This document shows, piece after piece, positions 1 to 64,000 of a DNA stretch of 64,000 bases (position 1 is the stretch's first letter; every line of letters begins with the position of its first letter). The stretch lies in assembly GCA_033964015.1 (NCBI GenBank), contig CM066913.1, forward strand, positions 29,972,790 through 30,036,789, written 5' to 3'. This DNA is from Scolanthus callimorphus. Taxonomy: Eukaryota; Cnidaria; Anthozoa; Actiniaria; Edwardsiidae. The notes under the pieces were generated by a model. It was given only the letters and a program-made list of their open reading frames with translations, made no database searches and was not told where the DNA came from. The translations under genes were made by a program, and so were the position numbers.

Positions 1-523
1 CGAAATCAAGCTTCAAAAAAGAACATTTGGAGTAGCTCAAAACAAGAAACTATGTAATATACTGGCCTTCCTAATAACGAGAGATTGATGACTTGCTACA
101 ATTCGTTAAGACCAGGGGACGAAGGACAGCATGCGAGGAAGAGTGGAAAGGGATCACAGAGGCCTGGGGCAAGGGCACTATCTGCAGAGGATATTTTTAT
201 CTTGTTCTTTTAAGTTGCGGACAGGGTTTTCTAATCTCACTCCAGAGGAAAGCATTGTATCAAGGACAATGTGTTCTTGGATAAACTTCATGTTTCTGCA
301 GTTCTATAGATTGCCTATATGGCCTTCAAGACAATAAGTCGATGACTCAATAGTCCAGTAAATGAAAAAATATTTTTACTTAAGGTTGGACAAAAATGGT
401 AACAAAGGTTTCTCACTTGAAATATGCTTATTACTGGTACGTTACTACACACCTAAAAATCCACCCGAATCCAACGATGGGAACATAATTTTTTCTAGCC
501 TGGAAAATTCTCGCTTTTCCTCT

Positions 524-546
524 ATCCAAGATGGCCGCCGTTTTAT
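524..546 (+). promoter_or_regulatory. YY1-like motif next to a TATA-like run
   Basis: The sequence CCAAGATGGCCGCCG matches the animal YY1 core (AAGATGGC) and is followed directly by ttttatata. This pairing is seen at some animal promoters, but no gene starts downstream that I can support, so it may be a chance match or a relic of a retroelement promoter. Confidence 0.2.
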
Positions 547-810
547 ATAGAAAATGCATACTTTGGGAAATAATGAGCACATCAACACGTTATAAAGTGT
601 GAAAGTTTATAATTTTAATATTTCAATTGTTTGATGCTACTTTCGAGGTCAGCCAAGGACAGGGTCAACAGTTAAGGCCAAGGTCAATTCAATAATAATA
701 TGCAAAAAAGGCTAAAATTGGTGAAAATTATGTTTGTCGTTCTTTGGTCTAAAACTCAGTGTCTACAGTTATGAAACAAAATCATGAATATATCGGACTA
801 ACTAATCAAT

Positions 811-918
811 AAGGGCGGATCCAGGAATTTCAGAAAGGGGGGGGCGGGGGGGGGGGGGGGGGGGGGGGGCGGATTGTAGAAAAGAAGGGGGGAAATGGCC
901 ACCCTAAATCCGCCCCTG
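811..918. repeat. Small MITE-like inverted repeat with poly-G core
   Basis: Ends read agggcggatcc on the left and aaatccgcccct on the right, an imperfect terminal inverted repeat. The centre contains a G run of more than 20 bases broken by single C residues. A lone arm of the same type (gtggcggatccaggggtgg) occurs at 25109-25127. It resembles short foldback elements that are abundant in cnidarian DNA; no coding capacity. Confidence 0.5.
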
Positions 919-2249
919 ATAAACGATTATATCGGGGAGGGGTAGCTGGGGATTATTGACAATTTCTGATAAGTGGTTTGGGAAGCATGTCGCAACAGTC
1001 GAGCTGTTCAGGTGATAGCCGCATAGTAAATGACGCTATAACAATATAATGTGTTTTCTACTTTTTGTTCTAAAGATTGGTTTGAAGTTATCTTCTTTGT
1101 TTCACGGAAAAACATTTTATACGCGCCCTGCTGCGATATGACATATTGTTCCAAAGTTTGGGTCCGACCCTGGAGATATCGACTTCAAATATTCCTCTCA
1201 GAATATTACTTTCAAAATCACCCAGGCCGGACCAACACTCAGGGTCTTTTCTAAATAATTGAGGGGAAAGTGCTGCCTAATCTAATAACTGCAAATGGTT
1301 AGACCTTGCGCGTCTTCTTTGGTAAGCTCGTTAAACCGTAGGTCCCGTCTCTCACATACACTACAGGAAGTTGCCAAGTCGGAAGTTGCCCATCCTCAGT
1401 ACAGGTCTTACAACTTACTAACCTCGATCGACTGTGAGGATTTCCCGGTCCTCGGGCAAAGCACAATAAATAGCATGAAATACATTAGTACGTAAATTGC
1501 TGTACAGAATAAGAGGGTGTGAAAATATACTTATGCTGCGCGTTCAGTCGACTGTCTTCTTGATGACCTTAGAGTGACAGGCGTCACGAATTCATACCAT
1601 GTGGCTCACATAACTCTGGGAATAAAGTCAAGGTTAGTTAAGGTTTAAAGTGCGTTTTAGTCTCAAATATGAACTTATCTTATTTTTGTTTAAATCAAGA
1701 AATATTCCATGTTACTCTCCTTTGGTGTGTGGCAACCGTGTAGCCATATGAACTGTCTAAAATACCCTAACCTATGCTCTAACACAATGTTTCGTTTAGT
1801 GAAGTTTAGAATTCCCAACGCTTTTTAGAACTTCTCGCACACTTCATTGCGTTTTATTACAACACAAGCTCAAACGAAGCTTGGTTAGATTGTTGATGGA
1901 AAAGTGAAATTATCGCCCTTTAAGTATAAGTTGTCTAGATGGTTTGGTGAAACAGTGAAGTTATAATTCTAATGCTTGTTAGAACTTCCCGCCAAAATGT
2001 GCATATTTTGACTTACTGTTAATTTATATACTTCTTCCCTACAGATCTCCAATGAACTATTTCTCTGTCGTGAAATTATTGCGGAATTCGGGCAATCAAA
2101 GACAATCTTCTCTAAAATATCTGTGTTCAGCTTGCTTAATCATTTAAATCATCTTTAGTTTCTTTTGGCAAGCATTTTCAATCATAACAGACAAAATAAG
2201 GGTCATATTCACAGATATCCAGATATCCAAAAGTGAAATGTGAATAAAA

Positions 2250-2400
2250 TGATGATGATGATGATGATGTAGTGGCAGATTTCCAGCCAGATATAATTAT
2301 CTTGGAAATAGGCACTAATGACTTGTCTGTTTCTGGACCAGAAGTTCTCGGCGTACATATAAAGGAATTTGCGCCGCAGTTTTTGTATGATTGGAAACTC
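2250..2400 (+). pseudogene. SGNH/GDSL hydrolase fragment with (ATG)n run
   Basis: After a short GAT/ATG microsatellite (about 2250-2268) one frame reads about 45 codons to a stop at 2401 and contains PDIIILEIGTNDL. The GTND core is block III of SGNH/GDSL hydrolases (oxyanion-hole Asn). The nucleophile block (GDS) and the C-terminal DxxH block are absent, so this is a scrap. Such domains occur in some animal retroelement proteins and in host esterases; I cannot tell which. It abuts the BEL/Pao remnant directly. Confidence 0.45.
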
Positions 2401-3124
2401 TGAACACCATGACAACATATTCATTCATCAACGCTTTGAGACGGTTCATCGCATTAAGAGGAAAAGTTCGCGAGCTACGATCGGACCAAGGCACGAACTT
2501 CGTCGGCGCAACCAACGAGCTCAAGGCAGCTCTCAAAGAGTTAAACCGAGATTCAATCAAGAATCCACCCAACAGTGCGACTTGATTGACTTTAATATGA
2601 ACGTCCCACACGCTTCTCACATGGGAGGCGTATGGGAGTGCCAAATTCGCACGACACGCTCCGTGTTGACATCACTGCTCCAAGAGCATGGTTGTCAAAT
2701 GGATGATGAAGCTCTACGTATTCTGATGACTGAAGCGGAAAACATCGTCAACAGTCGTCCTCTTACAGTCGATAACCTCACAGACCCACTGGCAGTAGAG
2801 CCTCTGACACCCAACCACCTCCTAACTCTCATGAGTTCTACCCCCACCTGGCAGCTTCGAGCGCCCCGAATTATACTCCAGGAGGGGATGGCGTGCAGTA
2901 CAGTACCTAGTCAATCAGTTCAGGCTATGGCGGCGACGAGAGTACTGCGCACTTCTACAGAGCCGTCAGAAGTGGATCCGCGCCTTATTGCAACCTACGA
3001 GAATTGCGACCCAGATCTGCCTAGGAACAAATGGCCTCTCGCCCTGATCTCCAAGGTGTTCCTCAGCAACGACAACCTCGTGTGCAAGGTCCAGGTCGCC
3101 ACCGCAATGGATGGTCAACACTAG
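2391..3124 (+). pseudogene. BEL/Pao LTR retrotransposon integrase remnant
   Basis: Two frames make up the C-terminal part of a BEL/Pao polyprotein. Frame 2391-2585 has FIALRGKVRELRSDQGTNFVGA, the second catalytic Asp region of the integrase core (SDxGTNFxGA). Frame 2369-3124 then carries PHASHMGGVWECQIRTTRSV (the region of the integrase glutamate), EAENIVNSRPLT and PLTPNHLL, followed by the PLA.I..VF...D.LV.KV region typical of the domain after BEL integrases. A frameshift joins the two near 2575. Protease, RT and RNase H are missing. The copy cannot make a working polyprotein. Confidence 0.85.
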
Positions 3125-3470
3125 TTCTTCGAGCGTCCCGTTCACAAGCTCATCCTACTACTTGCTAAAGAGGACAAATAATTAGTTAGTCTAACTCAAA
3201 ACTCTTTGAACACTCTCAGAGACTTAGAATCATTACGACTATTTTATAACTCTAAATATCACATCATTTTTATAAACGCTTCATTTAATATAGCAACGAA
3301 ATTAAATATCAAGTAATTCTTATTACTTATTCTTAATTTATTCAATCAATTTTGCATATCCGATGTCAGCTTTGTAATCACGGTAATTCGATTTCATATT
3401 TTACAGACTTTATGCAATTGATATACATTTCGTTTATTTTAGTGAATGTAATCACATTTAGGGAAACAGT

Positions 3471-4250
3471 GTAGCGGCACCCGTATGCCTTAGATTTTCC
3501 TTAGTTATTTTTATCACGTCGAATCAAATGTAATGCTAGCGATCACGTGCCCTCAGCTTAAAACCGCAACCGATATTTGTTAAAGTCCCAAGGCTCACAG
3601 AAATTCGACGAGTTAACACGGGTTAATGCCGCCCCGGCTAAAACTGTAAATTTTCTCAAGATGCTACACGCAAAAAACCCTCGCCTTGTGGAATTCGTGA
3701 GTAGCTTCAACAGTTTCCCGGATCTCTCCGCCAACGCGGAGCTGATACCGCTACACAGACCCTACTTCTTCGGCAGCTGCTACGACCTCAATTGTGCTAC
3801 ATCCAGAACGGTTCGCTCTAGGGACACAAAGAGCATGTCTAAGAATAATAATGTCTAAGAGAAAAAGTGCACACCAGTTCCGACCATGGAAAAAAAGAAA
3901 AAGAAAAACATAAAAGATAGTTGACAACCGTAGAGTAATGCTACTATGACGTAGAATTTCAAGCATGCACATATACAGGATAAGCATCCCACATGGATAA
4001 AGGTTACAGGTCGTGCGCTTTGATTGACAAGATTCAAGTTTGAAGACAAGGAGAGCCATTGTTCAAGCAAGATCGAAGGAAAGCCATCTTGTGTTCAAGC
4101 TTCGATCTTCCGAGCATCAAGATCAAGATCTTTAACGACCCTACAGAGAAGGAACACCAAAAAGTTCACAAGCGAAGACGACGTTGGTTTAAGACCCTTC
4201 AGATCCTCGGATTTGAAGGGGGGACTTTTCACTCTTTTTTCCTTTTTTCT
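3471..4250 (+). repeat. Possible 3' LTR of the BEL/Pao copy
   Basis: About 350 bases after the integrase stop, a purine stretch (ttagggaaacag) is followed by TGTAGCGGCACC, the kind of junction expected between polypurine tract and LTR. Two short open frames inside (3577-3858 and 4024-4275) show no domain. I see no second copy of the LTR in the window, so the end point is a guess. Confidence 0.3.
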
Positions 4251-4462
4251 TTTTCTTGCAAAATTAAAAAAATAATAATTGGCGCGGAAACGATTAAGTA
4301 ATTAATATAAAGTATTAACTATTTACCAATTATTTGTGAAGTACAAACAAAAGTATCAAGGAATTAAATAATAGTCAAGACTATTTCTACTTAAAAGTAG
4401 AAATCAAAATATTAAGTATATCAAAATATTAATATTAAGACGTAAGAATCAATTTATTCATT

Positions 4463-5733
4463 ATGGTTACGCCGTATAAGGCGGCGCAACCAAACACATT
4501 GACTCTTTCCTTATCAAGGGGTTTGATTTTCAAGGACATAACCAGGGTCCTTGTAAAACAAAAGATCTTGTCCATTGTGGGCAAGGACTCGATTCGCTGC
4601 ATCCAGCGCTTTCCTACCTCTATCTTTCAAGTCACCCTAAACGATGACTTTGCCGAAGAAAGGGAGTCCCTTCTTGTGTCACGCTTAAACTTTCAGGCTG
4701 TGAACCACTATTTAGTGGAAACAGACCGACCCCAAAGGGTGGTCAAGATTCAGCGCCTGCCTGTGAGGTGCCGGATAGTGTCTTATGTCGCTTTCTTTCA
4801 CAGTATGGCGATATTTATTTTTGTTCCCGTGAGAAAGATAATGACGGCCTTGAAATTGGGACTAGGTTTGTAAAGATCTTTTTAAACTGGCATATGCCAA
4901 GGTCTCTTAAATTAGGATACTATTTCTTGGATACATCTATCTCTAACCACTGTAACAAGTGGGGACATGTTGCCCGGGAATGTCCCATGCGCGGAAACTG
5001 CAGGAGGTGTGGGAAGACGGACTACACTGCGGGCCGATGTAAACAGGCCTGGGCTCCTCCACCTTCCGTCCTGACGCGAGAGTTATCACCTGGGTCCCGT
5101 GTTGTCGAATTCCCCGGGCCCGTTGTTATTTCGCCTAATGCGACTCATGATGTTGCACCAGTTTCTGTAAATAATAATGTTATTGCTGATGAATCTTTGC
5201 ACGAAAATAATGTTTCTAAAGACACTAGTAATGAAACCTGTATCGATAATTACGTAGATAACGTTTCGGGAAATGAGGTTAATGATGCCTCACAATTTTC
5301 CATCACTAAGGCCCTTGAGCCGGAAGTGCTTAAACCTGGTCTGATACCGAATCCTTCCTCGATAGTGGAGACACCTGACGCTTCACAAGAGTTGTCACCA
5401 CCTGCTTCTTTTAGCGATGATGGACTTGTGGCATCATTTTCTCCTGATGTTCTTACTGAAGATTCTTCCAAGGATATTGAAATCTCTCCAAGCCCGCTTG
5501 ACCCTCTTGAGTTGGTACAACAAGTGGCACCTGGTACCCCTAGTCAAGATTTCTCGAGGGGTGTTGATGACTCTGACTTTGAATACGTATCTTCCGAGGA
5601 AAGCGATGATTCAAATTATGCGTTAATTGGGTCCTGGTGGCTAACCGCTAAGAGGCAAAAAGCTAAATCTCACTCTCGTTTTCGTTCACGTTCTCGATTC
5701 CATTCGCCAAAGACTCGTTCTCCGCGTGATTGA
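4463..5733 (+). pseudogene. LINE ORF1 with degenerate CCHC zinc knuckles
   Basis: Two overlapping frames (4463-4873, then 4768-5733) describe one nucleic-acid-binding ORF1 protein of a non-LTR retrotransposon, split by a frameshift near 4770. The second frame has two retroviral-type knuckles near 4950-5050: one reads CNKWGHVARECP with the first Cys replaced, the other CRRCGKTDYTAGRC with Tyr in the His position. A long Ser/Asp/Glu-rich segment and an Arg/Ser-rich basic tail follow. The endonuclease frame of the same element begins about 30 bases later, which fits the ORF1-ORF2 order of Tx1-like LINEs. Confidence 0.75.
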
Positions 5734-5763
5734 TCTCCCCCCTATTTAACTTGTTACATACAA

Positions 5764-6560
5764 TTGGTCAACCTTTTTTCTTCCCACCTATGTCTCTTTA
5801 CTTTCAATTTTTTCACCATTAATGCTAATGGTTTGAGGAAATATGCCAAACGGCAGTTCTTCCTAAATTGGCTTTCTCAGTCCTCTTTTCCTTTGGATGT
5901 TGTTTGCATCCAAGAAACACATTGTGTTTCTGATACTGAATCGACTTCTTGGTTTTCCAATACTAATTATTTTCCCGTTCAAATAAATCATGGTTCAAAT
6001 AAATCCTCTGGGGTAGCAATTCTTGTTTCCCCACGCTTTGTTATTAAAAAAAATTAATGGGTGGATGGTGAAGGTCGATTTCTTCAACTGGAACTCTCTC
6101 TAAATGGCAAGTTTCTTCGCATTTGTAATATTTATGCTCCCAATCGCAATCTAGAACGAAACACTTTTTTTAAACTATATCTTCCTTTATTGACCTCACT
6201 CATCAAACCATCTTGTGTGGGGATTTCAATGCTGTTTTCGATAGATCTCTGGATCGTCATGGTGGCTCGGACTGTCCTGATCCTCGTGACAGTTCCGCCG
6301 CCCTCCAGAATCTTTTCGATAACTCTTACTGTATTGATTTCTGGCGCCATCGTAGCCCTCTTGTGCGAGCTTTCACATGGACCAGCTCTAATGGTCAGCT
6401 CGCATCTAGAATATATTTCATCGGCCTTCCCGTCTCCTGGATTCCTTCTGCCACAAATTGTGGTATCCTTCCTTGTCCGTACTCTGATCACGACGGAGTT
6501 TGGCTTTCAACTGACCTCTTCCTAGAGGTCCGGGCTTTTGGAAGCAAAATTGAAAATTAA
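5764..6560 (+). pseudogene. LINE ORF2 apurinic-type endonuclease, frameshifted
   Basis: Three frames together spell the exonuclease-endonuclease-phosphatase domain that nicks target DNA for LINE insertion. Visible motifs are FFTINANGLR and CIQETH (5800-5925; the metal-binding Asn and Glu), ICNIYAPN (about 6120), GDFNAVFD (6213 onward, catalytic D and N) and SDHDGVWLS (about 6480, terminal S-D-H). There is a stop after 6057 and a frameshift near 6200. No reverse transcriptase follows, so the element is cut off after the endonuclease. Confidence 0.8.
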
Positions 6561-7690
6561 AGAACTTTCGTTCAAGTCTCGTTCTATTCGTTCTATTAAG
6601 TGTAGCTAATTGTTTACCATATTTGATTGTGAGTGTGCCTCCTGTAATTGATCGCGCATGGTGTTTTATACTGTGCGGATCGTTTGGTTTCCTCTTTTGG
6701 TATAGACATGGGAGATTTGTCAAAGTTCATTAATTCTTATGCTCCAAATGATGAGGCCTCGCAGATTACTCATTTTACTAAAATACAAAGCAAGATACAG
6801 TCCATGGACTATCCCGCGGCAGCAAATATTGTATAGGAAGGATATTTTAATTGTTTTTTTTTTACATCGATCTTGAAGCGGCCTTTGGAAATTCTAAGTT
6901 AAAATTGAAAACAATTTCAACCTTGGCACAATAATGGCTGATGTTAGTTTATGCGACATTTGCAGGCTCCGTAAACCGTTGGTAAAAAGATACATGGCGT
7001 GGTCCCGCACAGGGTATTCGCAGCAGTCGTGGACAAATTCTACATAGGCGTTTAGACTATTTCTTGGTTTCAGACGATCTTCAAGCTTTTACAAACAAGT
7101 GTGATAATATTCCTGCATCATCTACTGATCACTCAGTTTTGCGAGCTGCTTACGATGATCAAAGGGCCCTTCGTATTGGAAATTTAATAACTCTCTTTTT
7201 TCGAGAAGCCTATGTGGAGGGTTTGAATAAGTCTATCAAAATATGGAAGACTAATTTAGATAGTGAAGGAATTAGCAATCCTCAACTAAGACGGGAATTG
7301 TTAAAATATCAGTTAGGAAATTCACAATTAGGTACTCCAAATCCCTGGCACGTGAACGTAGAAATAATTTCAGTAAGTTGGAGGGGCAAGTAAAAAATAT
7401 TGAGAAAATGGATAATTCGACTTAAGATGAGGTGCTAGTGTTAAATCACAATCAACTAGTTAGGGAATTGGAAGATCATAGTAAGTCTAGCTGTCGCCCG
7501 TGAAAAATTCACGGAGTGAATGTATTATTCGCTTAAAACAAATGGAAAATAATGAACGATTATCGCAGTGGTAGCAACGTAGGATTCGTACGAGACTTGC
7601 TACCAGCAGCAACCAATAAGAAAGCGACAAGATAATGACGTCACTACACTGAAAGCTCCCACTTCTCCTTCGAGTGTAGTAGCACTTTTA
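6560..7690 (+). other. Degraded sequence, perhaps LINE tail; no clear gene
   Basis: An open frame of 109 codons at 7064-7393 continues weakly in another frame to about 7485 (NFSKLEGQVKNIEKM). It is rich in Leu, Gln and Glu and could be the linker between endonuclease and RT of the LINE just upstream, but I find no RT motif. A poly-T run at 6855-6863 and several stops point to decay. Confidence 0.3.
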
Positions 7691-7691
7691 G

Positions 7692-7986
7692 CTTATAGTC
7701 TGTTCAAATTATGTCTCGAAAAAGAAGAAATCTGAAAATATTGAAAGATACATCGCTTCATCTGGCAGCGCAGAGGATCTTTCCTCGTTTTTAAGCCCGA
7801 ACGTGGTTGCAGGAGCTCGCCTTGCAGCAGAAAACGAGGGGGCAGTCCACGTTGTAACAACTGCCCGAAGCTATGAGCTTCGTCTTATAAAGCTTGAAGA
7901 GTTTGCTAGAAAAGAGGGTGATGATGCCATACTGTTCGGCCCTAACAAGAGACCATTTTATGCTGCAACCATAAAGACGTTCATGC
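7692..7986 (+). CDS. Candidate 5' exon of the tyrosine recombinase gene
   Basis: An open segment of about 98 codons ends at a strong donor (C|GTAAGTT at 7987). It is Lys-rich at the start and then Ala/Glu-rich, ending ...KRPFYAATIKTFM, which could be part of the helical N-terminal DNA-binding domain seen in tyrosine recombinases. There is no in-frame ATG before 7803. The donor phase (1) does not match the acceptor phase (0) I prefer for the next exon at 9360, so at least one exon is missing or this belongs to another transcript. Confidence 0.35.
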
Positions 7987-7999
7987 GTAAGTTGAAAAT

Positions 8000-8829
8000 T
8001 TTGTTTTAATTGTTTATGTTTAGAGGTTAATTCAAGGTTAATTCGACAATTGTCTTTGAAAGTCCTACCGGTAAAGACGCGCTTAACTTATTAAGCTTCC
8101 TTTGAGCCCTTCTTCTTTGTTCATTAGAGCATATTTTAGTCGTATTTTATAATAAAAAAGCAAGTTCAGGGCAGAATCCTTTATTTTTTTTACCTAAAAC
8201 ATAACTTATCCGATGATTGCCGTTGTCATTGTTGTATTGCTTGGCCTCACACTTCAGCGAACACTAAGTCTTACTATTAAGTTTATATTGCTTTGGGCTT
8301 GGCCTCACGCTTCAGCGGACAGATATTAAATCCACAAGCTGCTATACAAAACACGTATAACTATAAAGGATCTGATAAGACTTAACTAAGCTTACTTATT
8401 CTTCTCCCAAACAACCGGAATTTCGTTGTCTTTGGTCGTTGCCCTTTGGTCGTTGCCCTTTGGTCGTTGTCTGAAATTGCACACGTGTTCTTTATGTATT
8501 TTCAGGGAATTTGCCTCTGTTAATGTTCTCATTACTTTGGATTGTTTTATAGAGTTTTTGTTGGAACCGAAGCGGAAACAGATTGGCTCCTTAAAAGGCC
8601 AGGGTATAAAGGTACCATCGTTAAAGGGGCATGAGGCAGCGTTTAGGTATGTCGAGGGTGGCTTATGGATGTTGTCAGACAAACGTTTCAATTTTTGATG
8701 GAGTAAAGGGTGTGGGAATCCATCCTCTCTGTTAGGCTGACTAACCACTGAAAACAAATCTTTGGGACCGAGAACCCAGCTTATTTTCTGTGTATATTTT
8801 AGTCTCTTTACTTTATAATTTTGCGAACT
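8000..8829. other. Intron or intergenic; an uncertain exon-like frame
   Basis: The - strand frame 8392-8847 (151 codons) and the + strand frame from 8506 (after ttttcag) are the only long open stretches. Neither has a known motif, and the + frame does not join in phase with the exons of the recombinase gene. A triplicated ggtcgttg phrase sits at 8431-8468. I do not call a gene. Confidence 0.3.
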
Positions 8830-8993
8830 CTTGCTGGCTTCCGCCAATCAAACTCCCGAGTCTTTTCGTCATAACTCTTTGTGCTTTTTGATTGGCCAAC
8901 ATGTAACCGTTGTAGCCAATAGGGGCTGGTCAATCAAAACGCACAGAGTCAGTAATGACGAAAAGACTCAGGAGTTTGATTGATGGAAGCAAG
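8830..8993. repeat. Foldback MITE, about 70-bp inverted arms
   Basis: The left arm (8830-8900, cttgctggcttccgccaatc...) is matched by the reverse complement of 8925-8993 (...gattgatggaagcaag) with few mismatches. It sits in the presumed first intron of the recombinase gene. No coding potential. Confidence 0.7.
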
Positions 8994-9359
8994 AAGGCAG
9001 TTTGACGGTTGGAAATCAATAGTGAGAATTCACAGAATTGCGAAAACTGCAGTAAACTTTGAAAAAAAAATCACCCATTAGGACACAAACAGAATGGGAT
9101 ATTTCCTTGAAATCATAATCCATCTGTGATTAATATCTGATCAAGTTTGAAAGCTAAAAACGAGTAGGGGAAGTGCATTGATGAGTCGAGTTGGCCGAGA
9201 GTGAAAACCACCAAGATCACCAAACAAGCCTTCTTTGCAGCAATTGCTGTGTACATGAAATAAGGTGACCAATTCTAAGGGGCAGTTCTAGGCCCAAAAG
9301 TTACCATATAACCCTTGTAGTGCTTGGTTGAGGTATGAATTTCAATGAAAACTTTGCAG

Positions 9360-12300
9360 TTTGGTTGTATTTTTATCAAGGTTCTGGTTCCAGAAATTTG
9401 GCCATGTTGGTACATACAGGGAGAAGGTTGTGCGAGATCCTTCTGGGGAATCACTGAGGTGATTCCAGAAGGTAACCCTATGGATGACCAAGGTATGTAT
9501 TTATTCATTGTGGGAATTTCTTATTTTTCATTATATCACTCTGAATTAAACAATAGGAGGTTCCTTGTAAGTCTGAACAAATCCATTACCGGTAGTTACA
9601 TTAGTGTACCCTGTGTTAGCTTTGATCCCCTTTCAAGCCACTGTCTTAATGCTAATCTGTCTAATCTGTCCTAATAGGAAACTTTATCAAAGAGTACAGT
9701 GCAACACAGAGCCAATGTCAATTGTTTAGCTTATAAATTTCCATCTTGAAAATCAAGCTAATAGTAATATTAATATTATCCTAATATTTTTTTTTCTTTT
9801 TATAGGTGTCAAACAAACCATTAAACAGTTAGTGAAACGGGCAAAGCGCCTTACTCAAAGAGATATTGCATATGGGATGAGGCCTTATGAACCAAAAAAA
9901 GCTCCACCTTTTGCAGTCAAGGTGGACTTTAGTTTACAGTTTATCCAAAATTGCTAAAACGTTTTGTACATTTTAATGGTATAGACTATAATATGCACCC
10001 GCATTAGACCTTGTCTCAAGGTTAAACTTTTGCTACATTCTCGTACATTTATTGTTTCTCTAGCACAACTTTATCGGATGTTTCTCATAAATTTGTTGCA
10101 TTTTCTGACAAAAAGTCCAGATTTCTAAGTTTGAGGGTTGACAGCTATGCCACTCTTGGTTCAGAATCAAAATGTCTGTAGATGACAATGACAATGGAAT
10201 TACCATTGAAAACTACAGTAATTGTCTGGTAAATAAAAGGCACCTCCACTTTTAAATTCCAAGTCACTTCCATGTGGGAGGTATGGATTTTTTGTAATCA
10301 CACAATAGACTGTCCCATTTTGTACATGATTTGAATTTTATAATCAATTTGCTTGGGTCTGTCTTTGATTGATAGACTGGAGAGTCTCTAATGGATAATT
10401 TGTTCATTTTCAGGGCCTTCGTGGATTGTGGCTTTGGACAGTGTCAATCTTTTCTTTTGGGCTATTTCTACGAGGTGAGGAGCCTTTGCGCCTCAAAGTC
10501 AAGCATGTGAAACTGCCTCCCCATTTTGACAGTGAGTATAATAGATTGTTTTCAAGAACTCTGTGAAACTCTGTGGAACTCTGTAATTGAGAAAAAAACG
10601 CATCCATGCATTTTTAAAATGTTGATATTAAATGGTCTCATTTTTTCTGTGATTGTGAAATTCCAAAAAAAAACCTTTTCCTTATCAAAGAGGGAATGTA
10701 CTTAAAATGCATATCACCCCTGAAAAGAGCTGTATTACATTCCCTATAGTTGGGAAAAAACAATTAACTTGTTCCTTACTACAGTACTTGATCCATCTGT
10801 TGATATATATATGCATTTCCATCGCTTTGGTATAGTAAGTTTGAGTCGGCCAGTTGGGCATCACAACTATGACTTCTGCTTGATCCATAGCAATCTTTTG
10901 TAAACACCGTCCCAAGAGACTGAACGGAGGAAAACAACACATTAGTGGACCAAGCCAACTAATTGTAAATGCATCAACATGAGCAGCTCTAGGGTCAGAC
11001 TTCCAGGAATGATAACATACCAATTTTGTATTTAAATAGCTGGCAAATAGGTCAATCTCAGGCTGACCTAATTTGTTAATTATCAGTTGAAAAACATCTG
11101 GGTTTAGTTCCCACTGAGTGTAGGTTTTGGTCGAGGGTCGAGTGTCGAGGGTAAGACGTCGAGGGTCGAGGGTAAAATGTCGAGGGTCGAGGGTAAAATG
11201 TCGAGGGTCCAATTTTTTTCTGCAAATAAATGAAATATTTTTTTCCCGTAATACATGTTGAAATATTTTTTAAAGAATGCAAATTTTGGTTTTCCTGACT
11301 GATACGTGGATAGACTCCGACACAGTTGTGCTGAGAATTTTCCCACCTTTTTCGACCTTCGCGAAGCGGGATAAAACAAAAGGTTTTCCGAAAAACTCCA
11401 GGCGTAAATTTCGGGCAATCTTTTTCAAAATCAAATTCCCTCAAACTGTGCGTGGCAGATTTGTTGTGCTTTTTCCCCAGGAGTTCTCCGAAAGGCTTCA
11501 GCGTACCAAGCGTGTAAAGCTCGTGGATCTTGCTCAAACAGGAGAACACAAATGAGAACAACAATAAAATCTTTTGGTCTGAGATAATATCAAACCAAAG
11601 GAAGTCCACTCTACGTTCATCGAACTGGTGTTTTTCGAAGATTTTGAACACGGCGTTCTTCAACTGGCAATGAACTGGAGCGTTGGTAGTCCCATTGTGA
11701 TATGCTGCCAGCGCAGAAAAAGCAATCGCCGACGTGATTTTATACCCAGCACTTACTAGTTTTGCTTCCATGCTACTCATTATACTACAGGTAACTTTAG
11801 GAGACTCAGGGATAGGTAGCACAATAAAACGAAGCGAAATGAAGTTAGGTCGAATATCATTTGCGATCTTTCACGAAGCACTCTAGTGAAGTGAGCGGTT
11901 GTGAAAATGCCGCGGAAATCTTGGTTTTCCCGAAGAAAGATTCAATAAAAGCAAAACATTAATATCTTTTCTTGCCAAAAATACTCAGACTCGGCAAGTT
12001 TGCTTCGAATTTTGCTGTTTAACTTTAGAGATTTCCACGGTTAAACAGAAGATTTTGTCTCCATTCACGTGCAGTCTAATTAGCGAAGCAAAAGGTTTGA
12101 TTGACAAATGTCTGCGATAAGAAAACTTGTAGCGGCAAGTCTGAAGAAGCATCTGCAAGAACGCTTTCACCAACATGCGGGCATGTGAGCAAATAAAGAG
12201 GGGAAAACCGAGAATTTGCATTTAAAAAAGAAATCGACCCTGAGAAAATGAAAAAAAAATGGACCCTCGACATTTTACCCTCGACCCTCGACATGTTACC

Positions 12301-15300
12301 CTCGACGTCTAACCCTCGACACTCGACCCTCGACCAAAACCTACACTCGTTCCCACTCTGTACGTTCATTAAAATGACGTGATTGGTAATCTGCTTCAAT
12401 GTTTGTTTTCCCTGGGATATGGGTAGCTGTAATCCAGGTGTTATTTTCTATGCACCAATGCCAAATTGTTTTAGCAATATTATTGCAAAGAATTGAATGG
12501 GTACCTCCCATACTATTGATATAAGTTACTGCAGTAGTGTTATCACACTGAACAAGAACATGTTTGTTTTGAAATGTTGATGCAAAGCACTGCAATCCAT
12601 ATTGAATAGCCAATAGCTCAAGAGCATTAATATTTCCTTTGTTTTGGTTAATTTCTGATTGTAAAAATTGTCCTTGGGCTTTATCTTTATTGCAAACTGC
12701 TCCCCAACCTAGCATAGAAGCATTTGTGTTAAAAACTTTGTTAGGATTTTTACGGGATATCAGCCCATATGCAGGATCAATGTTGTTTAACCACCATAAT
12801 AGATCATATCTCATTTCATCAGTAACAAGCATAACAGTATCATAATTGCCTCTAGCTGCTGAAAGAGCTTGAATTTTTTCTATCTCTAAAGATCTATAAT
12901 ATAATGGGCCAAATTGAACCGCTGGAAAACTAGAAACCATTTTTCCAATTACTTGGGCAATTTTTCTAATAGTAAGCTCAGAATTTTCAATTGTTTCTTG
13001 AAACAATGCTTTTAGCTTGCATTTCTTGTCAGCAGTCAAAGATACAGTCATCTGAACTGAATCCAAGACAAAGCCAAGAACTTTGACTTTATGACTGGGT
13101 ATACTCAGATTTTTCTGGATGAATTAAAAAACCTAAACTGCTAAACAGCTGTTTACATGCTTCAATAGAATTTGATGCATCATTAAAGTCCTGACTTTGA
13201 ATATAAGTATCGTCAATGTAACCAGATACTGTGTACCCAGATGTCCTCAACTTTGCATAACAAGGTTTTAATAATTTTGTAAAAAGTCGAGGACAAGACG
13301 AAAGCCCGTTTGGAAAACAAGTATATTCATACAATTTGTCTTTCCAACAGAAACATATAACATTCTGTGGTTACTAGTTTCATAATGGAATGCAGAGTAT
13401 CCATTTTAAACTTGTTATACTCAACACATTTATTTAGACGTTTAAGATTGAGAATCATTCGAAATGATCCATCTGGTTTTGGCCTGAGAAATACATTCGA
13501 GAGATATTGGGAAAATTGAGAAATTGGAGTTTCCTCTAAAACTCCTTTAGATAGCAATTTTGCTATTTCCTGGTCCATAATAACCATTTCCCAGTCAGAA
13601 AAATACATAGGTTTAGGAATTGAACGTTGTTGAGGAAACTCGTTTCCTTCAAATGTTATATGGCAACCATTGACCATGTCTAAAATAACATTATCGCTTG
13701 TAAGTTTCTCCCATGCTGGAAGAAAATTCTGGATTCTACCAGCCACTCGTATTTCATTTACCTCTGAACTAGAGATTATTTCTTGGTTGTGGTTTCTGTT
13801 GAGGTTGACGTGTTCGACCTGCCCTTGTGTTGAAAGGAATGGTGATACTGGCTTGATCCTCCTAAAAAAGGCCTTGTATAGGGCGTAGGACGATCTCTGC
13901 CATAAGCTGATCCTCTGCCATATGTTTATCCTCTGAAGGCTCCTCCAGCTCTAGCACGACCACGAAAATTACCACGAAAACTTGAGCCTCGTCGCCTCGA
14001 GTCTAGTAGTTTATGTGTCACTTTATTGTCATCCGTTATATCCTTGATTTGTTTTGTAACATTTTCTCCAAACAACAAATCAGTAAAGGGAACCTTTTGC
14101 GCACACAAATGATTATAATCTCTTGAAATTTGTGGCTTCAATGCATCTCTGCGCCTTTGTACTAATTCCCAATTGGCGGCTCCTAGGCAAACTAGAGCGT
14201 CTTCTTTAACTTTCCAAATCTCATTGAACAATTCCTGAGTTTGCTCTTTTTCTGTTGAAGCTTGAAGAATTAAGTCTGCAATCAAGGCAACATTTGTAGT
14301 TCCTTTTACTAAATCAGTTTGAACGCGTTGCATTTTGACATCATTCGTTCTGGCCTCAGCCGAGATACGATCCCAAATTACCTGATTTACAGTAATTTTT
14401 GAAAGGCCTGGACAATTCTCCGGACGATGAATTTTATCCAAGTGATTTTTCTCGAAGTCGTCTTCGGGTTTTTGCCGCATTAAGGCAGATACGTTTGTTG
14501 CTAGGTTTTCATTGATTTTCTGACCAGTTTTGTCCTTATTGCTAGATCTTTTCTCAAGGCTAGCCAAGAGACTCTTGACTGAGTCATTTTGCTCTTGTTC
14601 CACGACATTTTCATTCGTTTTTGGTTGTTCAGTACAAGGTTCTTCGACCTCATGTTCATGTTCGTCGTCCATCGATGAGCCTTCTTCTGGCTGGTATGAA
14701 AACTGTTGTAAGTTCTCATTTAGTATATTCATATTCTCTCCGAGAATACTAAAGTTCTTTGTCAAAGACTCGTTCAGAACCTCAAAATTTGCTTTTAAGG
14801 ATTCTGTAATACACTTGACTGCGTCAAGTGGTTGTTCGCTGTCACTAGAATTAGGTTTCTTCTTTTTCTTTCCGCTCGTAGAAGTTGAGCTTCGCTCAGT
14901 TTCCACAGATAAAGTCTCCTCTTTATCACTCATTTCTAATTGTAGTATTGGTTAAAACAAAATGTTTGATTAGTAAAGTCATGAATCGAACGCTTTAGAA
15001 TAAAGCGACGACTTACCAGCGACCGGCTTCGACGAGAGTGAACGCAAAATGTGACCGGTGGTGGCGTAACGCAATATCTCATGTGATCTCCAGTCACGTG
15101 ACTGTGAGGTAGAATACAAGTGACACATTGGATATTCTTGAAACCATTGTATAACTAGTACATGGCCTCATGGTCATGGACATATATATTCATGCCTAGT
15201 GTACCATATTATTGAGTCAACTCAGTCTATGCATGGCATTTGAATTTATTAGGATAGCTATTTTACTTGTTTGTTATTATGTCACAATCACAATTTTCAT

Positions 15301-17017
15301 TTCTTTGTTTAGCCAACTGTGGAAAAATTCCTAGCAGAATTTATATTAAGATCCCTTGGTCTAAAGCTGACCGCCAGGCAAAAGGTATTTTATTTTTTGT
15401 TTCTTTCTTCAAACAACAAAAAAAATCATGTGATCAATCAAGACTTCTCTCAAAATTAAGGTGCAATATTGACCCTCTGGGCTAACCCACTTGACCCAAA
15501 ACTTTGTCATGTGACAGCTCTTTTTGTGTGGTTGCTTTCTTCAGGTAACAACTTAATTTAATCTAATTTGTGTGGTTGCTTTCTTCAGGCCAACTTAACT
15601 TTAGTGTCATTATTCCCTCCATTTTAATAAGTATTTGTTGTTCCCATGGCAGACACTTTGTGCCAGTCATTCAAGTGCTGTAGTTGTTTAATGTAAGGGA
15701 GCTGTTTTTATTTGTGATAGCAAACAGAGGAGTGTAAATAAGGAGCTTGTGTCAGATATCTTTAGACCACTTTTCATTTTTAACAACAAGATGGACACTG
15801 AGAACCTGAGACATCGAAAACTTTGGTCCAATTTTTGCAAGTCGGTGGTCTTTCGAAATCTCCAATTTCTCAAGTTAATGTCACGGCAATAGTATTCATT
15901 TTCTATTTCGTGGCCTTTGTCAAAATCAGGGTACGAAATTTTGTGGGTTCTGTCATAACAGAAAACATCATCTATTTATAGTGCCTTTTCTTGACTTTTT
16001 GTTCGCAGGAATATGTTCTGGTTATCTATTTCCAAGAGTTGCCACGAACAATCATAGTTGTCTTGCAAGCCGCCGCGGAGTTTCATCATATAGGAAAGCT
16101 TTTGCTAAGGTATTAAGTGGTTCGTATTTCAATTGAACATATTTGCCCTGTCTTTCCTTCTACCAAAAAACATGCAGTTTCCATATGGTTTCAAAAGATA
16201 GCATAAAATGCCTCGGCACATCAGAAAATCATGTACTTTTTCTCTTTTCAAAGATGACTGAAGAGCTCTTCAACAAAGGCTATACTACTCATAGTATCAG
16301 GCGATCTGCTGCACGATGGGCTGCACGCTGTGGTGCGGATGACAGCACTATCAAACGAGCAGGACGATGGTACGTGACTTCTTATTTGTGAATAAGTTTA
16401 TAATGTGTAGTTACAGAAAGTACCCATACCCCCACCACAGAAATTCCTGGAGGGTGGGATTAATTGGAACCAAAAGATTATAAGAGTTTAGCTTCAGATC
16501 CTACTCTACGCCATATTGTTGTTATTTCGGAATGGTGTAAGAAGTGGCTCAGTAGAGAACAGATTTCGCCAGAAATTGCAAATTGGATTGATTTTTCGTA
16601 GGCTAAGCCGGGAGTGGCCTTTCAATCAACTCTATATATCTATAATATAACTAAGTTATATGTTTCTGGATATACGTTATAGCATACTAGTAGTATGAGT
16701 GTCGGCTTTGAAAGCCAGAAAATGCCAAATGACCAGACCAAAAGACGTTTTTGGCTATACAAATTTGCCTACCAGTGTGATATGACAAATATTCCTAGCC
16801 CATTGATTGTGATTTGACATATATGACATTTTTAGAGATATGTTCATTTTCGCGTGCGCGCTTCTCTTAAACAACCATTCTCTTCTTGTATTTCTACAGG
16901 AAATCCAACAGCTTTGAATTATACACTCAAAGCGCTCGTGCAGATATGATCAAAGAGCACCATGATGGATCCGTTATCAATGACCATTTAATATGGATGT
17001 TTAAGCCATTGCGCTGA
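9360..17017 (+). CDS. Spliced tyrosine recombinase (phage-integrase fold)
   Basis: Seven exons join in frame with GT-AG boundaries: 9360-9492, 9806-9921, 10414-10531, 15313-15384, 16009-16109, 16254-16369 and 16900-17017 (stop TGA). The first may instead start at 9381, and N-terminal exons are not settled. The joined product is about 257 residues. It holds the catalytic set of tyrosine recombinases: Arg I in FLRGEEPLRLKV (residue about 103), HSIRR giving H193 and R196, W219 in RAGRW, and Y227 in FELY as the nucleophile. Such enzymes cut and rejoin DNA through a 3'-phosphotyrosine. All intron phases agree and no stop interrupts the seven exons. Intron 3 (10532-15312) contains a DIRS retrotransposon. 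It could be a Crypton-type or domesticated recombinase; no terminal repeats were found. Confidence 0.7.
10685..11106 (-). pseudogene. DIRS post-RNase H region, split off by insertion
   Basis: The frame contains LGQPEIDLFASYLNTKLVCY and AAHVDAFTISW with PPFSLLGRCLQKI and VVMPNWPTQ, a stretch conserved in DIRS polyproteins after RNase H. It is the direct continuation of the frame cut at 12358: the 9-bp duplication flanking the insert falls exactly in the codons shared by both ends. The frame stops at 10685, before any methylase or recombinase domain. Confidence 0.8.
11116..12348. mobile_element. 1233-bp MULE-like DNA transposon, 9-bp TSD
   Basis: The ends are inverted repeats of about 100 bp starting GAGTGTAGGTTTTGGTCGAG and built of a tcgagggt-rich minisatellite. 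The element is flanked by a perfect 9-bp duplication GTTCCCACT (11107-11115 and 12349-12357), and removing it restores the DIRS reading frame region. A 9-bp TSD with long inverted ends is typical of Mutator-like elements. The interior has no transposase that I recognise; the - strand frame through 11822-11277 and + frame 11277-11555 have no known domain. It is probably non-autonomous. Confidence 0.85.
12358..13066 (-). pseudogene. DIRS RNase H domain, first Asp replaced by Asn
   Basis: The frame contains the RT connection (KMVSSFPAVQFGPLYYRSLE) and then RNase H blocks: VFNTNASMLGWGAV, NINALELLAIQYGL (Glu), VLVQCDNTTAVTYINSMGG (Asp) and IPGKTNIEADYQSR (final Asp). In the first block the expected metal-binding Asp of TDAS is Asn. 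The reading frame runs into the transposon inserted at 12348; coding resumes on its other side (11106) with WELNPDVF. Confidence 0.8.
13089..13746 (-). pseudogene. DIRS reverse transcriptase, frameshifted
   Basis: Frame 13746-13327 carries the N-terminal RT region (IAKLLSKGVLEE, SNVFLRPKPDGSFRMILNLK, the latter covering RT motifs 1-2). Frame 13334-13089 carries the palm with the catalytic box GYIDDTYI (YxDD, about 13215-13235) and FLIHPEKSEYT. A frameshift or small deletion near 13330 separates them, removing most of the motif A aspartate region, so the enzyme is not functional as read. Confidence 0.8.
13926..14933 (-). CDS. DIRS ORF1 (gag-like protein)
   Basis: This is an intact frame of 335 codons. 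The N-terminal third is Ser/Lys/Glu-rich and low in complexity. The central and C-terminal part has RPENCPGLSKITVNQVIWDR (about residue 168), a region I recognise from DIRS ORF1 proteins, then a Leu-rich helical stretch. The end is Arg/Gly-rich (RRRGSSFRGNFRGRARAGGA), a likely RNA-binding tail. It probably coats the RNA intermediate. Being uninterrupted, it is the best preserved part of this DIRS copy. Confidence 0.75.
   Translation of the reverse strand: MSDKEETLSVETERSSTSTSGKKKKKPNSSDSEQPLDAVKCITESLKANFEVLNESLTKNFSILGENMNILNENLQQFSYQPEEGSSMDDEHEHEVEEPCTEQPKTNENVVEQEQNDSVKSLLASLEKRSSNKDKTGQKINENLATNVSALMRQKPEDDFEKNHLDKIHRPENCPGLSKITVNQVIWDRISAEARTNDVKMQRVQTDLVKGTTNVALIADLILQASTEKEQTQELFNEIWKVKEDALVCLGAANWELVQRRRDALKPQISRDYNHLCAQKVPFTDLLFGENVTKQIKDITDDNKVTHKLLDSRRRGSSFRGNFRGRARAGGAFRG
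15485..15600 (+). repeat. Short direct duplication in intron
   Basis: The phrase ttgtgtggttgctttcttca occurs at about 15523 and again at about 15568, separated by about 45 bp. It is a small tandem duplication within the intron after the fourth recombinase exon and includes a pyrimidine-rich, splice-acceptor-like stretch. Confidence 0.5.
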
Positions 17018-17433
17018 AAGTCTTCGACACGCTCATATACAGAGACGGGTACCAACGTCTGAAAAGTATATACAGCGTTACCATTATCCTCTTGAGTATA
17101 TTTAACCTCTATCTCTCCATTTGTTATTGTTCAAAAGTGACGGGTTATTTTACGGTTACAGTAACTCAAATGCATTACCTTGAAAAATGTATGCAAGGTG
17201 CCTCCGTCTCCGTAAGCCGAGCGAGTTGAAGCGATATGCATATTAAAAGGAAGAAACAAAATAACAGTGAACATCACATGATAAGTTACACGAAACAATA
17301 TTCAATCTCAGTCCTTGGAAGCTCGAAAACCCACCTATAACGTATAGGGTGCGGTTGTGGACAGGATACGGTTTTTGGAGACCGCTGTAACCGCAAATTT
17401 CAATAGAACGGATATGTCTCGGCGGCTCAAAGA

Positions 17434-17728
17434 CAATAGACCAGTTGCCGGTTAATTCCACCATTGGCTAAAACTGTCAGTCACTGGAAAGAGCTCCCAA
17501 AATGTAGTAGATATGGCAATCTTTAACACCATAATAGCATGGAAGCTAGCGAAGATATGGCTTTGCAAAAGTCTGAACTTTTACAGGGGTTTGTTACAAA
17601 CCATTCTAAAATCTTTGAGCTTTTCAGGATCATATCTTCGCTAGTTTCATCCTATGGTGCTATAAATTGGCATATCTACTAAATTCGCTCCTATCAAATG
17701 GCGGAATTAACCAACAACTGGTCTATTA
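17434..17728. repeat. Foldback MITE, about 295 bp
   Basis: Outer arms caatagaccagttgccgg and its inverse near 17705-17728, plus inner arms (gtagatatggcaatctttaa... and its inverse ending near 17682), pair in order with moderate divergence. The element lies just downstream of the recombinase stop codon. No coding capacity. Confidence 0.7.
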
Positions 17729-17955
17729 CTTTACGCATGACATTTAGTCTCTCAAAGCACTGAGGCCGAATGAAAATAAAAACAATAGCTTCAAATCACG
17801 CCAACAAAAATTGCTAATAAATCCCTAAAACTCGCAGGCATATCTTGATATCTTTTTGAAAAGCGACTATATGATATGAAGTTGTTTCTCCCGTACTGCT
17901 AGTAAACACCGCTGGCCAAAAGAACAGATGGCGCACGGCGAAGTGGCGTGAAAAC

Positions 17956-18464
17956 ATGGAAGCGGGGCATTTCACATATCTAACGTGCTCCAGCAAAAAT
18001 AATAGTCGAAAACCCCTTCAGGAAGAAATTTCTGAACTTCTTGATTTAGCGATATATAGTTTCACCTGTGTTTGTGGCTTAAGAGCAGACCAACATGTTA
18101 GAGGATCAGGAGTTATCGAGGGAGTTACCGCTTTCTTTCGCCGCCTTATCGAGGCTTCTTCGGGGGAGACAAAGAGCCATTTTGATGAATTGGCAGAGCG
18201 ACTCAACGACTGGAGACCGGCATTCATCCCACCGATGAGTTAAAAAGCATAATTTCATCGCGCATGAAGCATGCTGAAAAGAATGGGAGGCTGCTGGAGA
18301 CTGAAAATCCCGCGCCGCCAGACATTTTGATAACCAAGGTCGTACATGTGAACGAGCAAGAGCATGTGCAGACGAAGTTATTTCCGCGCTGCTGGCGCTG
18401 CAAAATACGATGTAGGTCGAGTCGCTTTGTGCGGCCGCTAAGGATTGATTTCCGACCAGAGTGA
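17956..18464 (+). pseudogene. Unrecognised coding segment with one frameshift
   Basis: Frame 17956-18243 (95 codons from ATG) and the frame from about 18217 to 18464 meet at 18215-18225, where a one-base change would let one protein of roughly 165 residues continue. Composition is normal for a globular protein (ELLDLAIYSFTCVCG, FDELAERLNDWRPAF, then HVNEQEHVQTK and a Cys/Arg-rich end with CWRCKIRC). I do not recognise the family. It could be a decayed gene, a transposon ORF, or two exons. Confidence 0.4.
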
Positions 18465-18578
18465 GTGTGGCAACGTATGCCCATTGCTTGTTGGCTGGCA
18501 TTTCTAATTTATGCAATTTAGTTACTTCTGCAATGAGCACAAACCCTAGTATTAATTTGTTTTATCCACATGATATGA

Positions 18579-18707
18579 CTAAGGCCCGTTTCCCACCGCT
18601 GTGGTCCAGGATCGATTCCCGGCTGGGACAGAGGAAATTTTCTGTTCGATTCGTGATTGAGACAAGATCATATTGTGAGTTGAACTTAGTTCTACTGTGT
18701 TTCCTTA

Positions 18708-18738
<31 letters not shown>

Positions 18739-19259
18739 CGTCTGCCTTCCCTTCTACCCCTGTTCAAGGTGGACGCTAAATAACCCATTGCACTCTTCGT
18801 AAGAGTAGGGGATTGTCTCCCGGTGCAATGGCCTGACTCTCGGAGGCATATGTACTGTTCAACAGTCCTCATGATTGTAAGCTGCGCGGCTGCAATTTGC
18901 GCCATCTAATGCAGCCCGCTAAGTCCTCCAACCTCTCCTTGTCTAGCGGTTGTGTACTTTTCAGCCGCTTTGAGTTCCCTCACGATGAGGAGAAGATCCT
19001 TTCTTTCTTTTCTTCGTTTCAGACGTCGTGCTTCTCATGTGCCGAATGTAATTTGGCAGATGTCTTTTCTCTTGGTAACATCCAAAAGAAAAACACACGG
19101 CACAAACTAATTCAACATTCCAATTGTTTTCGTTATAGGTTATTTATTTTCTTATGTTTTTACCGTCTCTGATAATTGAAACTATTTCTAAGCCCCAAAT
19201 AATATTCAGGACAATTAGATTCGGCACATGAGAAGTACGACGTTTGAAACGGGCCTAAG
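18579..19259. repeat. MITE with aggcccgtttc ends, split by an insert
   Basis: Left end aaggcccgtttc and right end gaaacgggcctaag are inverted. The inner arm acgtcgtgcttctcatgtgcc (19023 on) matches the inverse of 19219-19243. Between the left end and its inner arm lies about 420 bp of unrelated sequence flanked by cgtttc on both sides, so a second element inserted into the left arm. Confidence 0.6.
18593..19014 (+). mobile_element. SINE-like insertion inside the MITE
   Basis: The insert is flanked by the repeat cgtttc (18587-18592 and 19015-19020). Near its head is ggatcgattcccggc, close to a tRNA B-box, and it contains cggatgagacaataaaccga, a phrase I associate with widespread invertebrate short repeats. 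It ends in a T/C-rich tract. These traits suit a tRNA-derived SINE, but I see no clear A-box. Confidence 0.4.
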
Positions 19260-21708
19260 ACGGTTTTATGATATGACCCAAAAAAAACAGCTTTCTATGA
19301 CTTTATTGGCAAAATAGAGCATGCATGATGTTGGAAAATGAGACATGAGAAAGGGGGGGGGGGGTCAAACAGAACAGGTGAGTGATTTTAAAACATTTTG
19401 GGTGTTAAAAATGCTGGTCACATGACATGTAATTATGCGTACAATTCACAATGGGACGGTGAGCCATCACAAATATATTGCAATTTTATAGCTTGATTAA
19501 CTAAATTCCTCATTTTAACTCTATTCTATACTAGACACAAATTTACCCGAAAAGTTTATCCTGTTTCTTTGCGACTAGAATTTTCGATAACGCGTACAAG
19601 ATCAATTTTTCGTGGCGCACCGTCAGTTTAAAAATAGAAACACGTCTACTCATTTTTCTTGAAGAACCGACGGTGCGCCACTGAAAAGTCGAAAAAACTA
19701 GCGTTAAACTAGAACTTGATTAAGCTTTGAATAGCGTAGAGCCTTCGATAATTTTTACTCTATAAGGCTGCGAGATTCATAACTGAATATATTTGCAGGA
19801 AAATTAATTACTGTATTCTGAAGGATGGCGCACCGTCAAATTCGATTACAAGGCATGTAAAAGTACAGAGCGCATTAGCATAAACAACTTTACTGACAAG
19901 TTTATGTTTGTCTGTTTGTTATTTATCTCTAAAATGAAAACTTTGTAGCTAAATCTTCATTAATGTTTCAAGCATTTTGGTCGTGTTTAAGAGGATCTTG
20001 TAGGAAAGGAGAATGATTTCTGCGAAGTCTCAAACTAGAACTAGTCACAAAACTCTAGTTTCTGTCTCCCCTCGGAAACCATTTAGCAGCAAACGCCTAT
20101 CACCCAAAACACAGGTAACGCTCAATACCCTCACGACACAATAAAGTAAGTTTCAGTTTGTTCGCCGGTTTTTAGCATGTCCTGAGTATATGTTCTCTAG
20201 AAATTCATACAAAGAAAAAGGCGCCAGAAAAAAATACACATATTTCGACTCTTTTCATTGTTTTTTCTTATATTAGTTAGAGCTACTAAACTAAGTAATT
20301 ACACCAACAAGTTTACACACCATAACTATGCGCTGCTACAAAAATATAAATCCGTTAACTTTGCGCTTCGCCGTTGGCCATTACAACTCGAAATTGCCCC
20401 CTTTTGCGTTACATCCCGTAGTATCGAATACAAATACAATCTGATCGCATAATAAAGTGTCCACTTTCACCGCCCCCTACTTTCAATGTTGAGAGCACTG
20501 CGAGTAGAAATTTAGCCCGTTTTGCGTCCGAAAATGTGACTTCATTTTTCACAATATTAAGGAGAGGAGGAAAAATTCTGTCAGAAAATGAAACTGGACA
20601 CTTTATTTTCTTCGTCAGATTGTAGCTTGGATGCCGCGAAATTTGCATATCTCTAAAAGAAAACCTTTTGCAGGTTTATAAGCACTTGCTCAACGAGTCA
20701 GCAAGAGGCTAAGCGTGTGATCAACGAAAAATGTTGCCTTTTCCGCGCTAAACATGGCAATAATGTAGCCAGAAGTGGCTATTGGAGAAGCCATTGCTGC
20801 GCACAACAAAGATGTTTCAGATTAGGTTCAGAAGCATTTGTTTGTTGCTGCAACATTGTTGCCTGCACGGTTAGTTCTTCAGTCTCTAGCCAAAATGGTC
20901 AAAACTGAATCACCACCACCTCTTATTTTGAACAATTTTGTCATAGATAAAAGGATTTCCGTAAAAAGAGAGGATAGATGAAGTTGTTTTAATTTAATTT
21001 TGAAGCGAGCAATGCTGGCCACGCTGAGTGCTGGCCACTTCTTTGACAAGAAAATAGCCAAATCGCAATCCAATTCAATCCTCTTGAAACGGGTCAAAAC
21101 AACCTAGAATTGCATTTGTCTAACAAATGAAAGGATTTTCTATTAATCTGGAGCATTATTTGATTACTACGGGCAAATGTGCATGTGTTTTGAAAGTTAC
21201 AATTTTACTTACGGTAGACGAATATTAGGTGCGAGAGAGCCCTTTAAATCCATCTAGCCTGTTTTTATGAATAACTTTTCTCCCGGTTTTGGAAAAAATG
21301 CTCCGAATTTGCATCCCTTGTTGTCTGTCCTTGTTGCATCCCTTGTTGTCTTATTTTTGCAATAAATAGAACGATATTGAGAACCATATATAGTAAGATA
21401 GTAAAATGCAAATGTTAACTATACGGTATTTCTCTAAATCGATTGAATTTCTCTCCAAGTTTCACGCAATGCGCAATAGCACGTGTTGATCTTTTTCACT
21501 TGGCACACGAGCCAGGAGAACAAGCGGAGAAAATTACACTAAAAGAAAAAACAGGGAATTAAACTAAAAATTGTTTGAGCACAGACCATTTCACCCCATG
21601 AATACGGCTAATAAACAATTTTCAATTCTATAAAGTGCGATTCCTATATCAAACTTCGCAAAGGCATCGTAACTCGGTAAGCTTAGCGAGAGGTGAGTAC
21701 GCCGATTG
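19260..21708. other. No gene recognised; small inverted repeats
   Basis: No open frame has a motif. A short stem is formed by ggcgcaccgtc (19614-19624) and its inverse (19669-19679), with a third copy of the phrase at about 19826. Another pair, aataaagtgtcca (20451) and its inverse (20593), brackets 20451-20606. A G10 run lies near 19354. These look like MITE remnants. Confidence 0.45.
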
Positions 21709-21992
21709 TGTATACAGCTATTTCAATAAACGTTGTCGGTCTTGTGAGCGCTCTACGCGCCCAGACCGAAAGGCAGTTTGGGTAGAAACAAACTATCCTA
21801 TTTTGATGATACCTCGCTGGTCTGAGTGCTAAATTCTACGAAAGAGAGCTTTGTTTCAAGCTAGTAATGTCTCGAGTAGTTTATTAGAGTGGTACTCAAC
21901 CAGTGAGCCGATTGAAGACCTCCTACCCAGACAACGTTGCGGTCTCTAGGGCGCGTACGTCTTCCGACGTTTTTTGAAATAGCTGTAGACAA
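21709..21992. repeat. Foldback MITE, about 284 bp
   Basis: The left arm tatacagctatttcaataaa (from 21711) and following tcggtct...tacgcgccc pair with the inverse of 21920-21992. The arms are about 75 bp with scattered mismatches around a central loop. Confidence 0.65.
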
Positions 21993-22125
21993 CAGAACCT
22001 GGGCAAGGCTGATAGAAAGATGGTAAATTATCCTAGGGCAAAAAAAAACATGATAAATTTTAAGGCTCGAAAAAAAAGTATGGGATACGGGACAATGCCA
22101 GACACAAGGAGGCACCTTTGCCGAC

Positions 22126-22545
22126 ATGATTTCAGCGGCCAAGTACAGCGAGCGCGAAGCGACAAAGATTGCGGATGGTAATTCGACCAAGACCCCTAAG
22201 AGTGGCGCGAAACTACATGAAACCCGCAAGCCTGAATGGGTGCAAATGATCGCACGCGAAGTGAAAGAGGAAGTCGCTGAACAAGCACAGAAAGGTAACA
22301 ACAGGGAAGTCGGGGAACAGGGAAAGCCACTGCATAACCAAGGTCAGTCAAATAATGATAAATATGGATACCCTGGTGATTATAACGATGAAGATAATAA
22401 TGCGAGAAGTAGTTTCCAGTGTTACCGGTGTGGGAAGTGGGGTCACATTGCAGTGGGTTGTAGAAATAAACCAAGGCAAGGATATGGGTCCAGGAACCAA
22501 GGACACGGACAGAGACCTCCCCTAATGGGCTTCAGGAGGTCTTGA
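22126..22545 (+). pseudogene. Gag-like fragment with CCHC zinc knuckle
   Basis: The frame of 139 codons is hydrophilic, then contains CYRCGKWGHIAVGC (about residues 103-116), an intact CX2CX4HX4C knuckle, then a Gly/Arg/Gln-rich tail and stop. In frame upstream sequence (TFADMISAAKYSERE) suggests the true protein began before 22126. This is the nucleocapsid end of an LTR-retrotransposon gag; no protease or RT follows, so it is an isolated fragment. Confidence 0.65.
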
Positions 22546-22549
22546 ACGT

Positions 22550-25380
22550 CAAGGAAACGCCCCAATTCGAGAGTGAATTGCAGTGAGAACGGTTGGTGGG
22601 GAGTGTCAATGTGTGCTCCGCATTAATTGAAGGACATCCTTGTAGAGCCCTTTTGGATACGATTAGATCCTAGAATATGTGTTGTTGGCTTTCACTTTGA
22701 CAATATGATTTGACATGAACATGTTGCACCTGACAGACGCAATTATTGTACAGTGTATTAGTGGACTTAAAGGCTAGTTCTCTGTACTGTAATGCAAGCG
22801 AAAGGATTTCAAACTCATAAACATTTCCTTCCTGTTGGTAAAAAAGAAAGAAAGCAAATATGCAAGCGTAAGAAAATCGAGATGTTGCGTTCCCTGGCAC
22901 GTGTGCTTGCATTGACTGTTTTTTTTTCACAAAAGATATCTTGAAGATCTCTAATTACAAGGGTGGTGGGACAAAAGGGCTATCAAGCCCTAGATCCTGA
23001 CGTCACTAAAGCAATAGCAGGTAGGGTTTTTAATAGTAAGTTAATAAATTACTATTGATACAAATTACATTTTTAGTGGGTATAAACCTTGTTTCCAAAT
23101 GAAGTCTGCAAGTCATAGAACCCTTATCCAGTATTTTGTTTAGTAAAGTGCTCTCCATGTTTCCGTTTTATTTGCTACTGTAGCCAAAACATCGAAAATT
23201 CCAATCAATTTCACTGGTCCTTTTTACATTTTTTTTTTTTTTGCTTATGAAAGCAATTTAACATTTCTAATAAAAATTTCTATTCAAAAGACATCTTTCC
23301 TTTTTGGTAGGATTTGTAAGGGAGCAGTTCAAGGCGAGAAATAAAAACATTATCAATGGGCAACTACATAAAGCATTTCAGGGCAAGTGCTGTCAGGCCC
23401 GCAAGGGCATAACAAAAACTGACAGGTAGTTATGTTATAGTGACACCAAGTTTTAAAAGGCGCTACTGTTAATAGCATCTACATCATCCCATACAGGATT
23501 CACATGTGTCTACTCTTGAAATATTAATGTTTTGACAGTTGAACTTCAATGACATTTAAGATTCGTGCTCACAAAACAAATGGTGATTCACAGTTGTTCA
23601 TATGGGTGGGTAAAAATTGCCAAGTACAAATGTACAACTGCTAAAACATGGTTAAATGCAATGGACAGTGTGTTGTTTACAGTGTGTAAGTCAAGCAAAA
23701 AAAGAACTTATTCAAATTGGCATCCGTGATAATTACCAACAGCAGTGACAATTTCCCATTGCTGGAAACCAGTCTTTCCTTTTTTTATTTTACATCATGG
23801 GAAAGTTTTGCTGAATCACTTTGATTAGGGTTTTTCAACACGTACAAATTCAATAAACAGAGTGCAAATATTTGAAATATTTGAAAAATTATGAAGATTA
23901 TGTAAATTATATTTAAAATGAATTAAGGTTTATTCTATCTACAGGCAGCGTTTGTATTGGCAAATATTATTTGATTTTTGACATTTAATTTTATAGTGAC
24001 CTTGCTACGACACAGAAGGATTACAGTAGTCTTACTTGACCATTTAAAATTATACAGAATTATACAAAAAGCAGTAAGATTTTTGAATTGATACATAATT
24101 GGACCCCTGTGGCCTACATGTAAAAAAAACATCCATAAAAATAATTGTTTATATGTACATTTTTAAGTAGTGCTCCGTCTTAGAACTATAGCGGAAACAA
24201 TAGGGCCGCGGAAACAGTGGTCGTCTAGTGATGCTCACACTCGATTTTCTTCTTGAACAACGAAATGCTATGAAATATCCGGAAGACCTACTCGGAAATA
24301 ATTCGGCGCTGCAAACGAAGTATTTCGCTACGAAATCGGTCAAAAACAAATTTCAACCAATCAGAAGGCCAGGATTTGTTGGTTAAGCCAATTAGTTGTT
24401 TAGAAATTTAACAATTTAAAACTTTACACAAAGCATAACTCAAATTCCCCATAGCCGTTCACGCTATCGTTCTTGGACGGAGCAGTACTGCATTATTTTT
24501 ACTAGAAGAAGTAGAACTTTAACAGGAATGAAAGGAAAAAAACTTTTCTATTGTTTTGTTTGCCTTAAAAACGCCCAGTAACAGTACAGATCTAAACAAA
24601 CTTTTAGATCTAGAAACTATGTGGATCAGTAAACTTAGTACTGGTGTACCGGCTGGGCTTAATAGGGTGGATCCCTGTGCACTCCGCACAGGAATCTAGT
24701 GCCTATTTCTGTTCTTTCTCAGTATCACGCTGTGTGTGTGCCGAAAGGCCTTTAACCGATTAAATCACATAGCTGTTCATGGCGTTTTTCATATTTGTCT
24801 GTCTTCTGAATAACAGTAAATGACCACCTGCATTCACTAAGAATGTGTCTGCTGAAACACCCATGTCAGGTTTAATTTTCCAGCTGAAGGTTGTTTTCTC
24901 AGATGGTATATTGCTCATTGATTAAACACAACTGCTGGCCACGAGGTAAGCAATATATTGGTAAAAATTAAAACTGGAATATATATAGCAGCAAAGTTAA
25001 CTAAGAGGAAAAGTATAACAATTAGGCAGGCAGCATTATTATTAGGGAAGAGTATAGACAAGAGTATAATGATAAGGCAATTGGGTACATCGTTTTCCGA
25101 GTATTGCAGTGGCGGATCCAGGGGTGGTTCCATGGGTCCCACGGAACCCCTTCTCGAAAATCTGACATTTTGAAAAAAAAAAATAAACGTGTACAACGAT
25201 TAAGGTTTGCATTTTTTGGTAAGCAAACAAACACAATTATTGAGTTCGTTTCGTTCAGATACCGGGACGGTACATTTTCACAGCGGTCATTCCCTGCATT
25301 TCATTCGGGCTACCTCTACTTGGACAGTACTTGCGCAATTGCAGTGTCTACTCAGCAAATCAGCCATTTTCGCCAACTTA
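22550..25380. other. No gene recognised; AT-rich spacer
   Basis: Only short frames without motifs are present. One arm of a G-rich foldback element (gtggcggatccaggggtggt) is at 25109-25128. Otherwise I see nothing structured in this stretch. Confidence 0.5.
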
Positions 25381-25385
25381 AGTAC

Positions 25386-25629
25386 AGCCGATTGCGTTTG
25401 ACTGTTTAACCCAAACAGTTCGCACGTTACGTTTGAACGTTGAAACGTTGTGTTGTGAGAGAAAAAGTGAGACGTTTCCAACGGAAACCGCCATGTTTAT
25501 TTTCACTGACCAATCAGGGAAGACAGAACTCTTTGGTTCTCCATAGAAACGTCTCGTTCCATCCTAGAAACGCAACGTTCAAACGTAACGTACGAACTGT
25601 TGGGATTAAACAGTCAAACGCAATCGGCT
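25386..25629. repeat. MITE with about 60-bp near-perfect inverted ends
   Basis: agccgattgcgtttgactgt at 25386 is matched by its inverse ending at 25629, and the pairing continues through gttcgcacgttacgtttgaa with three or four mismatches. No clear target duplication is visible. It has no coding capacity. Confidence 0.8.
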
Positions 25630-25774
25630 TTATTGAGCACGTGCTTTTCAATGAGTAAGCGGAAAATTCCAAGCGAAAAACCTATCACATCCTTCTTTAA
25701 GAAGAGCAGAAGGGGTAAATAGAAACACTGGATTGCATTACTGTATTTGAACTGGGCCACAACGAGTTTTGTTC

Positions 25775-26040
25775 CAACAACAACAACAAGTCTTTATTTC
25801 CTCAAAAATTTACAAAAGTTTTATAATGATAGTTTGGAAAAAAGAAAGAGGGCTGGCTACCTAGAATAACTAAAGAGTTAAAAGTTTTAGGCAGCCAGTT
25901 ATATACATATAGATTTAATACAAATATAGGTCGGCACACGAACACATATACAAAAATGAATAAACAACAAACAAAAATAACATTTAATGCACGATTAAGG
26001 GATGAATGCTTTCCTTCACTTTAGATATAGGAGAAAGAAC
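25775..26040 (-). mobile_element. Likely 3' end of a LINE on the - strand
   Basis: On the - strand the sequence ends aataaagacttgttgttgtt, a polyadenylation-like signal followed by a GTT/TTG microsatellite, the common 3' terminus of L2/CR1-type LINEs. The upstream 250 bases are AT-rich, untranslated-like sequence. No RT coding remains. Confidence 0.4.
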
Positions 26041-26194
26041 CAAAAAACCAAAAAACGAGGTTTGCTATGGTTTTTGACATGGAGGTTTTTAGCGGAACTT
26101 CCCGTGCCAAAGGCACGGAGTGGAGCCCCATACGTATCATTCAACGTCACATGAGAAAGCAACCCATCCAAGCCAAAACGATACGTTCAGCGGC

Positions 26195-26420
26195 TTACGA
26201 AAACATCGCGGGCTCTTATCTACGCATGCGCACTTGCGTTTTTGGCGACCCGTGTACACAGCCAATCACAGTCCGTCTTGGATCACTGAGCGCGCGCGCG
26301 TCATTTTGTCCTCCAGCACAGCGCCGCGGTGCTTTGACGCGGTGCTTGGCAGAGGACACGGACCGGAAGTCGCTCCTTCATTTTCCCGCCGAAAAAACTC
26401 ACAAAACACGCGCCCGCGTC
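26195..26420. promoter_or_regulatory. CpG-rich promoter-like patch (NRF1, CCAAT motifs)
   Basis: This short island is far richer in CpG than its surroundings. It contains acgcatgcgcac (26223), matching the NRF-1 palindrome, a CCAAT box (gccaatcaca, 26260) and gcgcgcgcg (26291). Open frames run through it (26067-26519, 26120-26467) but look like a by-product of GC content. The transcribed partner is not identified; frames downstream to 26788 lack motifs. Confidence 0.35.
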
Positions 26421-27921
26421 GGCTCACTCGAGTTCATTCAGACGAACTTTATGTTGAGTCAAACTGAGACAAACTCGTGGGTGCGAACCACGCCAAATTT
26501 GCTCAAAAGAATTCTCTAGTGATTGTCAAAATACTTCGAATTCGATTCCTTCGCCGATATTTCATAATGTTGTTTAGTCATTTTGGAGAAACTATGAGGG
26601 AGTTGAAAAAGATTCAAAGGCTAGATTGCAGAATACCTGGCCCACGGCGAAGCAAGACGTGTTTTTCTGAAGAAAAACAACAGTTTCATTCGTCAAAGCT
26701 GCAAGCTAGTACAATGAGACAAATACTATGTCAAGTATTCTTTGTTGTGGATTTCGCTGAAAATCTTATTTTTCATTTTTATTTCTAGGAGATTATCTTT
26801 TGTCGGTCGTGAACTGCGACTTGTTAGCATATCAGAACGCGCTAATACTCTCATTGCCATATAATGGTAACATGAATTTTCTTGATTTAAACTGTAAAGG
26901 TGAGCTCCCTGTGAGTAAGGACGTGGGGTGTGTATGATTGGAGTTCCGCTTTTAGGCATTGCCTAAATCTATATATTATCGATTTGAGAGAGATTTGCAA
27001 GCAACACTTCGAAGCAATTATGATCGAGTTTGTTCCTAGAAGCAACGTGCTTATGAGCTAGAGCCGAAGCTTGAAGAGGAGAGGGAAGCTTACAGAAGAA
27101 GGGAGAACTTAAGGTGACTCATTCGAAATTCAAAATGCACCCAACTGTGTCTAGAGCGCAAATCTGCGTCGCCAAACTCAAGGCTATAACTTTTGTGTCT
27201 TTTCCCCTATTGTTATAATTCTTTTTTTCAAATCCTACTTTAATGACGTATAAATCAGTTATTAATAACCGATCTTCTTGGAAACATTTTTAGAAGTCAC
27301 AATCAAAATTTTTGTGAGGCCCTAATTTCATATTCAGGTCGTACTAGAAAAAAAATTGCCGGTTTTTTTGGCTCAAACTCCAGGAATCGATTCCAGTTGA
27401 AGTAATCTCAAATCGAGCTAAGTTACAGAAAATTCGTCGGAACAGAAACGCGATAATAAAAATGCCGTCAACTTTGGCCAAATTAGAAGGCTGATTCAGC
27501 TTGGCTTGAATTGAATTTTAATAGTGCTCCGAAAACTCATTTTTTGGGGCTCTTCCTTCGGCACTATATTGTATAGTAATGTATTAAACTTTACCGAAGG
27601 TCAGATTGTAAACACCATGAACTACTAAACACATTTTAACGCGACATTCTTGTAATAAATTCATTGCTTTTTTTTTTTTTTTTTTTTTTTGCCATTGTTT
27701 TTTTTTTATTATTCACAATGTTTATTTCGTTTTATCGATACACAACATATATATACTAATACATGATAAAAGGACAAAAAAAAAATACTAATACAAGCTA
27801 CAACCCTATCACATAATACTATACTAACGGTCAAAATACAGTCTACTCTTAGTAGAAAAAAAAAAAAAAAAAAAAAAGCGAAACAGAGAAACAGCTACAA
27901 AAAAACAATGAAAGTCTAAAT

Positions 27922-30900
27922 TTAATCTAATAATAGACTTATTTTTTCCCATTTCTTTAAATCTATGTCGATATTATTATTTTCCCTCGCAATTAAGAGC
28001 TCCATGCTATGCACCCATTTTAATTCCTTCTTGAAAACTTTCAAGTCCGGTTTCATTCTTTTGTACCTACAAAAATAAATTACTTTTTTTGCAAGCAATA
28101 TCAGGAAATTCAGAGTTAAAAAAACACCTTGTTGTTCAATGATCCCGAAAATAATTTTTTCATAGGATAAATTATTAAACACAAAATCATCACAATTAAA
28201 CCAAACCGTTAACTCTGACCAGAAGGCCTGAACATATGGACAATCAAAAAAGAGGTGTCTAACTGTTTCAGGTTGTTCCTCACAAAACGTACAACAATTG
28301 CTGGAAACTAATTTCATTTTAAATAAACGATCATTTGTAAATAAATGCGCGTCAATATTTTGTACTGAAACTCTCTCATTTTAGTGCTCATCGTGATTAT
28401 GCGAGGAAGCAAAAAATGTTTTCCCAGCTGCGTCCATTGTGCGACAAGTCACGTTCAAATTTTTGAATTGATACTGGGGGTTTAGAAATCCTATTAATGA
28501 ATATGGTAGTGATTACTTTCGCACTAATTTTATCTAAATTGCTAAGCTTCAAACAAATATCATCAACTTGAAACTGATCGGGCGTAACCACATATCTACA
28601 AAGAGGGTAGACACTTTCGACTTTCATAGCTTTTCTCCATGTTTCCGGCACTGCATCGTAAATTCGTATGCAGTTAAAATAATCTAAATCAGTAAGTTCA
28701 GGAGCCTTCTGCTTCATCTTCTCGTAAGAGAGTAGAGAGCCATATTGGTCTACTAAATCCGCTACTTTAAGAATATTCTGCCTATGAAGTCTATGGTCCA
28801 ATATACTATTTTTACCAACACGAATATACTTATTATTCCAGAGATTCTCATTGTAAAAATCGTTCGCGCTCTTTAGATCTTTATTTCTAAAAAGCTCAGA
28901 CCACACGGATAACGATTCTCTATAGAATAACGAGATATGCGGAAGCTGCAATAAGTCAACATCGAAATTAGAATACAGAAGAAGCGAAGCCCCCACACTA
29001 TGTAAGTATTGATCCAAAATATATTTCCATGTCGTTTCCTCGCCAAACAAATATTTAACTAGACAAATGATCCTTTGTGCTTTGACCATAGACTCTAGAT
29101 GGGGCATCCTGAGCCCCCCAAATTTGTAATCTCTGATGAGGGTCAAGCGCTTAATTTTATCTTTCTTTCCATTCCAAACAAAATCGTATAGCAATTTGTT
29201 TACATCATTAATAACCTGTGCTGATGCCCAGATTTGAGCCGTTTTATAGACGACTTTTGGCAGAACAAAGGATTTTAAAACTTGGATACGCCCCAATAAA
29301 GTAAGATTCCTCCATTTCCAGAAATTGAGTTTTTTTTTAGCGAATGTAGAATCAAGTCGTAATTTAATTCCTTTCTCTTTCTCTCATCGTAGGAATAATA
29401 AATTCCCAGAATTTTGATGGGTTCATCGACTTTCTTGATGTCTAGCTCCTCACTAATCGCCTTTCTCGCTCGGGAACTACCTAACCACATAGCTTCGGTC
29501 TTGTCGTTATTAACGTTTAAACCAGAGACCGACGCAAATTCGAATAATGCCTTCTTGAGCTCAAGATATGATCGCTTATTCTGCAGAAAAACAGTGAGAT
29601 CGTCAGCAAATATACTAAGTTTCACTTCTTTTTTACCAATCAGTAGACCCTTTACGTTGTTATTTTCTCTTATCGAAATAGCTAACACCTCTAGAGCAAT
29701 AATGAAAAGAAAAGCGGACAGAGGATCGCCTTGGCGGACGCCTTTTGTGACAGCAAAAAAAACCCGTCTGATGACCATTGTTCATCACAGAACTACTAAT
29801 ATTAGTATACATGGTTACTATCCAACGGACAAAAGAGTCGCCAAAATTAAATTGTTTCAGAGCTCTTACAAGGAAATTTCGATTAAGAGAATCAAACGCT
29901 TTCTCGAAATCGATTGTTACAAGAAGACCAGGAATTTCACAGAGATTTGCATAATCGATTACGTCATCGATATTTCGAGCAGCATCCGAAATTGTTCGGC
30001 CTTTTACGTACGCATTCTGGTTGTGGTGTATAATCGAAGGTAGTATTGGTTCCAGTCTCAAAGCCAAAGCCTTAGACGCCATTTTTGCATCAACATTAAT
30101 AAGTGAGATGGGTCTCCAATTATTTAGATATCTTCTATCCTTATCTTTTTTTTTCAAGTAATTTAATTATCGCCTGACGCTGTGAAATCGATAATTCGCC
30201 ATGAATGTAAGAATAATTCAATGCATCGACTAAGTCCTGCCCTAGCTCAGACCAAAAAGCCAAATAAAATTCAGCAGTCAAACCATCGTTACCTGGTGAT
30301 TTATTAAGCTTGAATTTTTTTAATGCATTATAACACTCGCCAATTGTAAGATGGCCCTCGCAGCTTTCTTTTTGCTTAGTAGATATTTTTGGAATATTTA
30401 ACTTTTCCATAAATTCGTTAATAGATGGATGGTCAATGTTAATGCTATCAAAAGACAGATCTTTTTCAGTATATAGCTCAGAAAAGAAATATTCTAACTC
30501 ACTGGAAATTCCTTTGGGATCAAATACCTGTTTTCCATTCCGATCGATCACTTTTCTGACACAAGATTGCTTAGTCCTTTTTTTCTCGAGACTCAGGAAA
30601 TATTTATTGTTCTTTTCGCCTTTCTCGTACCATTCAGCACGGGATCGTATAATTGATCCTTGAACAACATATTCATATAACGATTCGTATTCAAATTTAG
30701 ATGATTCAAGATTAGCAATGTTTATATCTGATGCGTCATCAGCACACTGCATTTCTGCTTCTTTCAAACGTGACTCAGCTTCCTGCAACCTATCTCTTCT
30801 CTGTCTAGCTTTCATTTTGCTAAATTTCATTGATACTTGTCTTATTCTATACTTCACCAAGTCCCATAGGACACGCTGATCATTAACTTCACAAAACTCA

Positions 30901-31494
30901 TTCTTCCAAACAGGAATGCTAGTCTTTATAAGAGTAACGTAGTCGGGATCATCAGTTAAACTTGAGTTAAACTTCCAGTAAGAAGGACCTCTGTTCAGCT
31001 CAGGAAAACTTTTTGCTTGGAGAACGATGCATGAATGGTCCGATTTAATTGACGGTGTTATGTCTGTTTTTGAAATTTCTTCCTGAAAAGTACTATCAAT
31101 CAACCAAAAATCAAGTCGTCTCTGAACAAAAGGCTTCCTTTGTCTCCACGTGAAAGCCTTTTTATCCGGATTTCTAATCCTCCAAATATCGATTAGGTCA
31201 AAAGTTAGCATCAAATCCTTGACTGCTTTAGTGCCCTTTTTAGGCTTAGAGTTACTACTGCTGTCTAAATCTGATGATAAAAAAAACATTAAAATCTCCG
31301 CCAAAAATTAACTTAGCCTCTGTGTTTTCCACTACAGCAGACACTTCCTCCTTCAAATTTTGAAAAAATGTTAATTGCTCGACTTCTTTGTCAGGTGCAT
31401 AAACATTAACAATCACAAAGAGCACATCTTGAAAGACTGCGTGCAAAATGATGTAACGACCGTTCTCATCATATTTTACAGATCTTACATCCAA
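27922..31494 (-). pseudogene. LINE ORF2: endonuclease, RT and C-terminal zinc finger
   Basis: Frames in order: 31494-31255 (endonuclease, IVNVYAPDKE, FGGDFNV), 31304-30141 (ITPSIKSDHSC, end of endonuclease; RRDRLQEAESRL; EKGEKNNKYFLSLEKKR; LNKSPGNDGLTAEFY, RT motif 0-1), 30157-29660 (PISLINVDAKMASKALA, TIDFEKAFDSLN with motif A Asp), 29778-29275 (TKGVRQGDPLSAFLF, LSIFADDLTVFL with the FADD box), 29296-28397 (thumb and C-terminal region) and 28317-27922 (CCTFCEEQPETVRHLFFDC, the zinc-ribbon end of L1-like ORF2). At least four frameshifts separate them. The start of the endonuclease (the LN and QET motifs) is missing before 31494. Confidence 0.85.
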
Positions 31495-31755
31495 GTCAAC
31501 ACCAGGCTTTGTTAAAATAAAAAAAAACTCAACACATAAACAGAGAAAAATAAGTCAAGAACTTTACCATAATTTTCTTATCTTATAAAAAAAAAAAATT
31601 TTCAGCAGACTGGAGGGGTGAGATGAGCGAATGGAGAAAAAAAAATGTAAGCTTATATCTAATCCAACTGTGAAAGGCCTTCAAAAATTATAAGTTACAT
31701 AATTCAATCTATTTATTACTATATAGGCGAAAAAGATCGATCAAGAAAAACATAC

Positions 31756-32586
31756 TCAAGAATCAATTGAAACGGTGCTATTTGTCGATGTTATCTGTTC
31801 GGTTGGATCTTTATAGAGTACACCGTCTATATAAAGTTTATCGAATACTACCTTTGCGGCTTTGCCTTCGAGCTTGGCAGCTTTCATCTTTGCGACGAGC
31901 CGCTTCCTAACCTGTAGAACTTCGGGTGGAAAATCTTCTGATAGCGAAAGAGTAGACCCCTTCAACTTGTTTGCTTGTCTCAACACAAACTCCTTCTCTT
32001 TGAAGAAACTAAACTTAGCGATGATTTGTCGCGGGTTTCCATCCGTGCTCTTGCTACCAGTGCGATGCACTCGCTCAAGGCTCAACTCATCCACATCTTT
32101 CGCCGCCATCATGAGATTGGTCTCCAAGAAATCCCTAAGAATATTCTCTGTATCCCTCGGAGTTTCTTTCACTTTTTCAGGAATCATATAAAAGCGTAGG
32201 TTGTTACGTCTACTGTGACCCTCTAATTTGATACCCCTGGTAGTTTCACGCTGTAGGTCGTCTCGTAGATTTTGAAGAGTTGACTCTTGGTCGTGAAGCT
32301 GCTTCTTTAACGTATCTATTTCATGATAAGCAAACTCCAGACTGCCTTCTAGCTCCCTGTTCCTTTCCTCTAGTGCATCTTGTCTTTCCTTCAAAGCTCC
32401 TATCTCGTCAAGCCTTTGCAAAGCTATATCGAGTTTCCTGTTAATTTCACTCATCTGCTCGGCACATTGGCAATGGCCGCATGACTCGCTATTTGCGAGC
32501 GAGTCATCATTTGTATCCGGCGTATCGGTTTGAGAGCCTCTACTGCGTTTCCTTTTCTTTTTATCGTTTTCTTGCTTTTCAGCCAT
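31756..32586 (-). CDS. LINE ORF1 protein (coiled coil, RRM, C-terminal domain)
   Basis: The frame is intact from an ATG at 32586 (MAEKQEN; an earlier in-frame ATG at 32634 is less likely because the leader precedes it), giving 276 residues. It has a basic Lys/Arg start, a long heptad-type coiled coil (residues about 45-130, rich in Glu/Leu/Gln), then HSRRNNLRFYMIPE, the RNA-binding RRM of L1-type ORF1 proteins, RVHRTG and IIAKFSFFKEKE, and the C-terminal domain LSEDFPPEVLQVRKRL. It trimerises and binds LINE RNA in known relatives. Confidence 0.85.
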   Translation of the reverse strand: MAEKQENDKKKRKRSRGSQTDTPDTNDDSLANSESCGHCQCAEQMSEINRKLDIALQRLDEIGALKERQDALEERNRELEGSLEFAYHEIDTLKKQLHDQESTLQNLRDDLQRETTRGIKLEGHSRRNNLRFYMIPEKVKETPRDTENILRDFLETNLMMAAKDVDELSLERVHRTGSKSTDGNPRQIIAKFSFFKEKEFVLRQANKLKGSTLSLSEDFPPEVLQVRKRLVAKMKAAKLEGKAAKVVFDKLYIDGVLYKDPTEQITSTNSTVSIDS

Positions 32587-33269
32587 TAAAACAAAGATAC
32601 TTTGAACTGAAAAAATATAATCAAAGCCTCTCACATCATGGAAAAGCCGGAGCTCTCGTTAGCCACGTCCGTACTCCATGACAGTCTGCAGCCCCCTGCA
32701 TGCGCTTTCACGATTTCTTTCCTCGGTAAATGATTTTCCAACACTTTAGTAGTTCATCGTATTTACAATCTGACCTTCCGCAAAGTTTAATACATTACTA
32801 TACAATATAGTGCCGAAGGAAGAGCCCCAAATAATGAGTTTTCGGAGCACTATTAAAATTCAATTGAAGCCGAGCAGAATCAGCCTTCTAATTTGGCCAA
32901 AGTTGACGGCATTTTTATTACTGCGTTTCTGTTCCGACGAATTTTCTGTAACTTAGCTCGATTTGAGATTACTTCAACTGGAATCGATTCCTGGAGTTTG
33001 AGCCAAAAAAACCGGCAATTTTTTTTTTCTAGTACGACCTGAATATGAAATTAGGGCCTCACAAAAATTTAGATTGTGACTTCTAAAAATGTTTCCAAGA
33101 AGATCGGTTATTAAGAACTTATTTATACATCACTAAGGTAGGATTTGAAAAAAGAATTATAACAATAGAGGAAAAGACACAAAAGTTATAGAGTTTGGCG
33201 ACGCAGATTTGCGCTCTAGACACAGTTGGGTGCATTTTGAATTTCGAATGAGTCACCTTAAACTTTAAA

Positions 33270-34230
33270 AACATTCCCGAGCCGAACAAAGGATTTACAG
33301 CTCGATGTGTCTGCTATCCAATCTCACGCAGTCCACCGCGTTGGCAAAATGCAGTTCTGCGGACACCAAGGCCTAGCCCGATAATAGCGAGATTCCTTTC
33401 AACAGAAAACCCGGGATCTAGTGTTTAGGAAAAAGCAACTTTTGACAAAGTCAGAGGTACGAAGGGACCTATATCACTCAAGACTTCCCCAGAGAAGTTC
33501 AGAAAGAGAGGGGGGCTCTGGTAAGGGCTATGTTGAAAGCAAAGGAGCAAGAAAAGTCGGCTAAAGATCTGGGGAAGGGCAAACTTGGAAGGTCAAACTT
33601 ACGACAGCAGCAGAATACCGGTGAACTAATACACGCAGTATGTTGGTTCCCTTTTTTAGGCAGCTTTTGAATAATATCTAACTTACGAAGATGCCCGAGA
33701 TAACAAGTAGGTATTACGTTAACCTTTATGTAAAAGTATTATTATTTATGTTTTTTAATGCCCATGTTTACTCGATATTATGTTAATGATCTACGAAAAC
33801 GACGGAAGCAAATGTGAATTTTAAGCTGCTCTCACTCAATGTCAAGGGACTCCAAAAATCGAAACAAGTTATTTAATTGGCTTAATAATCACGGCCTCCA
33901 AGAAGGGGTCGCGGGAATTCAAGAAACCCAAGATATCGATGACATTAAACGAAAATGGCGTTCACAATTTAGAGAGAAAGTAAAGGAGTGGCGATCTTAT
34001 TCGGTGAAAACCTGGACTTTGATATAGCTTGAGAGTACTGTGACCCGTTGCACCGCTTCATGATAATATACTGCACAATACAAAACAAGCGATTTTTGCT
34101 TGTAAATTACTACGCTCCAAACACCGAAAAAGATGTGATTTTGCTTCAACAAATCATACAAAACATTTCAGAAGTTGATTCCACGCCGGAAACAAACATA
34201 TTGTTTGGTGATTTTAATTTCGTCCCTTGA
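33270..34230 (+). pseudogene. Second LINE fragment: ORF1 end and endonuclease
   Basis: Immediately outside the TTAA element, one + frame (about 33470-33600) reads YITQDFPREVQKERGALVRA, the C-terminal domain of a LINE ORF1. After a gap, 33810-34020 reads KLLSLNVKGLQKS and IQETQDIDDIKRKW, and 34048-34230 reads LVNYYAPNTEKDV and ILFGDFNFVP, endonuclease blocks. Stops and frameshifts occur throughout. It is from a LINE of the same broad type as the - strand copy but is a different, more degraded copy. Confidence 0.7.
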
Positions 34231-34683
34231 ACAACAAACACTATCTACAGCTCACAGGAACGGCTATGGGGACTCGTACGGCAACGTCCTAGGCCAACCT
34301 CTTTATGGCCACACTTGAATCGCAATTACTACACTCAGCTCTACATCAACTACAGCTTTTATTATCTGGACACATGGGGACGAGCACTTAACGACTTCTT
34401 CACACACATCAACACATTTCGCCACACTATTAATTTCACACATGAACACTGTAGAACAAAAATGAACTTCTAAGACACATACATGCACCTCATCCATGAT
34501 GGATACTTGAGGTCTTCACTATACACCAAACCCCCTGACAGCACGTTCCTACCACTCCTCGCACCACCCACTTACATGCAAAAGGAAACCATATACAGTC
34601 AAGCACTACGTTACCGCACCATCACCATTGATGATGATCAACTCCAGGCTAGCCTGGACAAACTCAGGGGAGAGCAGGCTTGA
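34231..34683 (+). pseudogene. Penelope-like element reverse transcriptase fragment
   Basis: The first frame reads KHYLQLTGTAMGTRTAT and ANLFMATLE, the Penelope RT motif around GTAMG. After stops, another reads HINTFRHTINFTHEH and the last, LYTKPPDSTFLPLL and YSQALRYRTI, matches the thumb-side LY.KPTD...L and ys.alR motifs. The catalytic YIDD region lies in a damaged segment between them (34330-34380). It begins exactly where the LINE endonuclease fragment stops. Confidence 0.7.
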
Positions 34684-34689
34684 TGTGAA

Positions 34690-35150
34690 TGTTACCGAAG
34701 TTCCACATTCAGCTCAACTTCCCCTGCTAAAGCGAGAAACAGAAGCAGACCATTCAAGCAGGGAGAAATCCCCGCACTGTGCCCCACCCGAAGGGGAGGG
34801 GGCGGCGCTTTGAAATAACTCATGCGTTACATTAACAAACTCTGTAAAGACCTTTACCATTATGTCCGTGTTTTATCTAGGAAAGCTGGAAAAATAGCTG
34901 GAAAAATAGATTTTGACATGTCAGAATGAAGCCTGTTATCAGCTGTTTCTAGCGATATATTTTTTTATCTCGTTGCGATCAATATTTTCGGAGAAATCTG
35001 GCCGAGTTTAGTATTGGGTCGAATAAGGGGTTTGGGTAGCCTCCCGAGGCCGTTTTTACCGCACCAATAAAATATCAAAAATACAAACAAATGCAAGGCG
35101 CTTTGGAAAATTTAAGCTGGCAGAACTGAAGAGCACATAATTCTTGTCAT
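34690..35150. other. No gene recognised
   Basis: After a GC-rich patch (cccgaaggggagggggcggcg, around 34788-34809) the sequence is plain AT-rich spacer up to the first partial AAA+ unit. Confidence 0.5.
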
Positions 35151-35159
35151 TTTAAGCTA

Positions 35160-35515
35160 TAAAACTTACTAGAATCATTTCCTCAAAGCTTCGAGAATAT
35201 CAACCAAGCAATGCAAGCTCTTTACAACGCGGCACTTTGCAAGAAAGTCTTTGAAAGGCGATAGAGCACCTCAAAAGTCACCTGGATCTGAGCAGCGTTC
35301 TTTTGGAAGACACAAGCACCTTCACAAAGGAGGACTTCGACTACGCTTTCCGATGTCAGAGAAGCAGTTACAGAAAGTATTCAAGGAAGGGCTTGGAAAT
35401 TCTAGAGTGGATTGGAGATTCCAGGGGAGGGGGGTGTCACTTTTCAACACACTTCCGTGGAGTAAAGGGGGGAGCATATTTTCTTCAATCACACACAACT
35501 GTTAACGCACCATAA
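35160..35515 (+). pseudogene. AAA+ unit 1: C-terminal part only
   Basis: Only the last part of the AAA+ lid (NINQA...ALYNAALC) and the following exon-like segment (DTSTFTKEDFDYAFRCQRSSYRK) are present, with a small insertion (aagtcttt) after ctttgcaag relative to other units. The Walker B half is missing upstream. The frame then runs into the repeat tail shared by all units. Confidence 0.65.
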
Positions 35516-36403
35516 ATCCTTGAATTAGTGCCTGCTGGACACTTATCCACATAAAACATTCCTAAGCATATTATTTAATCTATCGGAAGCAACTAATTCC
35601 TAAAAGTACTAAATAAAAAAGTTCTCACCATTGCATAAGTACCAATCTGTCTAAAACTAATGCTTCCATTGCAATTGTTGGGCTGATAGAGGCAATCTGT
35701 GTGCCTCCCGAGCTACCAAACAGAAACATGGTAAATCTATTTTAAAGTGGTAAATCTAGTGAAAGACTGAATGTTATTCTTCCTTGATTTTATGTTTTCA
35801 TTATTTTTATTGCTTTTACAAAGATAATGGGACTCCAGTATGTTTCGTTACTAAAATGCATAATAATATCCATAGCTATATGCTTTCATTTTGTAAATTA
35901 GACTGGAAAAGAAGGTATGTGTTAAAGTTTCATCAGACGTATTTCAGTGACAAAGCAGCAACCAGAGATCGCTCTTGGACAGGCCATCCATGGCCTATGG
36001 CAAAAATAATATTAACATAATGACTGTATAGTTCAGTCATCTAATGAATTGTTTTCGGGTCAAGTGGGAACTAATTGCAAAAGAATTTTTTTTCACTGCC
36101 AGATGATAGGTAATAGTCAGTTAAGTAACACACTAAAAATTCCCAAAAATTCGCGAAAGGGAAATTGTTAAAATAAAGCATTTTTGTAATTCCGGACTTG
36201 ACCATAGGGTACGCCGTTCTGTGATTTACTTCTTTTCTTTAATTGCACAACCAATTCCCAAGAATAACATACAACACCTAAAATGTATGCAAACTAAGTA
36301 ATAGGACATTGGATGGTTTCTCTATGAAGTTTATACATTTTTTCGCCTTTACTATTGTAACTGGATCATTTGTGTATACCAGGTTAAGCCTGGTGTATGT
36401 ATT

Positions 36404-36960
36404 TTGGTGAAAATTTATCAGTTTCTTTACGTTTTTCCCGCTGGGGTACTTTTTAGCGATGAAGCCTACCAATTCGCGGGAAGCGAATCGAAACAGGACT
36501 TCGGTAAGCAGGCCCTAAACACGCTCATGAAGCATTTAAACCATGACATCTGCAAAGACAGTCCAGTCATAATCATGACTGGATATGAGCTTGAAATGAC
36601 AAAAATTATGAGAACAAATCCAGGCCTTTTCCGTCGGTTTATAGAAACATAAGGTTTGAGGATTATAATTCATATAGCATGGCCAACATCCTCAAAAAGG
36701 TGATAGCAAAAAAGAATTTCATCATATCTGAAAACATACTAGAGTCATTTCCTCAAAGCTTCGACAATATCAACCAAGCAACGCGAGCTCTTTACAACGC
36801 GGCACTTTGCAAAGGCGATAGAGCACCTCAATAGTCGCTTTGATCTGAGCAGCATTCGCTTGGAAGACACAATCTTCTTCACAAAGAAGGACTTCAACTA
36901 TGCTTTCCGATGTCAGAGAAGCAGTTACAGAAAGTATTCAAGGAAGGGCTTGGAGATTCC
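36404..36960 (+). pseudogene. AAA+ unit 2 (CbbX/SpoVK-type), frameshifted
   Basis: The frame to 36652 has AGVLFSDEAYQFAG (Walker B, with Ser before DEA), FGKQALNTLMKHLN, VIIMTGYELEM (sensor 1 region) and NPGLFRRF (arginine finger). These are the hallmarks of CbbX/SpoVK-like AAA+ ATPases. A one-base deletion after RRFIE brings a stop; in another frame FEDYNS...ILKKVIAKKNFIISENIL follows. No Walker A exon exists anywhere in the array, so ATP binding is impossible from this unit alone. Confidence 0.75.
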
Positions 36961-37668
36961 AGAGGGGATGTGTCACTATTCAACACACTTCCGTGGAGTG
37001 AGGAGGGGGATATTTTCTGGAACCACACACAACTGTTAACGCACCATAACTCCTTGAATTAGTGCCTGCTGGACACTTATCCACATAAAACATTCCTAAG
37101 CATATTATTTAATCTATCGGAAGCAACAAATTCCTATAAAGCAACTAATTCCTAAAATACGAAATAAAAGAGTTATTACCATTGCATAAGTAGCAATCTG
37201 TCTAAAACTAACGCTTCCATTGCCATTGTTGGGCTGATAGAGGCAATCTGTGTGCCCTCCCGGGCTACCAAACTGAAATATGGTAAATCTATTTTAAAGT
37301 GGTAAATCTAGTGAAAGACTGAATGTTATTCTTCCTTGATTTCATGTTTTCATTATTTTTATTGCTTTTACAAAGATAATGGGACTCCAGTATGTTTCGT
37401 TACTAAAATGCATAATAATATCCATAGCTATATGCTTTCATTTTGTAAATTAGACTGGAAAAGAAGATATGTGTTGAAGTTTCATCAGACGTATTTCAGT
37501 GACAAAGCAGCAACCAGAGATCGCTCTTGGACAGGCCATCCATGGCATATGGCAAAAATAATATTAACATAATGACTGTATAGTTCAGTCATCTAATGAA
37601 TTTTTTTTCGGGTCAAGTGGGAACTAATTGCAAAAGAAATTTTTTTCACTGCCAGATGATAGGTAATA

Positions 37669-37850
37669 GAGCAGATTTCGTATGACTGTGAAAAGTGCCG
37701 CGGTACGGCGCGGTACTGTCGAGGTGGCGGTACGAAACCTGGCCTGCTGTAAATGGAATGAAATCGCCAATGAAATCGCGTAGTCGCGGTACGGTCGCGG
37801 CGCGGAACAACTTTGTCACGGTACTTTTCACAGTCATACGAAATCTGCTC
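37669..37850. mobile_element. 182-bp MITE with TA target duplication
   Basis: The ends are GAGCAGATTTCGTATGACTG and its exact inverse, and the element is flanked by TA on both sides. The other units have the uninterrupted empty site (ggtaatagtcagttaagt), which proves insertion. TA duplication with perfect inverted ends suggests a Tc1/mariner-mobilised non-autonomous element. The interior is rich in cggtac. Confidence 0.9.
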
Positions 37851-38140
37851 TAGTCAGTTAAGTAACACACTAAAAATTCCCAAAAATTCGCGAAAGGGAA
37901 ATTGTTAAAATAAAGCATTTTTGTAATTCCGGACTTGACCATATGGTACGCCGTTCTGTGATTTACTTCTTTTCTTTAATTGCACAACCAATTCCCAAGA
38001 ATAACATACAACACCTAAAATGTATGCAAACTAAGTAATAGGACATTGGATGGTTTCTCTATGAAGTTTATACATTTTTTCGCCTTTACTATTGTAACTG
38101 GATCATTTGTGTATACCAGGTTAAGCCTGGTGTATGTATT

Positions 38141-38700
38141 TTGGTGAAAATTTATCAGTTTCTTTACGTTTTTCCCGCTGGGGTACTTTTTAGCGATGAA
38201 GCCTACCAATGCGCGGGAAGCGAATCGAAACAGGACTTCGGTAAGCAGGCCCTAAACACGCTCATGAAGCATTTAAACCATGACATCTGCAAAGACAGTC
38301 CAGTCATAATCATGACTGGATATGAGCTTGAAATGACAAGAATTATGAGAACAAATCCAGGCCTTTTCCGCCGGTTTATAGAAACATAAGGTTTGAGGAT
38401 TATAATTCATATAGCATGGCCAACATCCTCAAAAAGGTGATTGCAAAAAAGAATTTCATCATATCTGAAAACATACTAGAGTCATTTCCTCAAAGCTTCG
38501 ACAATATCAACCAAGCAACGCGAGCTCTTTACAACGCGGCACTTTGCAAAGGCGATAGAGCACCTCAATAGTCGCTTTGATCTGAGCAGCATTCGCTTGG
38601 AAGACACAATCTTCTTCACAAAGAAGGACTTCAACTATGCTTTCCGATGTCAGAGAAGCAGTTACAGAAAGTATTCAAGGAAGGGCTTGGAGATTCCAGA
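38141..38700 (+). pseudogene. AAA+ unit 3, same frameshift as unit 2
   Basis: Nearly identical to unit 2, with Phe to Cys (AYQCAG) and Lys to Arg changes. It carries the identical one-base deletion after RRFIE, so units 2 and 3 descend from one already broken copy. The downstream exon-like segment with DFNYAFRCQRSS is in another frame. This unit is preceded by the only copy with the 182-bp TA-flanked insertion. Confidence 0.75.
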
Positions 38701-39556
38701 GGGGATGTGTCACTATTCAACACACTTCCGTGGAGTGAGGAGGGGGATATTTTCTGGAACCACACACAACTGTTAACGCACCATAACTCCTTGAATTTGT
38801 GCCTGCTGGACACTTATCCACATAAAACATTCCTAAGCATATTATTTAATCTATCGGAAGCAACTAATTCCTATAAAGCAACTAATTCCTAAAATACTAA
38901 ATAAAAGAGTTATTACCATTGCATAAGTAGCAATCTGTCTAAAACTAACGCTTCCATTGCCATTGTTGGGCTGATAGAGGCAATCTGTGTGCCCTCCCGG
39001 GCTACCAAACAGAAACATGGTAAGTCTCTTTTAAAGTGGTGAATCTAGTGAAAGACTGAATGTTATTCTTCCTTGATTTTATGTTTTCATTATTTTTATG
39101 GCTTTTACAAAGATAATGGGACTCCCGTATGTTTCGTTACTAAAATGTATAATAATATCCATAGCTATATGCTTTCATTTTGTAAATTAGACTGGAAAAG
39201 GAGATTTGTGTTGAAGTTTCATCAGACGTATTGATGGTTATCTATGCTCTTTCAATTTCAGTGACAAAGCAGCGACCAGAGATCGCTCTTGGACAGGCCA
39301 TCCATGGCCTATGGCAAAAATAATATTAACATAATGACTGTATAGTTCAGTCATCTAATGAATTTTTTTTCGGGTCAAGAGGAAACTAAATGCAAAAGAA
39401 TTTTTTTTTCACTGCCAGATGATAGGTAATAGTCAGTTAAGTAACACACTAAAAATTCCCCAAAATTCGCGAAGGGAAAATTGTTAAAATAAAGCTGGAT
39501 CATTTGAAGTTTCATGGATCATTTGTGTATACCAGGTTAAGTCTGGTGTATGTATT

Positions 39557-39940
39557 TTGGTGATAATTTATCAGTTTCTTCACGTTTTTCCCGCTGGGGT
39601 ACTTTTCAGCGATGAGGCCTACCAATTCGCGGGAAGCGAATCGAAACAGGACTTCGGTAAGCAGGCCCTAAACACGCCCATGAAGCATTTAAACCATGAC
39701 ATCTGCAAAGACAGTCCAGTCACAATCATGACTGGATATGAGCTTGAAATGACAAAAATGATGAGAACAAATCCAGGCCTTTTCCGTCGGTTTAAAGAAC
39801 CATTGAGGTTTGAGGATTATAATTCATATAGCCTGGCCAACATCCTGAAAAAGACGATTGCAAAAAAGAATTTCATCATCTCTGAAAACATACTAGAGTC
39901 ATTTCCTCAAAACCCGAGCTACCAAACAGAAACATGGTAA
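39557..39940 (+). pseudogene. AAA+ unit 4, intact lid but deletion-fused end
   Basis: Here the frame passes through RRFKEPLRFEDYNSYSLANI without the deletion seen in units 2 and 3. It reads to ENILESFPQ and then jumps into PSYQTETW, because about 900 bp between the lid exon and the next unit's spacer have been deleted. It also differs by LNTPMKHL. This unit is closer to unit 5 than to 2 and 3. Confidence 0.75.
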
Positions 39941-40737
39941 GTCTCTTTTAAAGTGGTGAAACTAGTGAAAGACTGAATGTTATTCTTCCTTGATTTTATT
40001 TTTTCATTATTTTTATGGCTTTTACAAAGATAATGGGACTCCAGTATGTTTCGTTACTAAAATGTATAATAATATCCATAGCTATATGCTTTCATTTTGT
40101 AAATTAGACTGGAAAAGAAGATATGTGTTGAAGTTTCATCAGACGTATTTCAGTGACAAAGCAGCGACCAGAGATCGCTCTTGGACAGGCCATCCATGGC
40201 ATATGGCAAAAATAATATTAACATAATGACTGTATAGTCATCTAATGAATGTTTTTTCGGGTCAAGAGGGAACTAATTGCAAAAGAATATGTTTTAACTG
40301 CCAGATGATAGGTAATAGTCAGTTAAGTAACACACTAAAAATTCCCCAAAATTCGCGATGGCGAAACTGTTAAAATAAAGCATTTTGTAATTCCGGACTT
40401 TGACCACAGGGTACCCGCGTTGCGTGATTTACTTCTTTACTTTAATTGCAAAACAAATTCCCAAGAATAACATACAACACCTAAAAAGTATCCAAACTAG
40501 CCATACCCATATGTTCGTATAAAATAAAATTGATTCTATATCCGTGAAACTGAGTTTGGACTCTTCTTCGTGTGTTTCGTGTATGACGAGGAACGCCTGG
40601 TAGACTTGATGTCTTCGACTTTCCTTCGACCACTGTAAGTACATTGACATTGGATGGTTTCTGTATTAAGTTTATGCTTTTTTTCGCCTTTACTATTGTA
40701 ATTGGATCATTTGTGTATACCAGGTTAAGTCTGGAGT

Positions 40738-41400
40738 ATGTATTTTAGTGATAATTTATCAGTCTCTTCACGTTTTTTTCCCGCTGGGCTATTTTTCATC
40801 GATGTGGCCTACCAATTAGCGGGAAGCGAATCGAAACAGGACTTCGGTAAGCAGGCCCTAAACACGCTCATGAAGCATTTAAACCATGACATCTGCAAAG
40901 ACAGTCCAATCATTATCATGGCTGGATATGAGCTTGAAATGACAAAAATGATGAGAACAAATCCTGGCCTTTTCCGTCGGTTTATAGAACTATTAAGGTT
41001 TGAGGATTATAATTCATATAGCCTGGCCAACATCCTCAAAAAGGTGATTGCAAAAAAGAATTTCATCATCTCTGAAAACATACTAGAGTCATTTCCTCAA
41101 AGCTTCGAGAATATCAACCAAGCAACGCGAGCTCTTTACAACGCGGCACTTTGCAAAGGCGATAGAGCACCTCAATAGTCGCTTGGATCTGAGCAGCATT
41201 CGCTTGGAAGACACAATCTTCTTCACAAAGAAGGACTTCGACTACGCTTTTCGATGTCAGAGAAGCAGTTACAGAAAGTGTTCAAGGAAGGGCTTGGAAA
41301 TTCTAGAGTGGATGGGGGTCAATTCGCCTTATTTTTTTTCATTCAAATACTCAGCTATTTGCCTTTGGAGATTCCAGAGGGGATGTGTCACTATTCAACA
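40738..41400 (+). pseudogene. AAA+ unit 5, most complete lid region
   Basis: This is the longest frame (146 codons to 41178). It covers GLFFIDVAYQLAGSESKQDF (Walker B Asp kept but DE changed to DV), sensor 1, the arginine finger and the whole lid to ATRALYNAALCKGDRAPQ. A second frame, 41183-41416, continues with FTKKDFDYAFRCQRSSYRK. The replaced Walker B glutamate would abolish hydrolysis. An extra 60-bp segment (about 41320-41370) interrupts the repeat tail. Confidence 0.75.
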
Positions 41401-41459
41401 AACTTCCGTGGAGTGAGGAAGGGGATATTTTCTGGAACCACACACAACTGTTAACGCAC

Positions 41460-41961
41460 CATAAATCCTTCAATTAGTGCCTTCAGGACACTTATCCACA
41501 TAAAACATTCCTAAGCATATTATTTAATCTATCGGAAGCAACTAATTCCTAAAAAGCAACTAATTCCTAAAATACTAAATAAAAGAGTTACTACCATTGC
41601 ATAAGTAGCAATCTGTCTAAAACTAATGCTTCCATTGCCATTGTTCGGCTGATAGAGGCAATCTGTGTACCCTCCCGGGCTACCAAACAGAAACATGGTA
41701 AGTCTCTTTTAAAGTGGTGAATCTAGTTAAAGACTGAATGTTATTCGTCCTTGATTTTTTTTTTATTATTTTTATGGCTTTTACAAAGATAATGGGACTC
41801 AAGTATGTTTCGTTACTAAAATGTATAATAATATCCATAGCTATATGCTTTCATTTTGTAAAATACACCATTAATGTCATAATCACGCGTTTGTCGGGCG
41901 CAAAGAATTCGGGGGTGAACACATCCTAAAACTAATTTTGGTAGCCTTGAAACTAGAGTAC
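41460..41961. other. End of the array and spacer
   Basis: This carries the last repeat of the array spacer (through about 41865) and then about 100 bp of unique sequence (cgcgtttgtcgggcgcaaag) before the TTAA element. No gene is seen. Confidence 0.5.
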
Positions 41962-41965
41962 TTAA

Positions 41966-44900
41966 GAGCCATTGTCTGAGAAAGTTTCCAGGCAGGAAAA
42001 GTGAGGGTCAACCGATTTCCTTCAAACTTGTGTCAGAAGTTAGGTTTGATGAGATATTACAAAAGCCACTTTGGTTTTGTTTTCTGGTATTTTGTTTCAA
42101 AGTTACAGGGGGGTCCTACTTTTGGCCCTCTGACCACCAAATTTTCATGTTTTGGGGAGTTGTATTATCATGGTTATTTCACCAAGACAATATAACTCCT
42201 GAAATAATAAACTACATGGTAACTATCTACTGTTAATGCCCTTTCAGAAAATATATGTGTCGTTGGCATAGCTTTGCTTGGACGAGCAGGGCCTCGCCCT
42301 AGTGTTAGCCAATTTTTGAGATGGAAAGAACTACTGAAAATCGCATATTTTTAGAAATTATTATTTTTTACCTGCAACAAGATCTGGCAATGACTTCACT
42401 TCCACAAATGACTTTGACCCTAGTACTAACAAAATCAGTTGAGAAAAAATTGGGCACTTCTGTATAAATTACTTTTTCAGGGCCATTTATTAGGCATGGT
42501 TGCACATAAGTCATTAGGCCAAAAGAGATCTTTTTATCACTAAATCCAAAGAATTCGTAGAAATAATAGCATCAATCACTTGTATTTGTTCTCAGCATAT
42601 ATCTGATCATCAATAAAAAGTGTCATTTGGCCTAAATCAAACTCCAATGTCCATGGCGATGCATAGAATACAACCGGAAAGCACAAAAATACCACATTTT
42701 CCAATGTTTCGACTTATTTCTTCTCGCCAAAAGCTCAATCTGATAAAATAAGCTAGCAATTACATCGACTAATGTTCCTAGATACACTTATGTTTACCTG
42801 CTTATATTGTCATGAGTCCCGAGCTTGGGAGCACAACATGGTCTGTCATTTGTGAGACAATAACACAGTCAAATTAGCGCCGCTTGTGCAAACATGTGCC
42901 CGTAATCTGCCTTCCTCAAGTCCTTTCCATCACTAAACAAGAATGTTCACGGCTATGGACCTTGTAACACAGCATGAAAAGTAAATTTCTTGACAAAATC
43001 AGCCTCCATGAAGACATATCCATAATGGATTCGCTGACCCGAACATCGAGGACCATTTCCAGGTAAACAAGACGTTGAAAATGAATCAAACAATACCAGA
43101 TCGTGCTTGTAATAAAGGTCACGAGAAATAAGGTCGCCTGTATGATCTGATTTCATCCTGAAAAGGGTGAAAAGGCCGATTTATACATAAAAGCAGTTCA
43201 AGTCACGCCGGACTGCTCCATAATGCGTGGACGCCATCTTGGACGGGAGCGCAGTGGGCCTGGGGAAGAGCGCGATGCATTCTGCGAAATTCACTGTGAT
43301 CTTTGTCGCATTTATGCAAAATGGATTGCTCCCGGAGTTGCTACTGCTCTTTTGGCAGCTCTTCGGATCCATGTGGCGCTGCAGATTGGGCGCTACACGA
43401 AAATGTTTTCGTTCCACTGCTGAGTTGAATCAAGAGAAAATGATCCCCAGAGAACGCAACCCCATGACCCATCTGAGTGGCAGCAGTTCTAAAAATAGAT
43501 TCATTGCACACGGATTCGAACTGTTTTCCGTTGGTTTAGAAGCGCGCACGTGTTGATGCAAGCAGCGTTGTCTGCGCACACTCTTATTTACCATGGCAAA
43601 TCAGTCAATCATATTACGAGAACAGCAACAGTGCAGCGTCACGTAGCATGCCGCATTGACCAGTGGTCACACATGCATCCTCACAGCGATGTCTGTTGCT
43701 AGGACACGTCCAATCAAAAGGCGTCGCTAAAAATAGCTCCCTGTTCTAAAAATAGAAAGTGTCACGCTCTTATGCCACTGTGATGGGGTTGCGTTCTCTG
43801 GGGATCATTTTCTCTTGGTTGAATTCAGATCTCACCGAGTGGCTCAAAAACACTAGTATACTACACGGCTCGGACGCGTCAGGCTCTTTCGATTAGAGCC
43901 GTCATGTTAAAGAAGAATGAAAAGGATTCCACTATTTCATGTATTGTTTCATATTATATTTTCAGTCGCCCCAAGGGGAACCCACAAGAAAAACGATTAA
44001 CGTTGCCCTACCCCCTACTCTTAATTTTGTCATATTCATACTTCCATCCCTATTCTCACCGCGGAAATGTGAAAAGACCCTATAGCCGGCATAGGCAACA
44101 TATTATGATATTTATATTATTCTGGGCATCCTCTCCCTCCCCTCTAAAAAATAATCATTTCATGTTGTTATTCCAAAATGTTCAGCTCAGTAAGCTACCG
44201 GTGCCAGAAGACGAGCTTGTTTTTGGGCGGCCCTTGCTGCCTGACGCGCCACAGTCTTTTTACTTGTTTTTTTTGACCCACTTGGCGAGATCTGAATTGC
44301 AACTCAGCAGTGGAACGAAAACATTTTCGTGTAGCGCCCAATCTGCAGCGCCACATGGATCCGAAGAGCTGCCAAAAGAGCAGTAGCAATCCATTTTGCA
44401 TAAATGCGACAAAGAGCACAGTGAATTTCGCAGAATGCATCGCGCTCTTCCCCAGGCCCACTGCGCTCTCGTCCAAGATGGCGTCCACGCATGATGGAGC
44501 AGTCCGGCGTGACTTGAACTGTTTTTCTTCATAATTCGGCCTTTTGAGGATGAAATCAGATCATTCAGGCGACCTTCTATCTCTTGATCTTTATTACAAG
44601 CACGATCTGGTATTGTTTGATTCATTTTCGACGTCTTGTTTAACTGGAAATGGTCCTCGATATTCGGGTCAGTGAATGTGGATCTGTCTTCATGGAGGCT
44701 GATTTTTGTCAAGAAATGTACTTTTCATGCTGTGTTACAAGGCCCATAGCCGTGAACATTCTTGTTTAGTGATGGAAAGGACTTGAGGAAGGCAGAGTGC
44801 ACATGTATGCACAAAGCGGCGATAATTTGACTGTGTTATTGTCCCACAAATGACAGACCATGTTGTGCTTCCAGGCTCAGGACTCGTGACAACATTTTAA

Positions 44901-45754
44901 GCAAGTCAACATATAAGTTAAGTGTATCTTTAATGCCCTAGGAACACTAGTCAATGTAATTGCTAGCTTGTTTTATCACATTGAGCTTTTGGAGAGAAGA
45001 AAAAAGTCGAAACATTGGAAAATGTGGTATTTCTGTGCTTTCCGGTTGTATTCTATGCATCGCCAGGGACATTGGAGTTTGATTTCGGCCAAATGACACT
45101 TTCTATTGATGATCAGATATATGCTGAGAACAAATACAAGTGATTGGTGCTATTATTTCTACGAATTCTTTGGATTTAGTGATAAAAAGATCTTTTCTGG
45201 CCCAATGACTTATGTGTCACCATGCCTAATAAATGGCCTTAAAAAAGTAATTTATACAGAAGTGCCCAATTTTTTCTCAACTGATTTTGTTAGTACAAGG
45301 GTCAAGGTCATTTGTGGAAGTGAAGTCATTGCCAGATCTTGTTGCAGGTAAAAAATAATAATTTCTAAAAAGTTGCCATTTTCAGTAGTTCTTTCCATCC
45401 CAAAAATAGGCTAAAACTAGGGCCAGGCCCTTCTCGTCCAGGCAAAGCTATGCCAACGACACATATATTTTCTGAAAGGGCATTAACAGTAGATAGTTAC
45501 CATGCAGTTTATTATTTCAGGAGTTATATTGTCTTGGTGAAATAACCATGATAATACAACTCCCCAAAACATGAAAATTTGGTGGTCAGAGGGCCAAAAG
45601 TAGGACCCCCCTGTAACTTTGAAACAAAATACCAGAAAACAAAACCAAAATGGCTTTTGTAATATCTCAACAAACCTAACTTCTGACACAAGTTTGAAGG
45701 AAATCGGTTGACCCTCACTTTTCCTGCCTGGAACACTTTCTCAGACAATGGCTC
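41966..45754. mobile_element. 3.8-kb TTAA element, two very long inverted arms
   Basis: GAGCCATTGTCTGAGAAAG at 41966 is repeated in inverse, with minor changes, at 45736-45754, and both ends are flanked by TTAA (41962-41965, 45755-45758). The inverted similarity continues from each end for about 1.5 kb: left arm to about 43855 (including a 387-bp insert), right arm from about 44270. The loop of about 415 bp has no recognisable gene. Some arm frames are open (e.g. 42030-42236, mirrored by 45689-45483) but carry no known domain. It is probably a non-autonomous Kolobok/piggyBac-like element. Confidence 0.85.
43431..43817. mobile_element. 387-bp MITE nested in the left arm
   Basis: Ends CAAGAGAAAATGATCCCCAG and its inverse are flanked by gttgaat (43424-43430 and 43818-43824). 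The right arm of the host palindrome has the corresponding empty site (gagttgcaattcag in inverse near 44298-44311). The insertion therefore happened after the palindrome arose. A 7-8 bp duplication fits a hAT-like origin, though the ends do not show the usual CAGNG start. Confidence 0.85.
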
Positions 45755-45758
45755 TTAA

Positions 45759-46108
45759 GGATGTAGGTAGCCAAGAGAGAAGAGTAGTTGCGTGAGTGAT
45801 AAGGGAGAACTTATACGATCATTTGGCTTTCTCTGTAAAGCGGTAAACTACACCGATCATCCAATAGAGAAAAAAACGTCTGGACAGACAAAGTCTAGTC
45901 ACTGAAACATTCCCCGTGGACCCAAGACTCCTCTCCCCCATCCCGACTGCATGCCTCCTCATTTTCGCTGCATCTGGACACGTGTTGCGAGGTTGCTTGT
46001 CCCACTTGCCGTGATAGCTTCCCCAAGCAGGTATCTCAGCATAAGGGGAGATCAAGATGGAAGGATTTGTAATCATCAAAAAGTAAACTCAAACACGTAC
46101 AAGCGACG
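45759..46108. other. Spacer between two transposons
   Basis: I recognise no gene here. A - strand frame 46079-45819 (86 codons) is open but lacks motifs. Confidence 0.45.
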
Positions 46109-46114
46109 CAAGTG

Positions 46115-46412
46115 TATGGTGGCCGAGGCGTGCCACAATGTTTTTGCTGGCTCTTCTGCTGCCTTATTTATTTTTCTTCAGGACTGTTTTCTTTTGATTT
46201 CAAAATTGTTTATATATATAGATTTTTTTATTTTCAATGTTTTCTTGTTTATTATTTTACTTTATTTTTATTTATTTTTCATTCCATTTTAATTTTTTTT
46301 CGAAACTACACTAAGATAAAAATTAATGAATTAAAAACAAACAAACAAAACGAAATAAAAAACGCCAGCAGCCTAGACGTGCGACACAGGTATCCCAAAC
46401 CACAGGTATCCC
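46115..46412. repeat. Left terminal inverted repeat of the IS3EU-like element
   Basis: The outer 22 bases match the right end with one mismatch. A long T-rich centre (46190-46310) and the inner motif cagcctagacgtgcgacaca, followed by two copies of cacaggtatccca (46386-46398 and 46402-46414), make up the arm. The + strand kinase leader starts immediately inside it. Confidence 0.75.
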
Positions 46413-46518
46413 AGTGAATAGACCATCTCGCACACGTGCTTTCTTGCTTCAGTTGTCTTTGCTTGCGCAGCGCTACCTACTACATCTTGGAAGAGAAAGA
46501 GAAGCTAGACCAAAGACA

Positions 46519-47875
46519 ATGGCGGATAAACGTGCAAAGAATGAGAAATGGGATGGCTTCAAGAAGCGCCAAGGAGCGAAGCGGACGTCTAAAGAGAAGA
46601 AAGTCGTAGATTACATTACTGTCCAGCGTATGACCCCAAACGTCAAAGGAGCATGCCAAAAGTACGGCCGGATAGGGCCTTTGGCAATCGTCCCTTTTCC
46701 GTATGACAGCTTCACACTGGATAACATAAAGATGGCGTGCAAGGAGCACTTCAACATAGGAGAGTACATGGCATGCGATGTACTGGCGGGTGAGCGAGGC
46801 CCTTCTTTTACATCAATCGAGCAGATAAAAAACACAAACTTGATTCATGTCAGGTTTTATTTCGAGGAGCGCGAGGCTGCCGAGGACGATAAGCTCCTAA
46901 AAACCACACCTGGCTTTGGTCCTGTAAATAGTCAAGCAAGGGATCAACATGCCGCCGGTAGCAGTAAGAATGACGAGAGTCCGCCTAAGAAGCAGCGTGG
47001 AAGAGCACATGTTTTGTCAGTTTCAGAGTGCGATGGCAATACGACACCTCGTAAAAGGTTAGCCAAAGAGTACCCAAAGTCTGTCCCTCTCTGAAGGTTG
47101 CTTGGAATGGGGAAACTTGTTCCGGCAAGTAGAGATAACTTAATGGAGTGTATGATTGAGGAGTTTTCTGTAGAGGAACAAAAATGGTTTCCCCCGTCCT
47201 GCAAATATTTCTGTCTGCCAGAAACCATTCGCGAGTGGAGCATTCCGGGATGCTTTTGAAGCCCGTGTGGTTTCGGGCGTAGTTGTTGAACCTGGACGTT
47301 CCAAAAAATATGTCCTGAAGAAGTTTAAAGAAAGTGAGGTAGAAGACATCCAGAGATTGTTTAATTTAAATGATCTAGCACAGAAGATGGTACAGATGCA
47401 TGGGATAGCCAAACACTATGCCCTTATACTTGAGAAAGAAGCAAAGAGCCTGGAAAACTATGGCGACTCTTTTAGATGTACCAGTTGCTACCTGGTGTCT
47501 CACGAAGGCTCTATGTAAACATTTGAGGAATATGTGGAAGGCGAGTTTATTAAGTACATCAATAACGATGGAGCCATCACAAGTGGCAGTTTCCTTTCAG
47601 AGAAGGCTCAAGCATTCAGCCATTTTACTTATGTAAAATCAAAGGAAACATTAATGGTGTTGGACATTCAGGGATCTGGCTTCCAACTCTACGACCTAGA
47701 AATAGCAACCAAAACAGAGGGAGATGACGACGAGATAGTGAACGATGGGCTTTTCTGCTGTGGCAATCTGCACAATGCTGCAATTAGTACCTTTCTTTCT
47801 GAGCATGTTTGCAATAGGTTTTGTCAACTTCTGGGCCTCCCATGGAACAAAAAATCAGCTGATGAAGGGAAGTAG
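46519..47875 (+). pseudogene. Alpha-kinase (MHCK/eEF2K family) passenger gene
   Basis: From the ATG at 46519 an intact frame runs 191 codons to 47094: a basic start (MADKRAKNEKWDGFKKRQ), a folded-looking region (VDYITVQRMTP, GRIGPLAIVPFPYDSFT), and a Lys/Pro-rich linker. After frameshifts, 47215-47517 reads CQKPFASGAFRDAFEA and KKYVLKKFKES (the N-lobe with the ATP-site Lys region), and 47516-47875 reads EEYVEGEFIKYINNDG, AFSHFTYVKS, LMVLDIQGSGFQLYDLEI (catalytic loop, DxQG) and HVCNRFCQLLGL (zinc-binding H-C-C end). Alpha-kinases phosphorylate Ser/Thr in helices. At least two indels (near 47200 and 47515) break it. It is single-exon, unlike the transposase. Confidence 0.8.
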
Positions 47876-48213
47876 TCATAGCAAGCCAAGTGTTGCTGTA
47901 CAGAGCATTTGCAGTTTGCATCAGTTATACCTGGGCAGTGTTGGTGATGAATTGGTTTCAAAACATTTCTGAACTCATTATTGATGAAATGACATTCTTT
48001 GTTACTATTGACAGAATTTCTGAATTGATGCAGCCAGGCACAATTCTGAAATTATTTAAAATGTTACTGGCATGAAGCTGGTCTGTTTTTTGATTACACA
48101 AAATCAGCATGATTGGATTTATTTTATTATTGAAGGCCATGACTTGTTAATCATATTATTGATAATATTATGATGAAATCATGAAAGGGTTTTGGGATCA
48201 TCTCCTACATTTC

Positions 48214-48334
48214 TGGGTCCGGTTCCTCAAAGCAGGGTTGGCACTAACCCTGGTTAATTACCATGGCTACAATTGATTTTGCCTTGAAATAACCCAGGGT
48301 TAAAGTTAATTCACTTTATAGGAACCGGACCCCA
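48214..48334. repeat. MITE with tgggtccggttcct ends
   Basis: Ends tgggtccggttcctcaaag and the inverse ending ggaaccggacccca, with an inner pair gggttggcactaaccctggt / aacccagggttaaagtt. It is about 121 bp and lies between the kinase and transposase genes. Confidence 0.8.
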
Positions 48335-48619
48335 GAACTGTAAAGCTTGACATAGCAAGTGTACTGTAAAATAGCAGCATTTGCATATAATTAATTTGTT
48401 TTTCATTGTTCATATATATCACAAATCATGTATATAGTTAAAATGCAGTAATCTGTTGGTACTCAATTTTCTGACAATCTCTATGCCTGACATAACACCC
48501 TGATTTGGGTTTAAGAGTAAAAAAAAATTTACCCTAAAATATTTATTTTTACCACTTCCTTTTTGGTATCTTTTAGGGATGAAACTCAAATCCCCGACCA
48601 AACAATATGCCCCCCCCCC

Positions 48620-48715
48620 CCTGTTGCAGCCTCTTTTATGTGATCTACATTAGGAATGATTGCTTCAGAGCTTGCTCAAGAAGCTGGCTTTATAAAGTGG
48701 TTCTGTAGGTGTTTC
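48620..48715 (-). pseudogene. Diverged duplicate of the transposase C-terminus
   Basis: On the - strand about 30 codons (FIKPAS, then SSEAIIPNVDHIKEAAT) resemble the end of exon 4 of the transposase (FLNPEF...CEAVIPNTDDIKPKEAA) including order and spacing, with one stop. This is a second, more decayed copy of the 3' end of the gene inside the same element. It abuts a C13 run. Confidence 0.6.
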
Positions 48716-48763
48716 TGAGGTGCCAGGTGAAATTTCCAGGTGAAATTGCTTTATTGGGGTGAT

Positions 48764-49023
48764 TACCACTGTATGCATTGCTACGCGACCTCAAAAATCA
48801 CTGTTGCGATGGGCGATTGGCGATTTTTAGCCGTCAATCAAAACTAAAACGTTGGATTCGGCTACTTCGGTGGGTCGACATTAATTGTAAGCTATCCTTT
48901 GGCTTTCTGTCCTAGAATTATGAACTTTCTGGATCAAGAAAATTTACATTACAATTCCTTTGCTGAGAATCGCCAATCGCAACCGTGAATTTTGAGGTCG
49001 CGTAGCAATGTATACAGTGGTAA
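48764..49023. repeat. MITE with ttaccactgtat ends, about 260 bp
   Basis: TTACCACTGTATGCATTGCT on the left pairs with the inverse of ...agcaatgtatacagtggtaa on the right, continuing through cgcgacctcaaaa and gcgattggcgatt. The arms are about 75 bp. The loop has no coding. Confidence 0.85.
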
Positions 49024-49346
49024 ATGGCACCGTGTAAATAATATTTTACATAGACATTACTCCAATAATAATTAATAATAAAAATACATAGATTTCTTCA
49101 ATAATAATTTGTTTTCGCAGATGATAAATGGAATGGTCCTTTGTGGCTTTTTTGTTGATAAAAAAAATGTGGCTGCCTGCACTGTTATCAGGCCAAAAGT
49201 GAAAAATTGAGTTTGGAATATATTCAAACTTGTCATGATACATGGCCTACCTTCCCCACCACCAAATGACAATATTATGTTTTTTTTCAAAAAGGGGAAT
49301 ACATGCCTTATGGATTTTTTTAAAGAAAAACAGAAATGCTTGATGA

Positions 49347-49494
49347 AGGGGTGTAGCCAGGAATTTTGGTTGGGGGGGGGGGGGCAGATAGTGAAAACAT
49401 AGGAAGGAAATTTTCAAATTTCCTCCAGCAAATACAGTAAATGTATGGGAAAATCTCCTGAAAAGGGGGGCTGCGGCCCCCTGGCTACACCCCT
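49347..49494. repeat. Foldback element with ggggtgtagccagg ends and G12 run
   Basis: aggggtgtagccagg at 49347 and cctggctacacccct ending at 49494 are inverted. A poly-G run near 49372-49384 and a ggggggctgcggccccc stem lie inside. It is structurally like the element at 811-918. Confidence 0.75.
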
Positions 49495-50974
49495 GCTATA
49501 ACGTAGGAGTTTAAGCTACTGTATGTTCGCCTTAAGATATAAATAAGCATTAGCAGCTTCTTTGGGTTTTATGTCATCTGTATTGGGAATGACGGCTTCA
49601 CAGCGTGCTCTAAATTCTGGATTTAAAAAGTCATCAGTTCCTTCTAATATGTTAGAAAGCTCACTAACTTCCTCTAAATCCTCTTCTCTGATGGGATGTC
49701 CACACTTTTCACCCCCATATTGTTCTGGGAAGTTATAGATGTGATCAGGCACACCAGTTGGAAGTTCTTTTTTTACTTGCTTTCTTGCTCGGTGAGTATT
49801 CCACACAGTCTCTCTAAAAATGTCAAGCTCTTTTTGTAGAACAGGAATGTATACAAAGGACAGGAGATCTCTGAAAATGAAAAAAAGGAGCACACTTATA
49901 TATTTTCACAACCACTATCAGAGCAGCCAACCCACACAGCTCACTAGAAAACTGTAAATGTTTAACAGGGCTTGAAATAAAAATTTTTCTCAAGTTGCCG
50001 CTGGTATTCAAAAGTAGTCGCCAAACCATTATCTTTGGTCACCAAAAAAAAATTAGGACGCCAAAAAGATGGGTTGTTTTTTTCTAGTGTTTGGGTTCCC
50101 TTATTAAAGTTGCATGCGAGGAAGGTTTTTAATTTTTGCATAAATAGTCTATAAAATCAGCTAAGGGCCTGTGTTTTGTTATTAATCAGGGGTCCTTATT
50201 GCGTTTCGTTCATGGTTCGAATTTTACGACGAAAATCGGTGATAAGTGCGAAGGAGAGCCCGTGATCCTGATGCTGCTATTATTATAATGAGCCCACAAT
50301 ACTCTGTTGGGAAAAGCGGCAAAATTCAAAATGGCAAACGTGAATGATCAGATAAGCAGAATTTATTGCAATGTTATCGATTTTTTTTATTGGGAAAACA
50401 AGTCAGGATTGTCACACTAAATGAGAATTCTTACAAGTCGTCGCCAGATGGCGCCTAAGCTCCTATTTTCAGTCGCCAAGACCAGAATCTTGGTCGCATT
50501 GGCGACTCCTGAGTCGCAATTTCAAGCCCTGTGTTATGGAAAAATGTAGTAAATATATAAGAATTATATGAAGTAAGTTTGTAATATTGAGACAAGGCTC
50601 AAAATGTTGAGTTTTGAAGTTTGAGTTCACAGCCATAAACTTTAAAATAACTATCAAAAGGATTGTCCCTTTCATAGTCTCCATCTTCTAAGAGTTTCCT
50701 TAGCTGAGCATTGAAGAATGTCTCTAGTCTTTCCAAGAGATCTTTCCAGAAACGCTCAATTTTGTTCTCTGTAGATGGTCCATACAATACAGAGTCTGCT
50801 GCCTCTTCATCATCTTTAAACTTGCTTAATAGGTATGCATGCATGGTAGCCATGTCAACAGTTTCTGTCCCCTTATCCAGTCGCAGACGGGATGGCATAA
50901 CTGTGTCCAAACAATAATTTCATCAATTAAATCAAGATCAAGATCATCCCCAAAAGAGAACATAATCTGTAAAT

Positions 50975-51473
50975 TTACAGCCAAAGACGCTCAAGCGTCC
51001 CCTCTAGAGTGCAATAATGAGTTGATTCTTGGAATATTGCATCCATTATTCGATTCAATAATGCATTCAGCTTGGGAAAACATCTCTCAATTTGAACTCA
51101 GATTTCGGCTAGATTATCTTCCTGACACCACGCTCCAACACTCTTAAGTCACTGGCTTTATGCATCTTGGAATATCCCTGATAATACTGATCAACAATTT
51201 CTTCTCTAAATGAACGAGAGAGAGATTTACCAGCCTCGTAAAGTCTACAAGGCCTGCCAGATTGGAAACTAAACTTGCAAACAAACGGCTCCCTGTGGGT
51301 TATTCCATATGGAATCGTCTATTGTCCAATAAAAAAGCGAAAACCCAGTTCAAATCGAAAGACCTTTTCCCAAGCCGAATGCAATTATTGAATCGAATAA
51401 TGGATCCAATATTCCAAGAATCAACTCATTATTGCGCTCTAGCTGGGTACGCTTGAGCATCTTTGACTGTAAC
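50975..51473. repeat. MITE with about 105-bp arms in a transposase intron
   Basis: TTACAGCCAAAGACGCTCAA pairs with the inverse of 51450-51473, and the match runs through gcaataatgagttgattctt and attattcgattcaataat. It lies in the intron between exons 2 and 3. Between the arms, on the - strand, about 40 codons read like a helix-turn-helix (51250-51130, see separate entry). Confidence 0.75.
51130..51255 (-). pseudogene. Helix-turn-helix-like fragment inside a MITE
   Basis: On the - strand an open segment reads GRPCRLYEAGKSLSREFREE and then IVDQYYQGYSKMHKAS, resembling the first helices of paired/Tc1-type DNA-binding domains (R..IV..Y..G.S). It has no start and ends after about 45 codons. It may be a captured exon piece or a transposase remnant of the MITE's parent. 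Confidence 0.35.
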
Positions 51474-51514
51474 TCCTAAAAGATATGACAATCATCCCAG
51501 ACCAAAAAGTATGG

Positions 51515-51708
51515 TACATGTAGTAGAGGGGGGGGGGGGGGGGGTCAAATACAATTAACACCCTTCTGTGGTGGGAGTATGGATACGGTATTTGCTGCTT
51601 TTGCATGATTCCCCACCAGATCAAATTGGGAGTAGCTACATTCTTCTTACCTGCTCATGGGCTAATAGATCTAGTTCAATATTGTGTGTTTCCAGAAATT
51701 ATCCATAC

Positions 51709-51739
<31 letters not shown>

Positions 51740-51870
51740 ACGGAAGGGATTGGAAATTCCGGAGGGGTGGGGGGTCAATTTACCTGATATTTTCCATACA
51801 AATACTGTATTTTTCTTCAGAAATTCCAGAGGGGTGGGGGGTATGGATATTTTTTGGAACTACACATTAT
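51515..51870. repeat. G and C homopolymer runs and a short direct repeat
   Basis: A G run of about 18 (51527-51544) and a C run of about 28 (51711-51738) flank a region where gaaattccrgaggggtgggg occurs twice (51765 and 51820), about 55 bp apart. The same phrase in weaker form (gagattccagaggggatgtg) ends each AAA+ array unit. Open frames across it are low-complexity artefacts. Confidence 0.6.
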
Positions 51871-53419
51871 GTTAAAATTCTAACTTGAGTACCATGGTCA
51901 GTAGGGGAATAAAGGGAAATTTTTTATTCATATTTAATGCTCATGCGATTTCTTTTGTTTTATTCCCCTCAGCCTCAGCCTCAAGTAAGAATTTTAAGAT
52001 ATTTAAATTGGTCTACAGTAAACACCCACATATAAGAACAGCCCATTTCAGGGTCAGCCTGTATATATAGAACTTCCATACGTATACTGTAAGGTATCTA
52101 AAATGACAAATTTCCGTCTGACGTTTTTAATCCATGTGTTCTTATATGCAGGTGTTTACTGTATTGTTTTTCCATAGCAGTCATCTGTCTTTGTCCTGGG
52201 ACTTTCAGTTGTGAGCATACTCACCTCTAGTTTCAAATAAGTATTCCAGATAAAAACGACCTACAATTTTAGGGTTATTGTTGGATGTCCAGATCCGAAG
52301 AAATTGTATTCAACCACTATAAGTATCTTGTCCTCCATATATGTGAAGTGGAAATGTGGACTTTTGATAACCACATAACTTATCATGTCCATCAAGAGAC
52401 AATGTCCAGTCAGAGCCCTTCAAAGGAAAAATTAATTTGCATACTCAGTACATATTAAGTAGTTTTTTGAACAATCACCATTTTCAGGTCTTTCTGTAGG
52501 TACCGGAGACTATTGTATTCTCTGTTAGCTTTGTTCTTTGTGTTACTTGGAGTCCTTTGTCTCGGGTCCTTTGTCTCTATTGAATTACGTAAACTGTGCT
52601 CCGGTCAGCTCTGGTACCTACAGAACGAACCCCATTTTCTCTCAACAGCTCTGTCTAATCTTGAAAGCATTAATTCAGGGAAAGTTCATTCATTACTACG
52701 AAGGGGGGAGACAGGCATGAGGTTATTGATGAAAGCAAATGAGGATGTTGATGAAAGCAAACTTGTGGTTATGAAACTATCTTATCTGTTAAAAAATCAT
52801 ACAAGAACACAGAAGGGACTTTTGATGAGAATAACAACTGACTTTATCAACACCCACCTGGAACAGATAAGTCAGTTGGGTGTTGTGTGAAAATATACAG
52901 TGGTAACTCCCCCCCCCCCCCCTACCTATGTCCTCCTATGCCGGGTAGCCACAAAAAAAAGCAGCTTTACCTTTGACTGGAAAGCATGTTTTTGGACGCC
53001 GATTTCGCTTGCCGACACGTCTGTCTTGAAGACCTGTAGGATCCACTTCCGTCATTACAGCATAAACCAAACCTCTTGGTACTTTAAGGCCGTGTATTTC
53101 TCTAATTTTTTTATGTAATGCGCGATAACCTAACAATTTTCCTGGTCCCTTCGTCTCTTCTTGCACAGCACGTTCTACCTCGTCCAGTTGAGTTTCATAA
53201 TCTGTGTACTTGAGTTGAAAATAACTCAGTCGACGGCAAAGAGTCCTAAGACTCCAGGAATACATTGGATACTTCCTGGAGACAAAATCTAGTATTTCCT
53301 TTCTTTGAAGGTTCTGTTTGACATACTTTTGCAAATCATTCCTGAGCATCTCATCATTCTCCCAGTTTCGAACACCGGCCATGATGAACTCTCCTTCGCG
53401 GCCAGGCCTGCCTCCTACC

Positions 53420-53745
53420 TGTAATCCGGGATGCCTGTGGTGGTGGCACATCTAGGCTGCCCTAGATTTTCGTTTTTCGTTTCTTATTTTTATTTGTCTG
53501 GCACGCCTAGGCTCTTCTGAATTTTTTTTATGCTTTTTGTTTAAAAAATAAATAAACAAATAAAAAACAAACTAGAATAAAAATGAACACCAAGAAAAAA
53601 AAGAGAAACGGAAAAAATTTAAAATAATATAAATAAAAAAGTCTAATATATATATATATATAAAGAAATGAAATAATAATGTTGAACTGCGTAAAAATAT
53701 TCAGTACAAAATGTGTTATCAAAGTGGCACGCCTCGACCACCATA
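53420..53745. repeat. Right terminal inverted repeat of the IS3EU-like element
   Basis: Mirror of the left arm: accacaggcatcccggatta and cagcctagatgtgccacca in inverse near 53420-53462, an A-rich centre including a (TA)n run at 53647-53662, and the outer end ccaccata at 53738-53745. The transposase leader starts inside it; the frame upstream of its likely ATG translates the repeat itself, which is why I prefer the ATG at 53382. Confidence 0.75.
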
Positions 53746-53894
53746 CAAGTGACATCTGGTTTGATGTGGACTGCTTCGCTGAAATAGCTGGGGAGCACAA
53801 TGGACACAGTGGCTACGTCCTGAACGTCCACAAGACGGTGGGACCAGATGAGCCACAAATCTCGAACTAAGTGAAATCGTGGATAAGAGCAGGC

Positions 53895-54741
53895 GAGAGC
53901 ATGCGCCCTAAAGAGGACAATTGGTCTTGATTTTACAATTACATGCTCTATCAGAGGCGCTATTAGCGCTACTAAGAACTTTGCGGTTGTGATTCTTTAT
54001 CACGCAAGACATGTTAGACATGCAGCATGTTCTGGTATCAACTTTTCATGACAAGTATGAAAAGTTGCTTTACGAGAACGTCACAAGTAGTTGACTACCT
54101 GGACGCTTATCCTATCTACAGGGAATTACTACCCATACCGAAAGCCGGGCAACGACCCGTTCTAAATCGATGCCAAGTCAAACCACCCACCTTCCATTAT
54201 AAGAGAGATACCGCGCTCTATCGGCAGGAGGATATCGTCCCTTTCATCTGACCGTGACCACTTTGACAGCGCGGCGGGCATCTACAACCAAGCGCTCAGT
54301 TCAAGCGGACACAATGAGACTATCTGCTACACTCAAGACACCCAGCTCGAAAACCGAAGGCGCAGAAATAGATCAAGAAAAGTCATATGGTTTAACCCAC
54401 CAATTAGCAAGAACGTACAAACCAACGTAGCGCAGTCGTTCCTACGTCTAGTTGATAGGTACTTTAAATCTAGCAGCTTAAGCGTTTTATTTAATAGAAA
54501 CAACACCAAAGTCAGATATAGCTGCATGCCTAACATGTCTTGCGTGATAAAGAATCACAACAGCAAAGTTCTCAGTAGTGCTTATAGCGCCTCTGATAGA
54601 GCATGTAATTGTAAAATCAAGACCAATTGTCCTCTTGAGGGCGCGGGCCTCCCTCGCAATGGTGTTTATCGTGCCACGCTCACTCCTGCAAGTGGTGACG
54701 TCAAAACATACAGCCTGAATACATTACCAGGCAGCTCATAG
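53895..54741. mobile_element. Penelope-like element fragment, partly palindromic
   Basis: On the + strand an open stretch from about 54225 to 54741 reads RRISSLSSDRDHFDSA, IYNQALSSSGHNETI, RKVIWFNPPISKNVQTNV, VRYSCMPNMSCVIKNHNSKV and CNCKIKTNCPLEGAG. These are conserved C-terminal regions of Penelope-like RT and the Cys-rich linker before its endonuclease. A copy of the linker part (about 54520-54645) occurs in inverse at 53900-54030, so the fragment forms a head-to-head palindrome. No GIY-YIG domain follows here. The frame has no ATG. Confidence 0.7.
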
Positions 54742-54744
54742 TAG

Positions 54745-56170
54745 GCTGCTGTAGTACAAAGCACAAATAAAACTGAAACATTACCAGGAGGGAAATTGCC
54801 TGGATGCTTGAGCTATTCATACTTCAATTGCCTTATGTGGTCCAGAACCAAAATAACCTATTATAAGCTAAGTACCTTATATTTGTTGCTACAGTTGTCG
54901 CAGCTTACAATAAGCTGAATAAATTGGGGCACAAATTTTCTAAACATAGCACACCCTTTATGCAAGGTATAAGGTGTGTTTGTCCAGGTAAGTAAATGAT
55001 AAGATAATCTTTTGTTGTTGTTCCTCTTTTTTAATTTTTTTTCTTTTTCGTAGATTCATCATAGCGTCATAATGAATATACCCCTCTAAGCAACCAGCAC
55101 AGCATACTCTTCAGTGGTTGCACGTTGCCATTTACTGATTTCATGTGAAAAATGATATTAAGACTTGACATTATCTACACGGAACCCCCATCTCTACAGC
55201 AAGCAACAAATCAAGGGAGTGACATCATATATTATTATTGCAGAGAATAAACTGTCACAGGAACCAAAACTAATTGTTATTGCTATCCAAACAAGGTATA
55301 AAAAATGGATATGGGCAAGGAGTTGTTGTGTCATTATATACTGGTAGCAAGGGGCCAAGTTATTGCATTGACAAATTGGAGACAATCAGCAGTGTCAGAA
55401 ACCGACCAAGCATAGACACCAACTTCAAGGACTTTGGTAAAATAATGTGAAGAACTGTTTCGATGCTGTATCTCATGCATGGAAAGTATAATGCTGTTAT
55501 TATTACTTATCTGAACCAATACCAGAACTGAACCTAGAAAAATGGCTGTGCAGCAAGAATATTAAACTAACACAAGAAACCAAGCTACTGCAATTTCAAA
55601 TCCTTCTTTAGAAATCACGTTAGAAATCACGCTGAAACATACATGTACATTGATATTTATTGTGCAATTGTCTACACCCCTTATACATTTGGATAACTGC
55701 AACAGAAGTCATTACGTTAACGGAAGAAGTTTGCGAATATTTTTTAGAAATCAAATCACTGGTCAGAACCATTGGATCAACTGTTCACGTCCAATGTCGT
55801 GTTGCTAGAGGATTAGAGTAAACAATAACTCTGTTTCATAACAGAGCAAGCAGACATTTAATTGTATCAAGAGTGCTATTTTCTGAAATGTTCGTCAGAA
55901 CTGTAGAAACATTCCCGAAACAACTACAAAAAAAAAACAGTTGAAATGTGGTTGTTTTTGGCAGCCTTCAGATCACATTGAAAGTAATTAAGCTTACAGT
56001 ATGTATACAACTTGATAGTTTATTAAATTTCTTGCACTGTTTACGATATTCAGATGCCTCATTTCTTACACTTAACAAAACACTTTATGCAAAGAATAGC
56101 TTCCCCTCCGAGCACTTCACTATCTACATAGATACTACTAGTTTATATATATTTCTTTACAACTATTTGT
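54745..56170. other. No gene recognised
   Basis: AT-rich sequence without motif-bearing frames. A T-rich tract (55015-55050) and a GA-poor spacer are all I see. Exons of the unknown gene at 56174 may lie here but I cannot pick them out. Confidence 0.4.
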
Positions 56171-56173
56171 AGG

Positions 56174-56290
56174 CAATGCAGGAGGAAATTAGATGCTTTA
56201 GACCCGCAGTTAAATGAAGGACCGATAAAGTCTGTTACATGTCTAGAAACTAGTGGACCTGTGATGGCACAAACACCAATAGGAATACAG
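56174..56290 (+). CDS. Candidate exon of an unrecognised gene
   Basis: Between an acceptor (atttgtag at 56173) and a strong donor (cag|gtaaga at 56291) one frame reads about 39 codons, RRKLDALDPQLNEG through ETSGPVMAQTPIGIQ. Both splice sites are good and the composition is protein-like. I do not recognise it. It could be a terminal piece of the gene whose other part is at 56824-57354, but the frames are not shown to connect. Confidence 0.35.
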
Positions 56291-56743
56291 GTAAGAAAAC
56301 TAATTCCAACCGCGCCGCAGAAAATAACGGCGTTAGTCAGTCCAGTCGCAGGCAACTCTATGGGCATAAAAGGGAATTTAAACGGTTTGGGCTTCCTGTG
56401 TTTCGAGTTCAATGGACGTAAAGGATTGGGACGAAATGTCTCCTTTCCCATAACAAAGGAAGCCCGGAACAGTGTTTTCCACAACGCAAGAGTTATAATA
56501 TTCGACAGTGTACGGTATACACTGCCTACAGACTCGTACCCAGTCGTTAGCAACGTTACGAGTCGGGTTTGCGTTACTGTTTGTGTTACGCGAGGTGTGC
56601 AATAGTGTGAAAAAGGCAAAGGCTTATGAGGACGTTCTTCAATCCCATGATGCATCGCTTGCTACGAAGAGCGCAACAAGAGAAGACTGGTATGTATACT
56701 GGTGAGGTTTCGTTTGCATTTTTAATATATTAAAGGAGCCCTC

Positions 56744-56820
56744 ATCGCAAGAGTCCCAAGAAAGCAGTAATAGCGCTGCCATTTGAAACATCGCTGCTGC
56801 TTTCTTGGGACTCTTGCGAT
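56744..56820. repeat. Perfect 24-bp inverted repeat (hairpin)
   Basis: The 24 bases at 56744-56767 (atcgcaagagtcccaagaaa...) are the exact reverse complement of 56797-56820, with a 29-bp loop. It sits immediately before the open frame at 56824, with no similarity elsewhere in the window. It may be a very young foldback element or a transcribed hairpin. Confidence 0.85.
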
Positions 56821-56823
56821 ATT

Positions 56824-57354
56824 ACTGGAAAAGGAGTCCAGCGAGCAAAGCTGAACGAATTTCTTCAAGCGTGTGGCGAAAACGTTCAAGTTGGACCATA
56901 CAAGAAAATGTGGAACGAGGCCAAACCACTAGTCGTGGCTGGACTTAATGCGATTGCGCCGGGGGACGCGGCGTTATTATGGGAAGCGCTAAAAGAATCT
57001 AAGAGCGTCGAGATGGAACTAGGTATTCCGTTAGAATCGGGTAATGAAAGGAAGTATCTGGTAGCGCTGGCGGAAACCTATCTGAATGCATCGTGTTGCG
57101 ATACTCGTCGCCAGACCTTATCAATCATGGCAGACCTCCTGCCGCTCAAGCGCCTGCGATATTATATACCGAATTTGAGCGAGCATCGCTTTAAAATGGC
57201 ACGACGACATGCGCTGCAGTATGGGCGTGGAGCGGGAATTTCGCCGATGAAAAGTCCGCGGATGAGGGTTGAGGAGAAGCAATTAGATCACTTTCTCCTT
57301 TTCATTACCAGCCCTCATGTTACTCAAGACCTCCCGTTTGGTCTGAAGTCATAA
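56824..57354 (+). pseudogene. Fragment of a repeated cnidarian-type protein
   Basis: The frame is open from about 56824 and has the ATG-starting part 56908-57354 (148 codons): LWEALKESKSVEMELG, LVALAETYLNASCCDTRRQT, LSIMADLLPLKRLRYYIPNL, ARRHALQYGRGAGISPMKSP, MRVEEKQLDHFLLFITSPHV. I have the impression of a high-copy protein family in coral and anemone genomes, function unknown, where this segment continues well past DLPFG. Here it stops at LKS, so the protein is truncated. No catalytic motif is visible. Confidence 0.5.
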
Positions 57355-57359
57355 AGCTA

Positions 57360-59115
57360 TCTAATAATATGAAACCTAAGGGAATTATTAAGGGTTTAGA
57401 GTAGGCTGTAAGTTATGTAGATTGGAATATTAGGCAATACGGTTCATCGTTTTACGAGTATTGGAAAGGTTTAGATCAAATTGATAGTATTATTAATGGT
57501 TATTATAATGGTTTACAATGTAGTGAAACCAATCGCATAGTGATAACAATAACACCAATTCTGAATAAAATGTATGGGAGTAATTACAAAGTAATTGCGA
57601 ATTACTCACGACAGTCATCTGAAAACCGCTCTAAACAAGGGTCAATTTAATTCCGACCATACAATTTAATTCCGACCTGCCCCTTGTAAAATGAGCGCTT
57701 CGCTTATTCCCCCTAGTGAAAGGGATTTATCGCGTACGTCACTTACAGAAGGAATTAATTAGATGCATACATGAGATACCTAACAGAAGGGATTTCAAGC
57801 GGTCTGTTCTTACCACTAGGGCACCTTTGACCTTGTGGTATGGATTTTAGTCATATATCCCTTGTGAAAGGCCTGATATAACTTGGGCAAGCCGACCTTT
57901 CAATTTCTTGGTAGATGCTTAACCATTCGGTAAGTCTCGAATGACGTGAATAATGGTTGAAGTTCTTCTCCTCTAAATGTATTAGCTATGTACAAAGCTA
58001 TGATTACGGGCTAGAGGATCCTAGAGAAATAAATTTGGAGCAAATACAGCCGAATCTACCGAGTCAGAAACGAAGTCTCTAGGTGAAATCGGAACACCGG
58101 CATTATAAGAGCCGCCCGTTAAGAATTAGTCAACTTACAACGACTCCTGAAACCCCGGTATCGCCTCGATCACTCTAATCGATATATGATTCTTATTGCA
58201 GTTACTTTTTTAGATCCAATAATATGAAATTGTAGTACCGGCAGAGATTTGCGCGAAAAGAAATGTATTATCATCCAAAAGGACTGCGTTAAACTCGCTG
58301 CCATTTACGCCTGTGTTTTGCTTGTTCGTTGACCCGCGCAAGAGGTCGTGTGCGTTTATATTTGTGACACTAAATTAGGTCAAGTATGTTATTTGCGAAT
58401 GCTCGAACTTCCCCGGCATTTCCTTGTATTTTTTTCCAATGAGAGATTTAAAAGCAAGACGTCCATGAGATTTTATGATATCAAAGCACCCCCATTGTGG
58501 GAAACCTAGTTTTTGTATATTTTGTTAGCATATAATGCAAACTGTCATGAAGCAGTCATGATTGCTACCCTGTACACAACCTCGAAGCTCTGCACACATC
58601 TTAAAAGGACTAATAAATATGCGAATTAATATTTAACCCATGTTCTTGAGATACTGACGGGCTATTGCCCTTTTCAATGTTTCGCCCAAACCCTAGGTGC
58701 AGTATTGAAGTGCTTACACCTTAATGTTAAGAGTGCACTATAGGACTGGATTCGCTGTCATAGACAGTTTAAGGCTAACTAAACCTGAAACAAAGGCTTC
58801 AGAAGAGGCAAACGACAAACGACAGGCCCTAGGACGCGGAAAGAAAGAGGGTTGACGCCAATAGACTGATTCTCATATAATCGTTACGTTTGTTGCGTTA
58901 GCTAGGATAGCCTCAAAATATGACCTGTGATTTTCATATGATCGCAAGGATCGCTGACAATATACAAATACAGCATTTTAGCTGATAAGTATGCTCGGGT
59001 TTGCTACTCTAGCATCCTGGAAGACCGGCTCTAGCCACACCAGCTTTCACCTTGAAAAATGGCGTTCACCAACGAAATAGAAATTCTCATCTTTATTTGG
59101 TGTTCTGTTTCACCT
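57360..59115. other. No gene recognised
   Basis: No motif-bearing frame and no long inverted repeat found. The phrase ttaattccgacc occurs twice within 20 bases at about 57650. Nothing else stands out. Confidence 0.5.
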
Positions 59116-59120
59116 ACTAG

Positions 59121-59320
59121 GATGTCCCCATAAAGATTCAACGACTCGTTGCCAATGTTGGTCTCCTAATTGCAAAGAAGAATTGCACGTCTCAAAGGAC
59201 CATTTCTGCTGCAGAGAAGCTTATGGTGACCCTGGGATACCTCTCCAGCGGAGGAGACCAGCAACTTCTCTCTTTCAACTTCGCTTTGGACTGTCAACTG
59301 TCTCAAATATATAGCGTGAG
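59121..59320 (+). pseudogene. PIF/Harbinger transposase (HARBI1-like) fragment
   Basis: Following an acceptor-like tactag (59120) the frame reads KIQRLVANVGLLIAKKNCTS, then ISAAEKLMVTLGYLSSGGDQ and LLSFNFALD before degenerating. This matches the conserved region ahead of the DDE domain in Harbinger/HARBI1 proteins (LV..V.P.I.K.....R..IS..E.L..TLR.LA.G.S...L...F.I). The DDE core is absent. Confidence 0.65.
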
Positions 59321-59520
59321 ACACTGTAATTATATGGTTTTGTAATTATATGCAGTGATTTTATAATTATATGCAGTGTATTCGCTATGATATGCGGTGC
59401 ATTTACTATGATGTTCGGTGTCTTTGCCATAATATGCCCATAACTCGTAATTATACGCTGTAATTTGTCAGTATGTGCTGTGATTTTGCCATGATACGCT
59501 GTGCTCTTGTTAAATACTTA
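59315..59520 (+). repeat. Degenerate about 21-bp tandem repeat
   Basis: Roughly nine imperfect units share the pattern tatRatatgcggtgNattt, for example taattatatgcagtgatttt, tatgatatgcggtgcattta, tatgatgttcggtgtctttg and catgatacgctgtgctcttg. The unit length wanders between 20 and 23 bp. It follows the Harbinger fragment directly. Confidence 0.7.
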
Positions 59521-59838
59521 CTGCCATGTGGTCATGCGATGCTGTATATCGCTTCATCCTTCACTTAGATGTGTGGTGTGTTTAGAAATGTACGATAAAT
59601 TGATCTTTATATGCCGTACAATCGCTGTTGCGTGGACTTCCACAGTTGTTCGGTGCTTTACTCGTCATTAGGTGGTGGTTCGCAGGCTCGTTAGGTCAGC
59701 GGTTACACTTTTTAGTTTCAGGGCGATAGCCACTGACTTTAATACTCGCGGTCTCTTTGATGCCATGTGTAACACGCTCAAAAACCTCGAGATATAACTT
59801 CGCTCTTCGCTCGCTTTTTCCCTTCTTTATACATTGTT

Positions 59839-60084
59839 ATGGAGCAGATACTGCTCCAAATCGGACTGGGGCATTTGGTCGAGACTAATACGGGTCAAAG
59901 AGTGGACGTGGAGGCGGTAATAGCTGCATCTGACGGAGAACTGCAGAGGTTAGGTGTAGAAACGATCAGGGACATGCGATTGAGAGAGGCGTGCAGAAGA
60001 TCTAGACACAATGGCCAGCCTTCGTTGTCCATATCAGACTCAGGCAGACTCAGGCAATCAGGCAGAAAGGACGCACCTATTTAA
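59839..60084 (+). CDS. SAM-like N-terminal module of the HECT-type gene
   Basis: This frame of 81 codons from ATG reads LLQIGLGHLVETN, VDVEAVIAASDGELQRLGVE and RDMRLREACRRS, the Leu/Gly pattern of a SAM-like helical bundle (L..LGL...V......D...L..LSD..L..LGV.T..DR.RLR.AC). In cnidarian and fish genomes this module commonly opens uncharacterised proteins that end in a HECT domain. It stops at 60084, and the second half is duplicated downstream, so the splice to the next exon is unclear. Confidence 0.55.
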   Translation: MEQILLQIGLGHLVETNTGQRVDVEAVIAASDGELQRLGVETIRDMRLREACRRSRHNGQPSLSISDSGRLRQSGRKDAPI

Positions 60085-60382
60085 CGTAAGCAGACCATCT
60101 ACAAGCCGACAGCCGATACGAGGCAAAAGCAATGTACGGCGGAACACCTCGAAGCCAAAAACGTAGACTGCAGAGGTTAGGTGTAGAAACGATCAGGGAC
60201 ATGCGATTGAGAGAGGCGTGCAGAAGATCTAGACACAATGGCCAGCCTTCGTTGTCCATATCAGACTCAGGCAGACTCAGGCAATCAGGCAGAAAGGACG
60301 CACCTATTTAACGTAAGCAGACAGCCGATACGAGGCAAAAGCAATGGACGGCGGAACACCCCGAAGCCAAAAACGTAGACTG
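59940..60382 (+). repeat. Two-copy tandem duplication, about 228 bp
   Basis: Positions 59940-60167 and 60168-60382 are almost identical: both start ctgcagaggttaggtgtaga and end gccaaaaacgtagactg. They differ by a short deletion (ccatctacaag) and single changes. The duplication repeats the end of the SAM-like frame and the start of the intron, so it is an internal duplication within the gene, probably recent. Confidence 0.9.
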
Positions 60383-60392
60383 TTCAGTTTTC

Positions 60393-60872
60393 TTGCCTGG
60401 CAGACGCTTGGTCTACTCGTGTTCCCACTGCAACACAAAAACAGATCCTAACAAAAGCCGGCTTAGGCTTGAAAAAATCTTCCTGGAAATCAATGATAAT
60501 GAAGAAGCAGTGACTGCAAAAATAGTATCTGAAAAAGTTGATGAAGATGGCGAACCCAAAGGTTTTCCACAGCTTAAAGAAGTTGGGGGTTTTGAGATGC
60601 TGTACTGTGCTACAAATTCTCGAGACCTGTGTCTACTGAAAAGCTCTCGTGCAGAGCTCAAGTCCAATATTTCTGGTCAAAGCAAGACTTATCTAAGGCC
60701 AATTCAGATGAATTTGTCAACGAAGTCAAAACCGAAAGAGCGAACAGAATCTGTGATAAAAGAGGCATGCAATATATGCAACAAGCTTCTGCCAGTGAAT
60801 GAAGTAAGAGCTCATTTTACCAAGTGTACAGATAGTGCCATTTCTAAGTCAGATAGTGAAAGTTCTGAGTAA
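60393..60872 (+). CDS. Zinc-finger exon of the HECT-type gene
   Basis: The open frame of 159 codons begins after an intron-like stretch; the ATG at 60393 may not be the true exon start. It contains YSCSHCNTKTDPNK, a long central segment, and ACNICNKLLPVNEVRAHFTK with a following C, that is C-X2-C-X11-H-X3-C, like a UBZ-type ubiquitin-binding finger. It ends in a Ser/Asp-rich run. A finger that binds ubiquitin would suit a HECT ligase. A frameshift or an intron near 60850 connects to the next frame. Confidence 0.55.
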   Translation: MPGRRLVYSCSHCNTKTDPNKSRLRLEKIFLEINDNEEAVTAKIVSEKVDEDGEPKGFPQLKEVGGFEMLYCATNSRDLCLLKSSRAELKSNISGQSKTYLRPIQMNLSTKSKPKERTESVIKEACNICNKLLPVNEVRAHFTKCTDSAISKSDSESSE

Positions 60873-60879
60873 ACAGAGA

Positions 60880-61377
60880 TGGTTAGTCGCTGTAAGTCCT
60901 AGTGTATCTGAACACTCCAGTGATGTACTACAGGCATCCACTGTATCTGTGCCTGGAGAAGGAGCTTCCACTGCAAGCAGCAATGTGGAACATTCTACAA
61001 CTGAAGTAGTAGACCTCACTAATGATGGCCATTTACCTGACAATAGCCAGACAAGCCTTCCTTCAAGGGGTGTTCATGACCTAATGACATTGGATATCAT
61101 AGCTGAAAGTACCGTGAAGTACTGCAAGGAGAATGCAATTGAAAATCCAGTGGAAATTCTGCATTACCTGCGGAGAGTCTTGGTGACAGGGAGACCTTTG
61201 GAGGTTCAGGATGACTCCCAGTGCATTCAAGGGGAAACCAATTTCATTATGGTTAACCGATATGTCTTAAAAGACATAGCATTCCCTGAGATTGAGAGCC
61301 TTGATGACTTACGAAAGAGGGAGCCTGAAGTAAACTCAGGAAAATTGGCTTTCCTTTTAAAAAAATATTATGGGTAA
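60880..61377 (+). CDS. Linker and pre-HECT region of the same gene
   Basis: The frame starts Ser/Thr-rich (SVSEHSSDVLQASTVSVPGE, EVVDLTNDGHLPDN; VVDLTN is SUMO-interaction-like). It continues with TLDIIAESTVKYCKENAIEN, EILHYLRRVLVTGRPLEVQD and IMVNRYVLKDIAFPEI, a segment I recognise as typical of these proteins before the HECT fold, ending GKLAFLLKKYYG and a stop at 61377. The overlapping frame 60393-60872 is the same protein before a shift. Confidence 0.5.
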   Translation, partial: WLVAVSPSVSEHSSDVLQASTVSVPGEGASTASSNVEHSTTEVVDLTNDGHLPDNSQTSLPSRGVHDLMTLDIIAESTVKYCKENAIENPVEILHYLRRVLVTGRPLEVQDDSQCIQGETNFIMVNRYVLKDIAFPEIESLDDLRKREPEVNSGKLAFLLKKYYG

Positions 61378-61779
61378 CAGCATTCTCAGCAGCATAAGTT
61401 GTATATTTACTGTACTATTGAAAAATACATTTTGATTTTTAAATCACAAACAAGAAATTTGCTTCTTTTCAACTTTCCCCTGAATTTATCTTCAAAAGCT
61501 ATGACCCTTGATAAAAATATGGCTCAAATAAACAATTGATTTGCTTGCTCAGTTGTGAAAATATACCTGGTTAATGAAGCAAACTTGTGTTTATGACTGT
61601 GTAAAACAAGTTAACTTGTGCTCCTGTAATCCGTAATGTGCCTGACTTAGCACCATCACCTATCAGATATATACCTACATAGCAATATTTCTAAGTTTCA
61701 TGGGGATAGTGCCCCAAAATATTTTCACGGGTGCCAAAAATATTTTCAAAATTTTTACACAAATGTTTTATTTTTTCAG

Positions 61780-61912
61780 GTTGCTGAGGACTATGGAGGC
61801 CCCCGCAATGAATTTTTCCGCCTGATTTTGAGAGAAATCCAGGAAAGATTTTTCAACCATGGGCTTAGAGAACTGCTCTCCGAACAGTATACAACAATTG
61901 GAGTCATATTTG
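61780..61912 (+). CDS. HECT domain exon (N-lobe start)
   Basis: This is bounded by a fine acceptor (ttttttcag) and donor (g|gtaagg). It encodes VAEDYGGPRNEFFRLILREI and FFNHGLRELLSEQYTTIGVIF, matching the opening of the HECT ubiquitin-ligase fold (D.GGP..EFF.L). The donor phase (1) agrees with an acceptor at 62276, after which GLSILRYVQHC continues as expected for the next HECT exon, although that frame then loses similarity. The catalytic Cys of HECT is not in the window. Confidence 0.7.
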
Positions 61913-61929
61913 GTAAGGAATTCTGAGCA

Positions 61930-62700
61930 GCTAATCTTCCCATTTGTTTATGCAGCATGAAATAACTAAAGTTTTGGGAAACGCAATGAAATTATATTTT
62001 GTTTGATTTACAAGTCGAATCCAATTTTTGACATTTTTAAGTAGAAGGGATTGTTTTTATACTTTGCTGTTACAACAAAATTGGCAGGAATTTTTTTTTT
62101 CTTGTGTCCTTGGGAAACCCAGAAATACATTGGCCATTGTTGTATTTCACTTTGAAATAAGTGCAATATTGCCCATTGTTCAGAAACCTGAAGGCAGAAG
62201 TATTTACAGAAGTATTTAAACAATTCACCATTAATTATTTAACAAAGTCACTAAAATATTGATTTTCTTTTGTTAGGATTAAGTATACTCAGATATGTCC
62301 AACACTGTCAAATTGGGCCGATTCGCAGCTGGCTTAGCCGATTCGGCGAACCAAATGTCAGTTCGGGAAAGGGACATTTCAGCCAGTGTGGGTTTCCTTT
62401 AGTGTGCCACAATTATGCTAATAGCTTTAAACCGGAAGTAAAAGTCGGGCATAAAATAATGTCCCTCTTAAAAATAATGTCCCTCTTATTCTGAGTTGCC
62501 CCTTTTGCTGTTGAGGGGGAGTAGGGTCAGGATCCGTAGGTTTTCCACGCCGAGCGCACCGAATACTACAGATCATAGAGGAACGAGAGGACCCTGGGTA
62601 CTAAGACCTCGCGCGGTTACAAAGCCACCTCGCCTCGACAGCCACCTCGCCAACTATTGCCGATTCGAGCCAATTTGGAAGGCAAGCGTTTTTATTTCTT
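61930..62700. other. Intron or spacer; possible next HECT exon at 62277
   Basis: A candidate exon begins at 62277. Further on, 62310-62345 and 62660-62690 contain repeats of ccgattcg, and the stretch 62510-62690 is GC-richer (cgccgagcgcaccgaatac) and could be a SINE or MITE. No gene call. Confidence 0.35.
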
Positions 62701-62707
62701 AAATTTC

Positions 62708-63005
62708 TTCACCTTGAACCATATTACCGCCTTGATATTTAACTATTATGTTGAATATATATCTTGGGAATTGTTTTGAATTCAAATTGCATCTGATAGT
62801 CTACTATAAATATTTTTTGAGGCTGTTTTCTTCTGTCGATTCGGAAAGGACTGTTTGTCGATTCGGGGCTAGTTTGTGTCTATTCAGGAATCGGCATCAT
62901 TTGTCCGGCCAATTAATTCCTTTGAACCATTTATCACATTGATATTTAACTACACCGTTGAATATACATCTTGGGATTTGTTTGGAGTTCAATCTGTCGA
63001 TTCGA
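62708..63005 (+). repeat. Direct repeat, about 210 bp apart
   Basis: ccttgatatttaactattat then gttgaatatatatcttggga (62729-62770) is repeated with changes at 62938-62980 (tgatatttaactacaccgtt, gaatatacatcttgggattt). The two share about 75 bp at roughly 80% identity. No coding seen. Confidence 0.6.
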
Positions 63006-63300
63006 ACTTGTTCAAGTGATTCCAAAAGACGATTTACAAGGGATTTAATATGGATCAATCAAGTCTTGCTTCCCTTTGGGATCGATCTTATTACCATTGA
63101 TATCGTAACAGGTAAGAAGCTATATATTTATTTTCAAATCGTGTTCTACCACACATTATATAGACACGAGTATTTTACTGAGAAATATGCCACTCGTAGA
63201 TCTCAATATGTGAAGCTACATCCGGGACCTGAGTGACATGTTTTCTATATCCTCACTAGTTTTAATACCAAGAGGGATTACGTTATAAATTTTAACTTTA

Positions 63301-63643
63301 ATTGTAACTCTCAGATGGTAGTTTTTAATATTTAATTTCTTGTTCTCGATGTGGTTTGCAGTATGTAGGATCTACTGTTAACAAGTTCCGTATTAGGTTT
63401 AATAATCACAAATCCAGGATCAACAGGCACAAGAATCTTACGGACGAGGCAAAGGCTCGGGACGATCTTATTTATAGACATTTTAACTCAGATGACCACT
63501 TGGGTCTTTCGGATGTTATTGTCCAAGTTATTGATCAGGGTACTTCAGAGGTTGCTCTCAGAGATAGGGAGGCCCAATGGGCGTACCGTCTGAAGGCTTT
63601 TACACCGCGTGGCCTTAATGTAGATGATTTCTCAAACATGTAA
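63301..63643 (+). pseudogene. Penelope-like GIY-YIG endonuclease domain
   Basis: In one frame from about 63333: YLISCSRCGLQYVGSTVNKF then RIRFNNHKSRI, the Cys-rich entry and the YVG half of GIY-YIG with its catalytic Arg region, and HFNSDDH, DREAQWAYRLKAFTPRGLNV (with the Glu of the nuclease) to the stop at 63643. The first part (CNSQMVV) is in another frame, so there is a small indel near 63330. This is the C-terminal end of a Penelope-like polyprotein; RT is missing upstream. Confidence 0.75.
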
Positions 63644-64000
63644 GCAACATGTCATTGTTGCTATGCGCGCTCCTTTTGTTTCTAGTTGTTATTGCACGCG
63701 ATAAGCGCGCGCGGTATCTTCACGCGTGTATATTTAACGGTTTCTGTAAACTTCATCAGTTGCCCTGATGAAGGCTTTTAAATAAAGCCGAAAATTTGGC
63801 ACAAGAAGGTTTATTGTCATCTTTCAGTATTTAATGTTTATCTCACTAGCAGTAAGGATATCGGTCAAAACAAAATTGCTTGGAAATCAATTTGGAATAA
63901 TTTTTCTGGCTTGTCTATATAATAAAAAGAAAATTACATGGTGGCTTGAAGATATGAGTTCAAAAACAATATTTTTACTCATTCACTGTGCTCATTCGTA
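63644..64000 (+). other. Penelope 3' untranslated tail and spacer
   Basis: After the endonuclease stop come a cgcgcg-rich patch (63705-63725) and ttgccctgatgaaggctttt aaataaagccgaaa, a short stem of the kind found at the 3' ends of Penelope-like copies (cctgatgaaggc...aaagccg). Beyond about 63800 I see plain AT-rich DNA. Confidence 0.45.

Follow-up and report, generated by a model that had tools for sequence, protein, structure and literature searches.

An inactivated IS3EU-type transposon copy with an alpha-kinase gene in the cnidarian Scolanthus callimorphus

IS3EU elements have been defined by TA..TA ends and, usually, 6-bp target-site duplications, according to the accessible part of one account (PMC10045372). 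The closest described systems come from fungi, mostly rusts: in the portion available of a 2025 paper, every TET+ IS3EU family carries an alpha-kinase gene oriented against that of the transposase, with a TET/JBP gene lying between the two, and TAYGG..CCRTA ends with 6-bp duplications are given for the rust families (PMC12730594). Styx, an element of Zymoseptoria, shares an IS3EU-related DDE transposase with the element described here, and its authors suggest that an IS3EU ancestor coded for two proteins; of the four ORFs of Styx, one is the transposase, one has DUF3577 and two have DNA-binding motifs (GATA, CCHC), with no alpha-kinase named in the available excerpts (PMC10853768). The alpha-kinase family is described as highly expanded in rusts, again in a partial text (PMC4469406).

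Here, we analyzed a stretch of 64,000 nt of S. callimorphus DNA (the window), which contains a 7.6-kb element with two oppositely oriented genes, a transposase on the (−) strand and an alpha-kinase on the (+) strand. With high confidence, we read it as an inactivated copy of an IS3EU-type lineage that pairs a spliced DDE transposase with an alpha-kinase lacking introns and bearing a beta-grasp-like domain at its N terminus, the kinase being a co-moving accessory enzyme; the starting points of this reading (the ends, the duplication, both genes, their decay and a gene pair that recurs elsewhere) were observed. The features are as follows, by position in the window.

46109-46114, unstranded: left target-site duplication CAAGTG (matches 53746-53751)
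46115-46136, (+): left terminal inverted repeat (inverted-repeat search and end search of the window)
46519-47091, (+): N-terminal part of the kinase, beta-grasp-like domain plus linker, 191 codons to an in-frame TGA (reading frame; predicted fold of residues 1-121)
47092-47094, (+): in-frame stop TGA of the kinase gene (frame reading)
47174-47515, (+): alpha-kinase domain, first half, in an open frame that differs from that of the N-terminal part (PF02816, E 1.6e-6, profile 1-81 of 185)
47516-47518, (+): in-frame stop TAA within the kinase domain (frame reading)
47519-47875, (+): second half of the alpha-kinase domain to the stop, with DIQG and HxCNxxC motifs (PF02816, E 5.3e-26, profile 92-185 of 185)
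48763-49023, unstranded: short palindromic stretch in the spacer between the genes, 56-nt arms 93% complementary (inverted-repeat search)
49516-49868, (−): transposase exon 4, including the stop codon (PF24764 at E 0.0085, which does not reach the cut-off; splice site predicted)
50652-50900, (−): transposase exon 3, with the second D (LRLDKGTE) and the E (STENKIERFW) (PF24764, E 2.1e-6; splice sites inferred)
50975-51472, unstranded: palindromic foldback-like stretch (TTACAG...CTGTAA) in a transposase intron, arms of 64, 46 and 28 nt (inverted-repeat search)
52225-52417, (−): transposase exon 2, with the first D (SLDGHDK) and an in-frame TGA at 52312-52310 (frame reading; splice sites inferred)
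52971-53382, (−): transposase exon 1, start codon at 53382 (frame reading; covered by relatives; splice site inferred)
53724-53745, (−): right terminal inverted repeat (inverted-repeat search and end search of the window)
53746-53751, unstranded: right target-site duplication CAAGTG (read from the sequence)

The 22-bp inverted ends (TATGG...CCATA) differ at one position, and the perfect duplication of CAAGTG flanks both; the preliminary description had noted matching ends and this duplication, and both were borne out. When up to three mismatches were allowed, these two sites were the only ones in the 64-kb window (shuffles, n = 100, mean 0.00), and the ends had no exact match in the prokaryotic and viral contig collections. 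Our assignment to IS3EU is made on the ends, the size of the duplication and the features of the DDE transposase. Specifically, the termini are TA..TA and agree with the TAYGG..CCRTA of the rust families, the duplication measures 6 bp, and the transposase is IS3/IS481-like in its features, with PF24764 ("integrase core") above the cut-off in exon 3 and a D63D39E arrangement.

In its ends, its 6-bp duplication and its opposite gene orientations, the element resembles the fungal IS3EU elements as the accessible text of PMC12730594 presents them. The fungal TET+ elements, as described there, add the TET/JBP gene, whereas none was recognized in the cnidarian element: among 10 further ORFs checked, PRIMA1 (E 0.076) was the sole family at E ≤ 0.1 and no family reached 0.001, a check that decayed or short exons could escape. 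The preliminary description was not aware of alpha-kinases as cargo of transposons. The view that none is known in that role is not supported, and for fungi the surprise is answered because PMC12730594, in its available part, describes IS3EU elements with an alpha-kinase. Among 5.39 million papers of the open-access literature searched, this was the sole one to name both "alpha-kinase" and "IS3EU," and no report of an alpha-kinase with IS3EU in cnidarians was found in that literature, which mostly leaves subscription journals outside its scope. The architecture was already known, and what is new is, apparently, a cnidarian member.

The transposase gene was read as four inferred exons (53382-52971, 52417-52225, 50900-50652 and 49868-49516), with splice sites placed by eye; the most obvious GT-AG junction joining exon 1 to exon 2 does not keep the frame, and this first splice junction is doubtful. 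The D, D and E are D146, D210 and E250, invariant in 68 aligned relatives drawn from the 120 matches listed. A spliced gene with these residues had been claimed and stands, but the IS3-type helix-turn-helix claimed alongside was not recovered with significance in Pfam (HTH_32, E 0.045, 14.7 bits versus a cut-off of 33.7). Coding capacity for its own movement, a trait of autonomous IS3EU copies, is lacking, and the window copy is non-autonomous because of the in-frame stop in exon 2.

The kinase gene spans 46519-47875 and starts ~400 bp from the outer end, and PF02816 was found in both halves of the domain (28.7 and 92.3 bits; curated cut-off, 21.3), which bears out the alpha-kinase proposed near the left end. 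By frame reading, it appears intronless. Its frame changes at about 47188-47200, beside the two stops; a read-through keeps the active-site Lys, the DxQG motif and the HxCxxxC zinc residues, all present in relatives as well. The window copy of the kinase makes no full protein and shows no function. Thus, of the "complete" transposon put forward at the outset, the outline holds and the coding capacity does not, both genes being broken, a decay that the preliminary description did not mention. The element probably inserted as one unit and decayed later, and it could be moved at most by the transposase of another copy. The palindromic stretches in the intron and in the inter-gene spacer look like nested insertions.

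The kinase query, i.e., the window kinase read with X at each lesion, matched 127 proteins at E ≤ 0.001. Among the 120 matches listed, 87 covered at least 90% of the query at 30–57% identity, and we therefore regard the two-domain protein as the unit. Most listed relatives carry no source name; the named sources among the matches listed are Paramuricea, Oculina, Actinostola, Dendronephthya, Exaiptasia and Stylophora, joined by Acropora in a second search, all of them anthozoans. We aligned 85 of the 120 (the 35 omitted being 29 with lower query coverage and 6 full-length proteins left out for no special reason), and these share an alpha-kinase domain at the C terminus, preceded by an N-terminal domain of ~90 residues. 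All 85 conserve the Lys, Asp, Gln and Gly of the active site; each of the four zinc-binding residues is conserved in between 78 and 84 of them, with at most four of the misses being gaps; their roles are presumably those assigned within the alpha-kinase family.

The structural model of one relative (P0002; mean pLDDT, 85.7) matches the TRPM7 and MHCK alpha-kinases (Foldseek, 1ia9, E 6.3e-18), while the N-terminal domain (residues 1-121) is predicted, with weak scores, to adopt a ubiquitin-like beta-grasp fold. The element kinase has the fold (by the P0002 model), the active-site residues and the zinc-binding residues in common with TRPM7 ChaK, MHCK A and eEF2K. Where these three are fused to a channel, WD40 or Sel1 repeats, the element kinase carries its N-terminal beta-grasp-like domain. 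Motifs resembling nuclear localization signals (NLS) occur in the linkers of 23/85 kinases (shuffles, mean 8.3, largest 17, kinship among the sequences being ignored) and as basic motifs within the first 45 residues of 59/85, a count without shuffle control; they may hint weakly at nuclear action of the kinase. Public annotation of cnidarians labels four relatives (P0013, P0088, P0097 and P0099) as TRPM6 or eEF2K, which is probably a misnaming.

The transposase query matched 443 proteins. Named sources among the 120 listed include two molluscs (Lottia and Patella) and Ciona besides cnidarians. In the two match lists, which come from searches unequal in reach, the transposase is more widely spread than the kinase, and a kinase need not stand beside every such transposase. 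The best named relatives of both proteins among the matches listed are cnidarian. Four pairs of kinase and transposase genes from beyond the window look linked, as judged from neighboring gene numbers and equal contig sizes rather than from DNA read from one inverted repeat to the other: in Exaiptasia, the kinase LOC110237033 and the transposase LOC110237035, each with a contig of 374,143 bp; EukProt gene13471 (kinase) and gene13470 (transposase) in one genome; and two ENA pairs, P0082 (kinase) with P0188 (transposase), each on a contig of 17,739 bp, and P0257 (kinase) with P0149 (transposase), each on a contig of 64,267 bp. The Dendronephthya kinase P0255 lies on the same 4.4-Mb contig as P0127 and P0183, which carries little weight for adjacency. 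Contig sizes of at least 10 kb common to both match lists numbered four, against 0.008 expected when sizes were jittered by about 10% (171 kinase and 113 transposase rows stating a size; the Dendronephthya contig is the fourth of the four). That equal size means one and the same contig for each pair is strongly, if indirectly, indicated.

Kinase relatives thus appear linked with transposase relatives elsewhere, and the kinase does not appear to be a one-off passenger. The earlier proposal that it moved inside the element and was present at insertion is supported by the intact ends, the perfect duplication and the linked relatives. "Passenger" itself is probably the wrong word, because the kinase recurs with the transposase lineage across large divergence.

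We built trees of both genes for six pairs (the window, Exaiptasia, EukProt, the two ENA contigs and Dendronephthya P0255/P0127), a comparison that the preliminary description had suggested. The trees are partly congruent: the window and EukProt genes cluster in both (support 99 and 100), and the placement of the 17,739- and 64,267-bp contigs conflicts (support 68 to 88 for the kinase and 96 to 100 for the transposase). Identities of the two genes, in comparisons that are not independent, gave a Spearman correlation of 0.45 (p 0.10) over the six pairs; it was 0.59 (p 0.005) when Dendronephthya was counted with two rows and 0.28 (p 0.43) when it was left out. Long co-inheritance of kinase and transposase is supported by these sequence comparisons for the nearest pair (window/EukProt), and some exchange of kinases between elements may also have occurred.

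How else could the kinase have come to lie here? A host alpha-kinase gene or retrocopy may have entered this single element and been carried by chance, as an apparently intronless kinase beside a spliced transposase would allow, and the full reading covers this one element. We nevertheless consider such a capture very improbable: elsewhere, this two-domain kinase seems linked with the same lineage of transposases, and PMC12730594, in what is available of it, reports alpha-kinases from IS3EU elements of fungi. Still less credible to us is a separate mobile element that holds the kinase and is nested in, or recurrently inserted beside, the transposase gene. Other palindromic stretches inside the element do resemble nested insertions, and the linkage evidence gives no element bounds; yet of the longest 25 among 91 inverted pairs, none encloses just the kinase, the kinase starts close to the outer end (the ~400 bp given above), and the fungal IS3EU elements, in the accessible text of PMC12730594, are described with both genes inside.

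For the kinase to be simple cargo that plays no part in transposition seems to us unlikely rather than far-fetched. The window copy is decayed, and among the window and five other pairs the kinase diverges faster than the transposase (31–43% versus 45–66% identity). Set against this are the invariant active site of all 85 aligned relatives and the retention of the whole two-domain protein in the 87 listed relatives, which together argue for lasting selection on the enzyme, whatever its purpose.

On our preferred reading of an IS3EU-type lineage with a co-moving accessory kinase, the transposase of intact relatives would move the element by its 22-bp ends and leave 6-bp duplications, since membership in the IS3EU family implies that a DDE transposase acts on the ends to move the element. 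The kinase would favor the element by phosphorylating either the transposase or a factor of the host; plausible substrates are the transposase and host silencing or repair proteins, and a nuclear site of action is our guess. The invariance of the active-site residues over deep divergence argues for an enzyme in use. More tentatively, and with more doubt than conviction, we suggest that the beta-grasp plus alpha-kinase protein might be a core second gene of IS3EU in animals and fungi, a regulatory kinase kept to control transposition or to disarm host silencing.

These findings suggest that the alpha-kinase of IS3EU, reported for fungi only in the open-access literature searched, also accompanies the transposase in cnidarians, which points to a lasting function. 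Lineage-specific alpha-kinase expansions could be explicable as transposon copies (compare the rust expansion in the available text of PMC4469406 and the cnidarian relatives labeled TRPM6 or eEF2K). Transposon genes may account for some of the coral gene models that databases call "alpha-kinase."

Elsewhere in the window, closely similar reading frames occur four times on the (+) strand at 36305-41178 (VLFSDEAYQFAGSESKQDFGKQALNT...); they resemble AAA-type ATPases by eye, and the one copy tested had no Pfam match at 0.001. Retroelement pieces lie on the (−) strand at 10685-14951; within them, 12344-13123 gave a match to an RNase H-like family (PF13456, E 2.3e-6). A further stretch on the (−) strand (27922-32658) looks by eye like a non-LTR retroelement and contains a reverse transcriptase (PF00078, E 3.3e-18) in 29663-30166.
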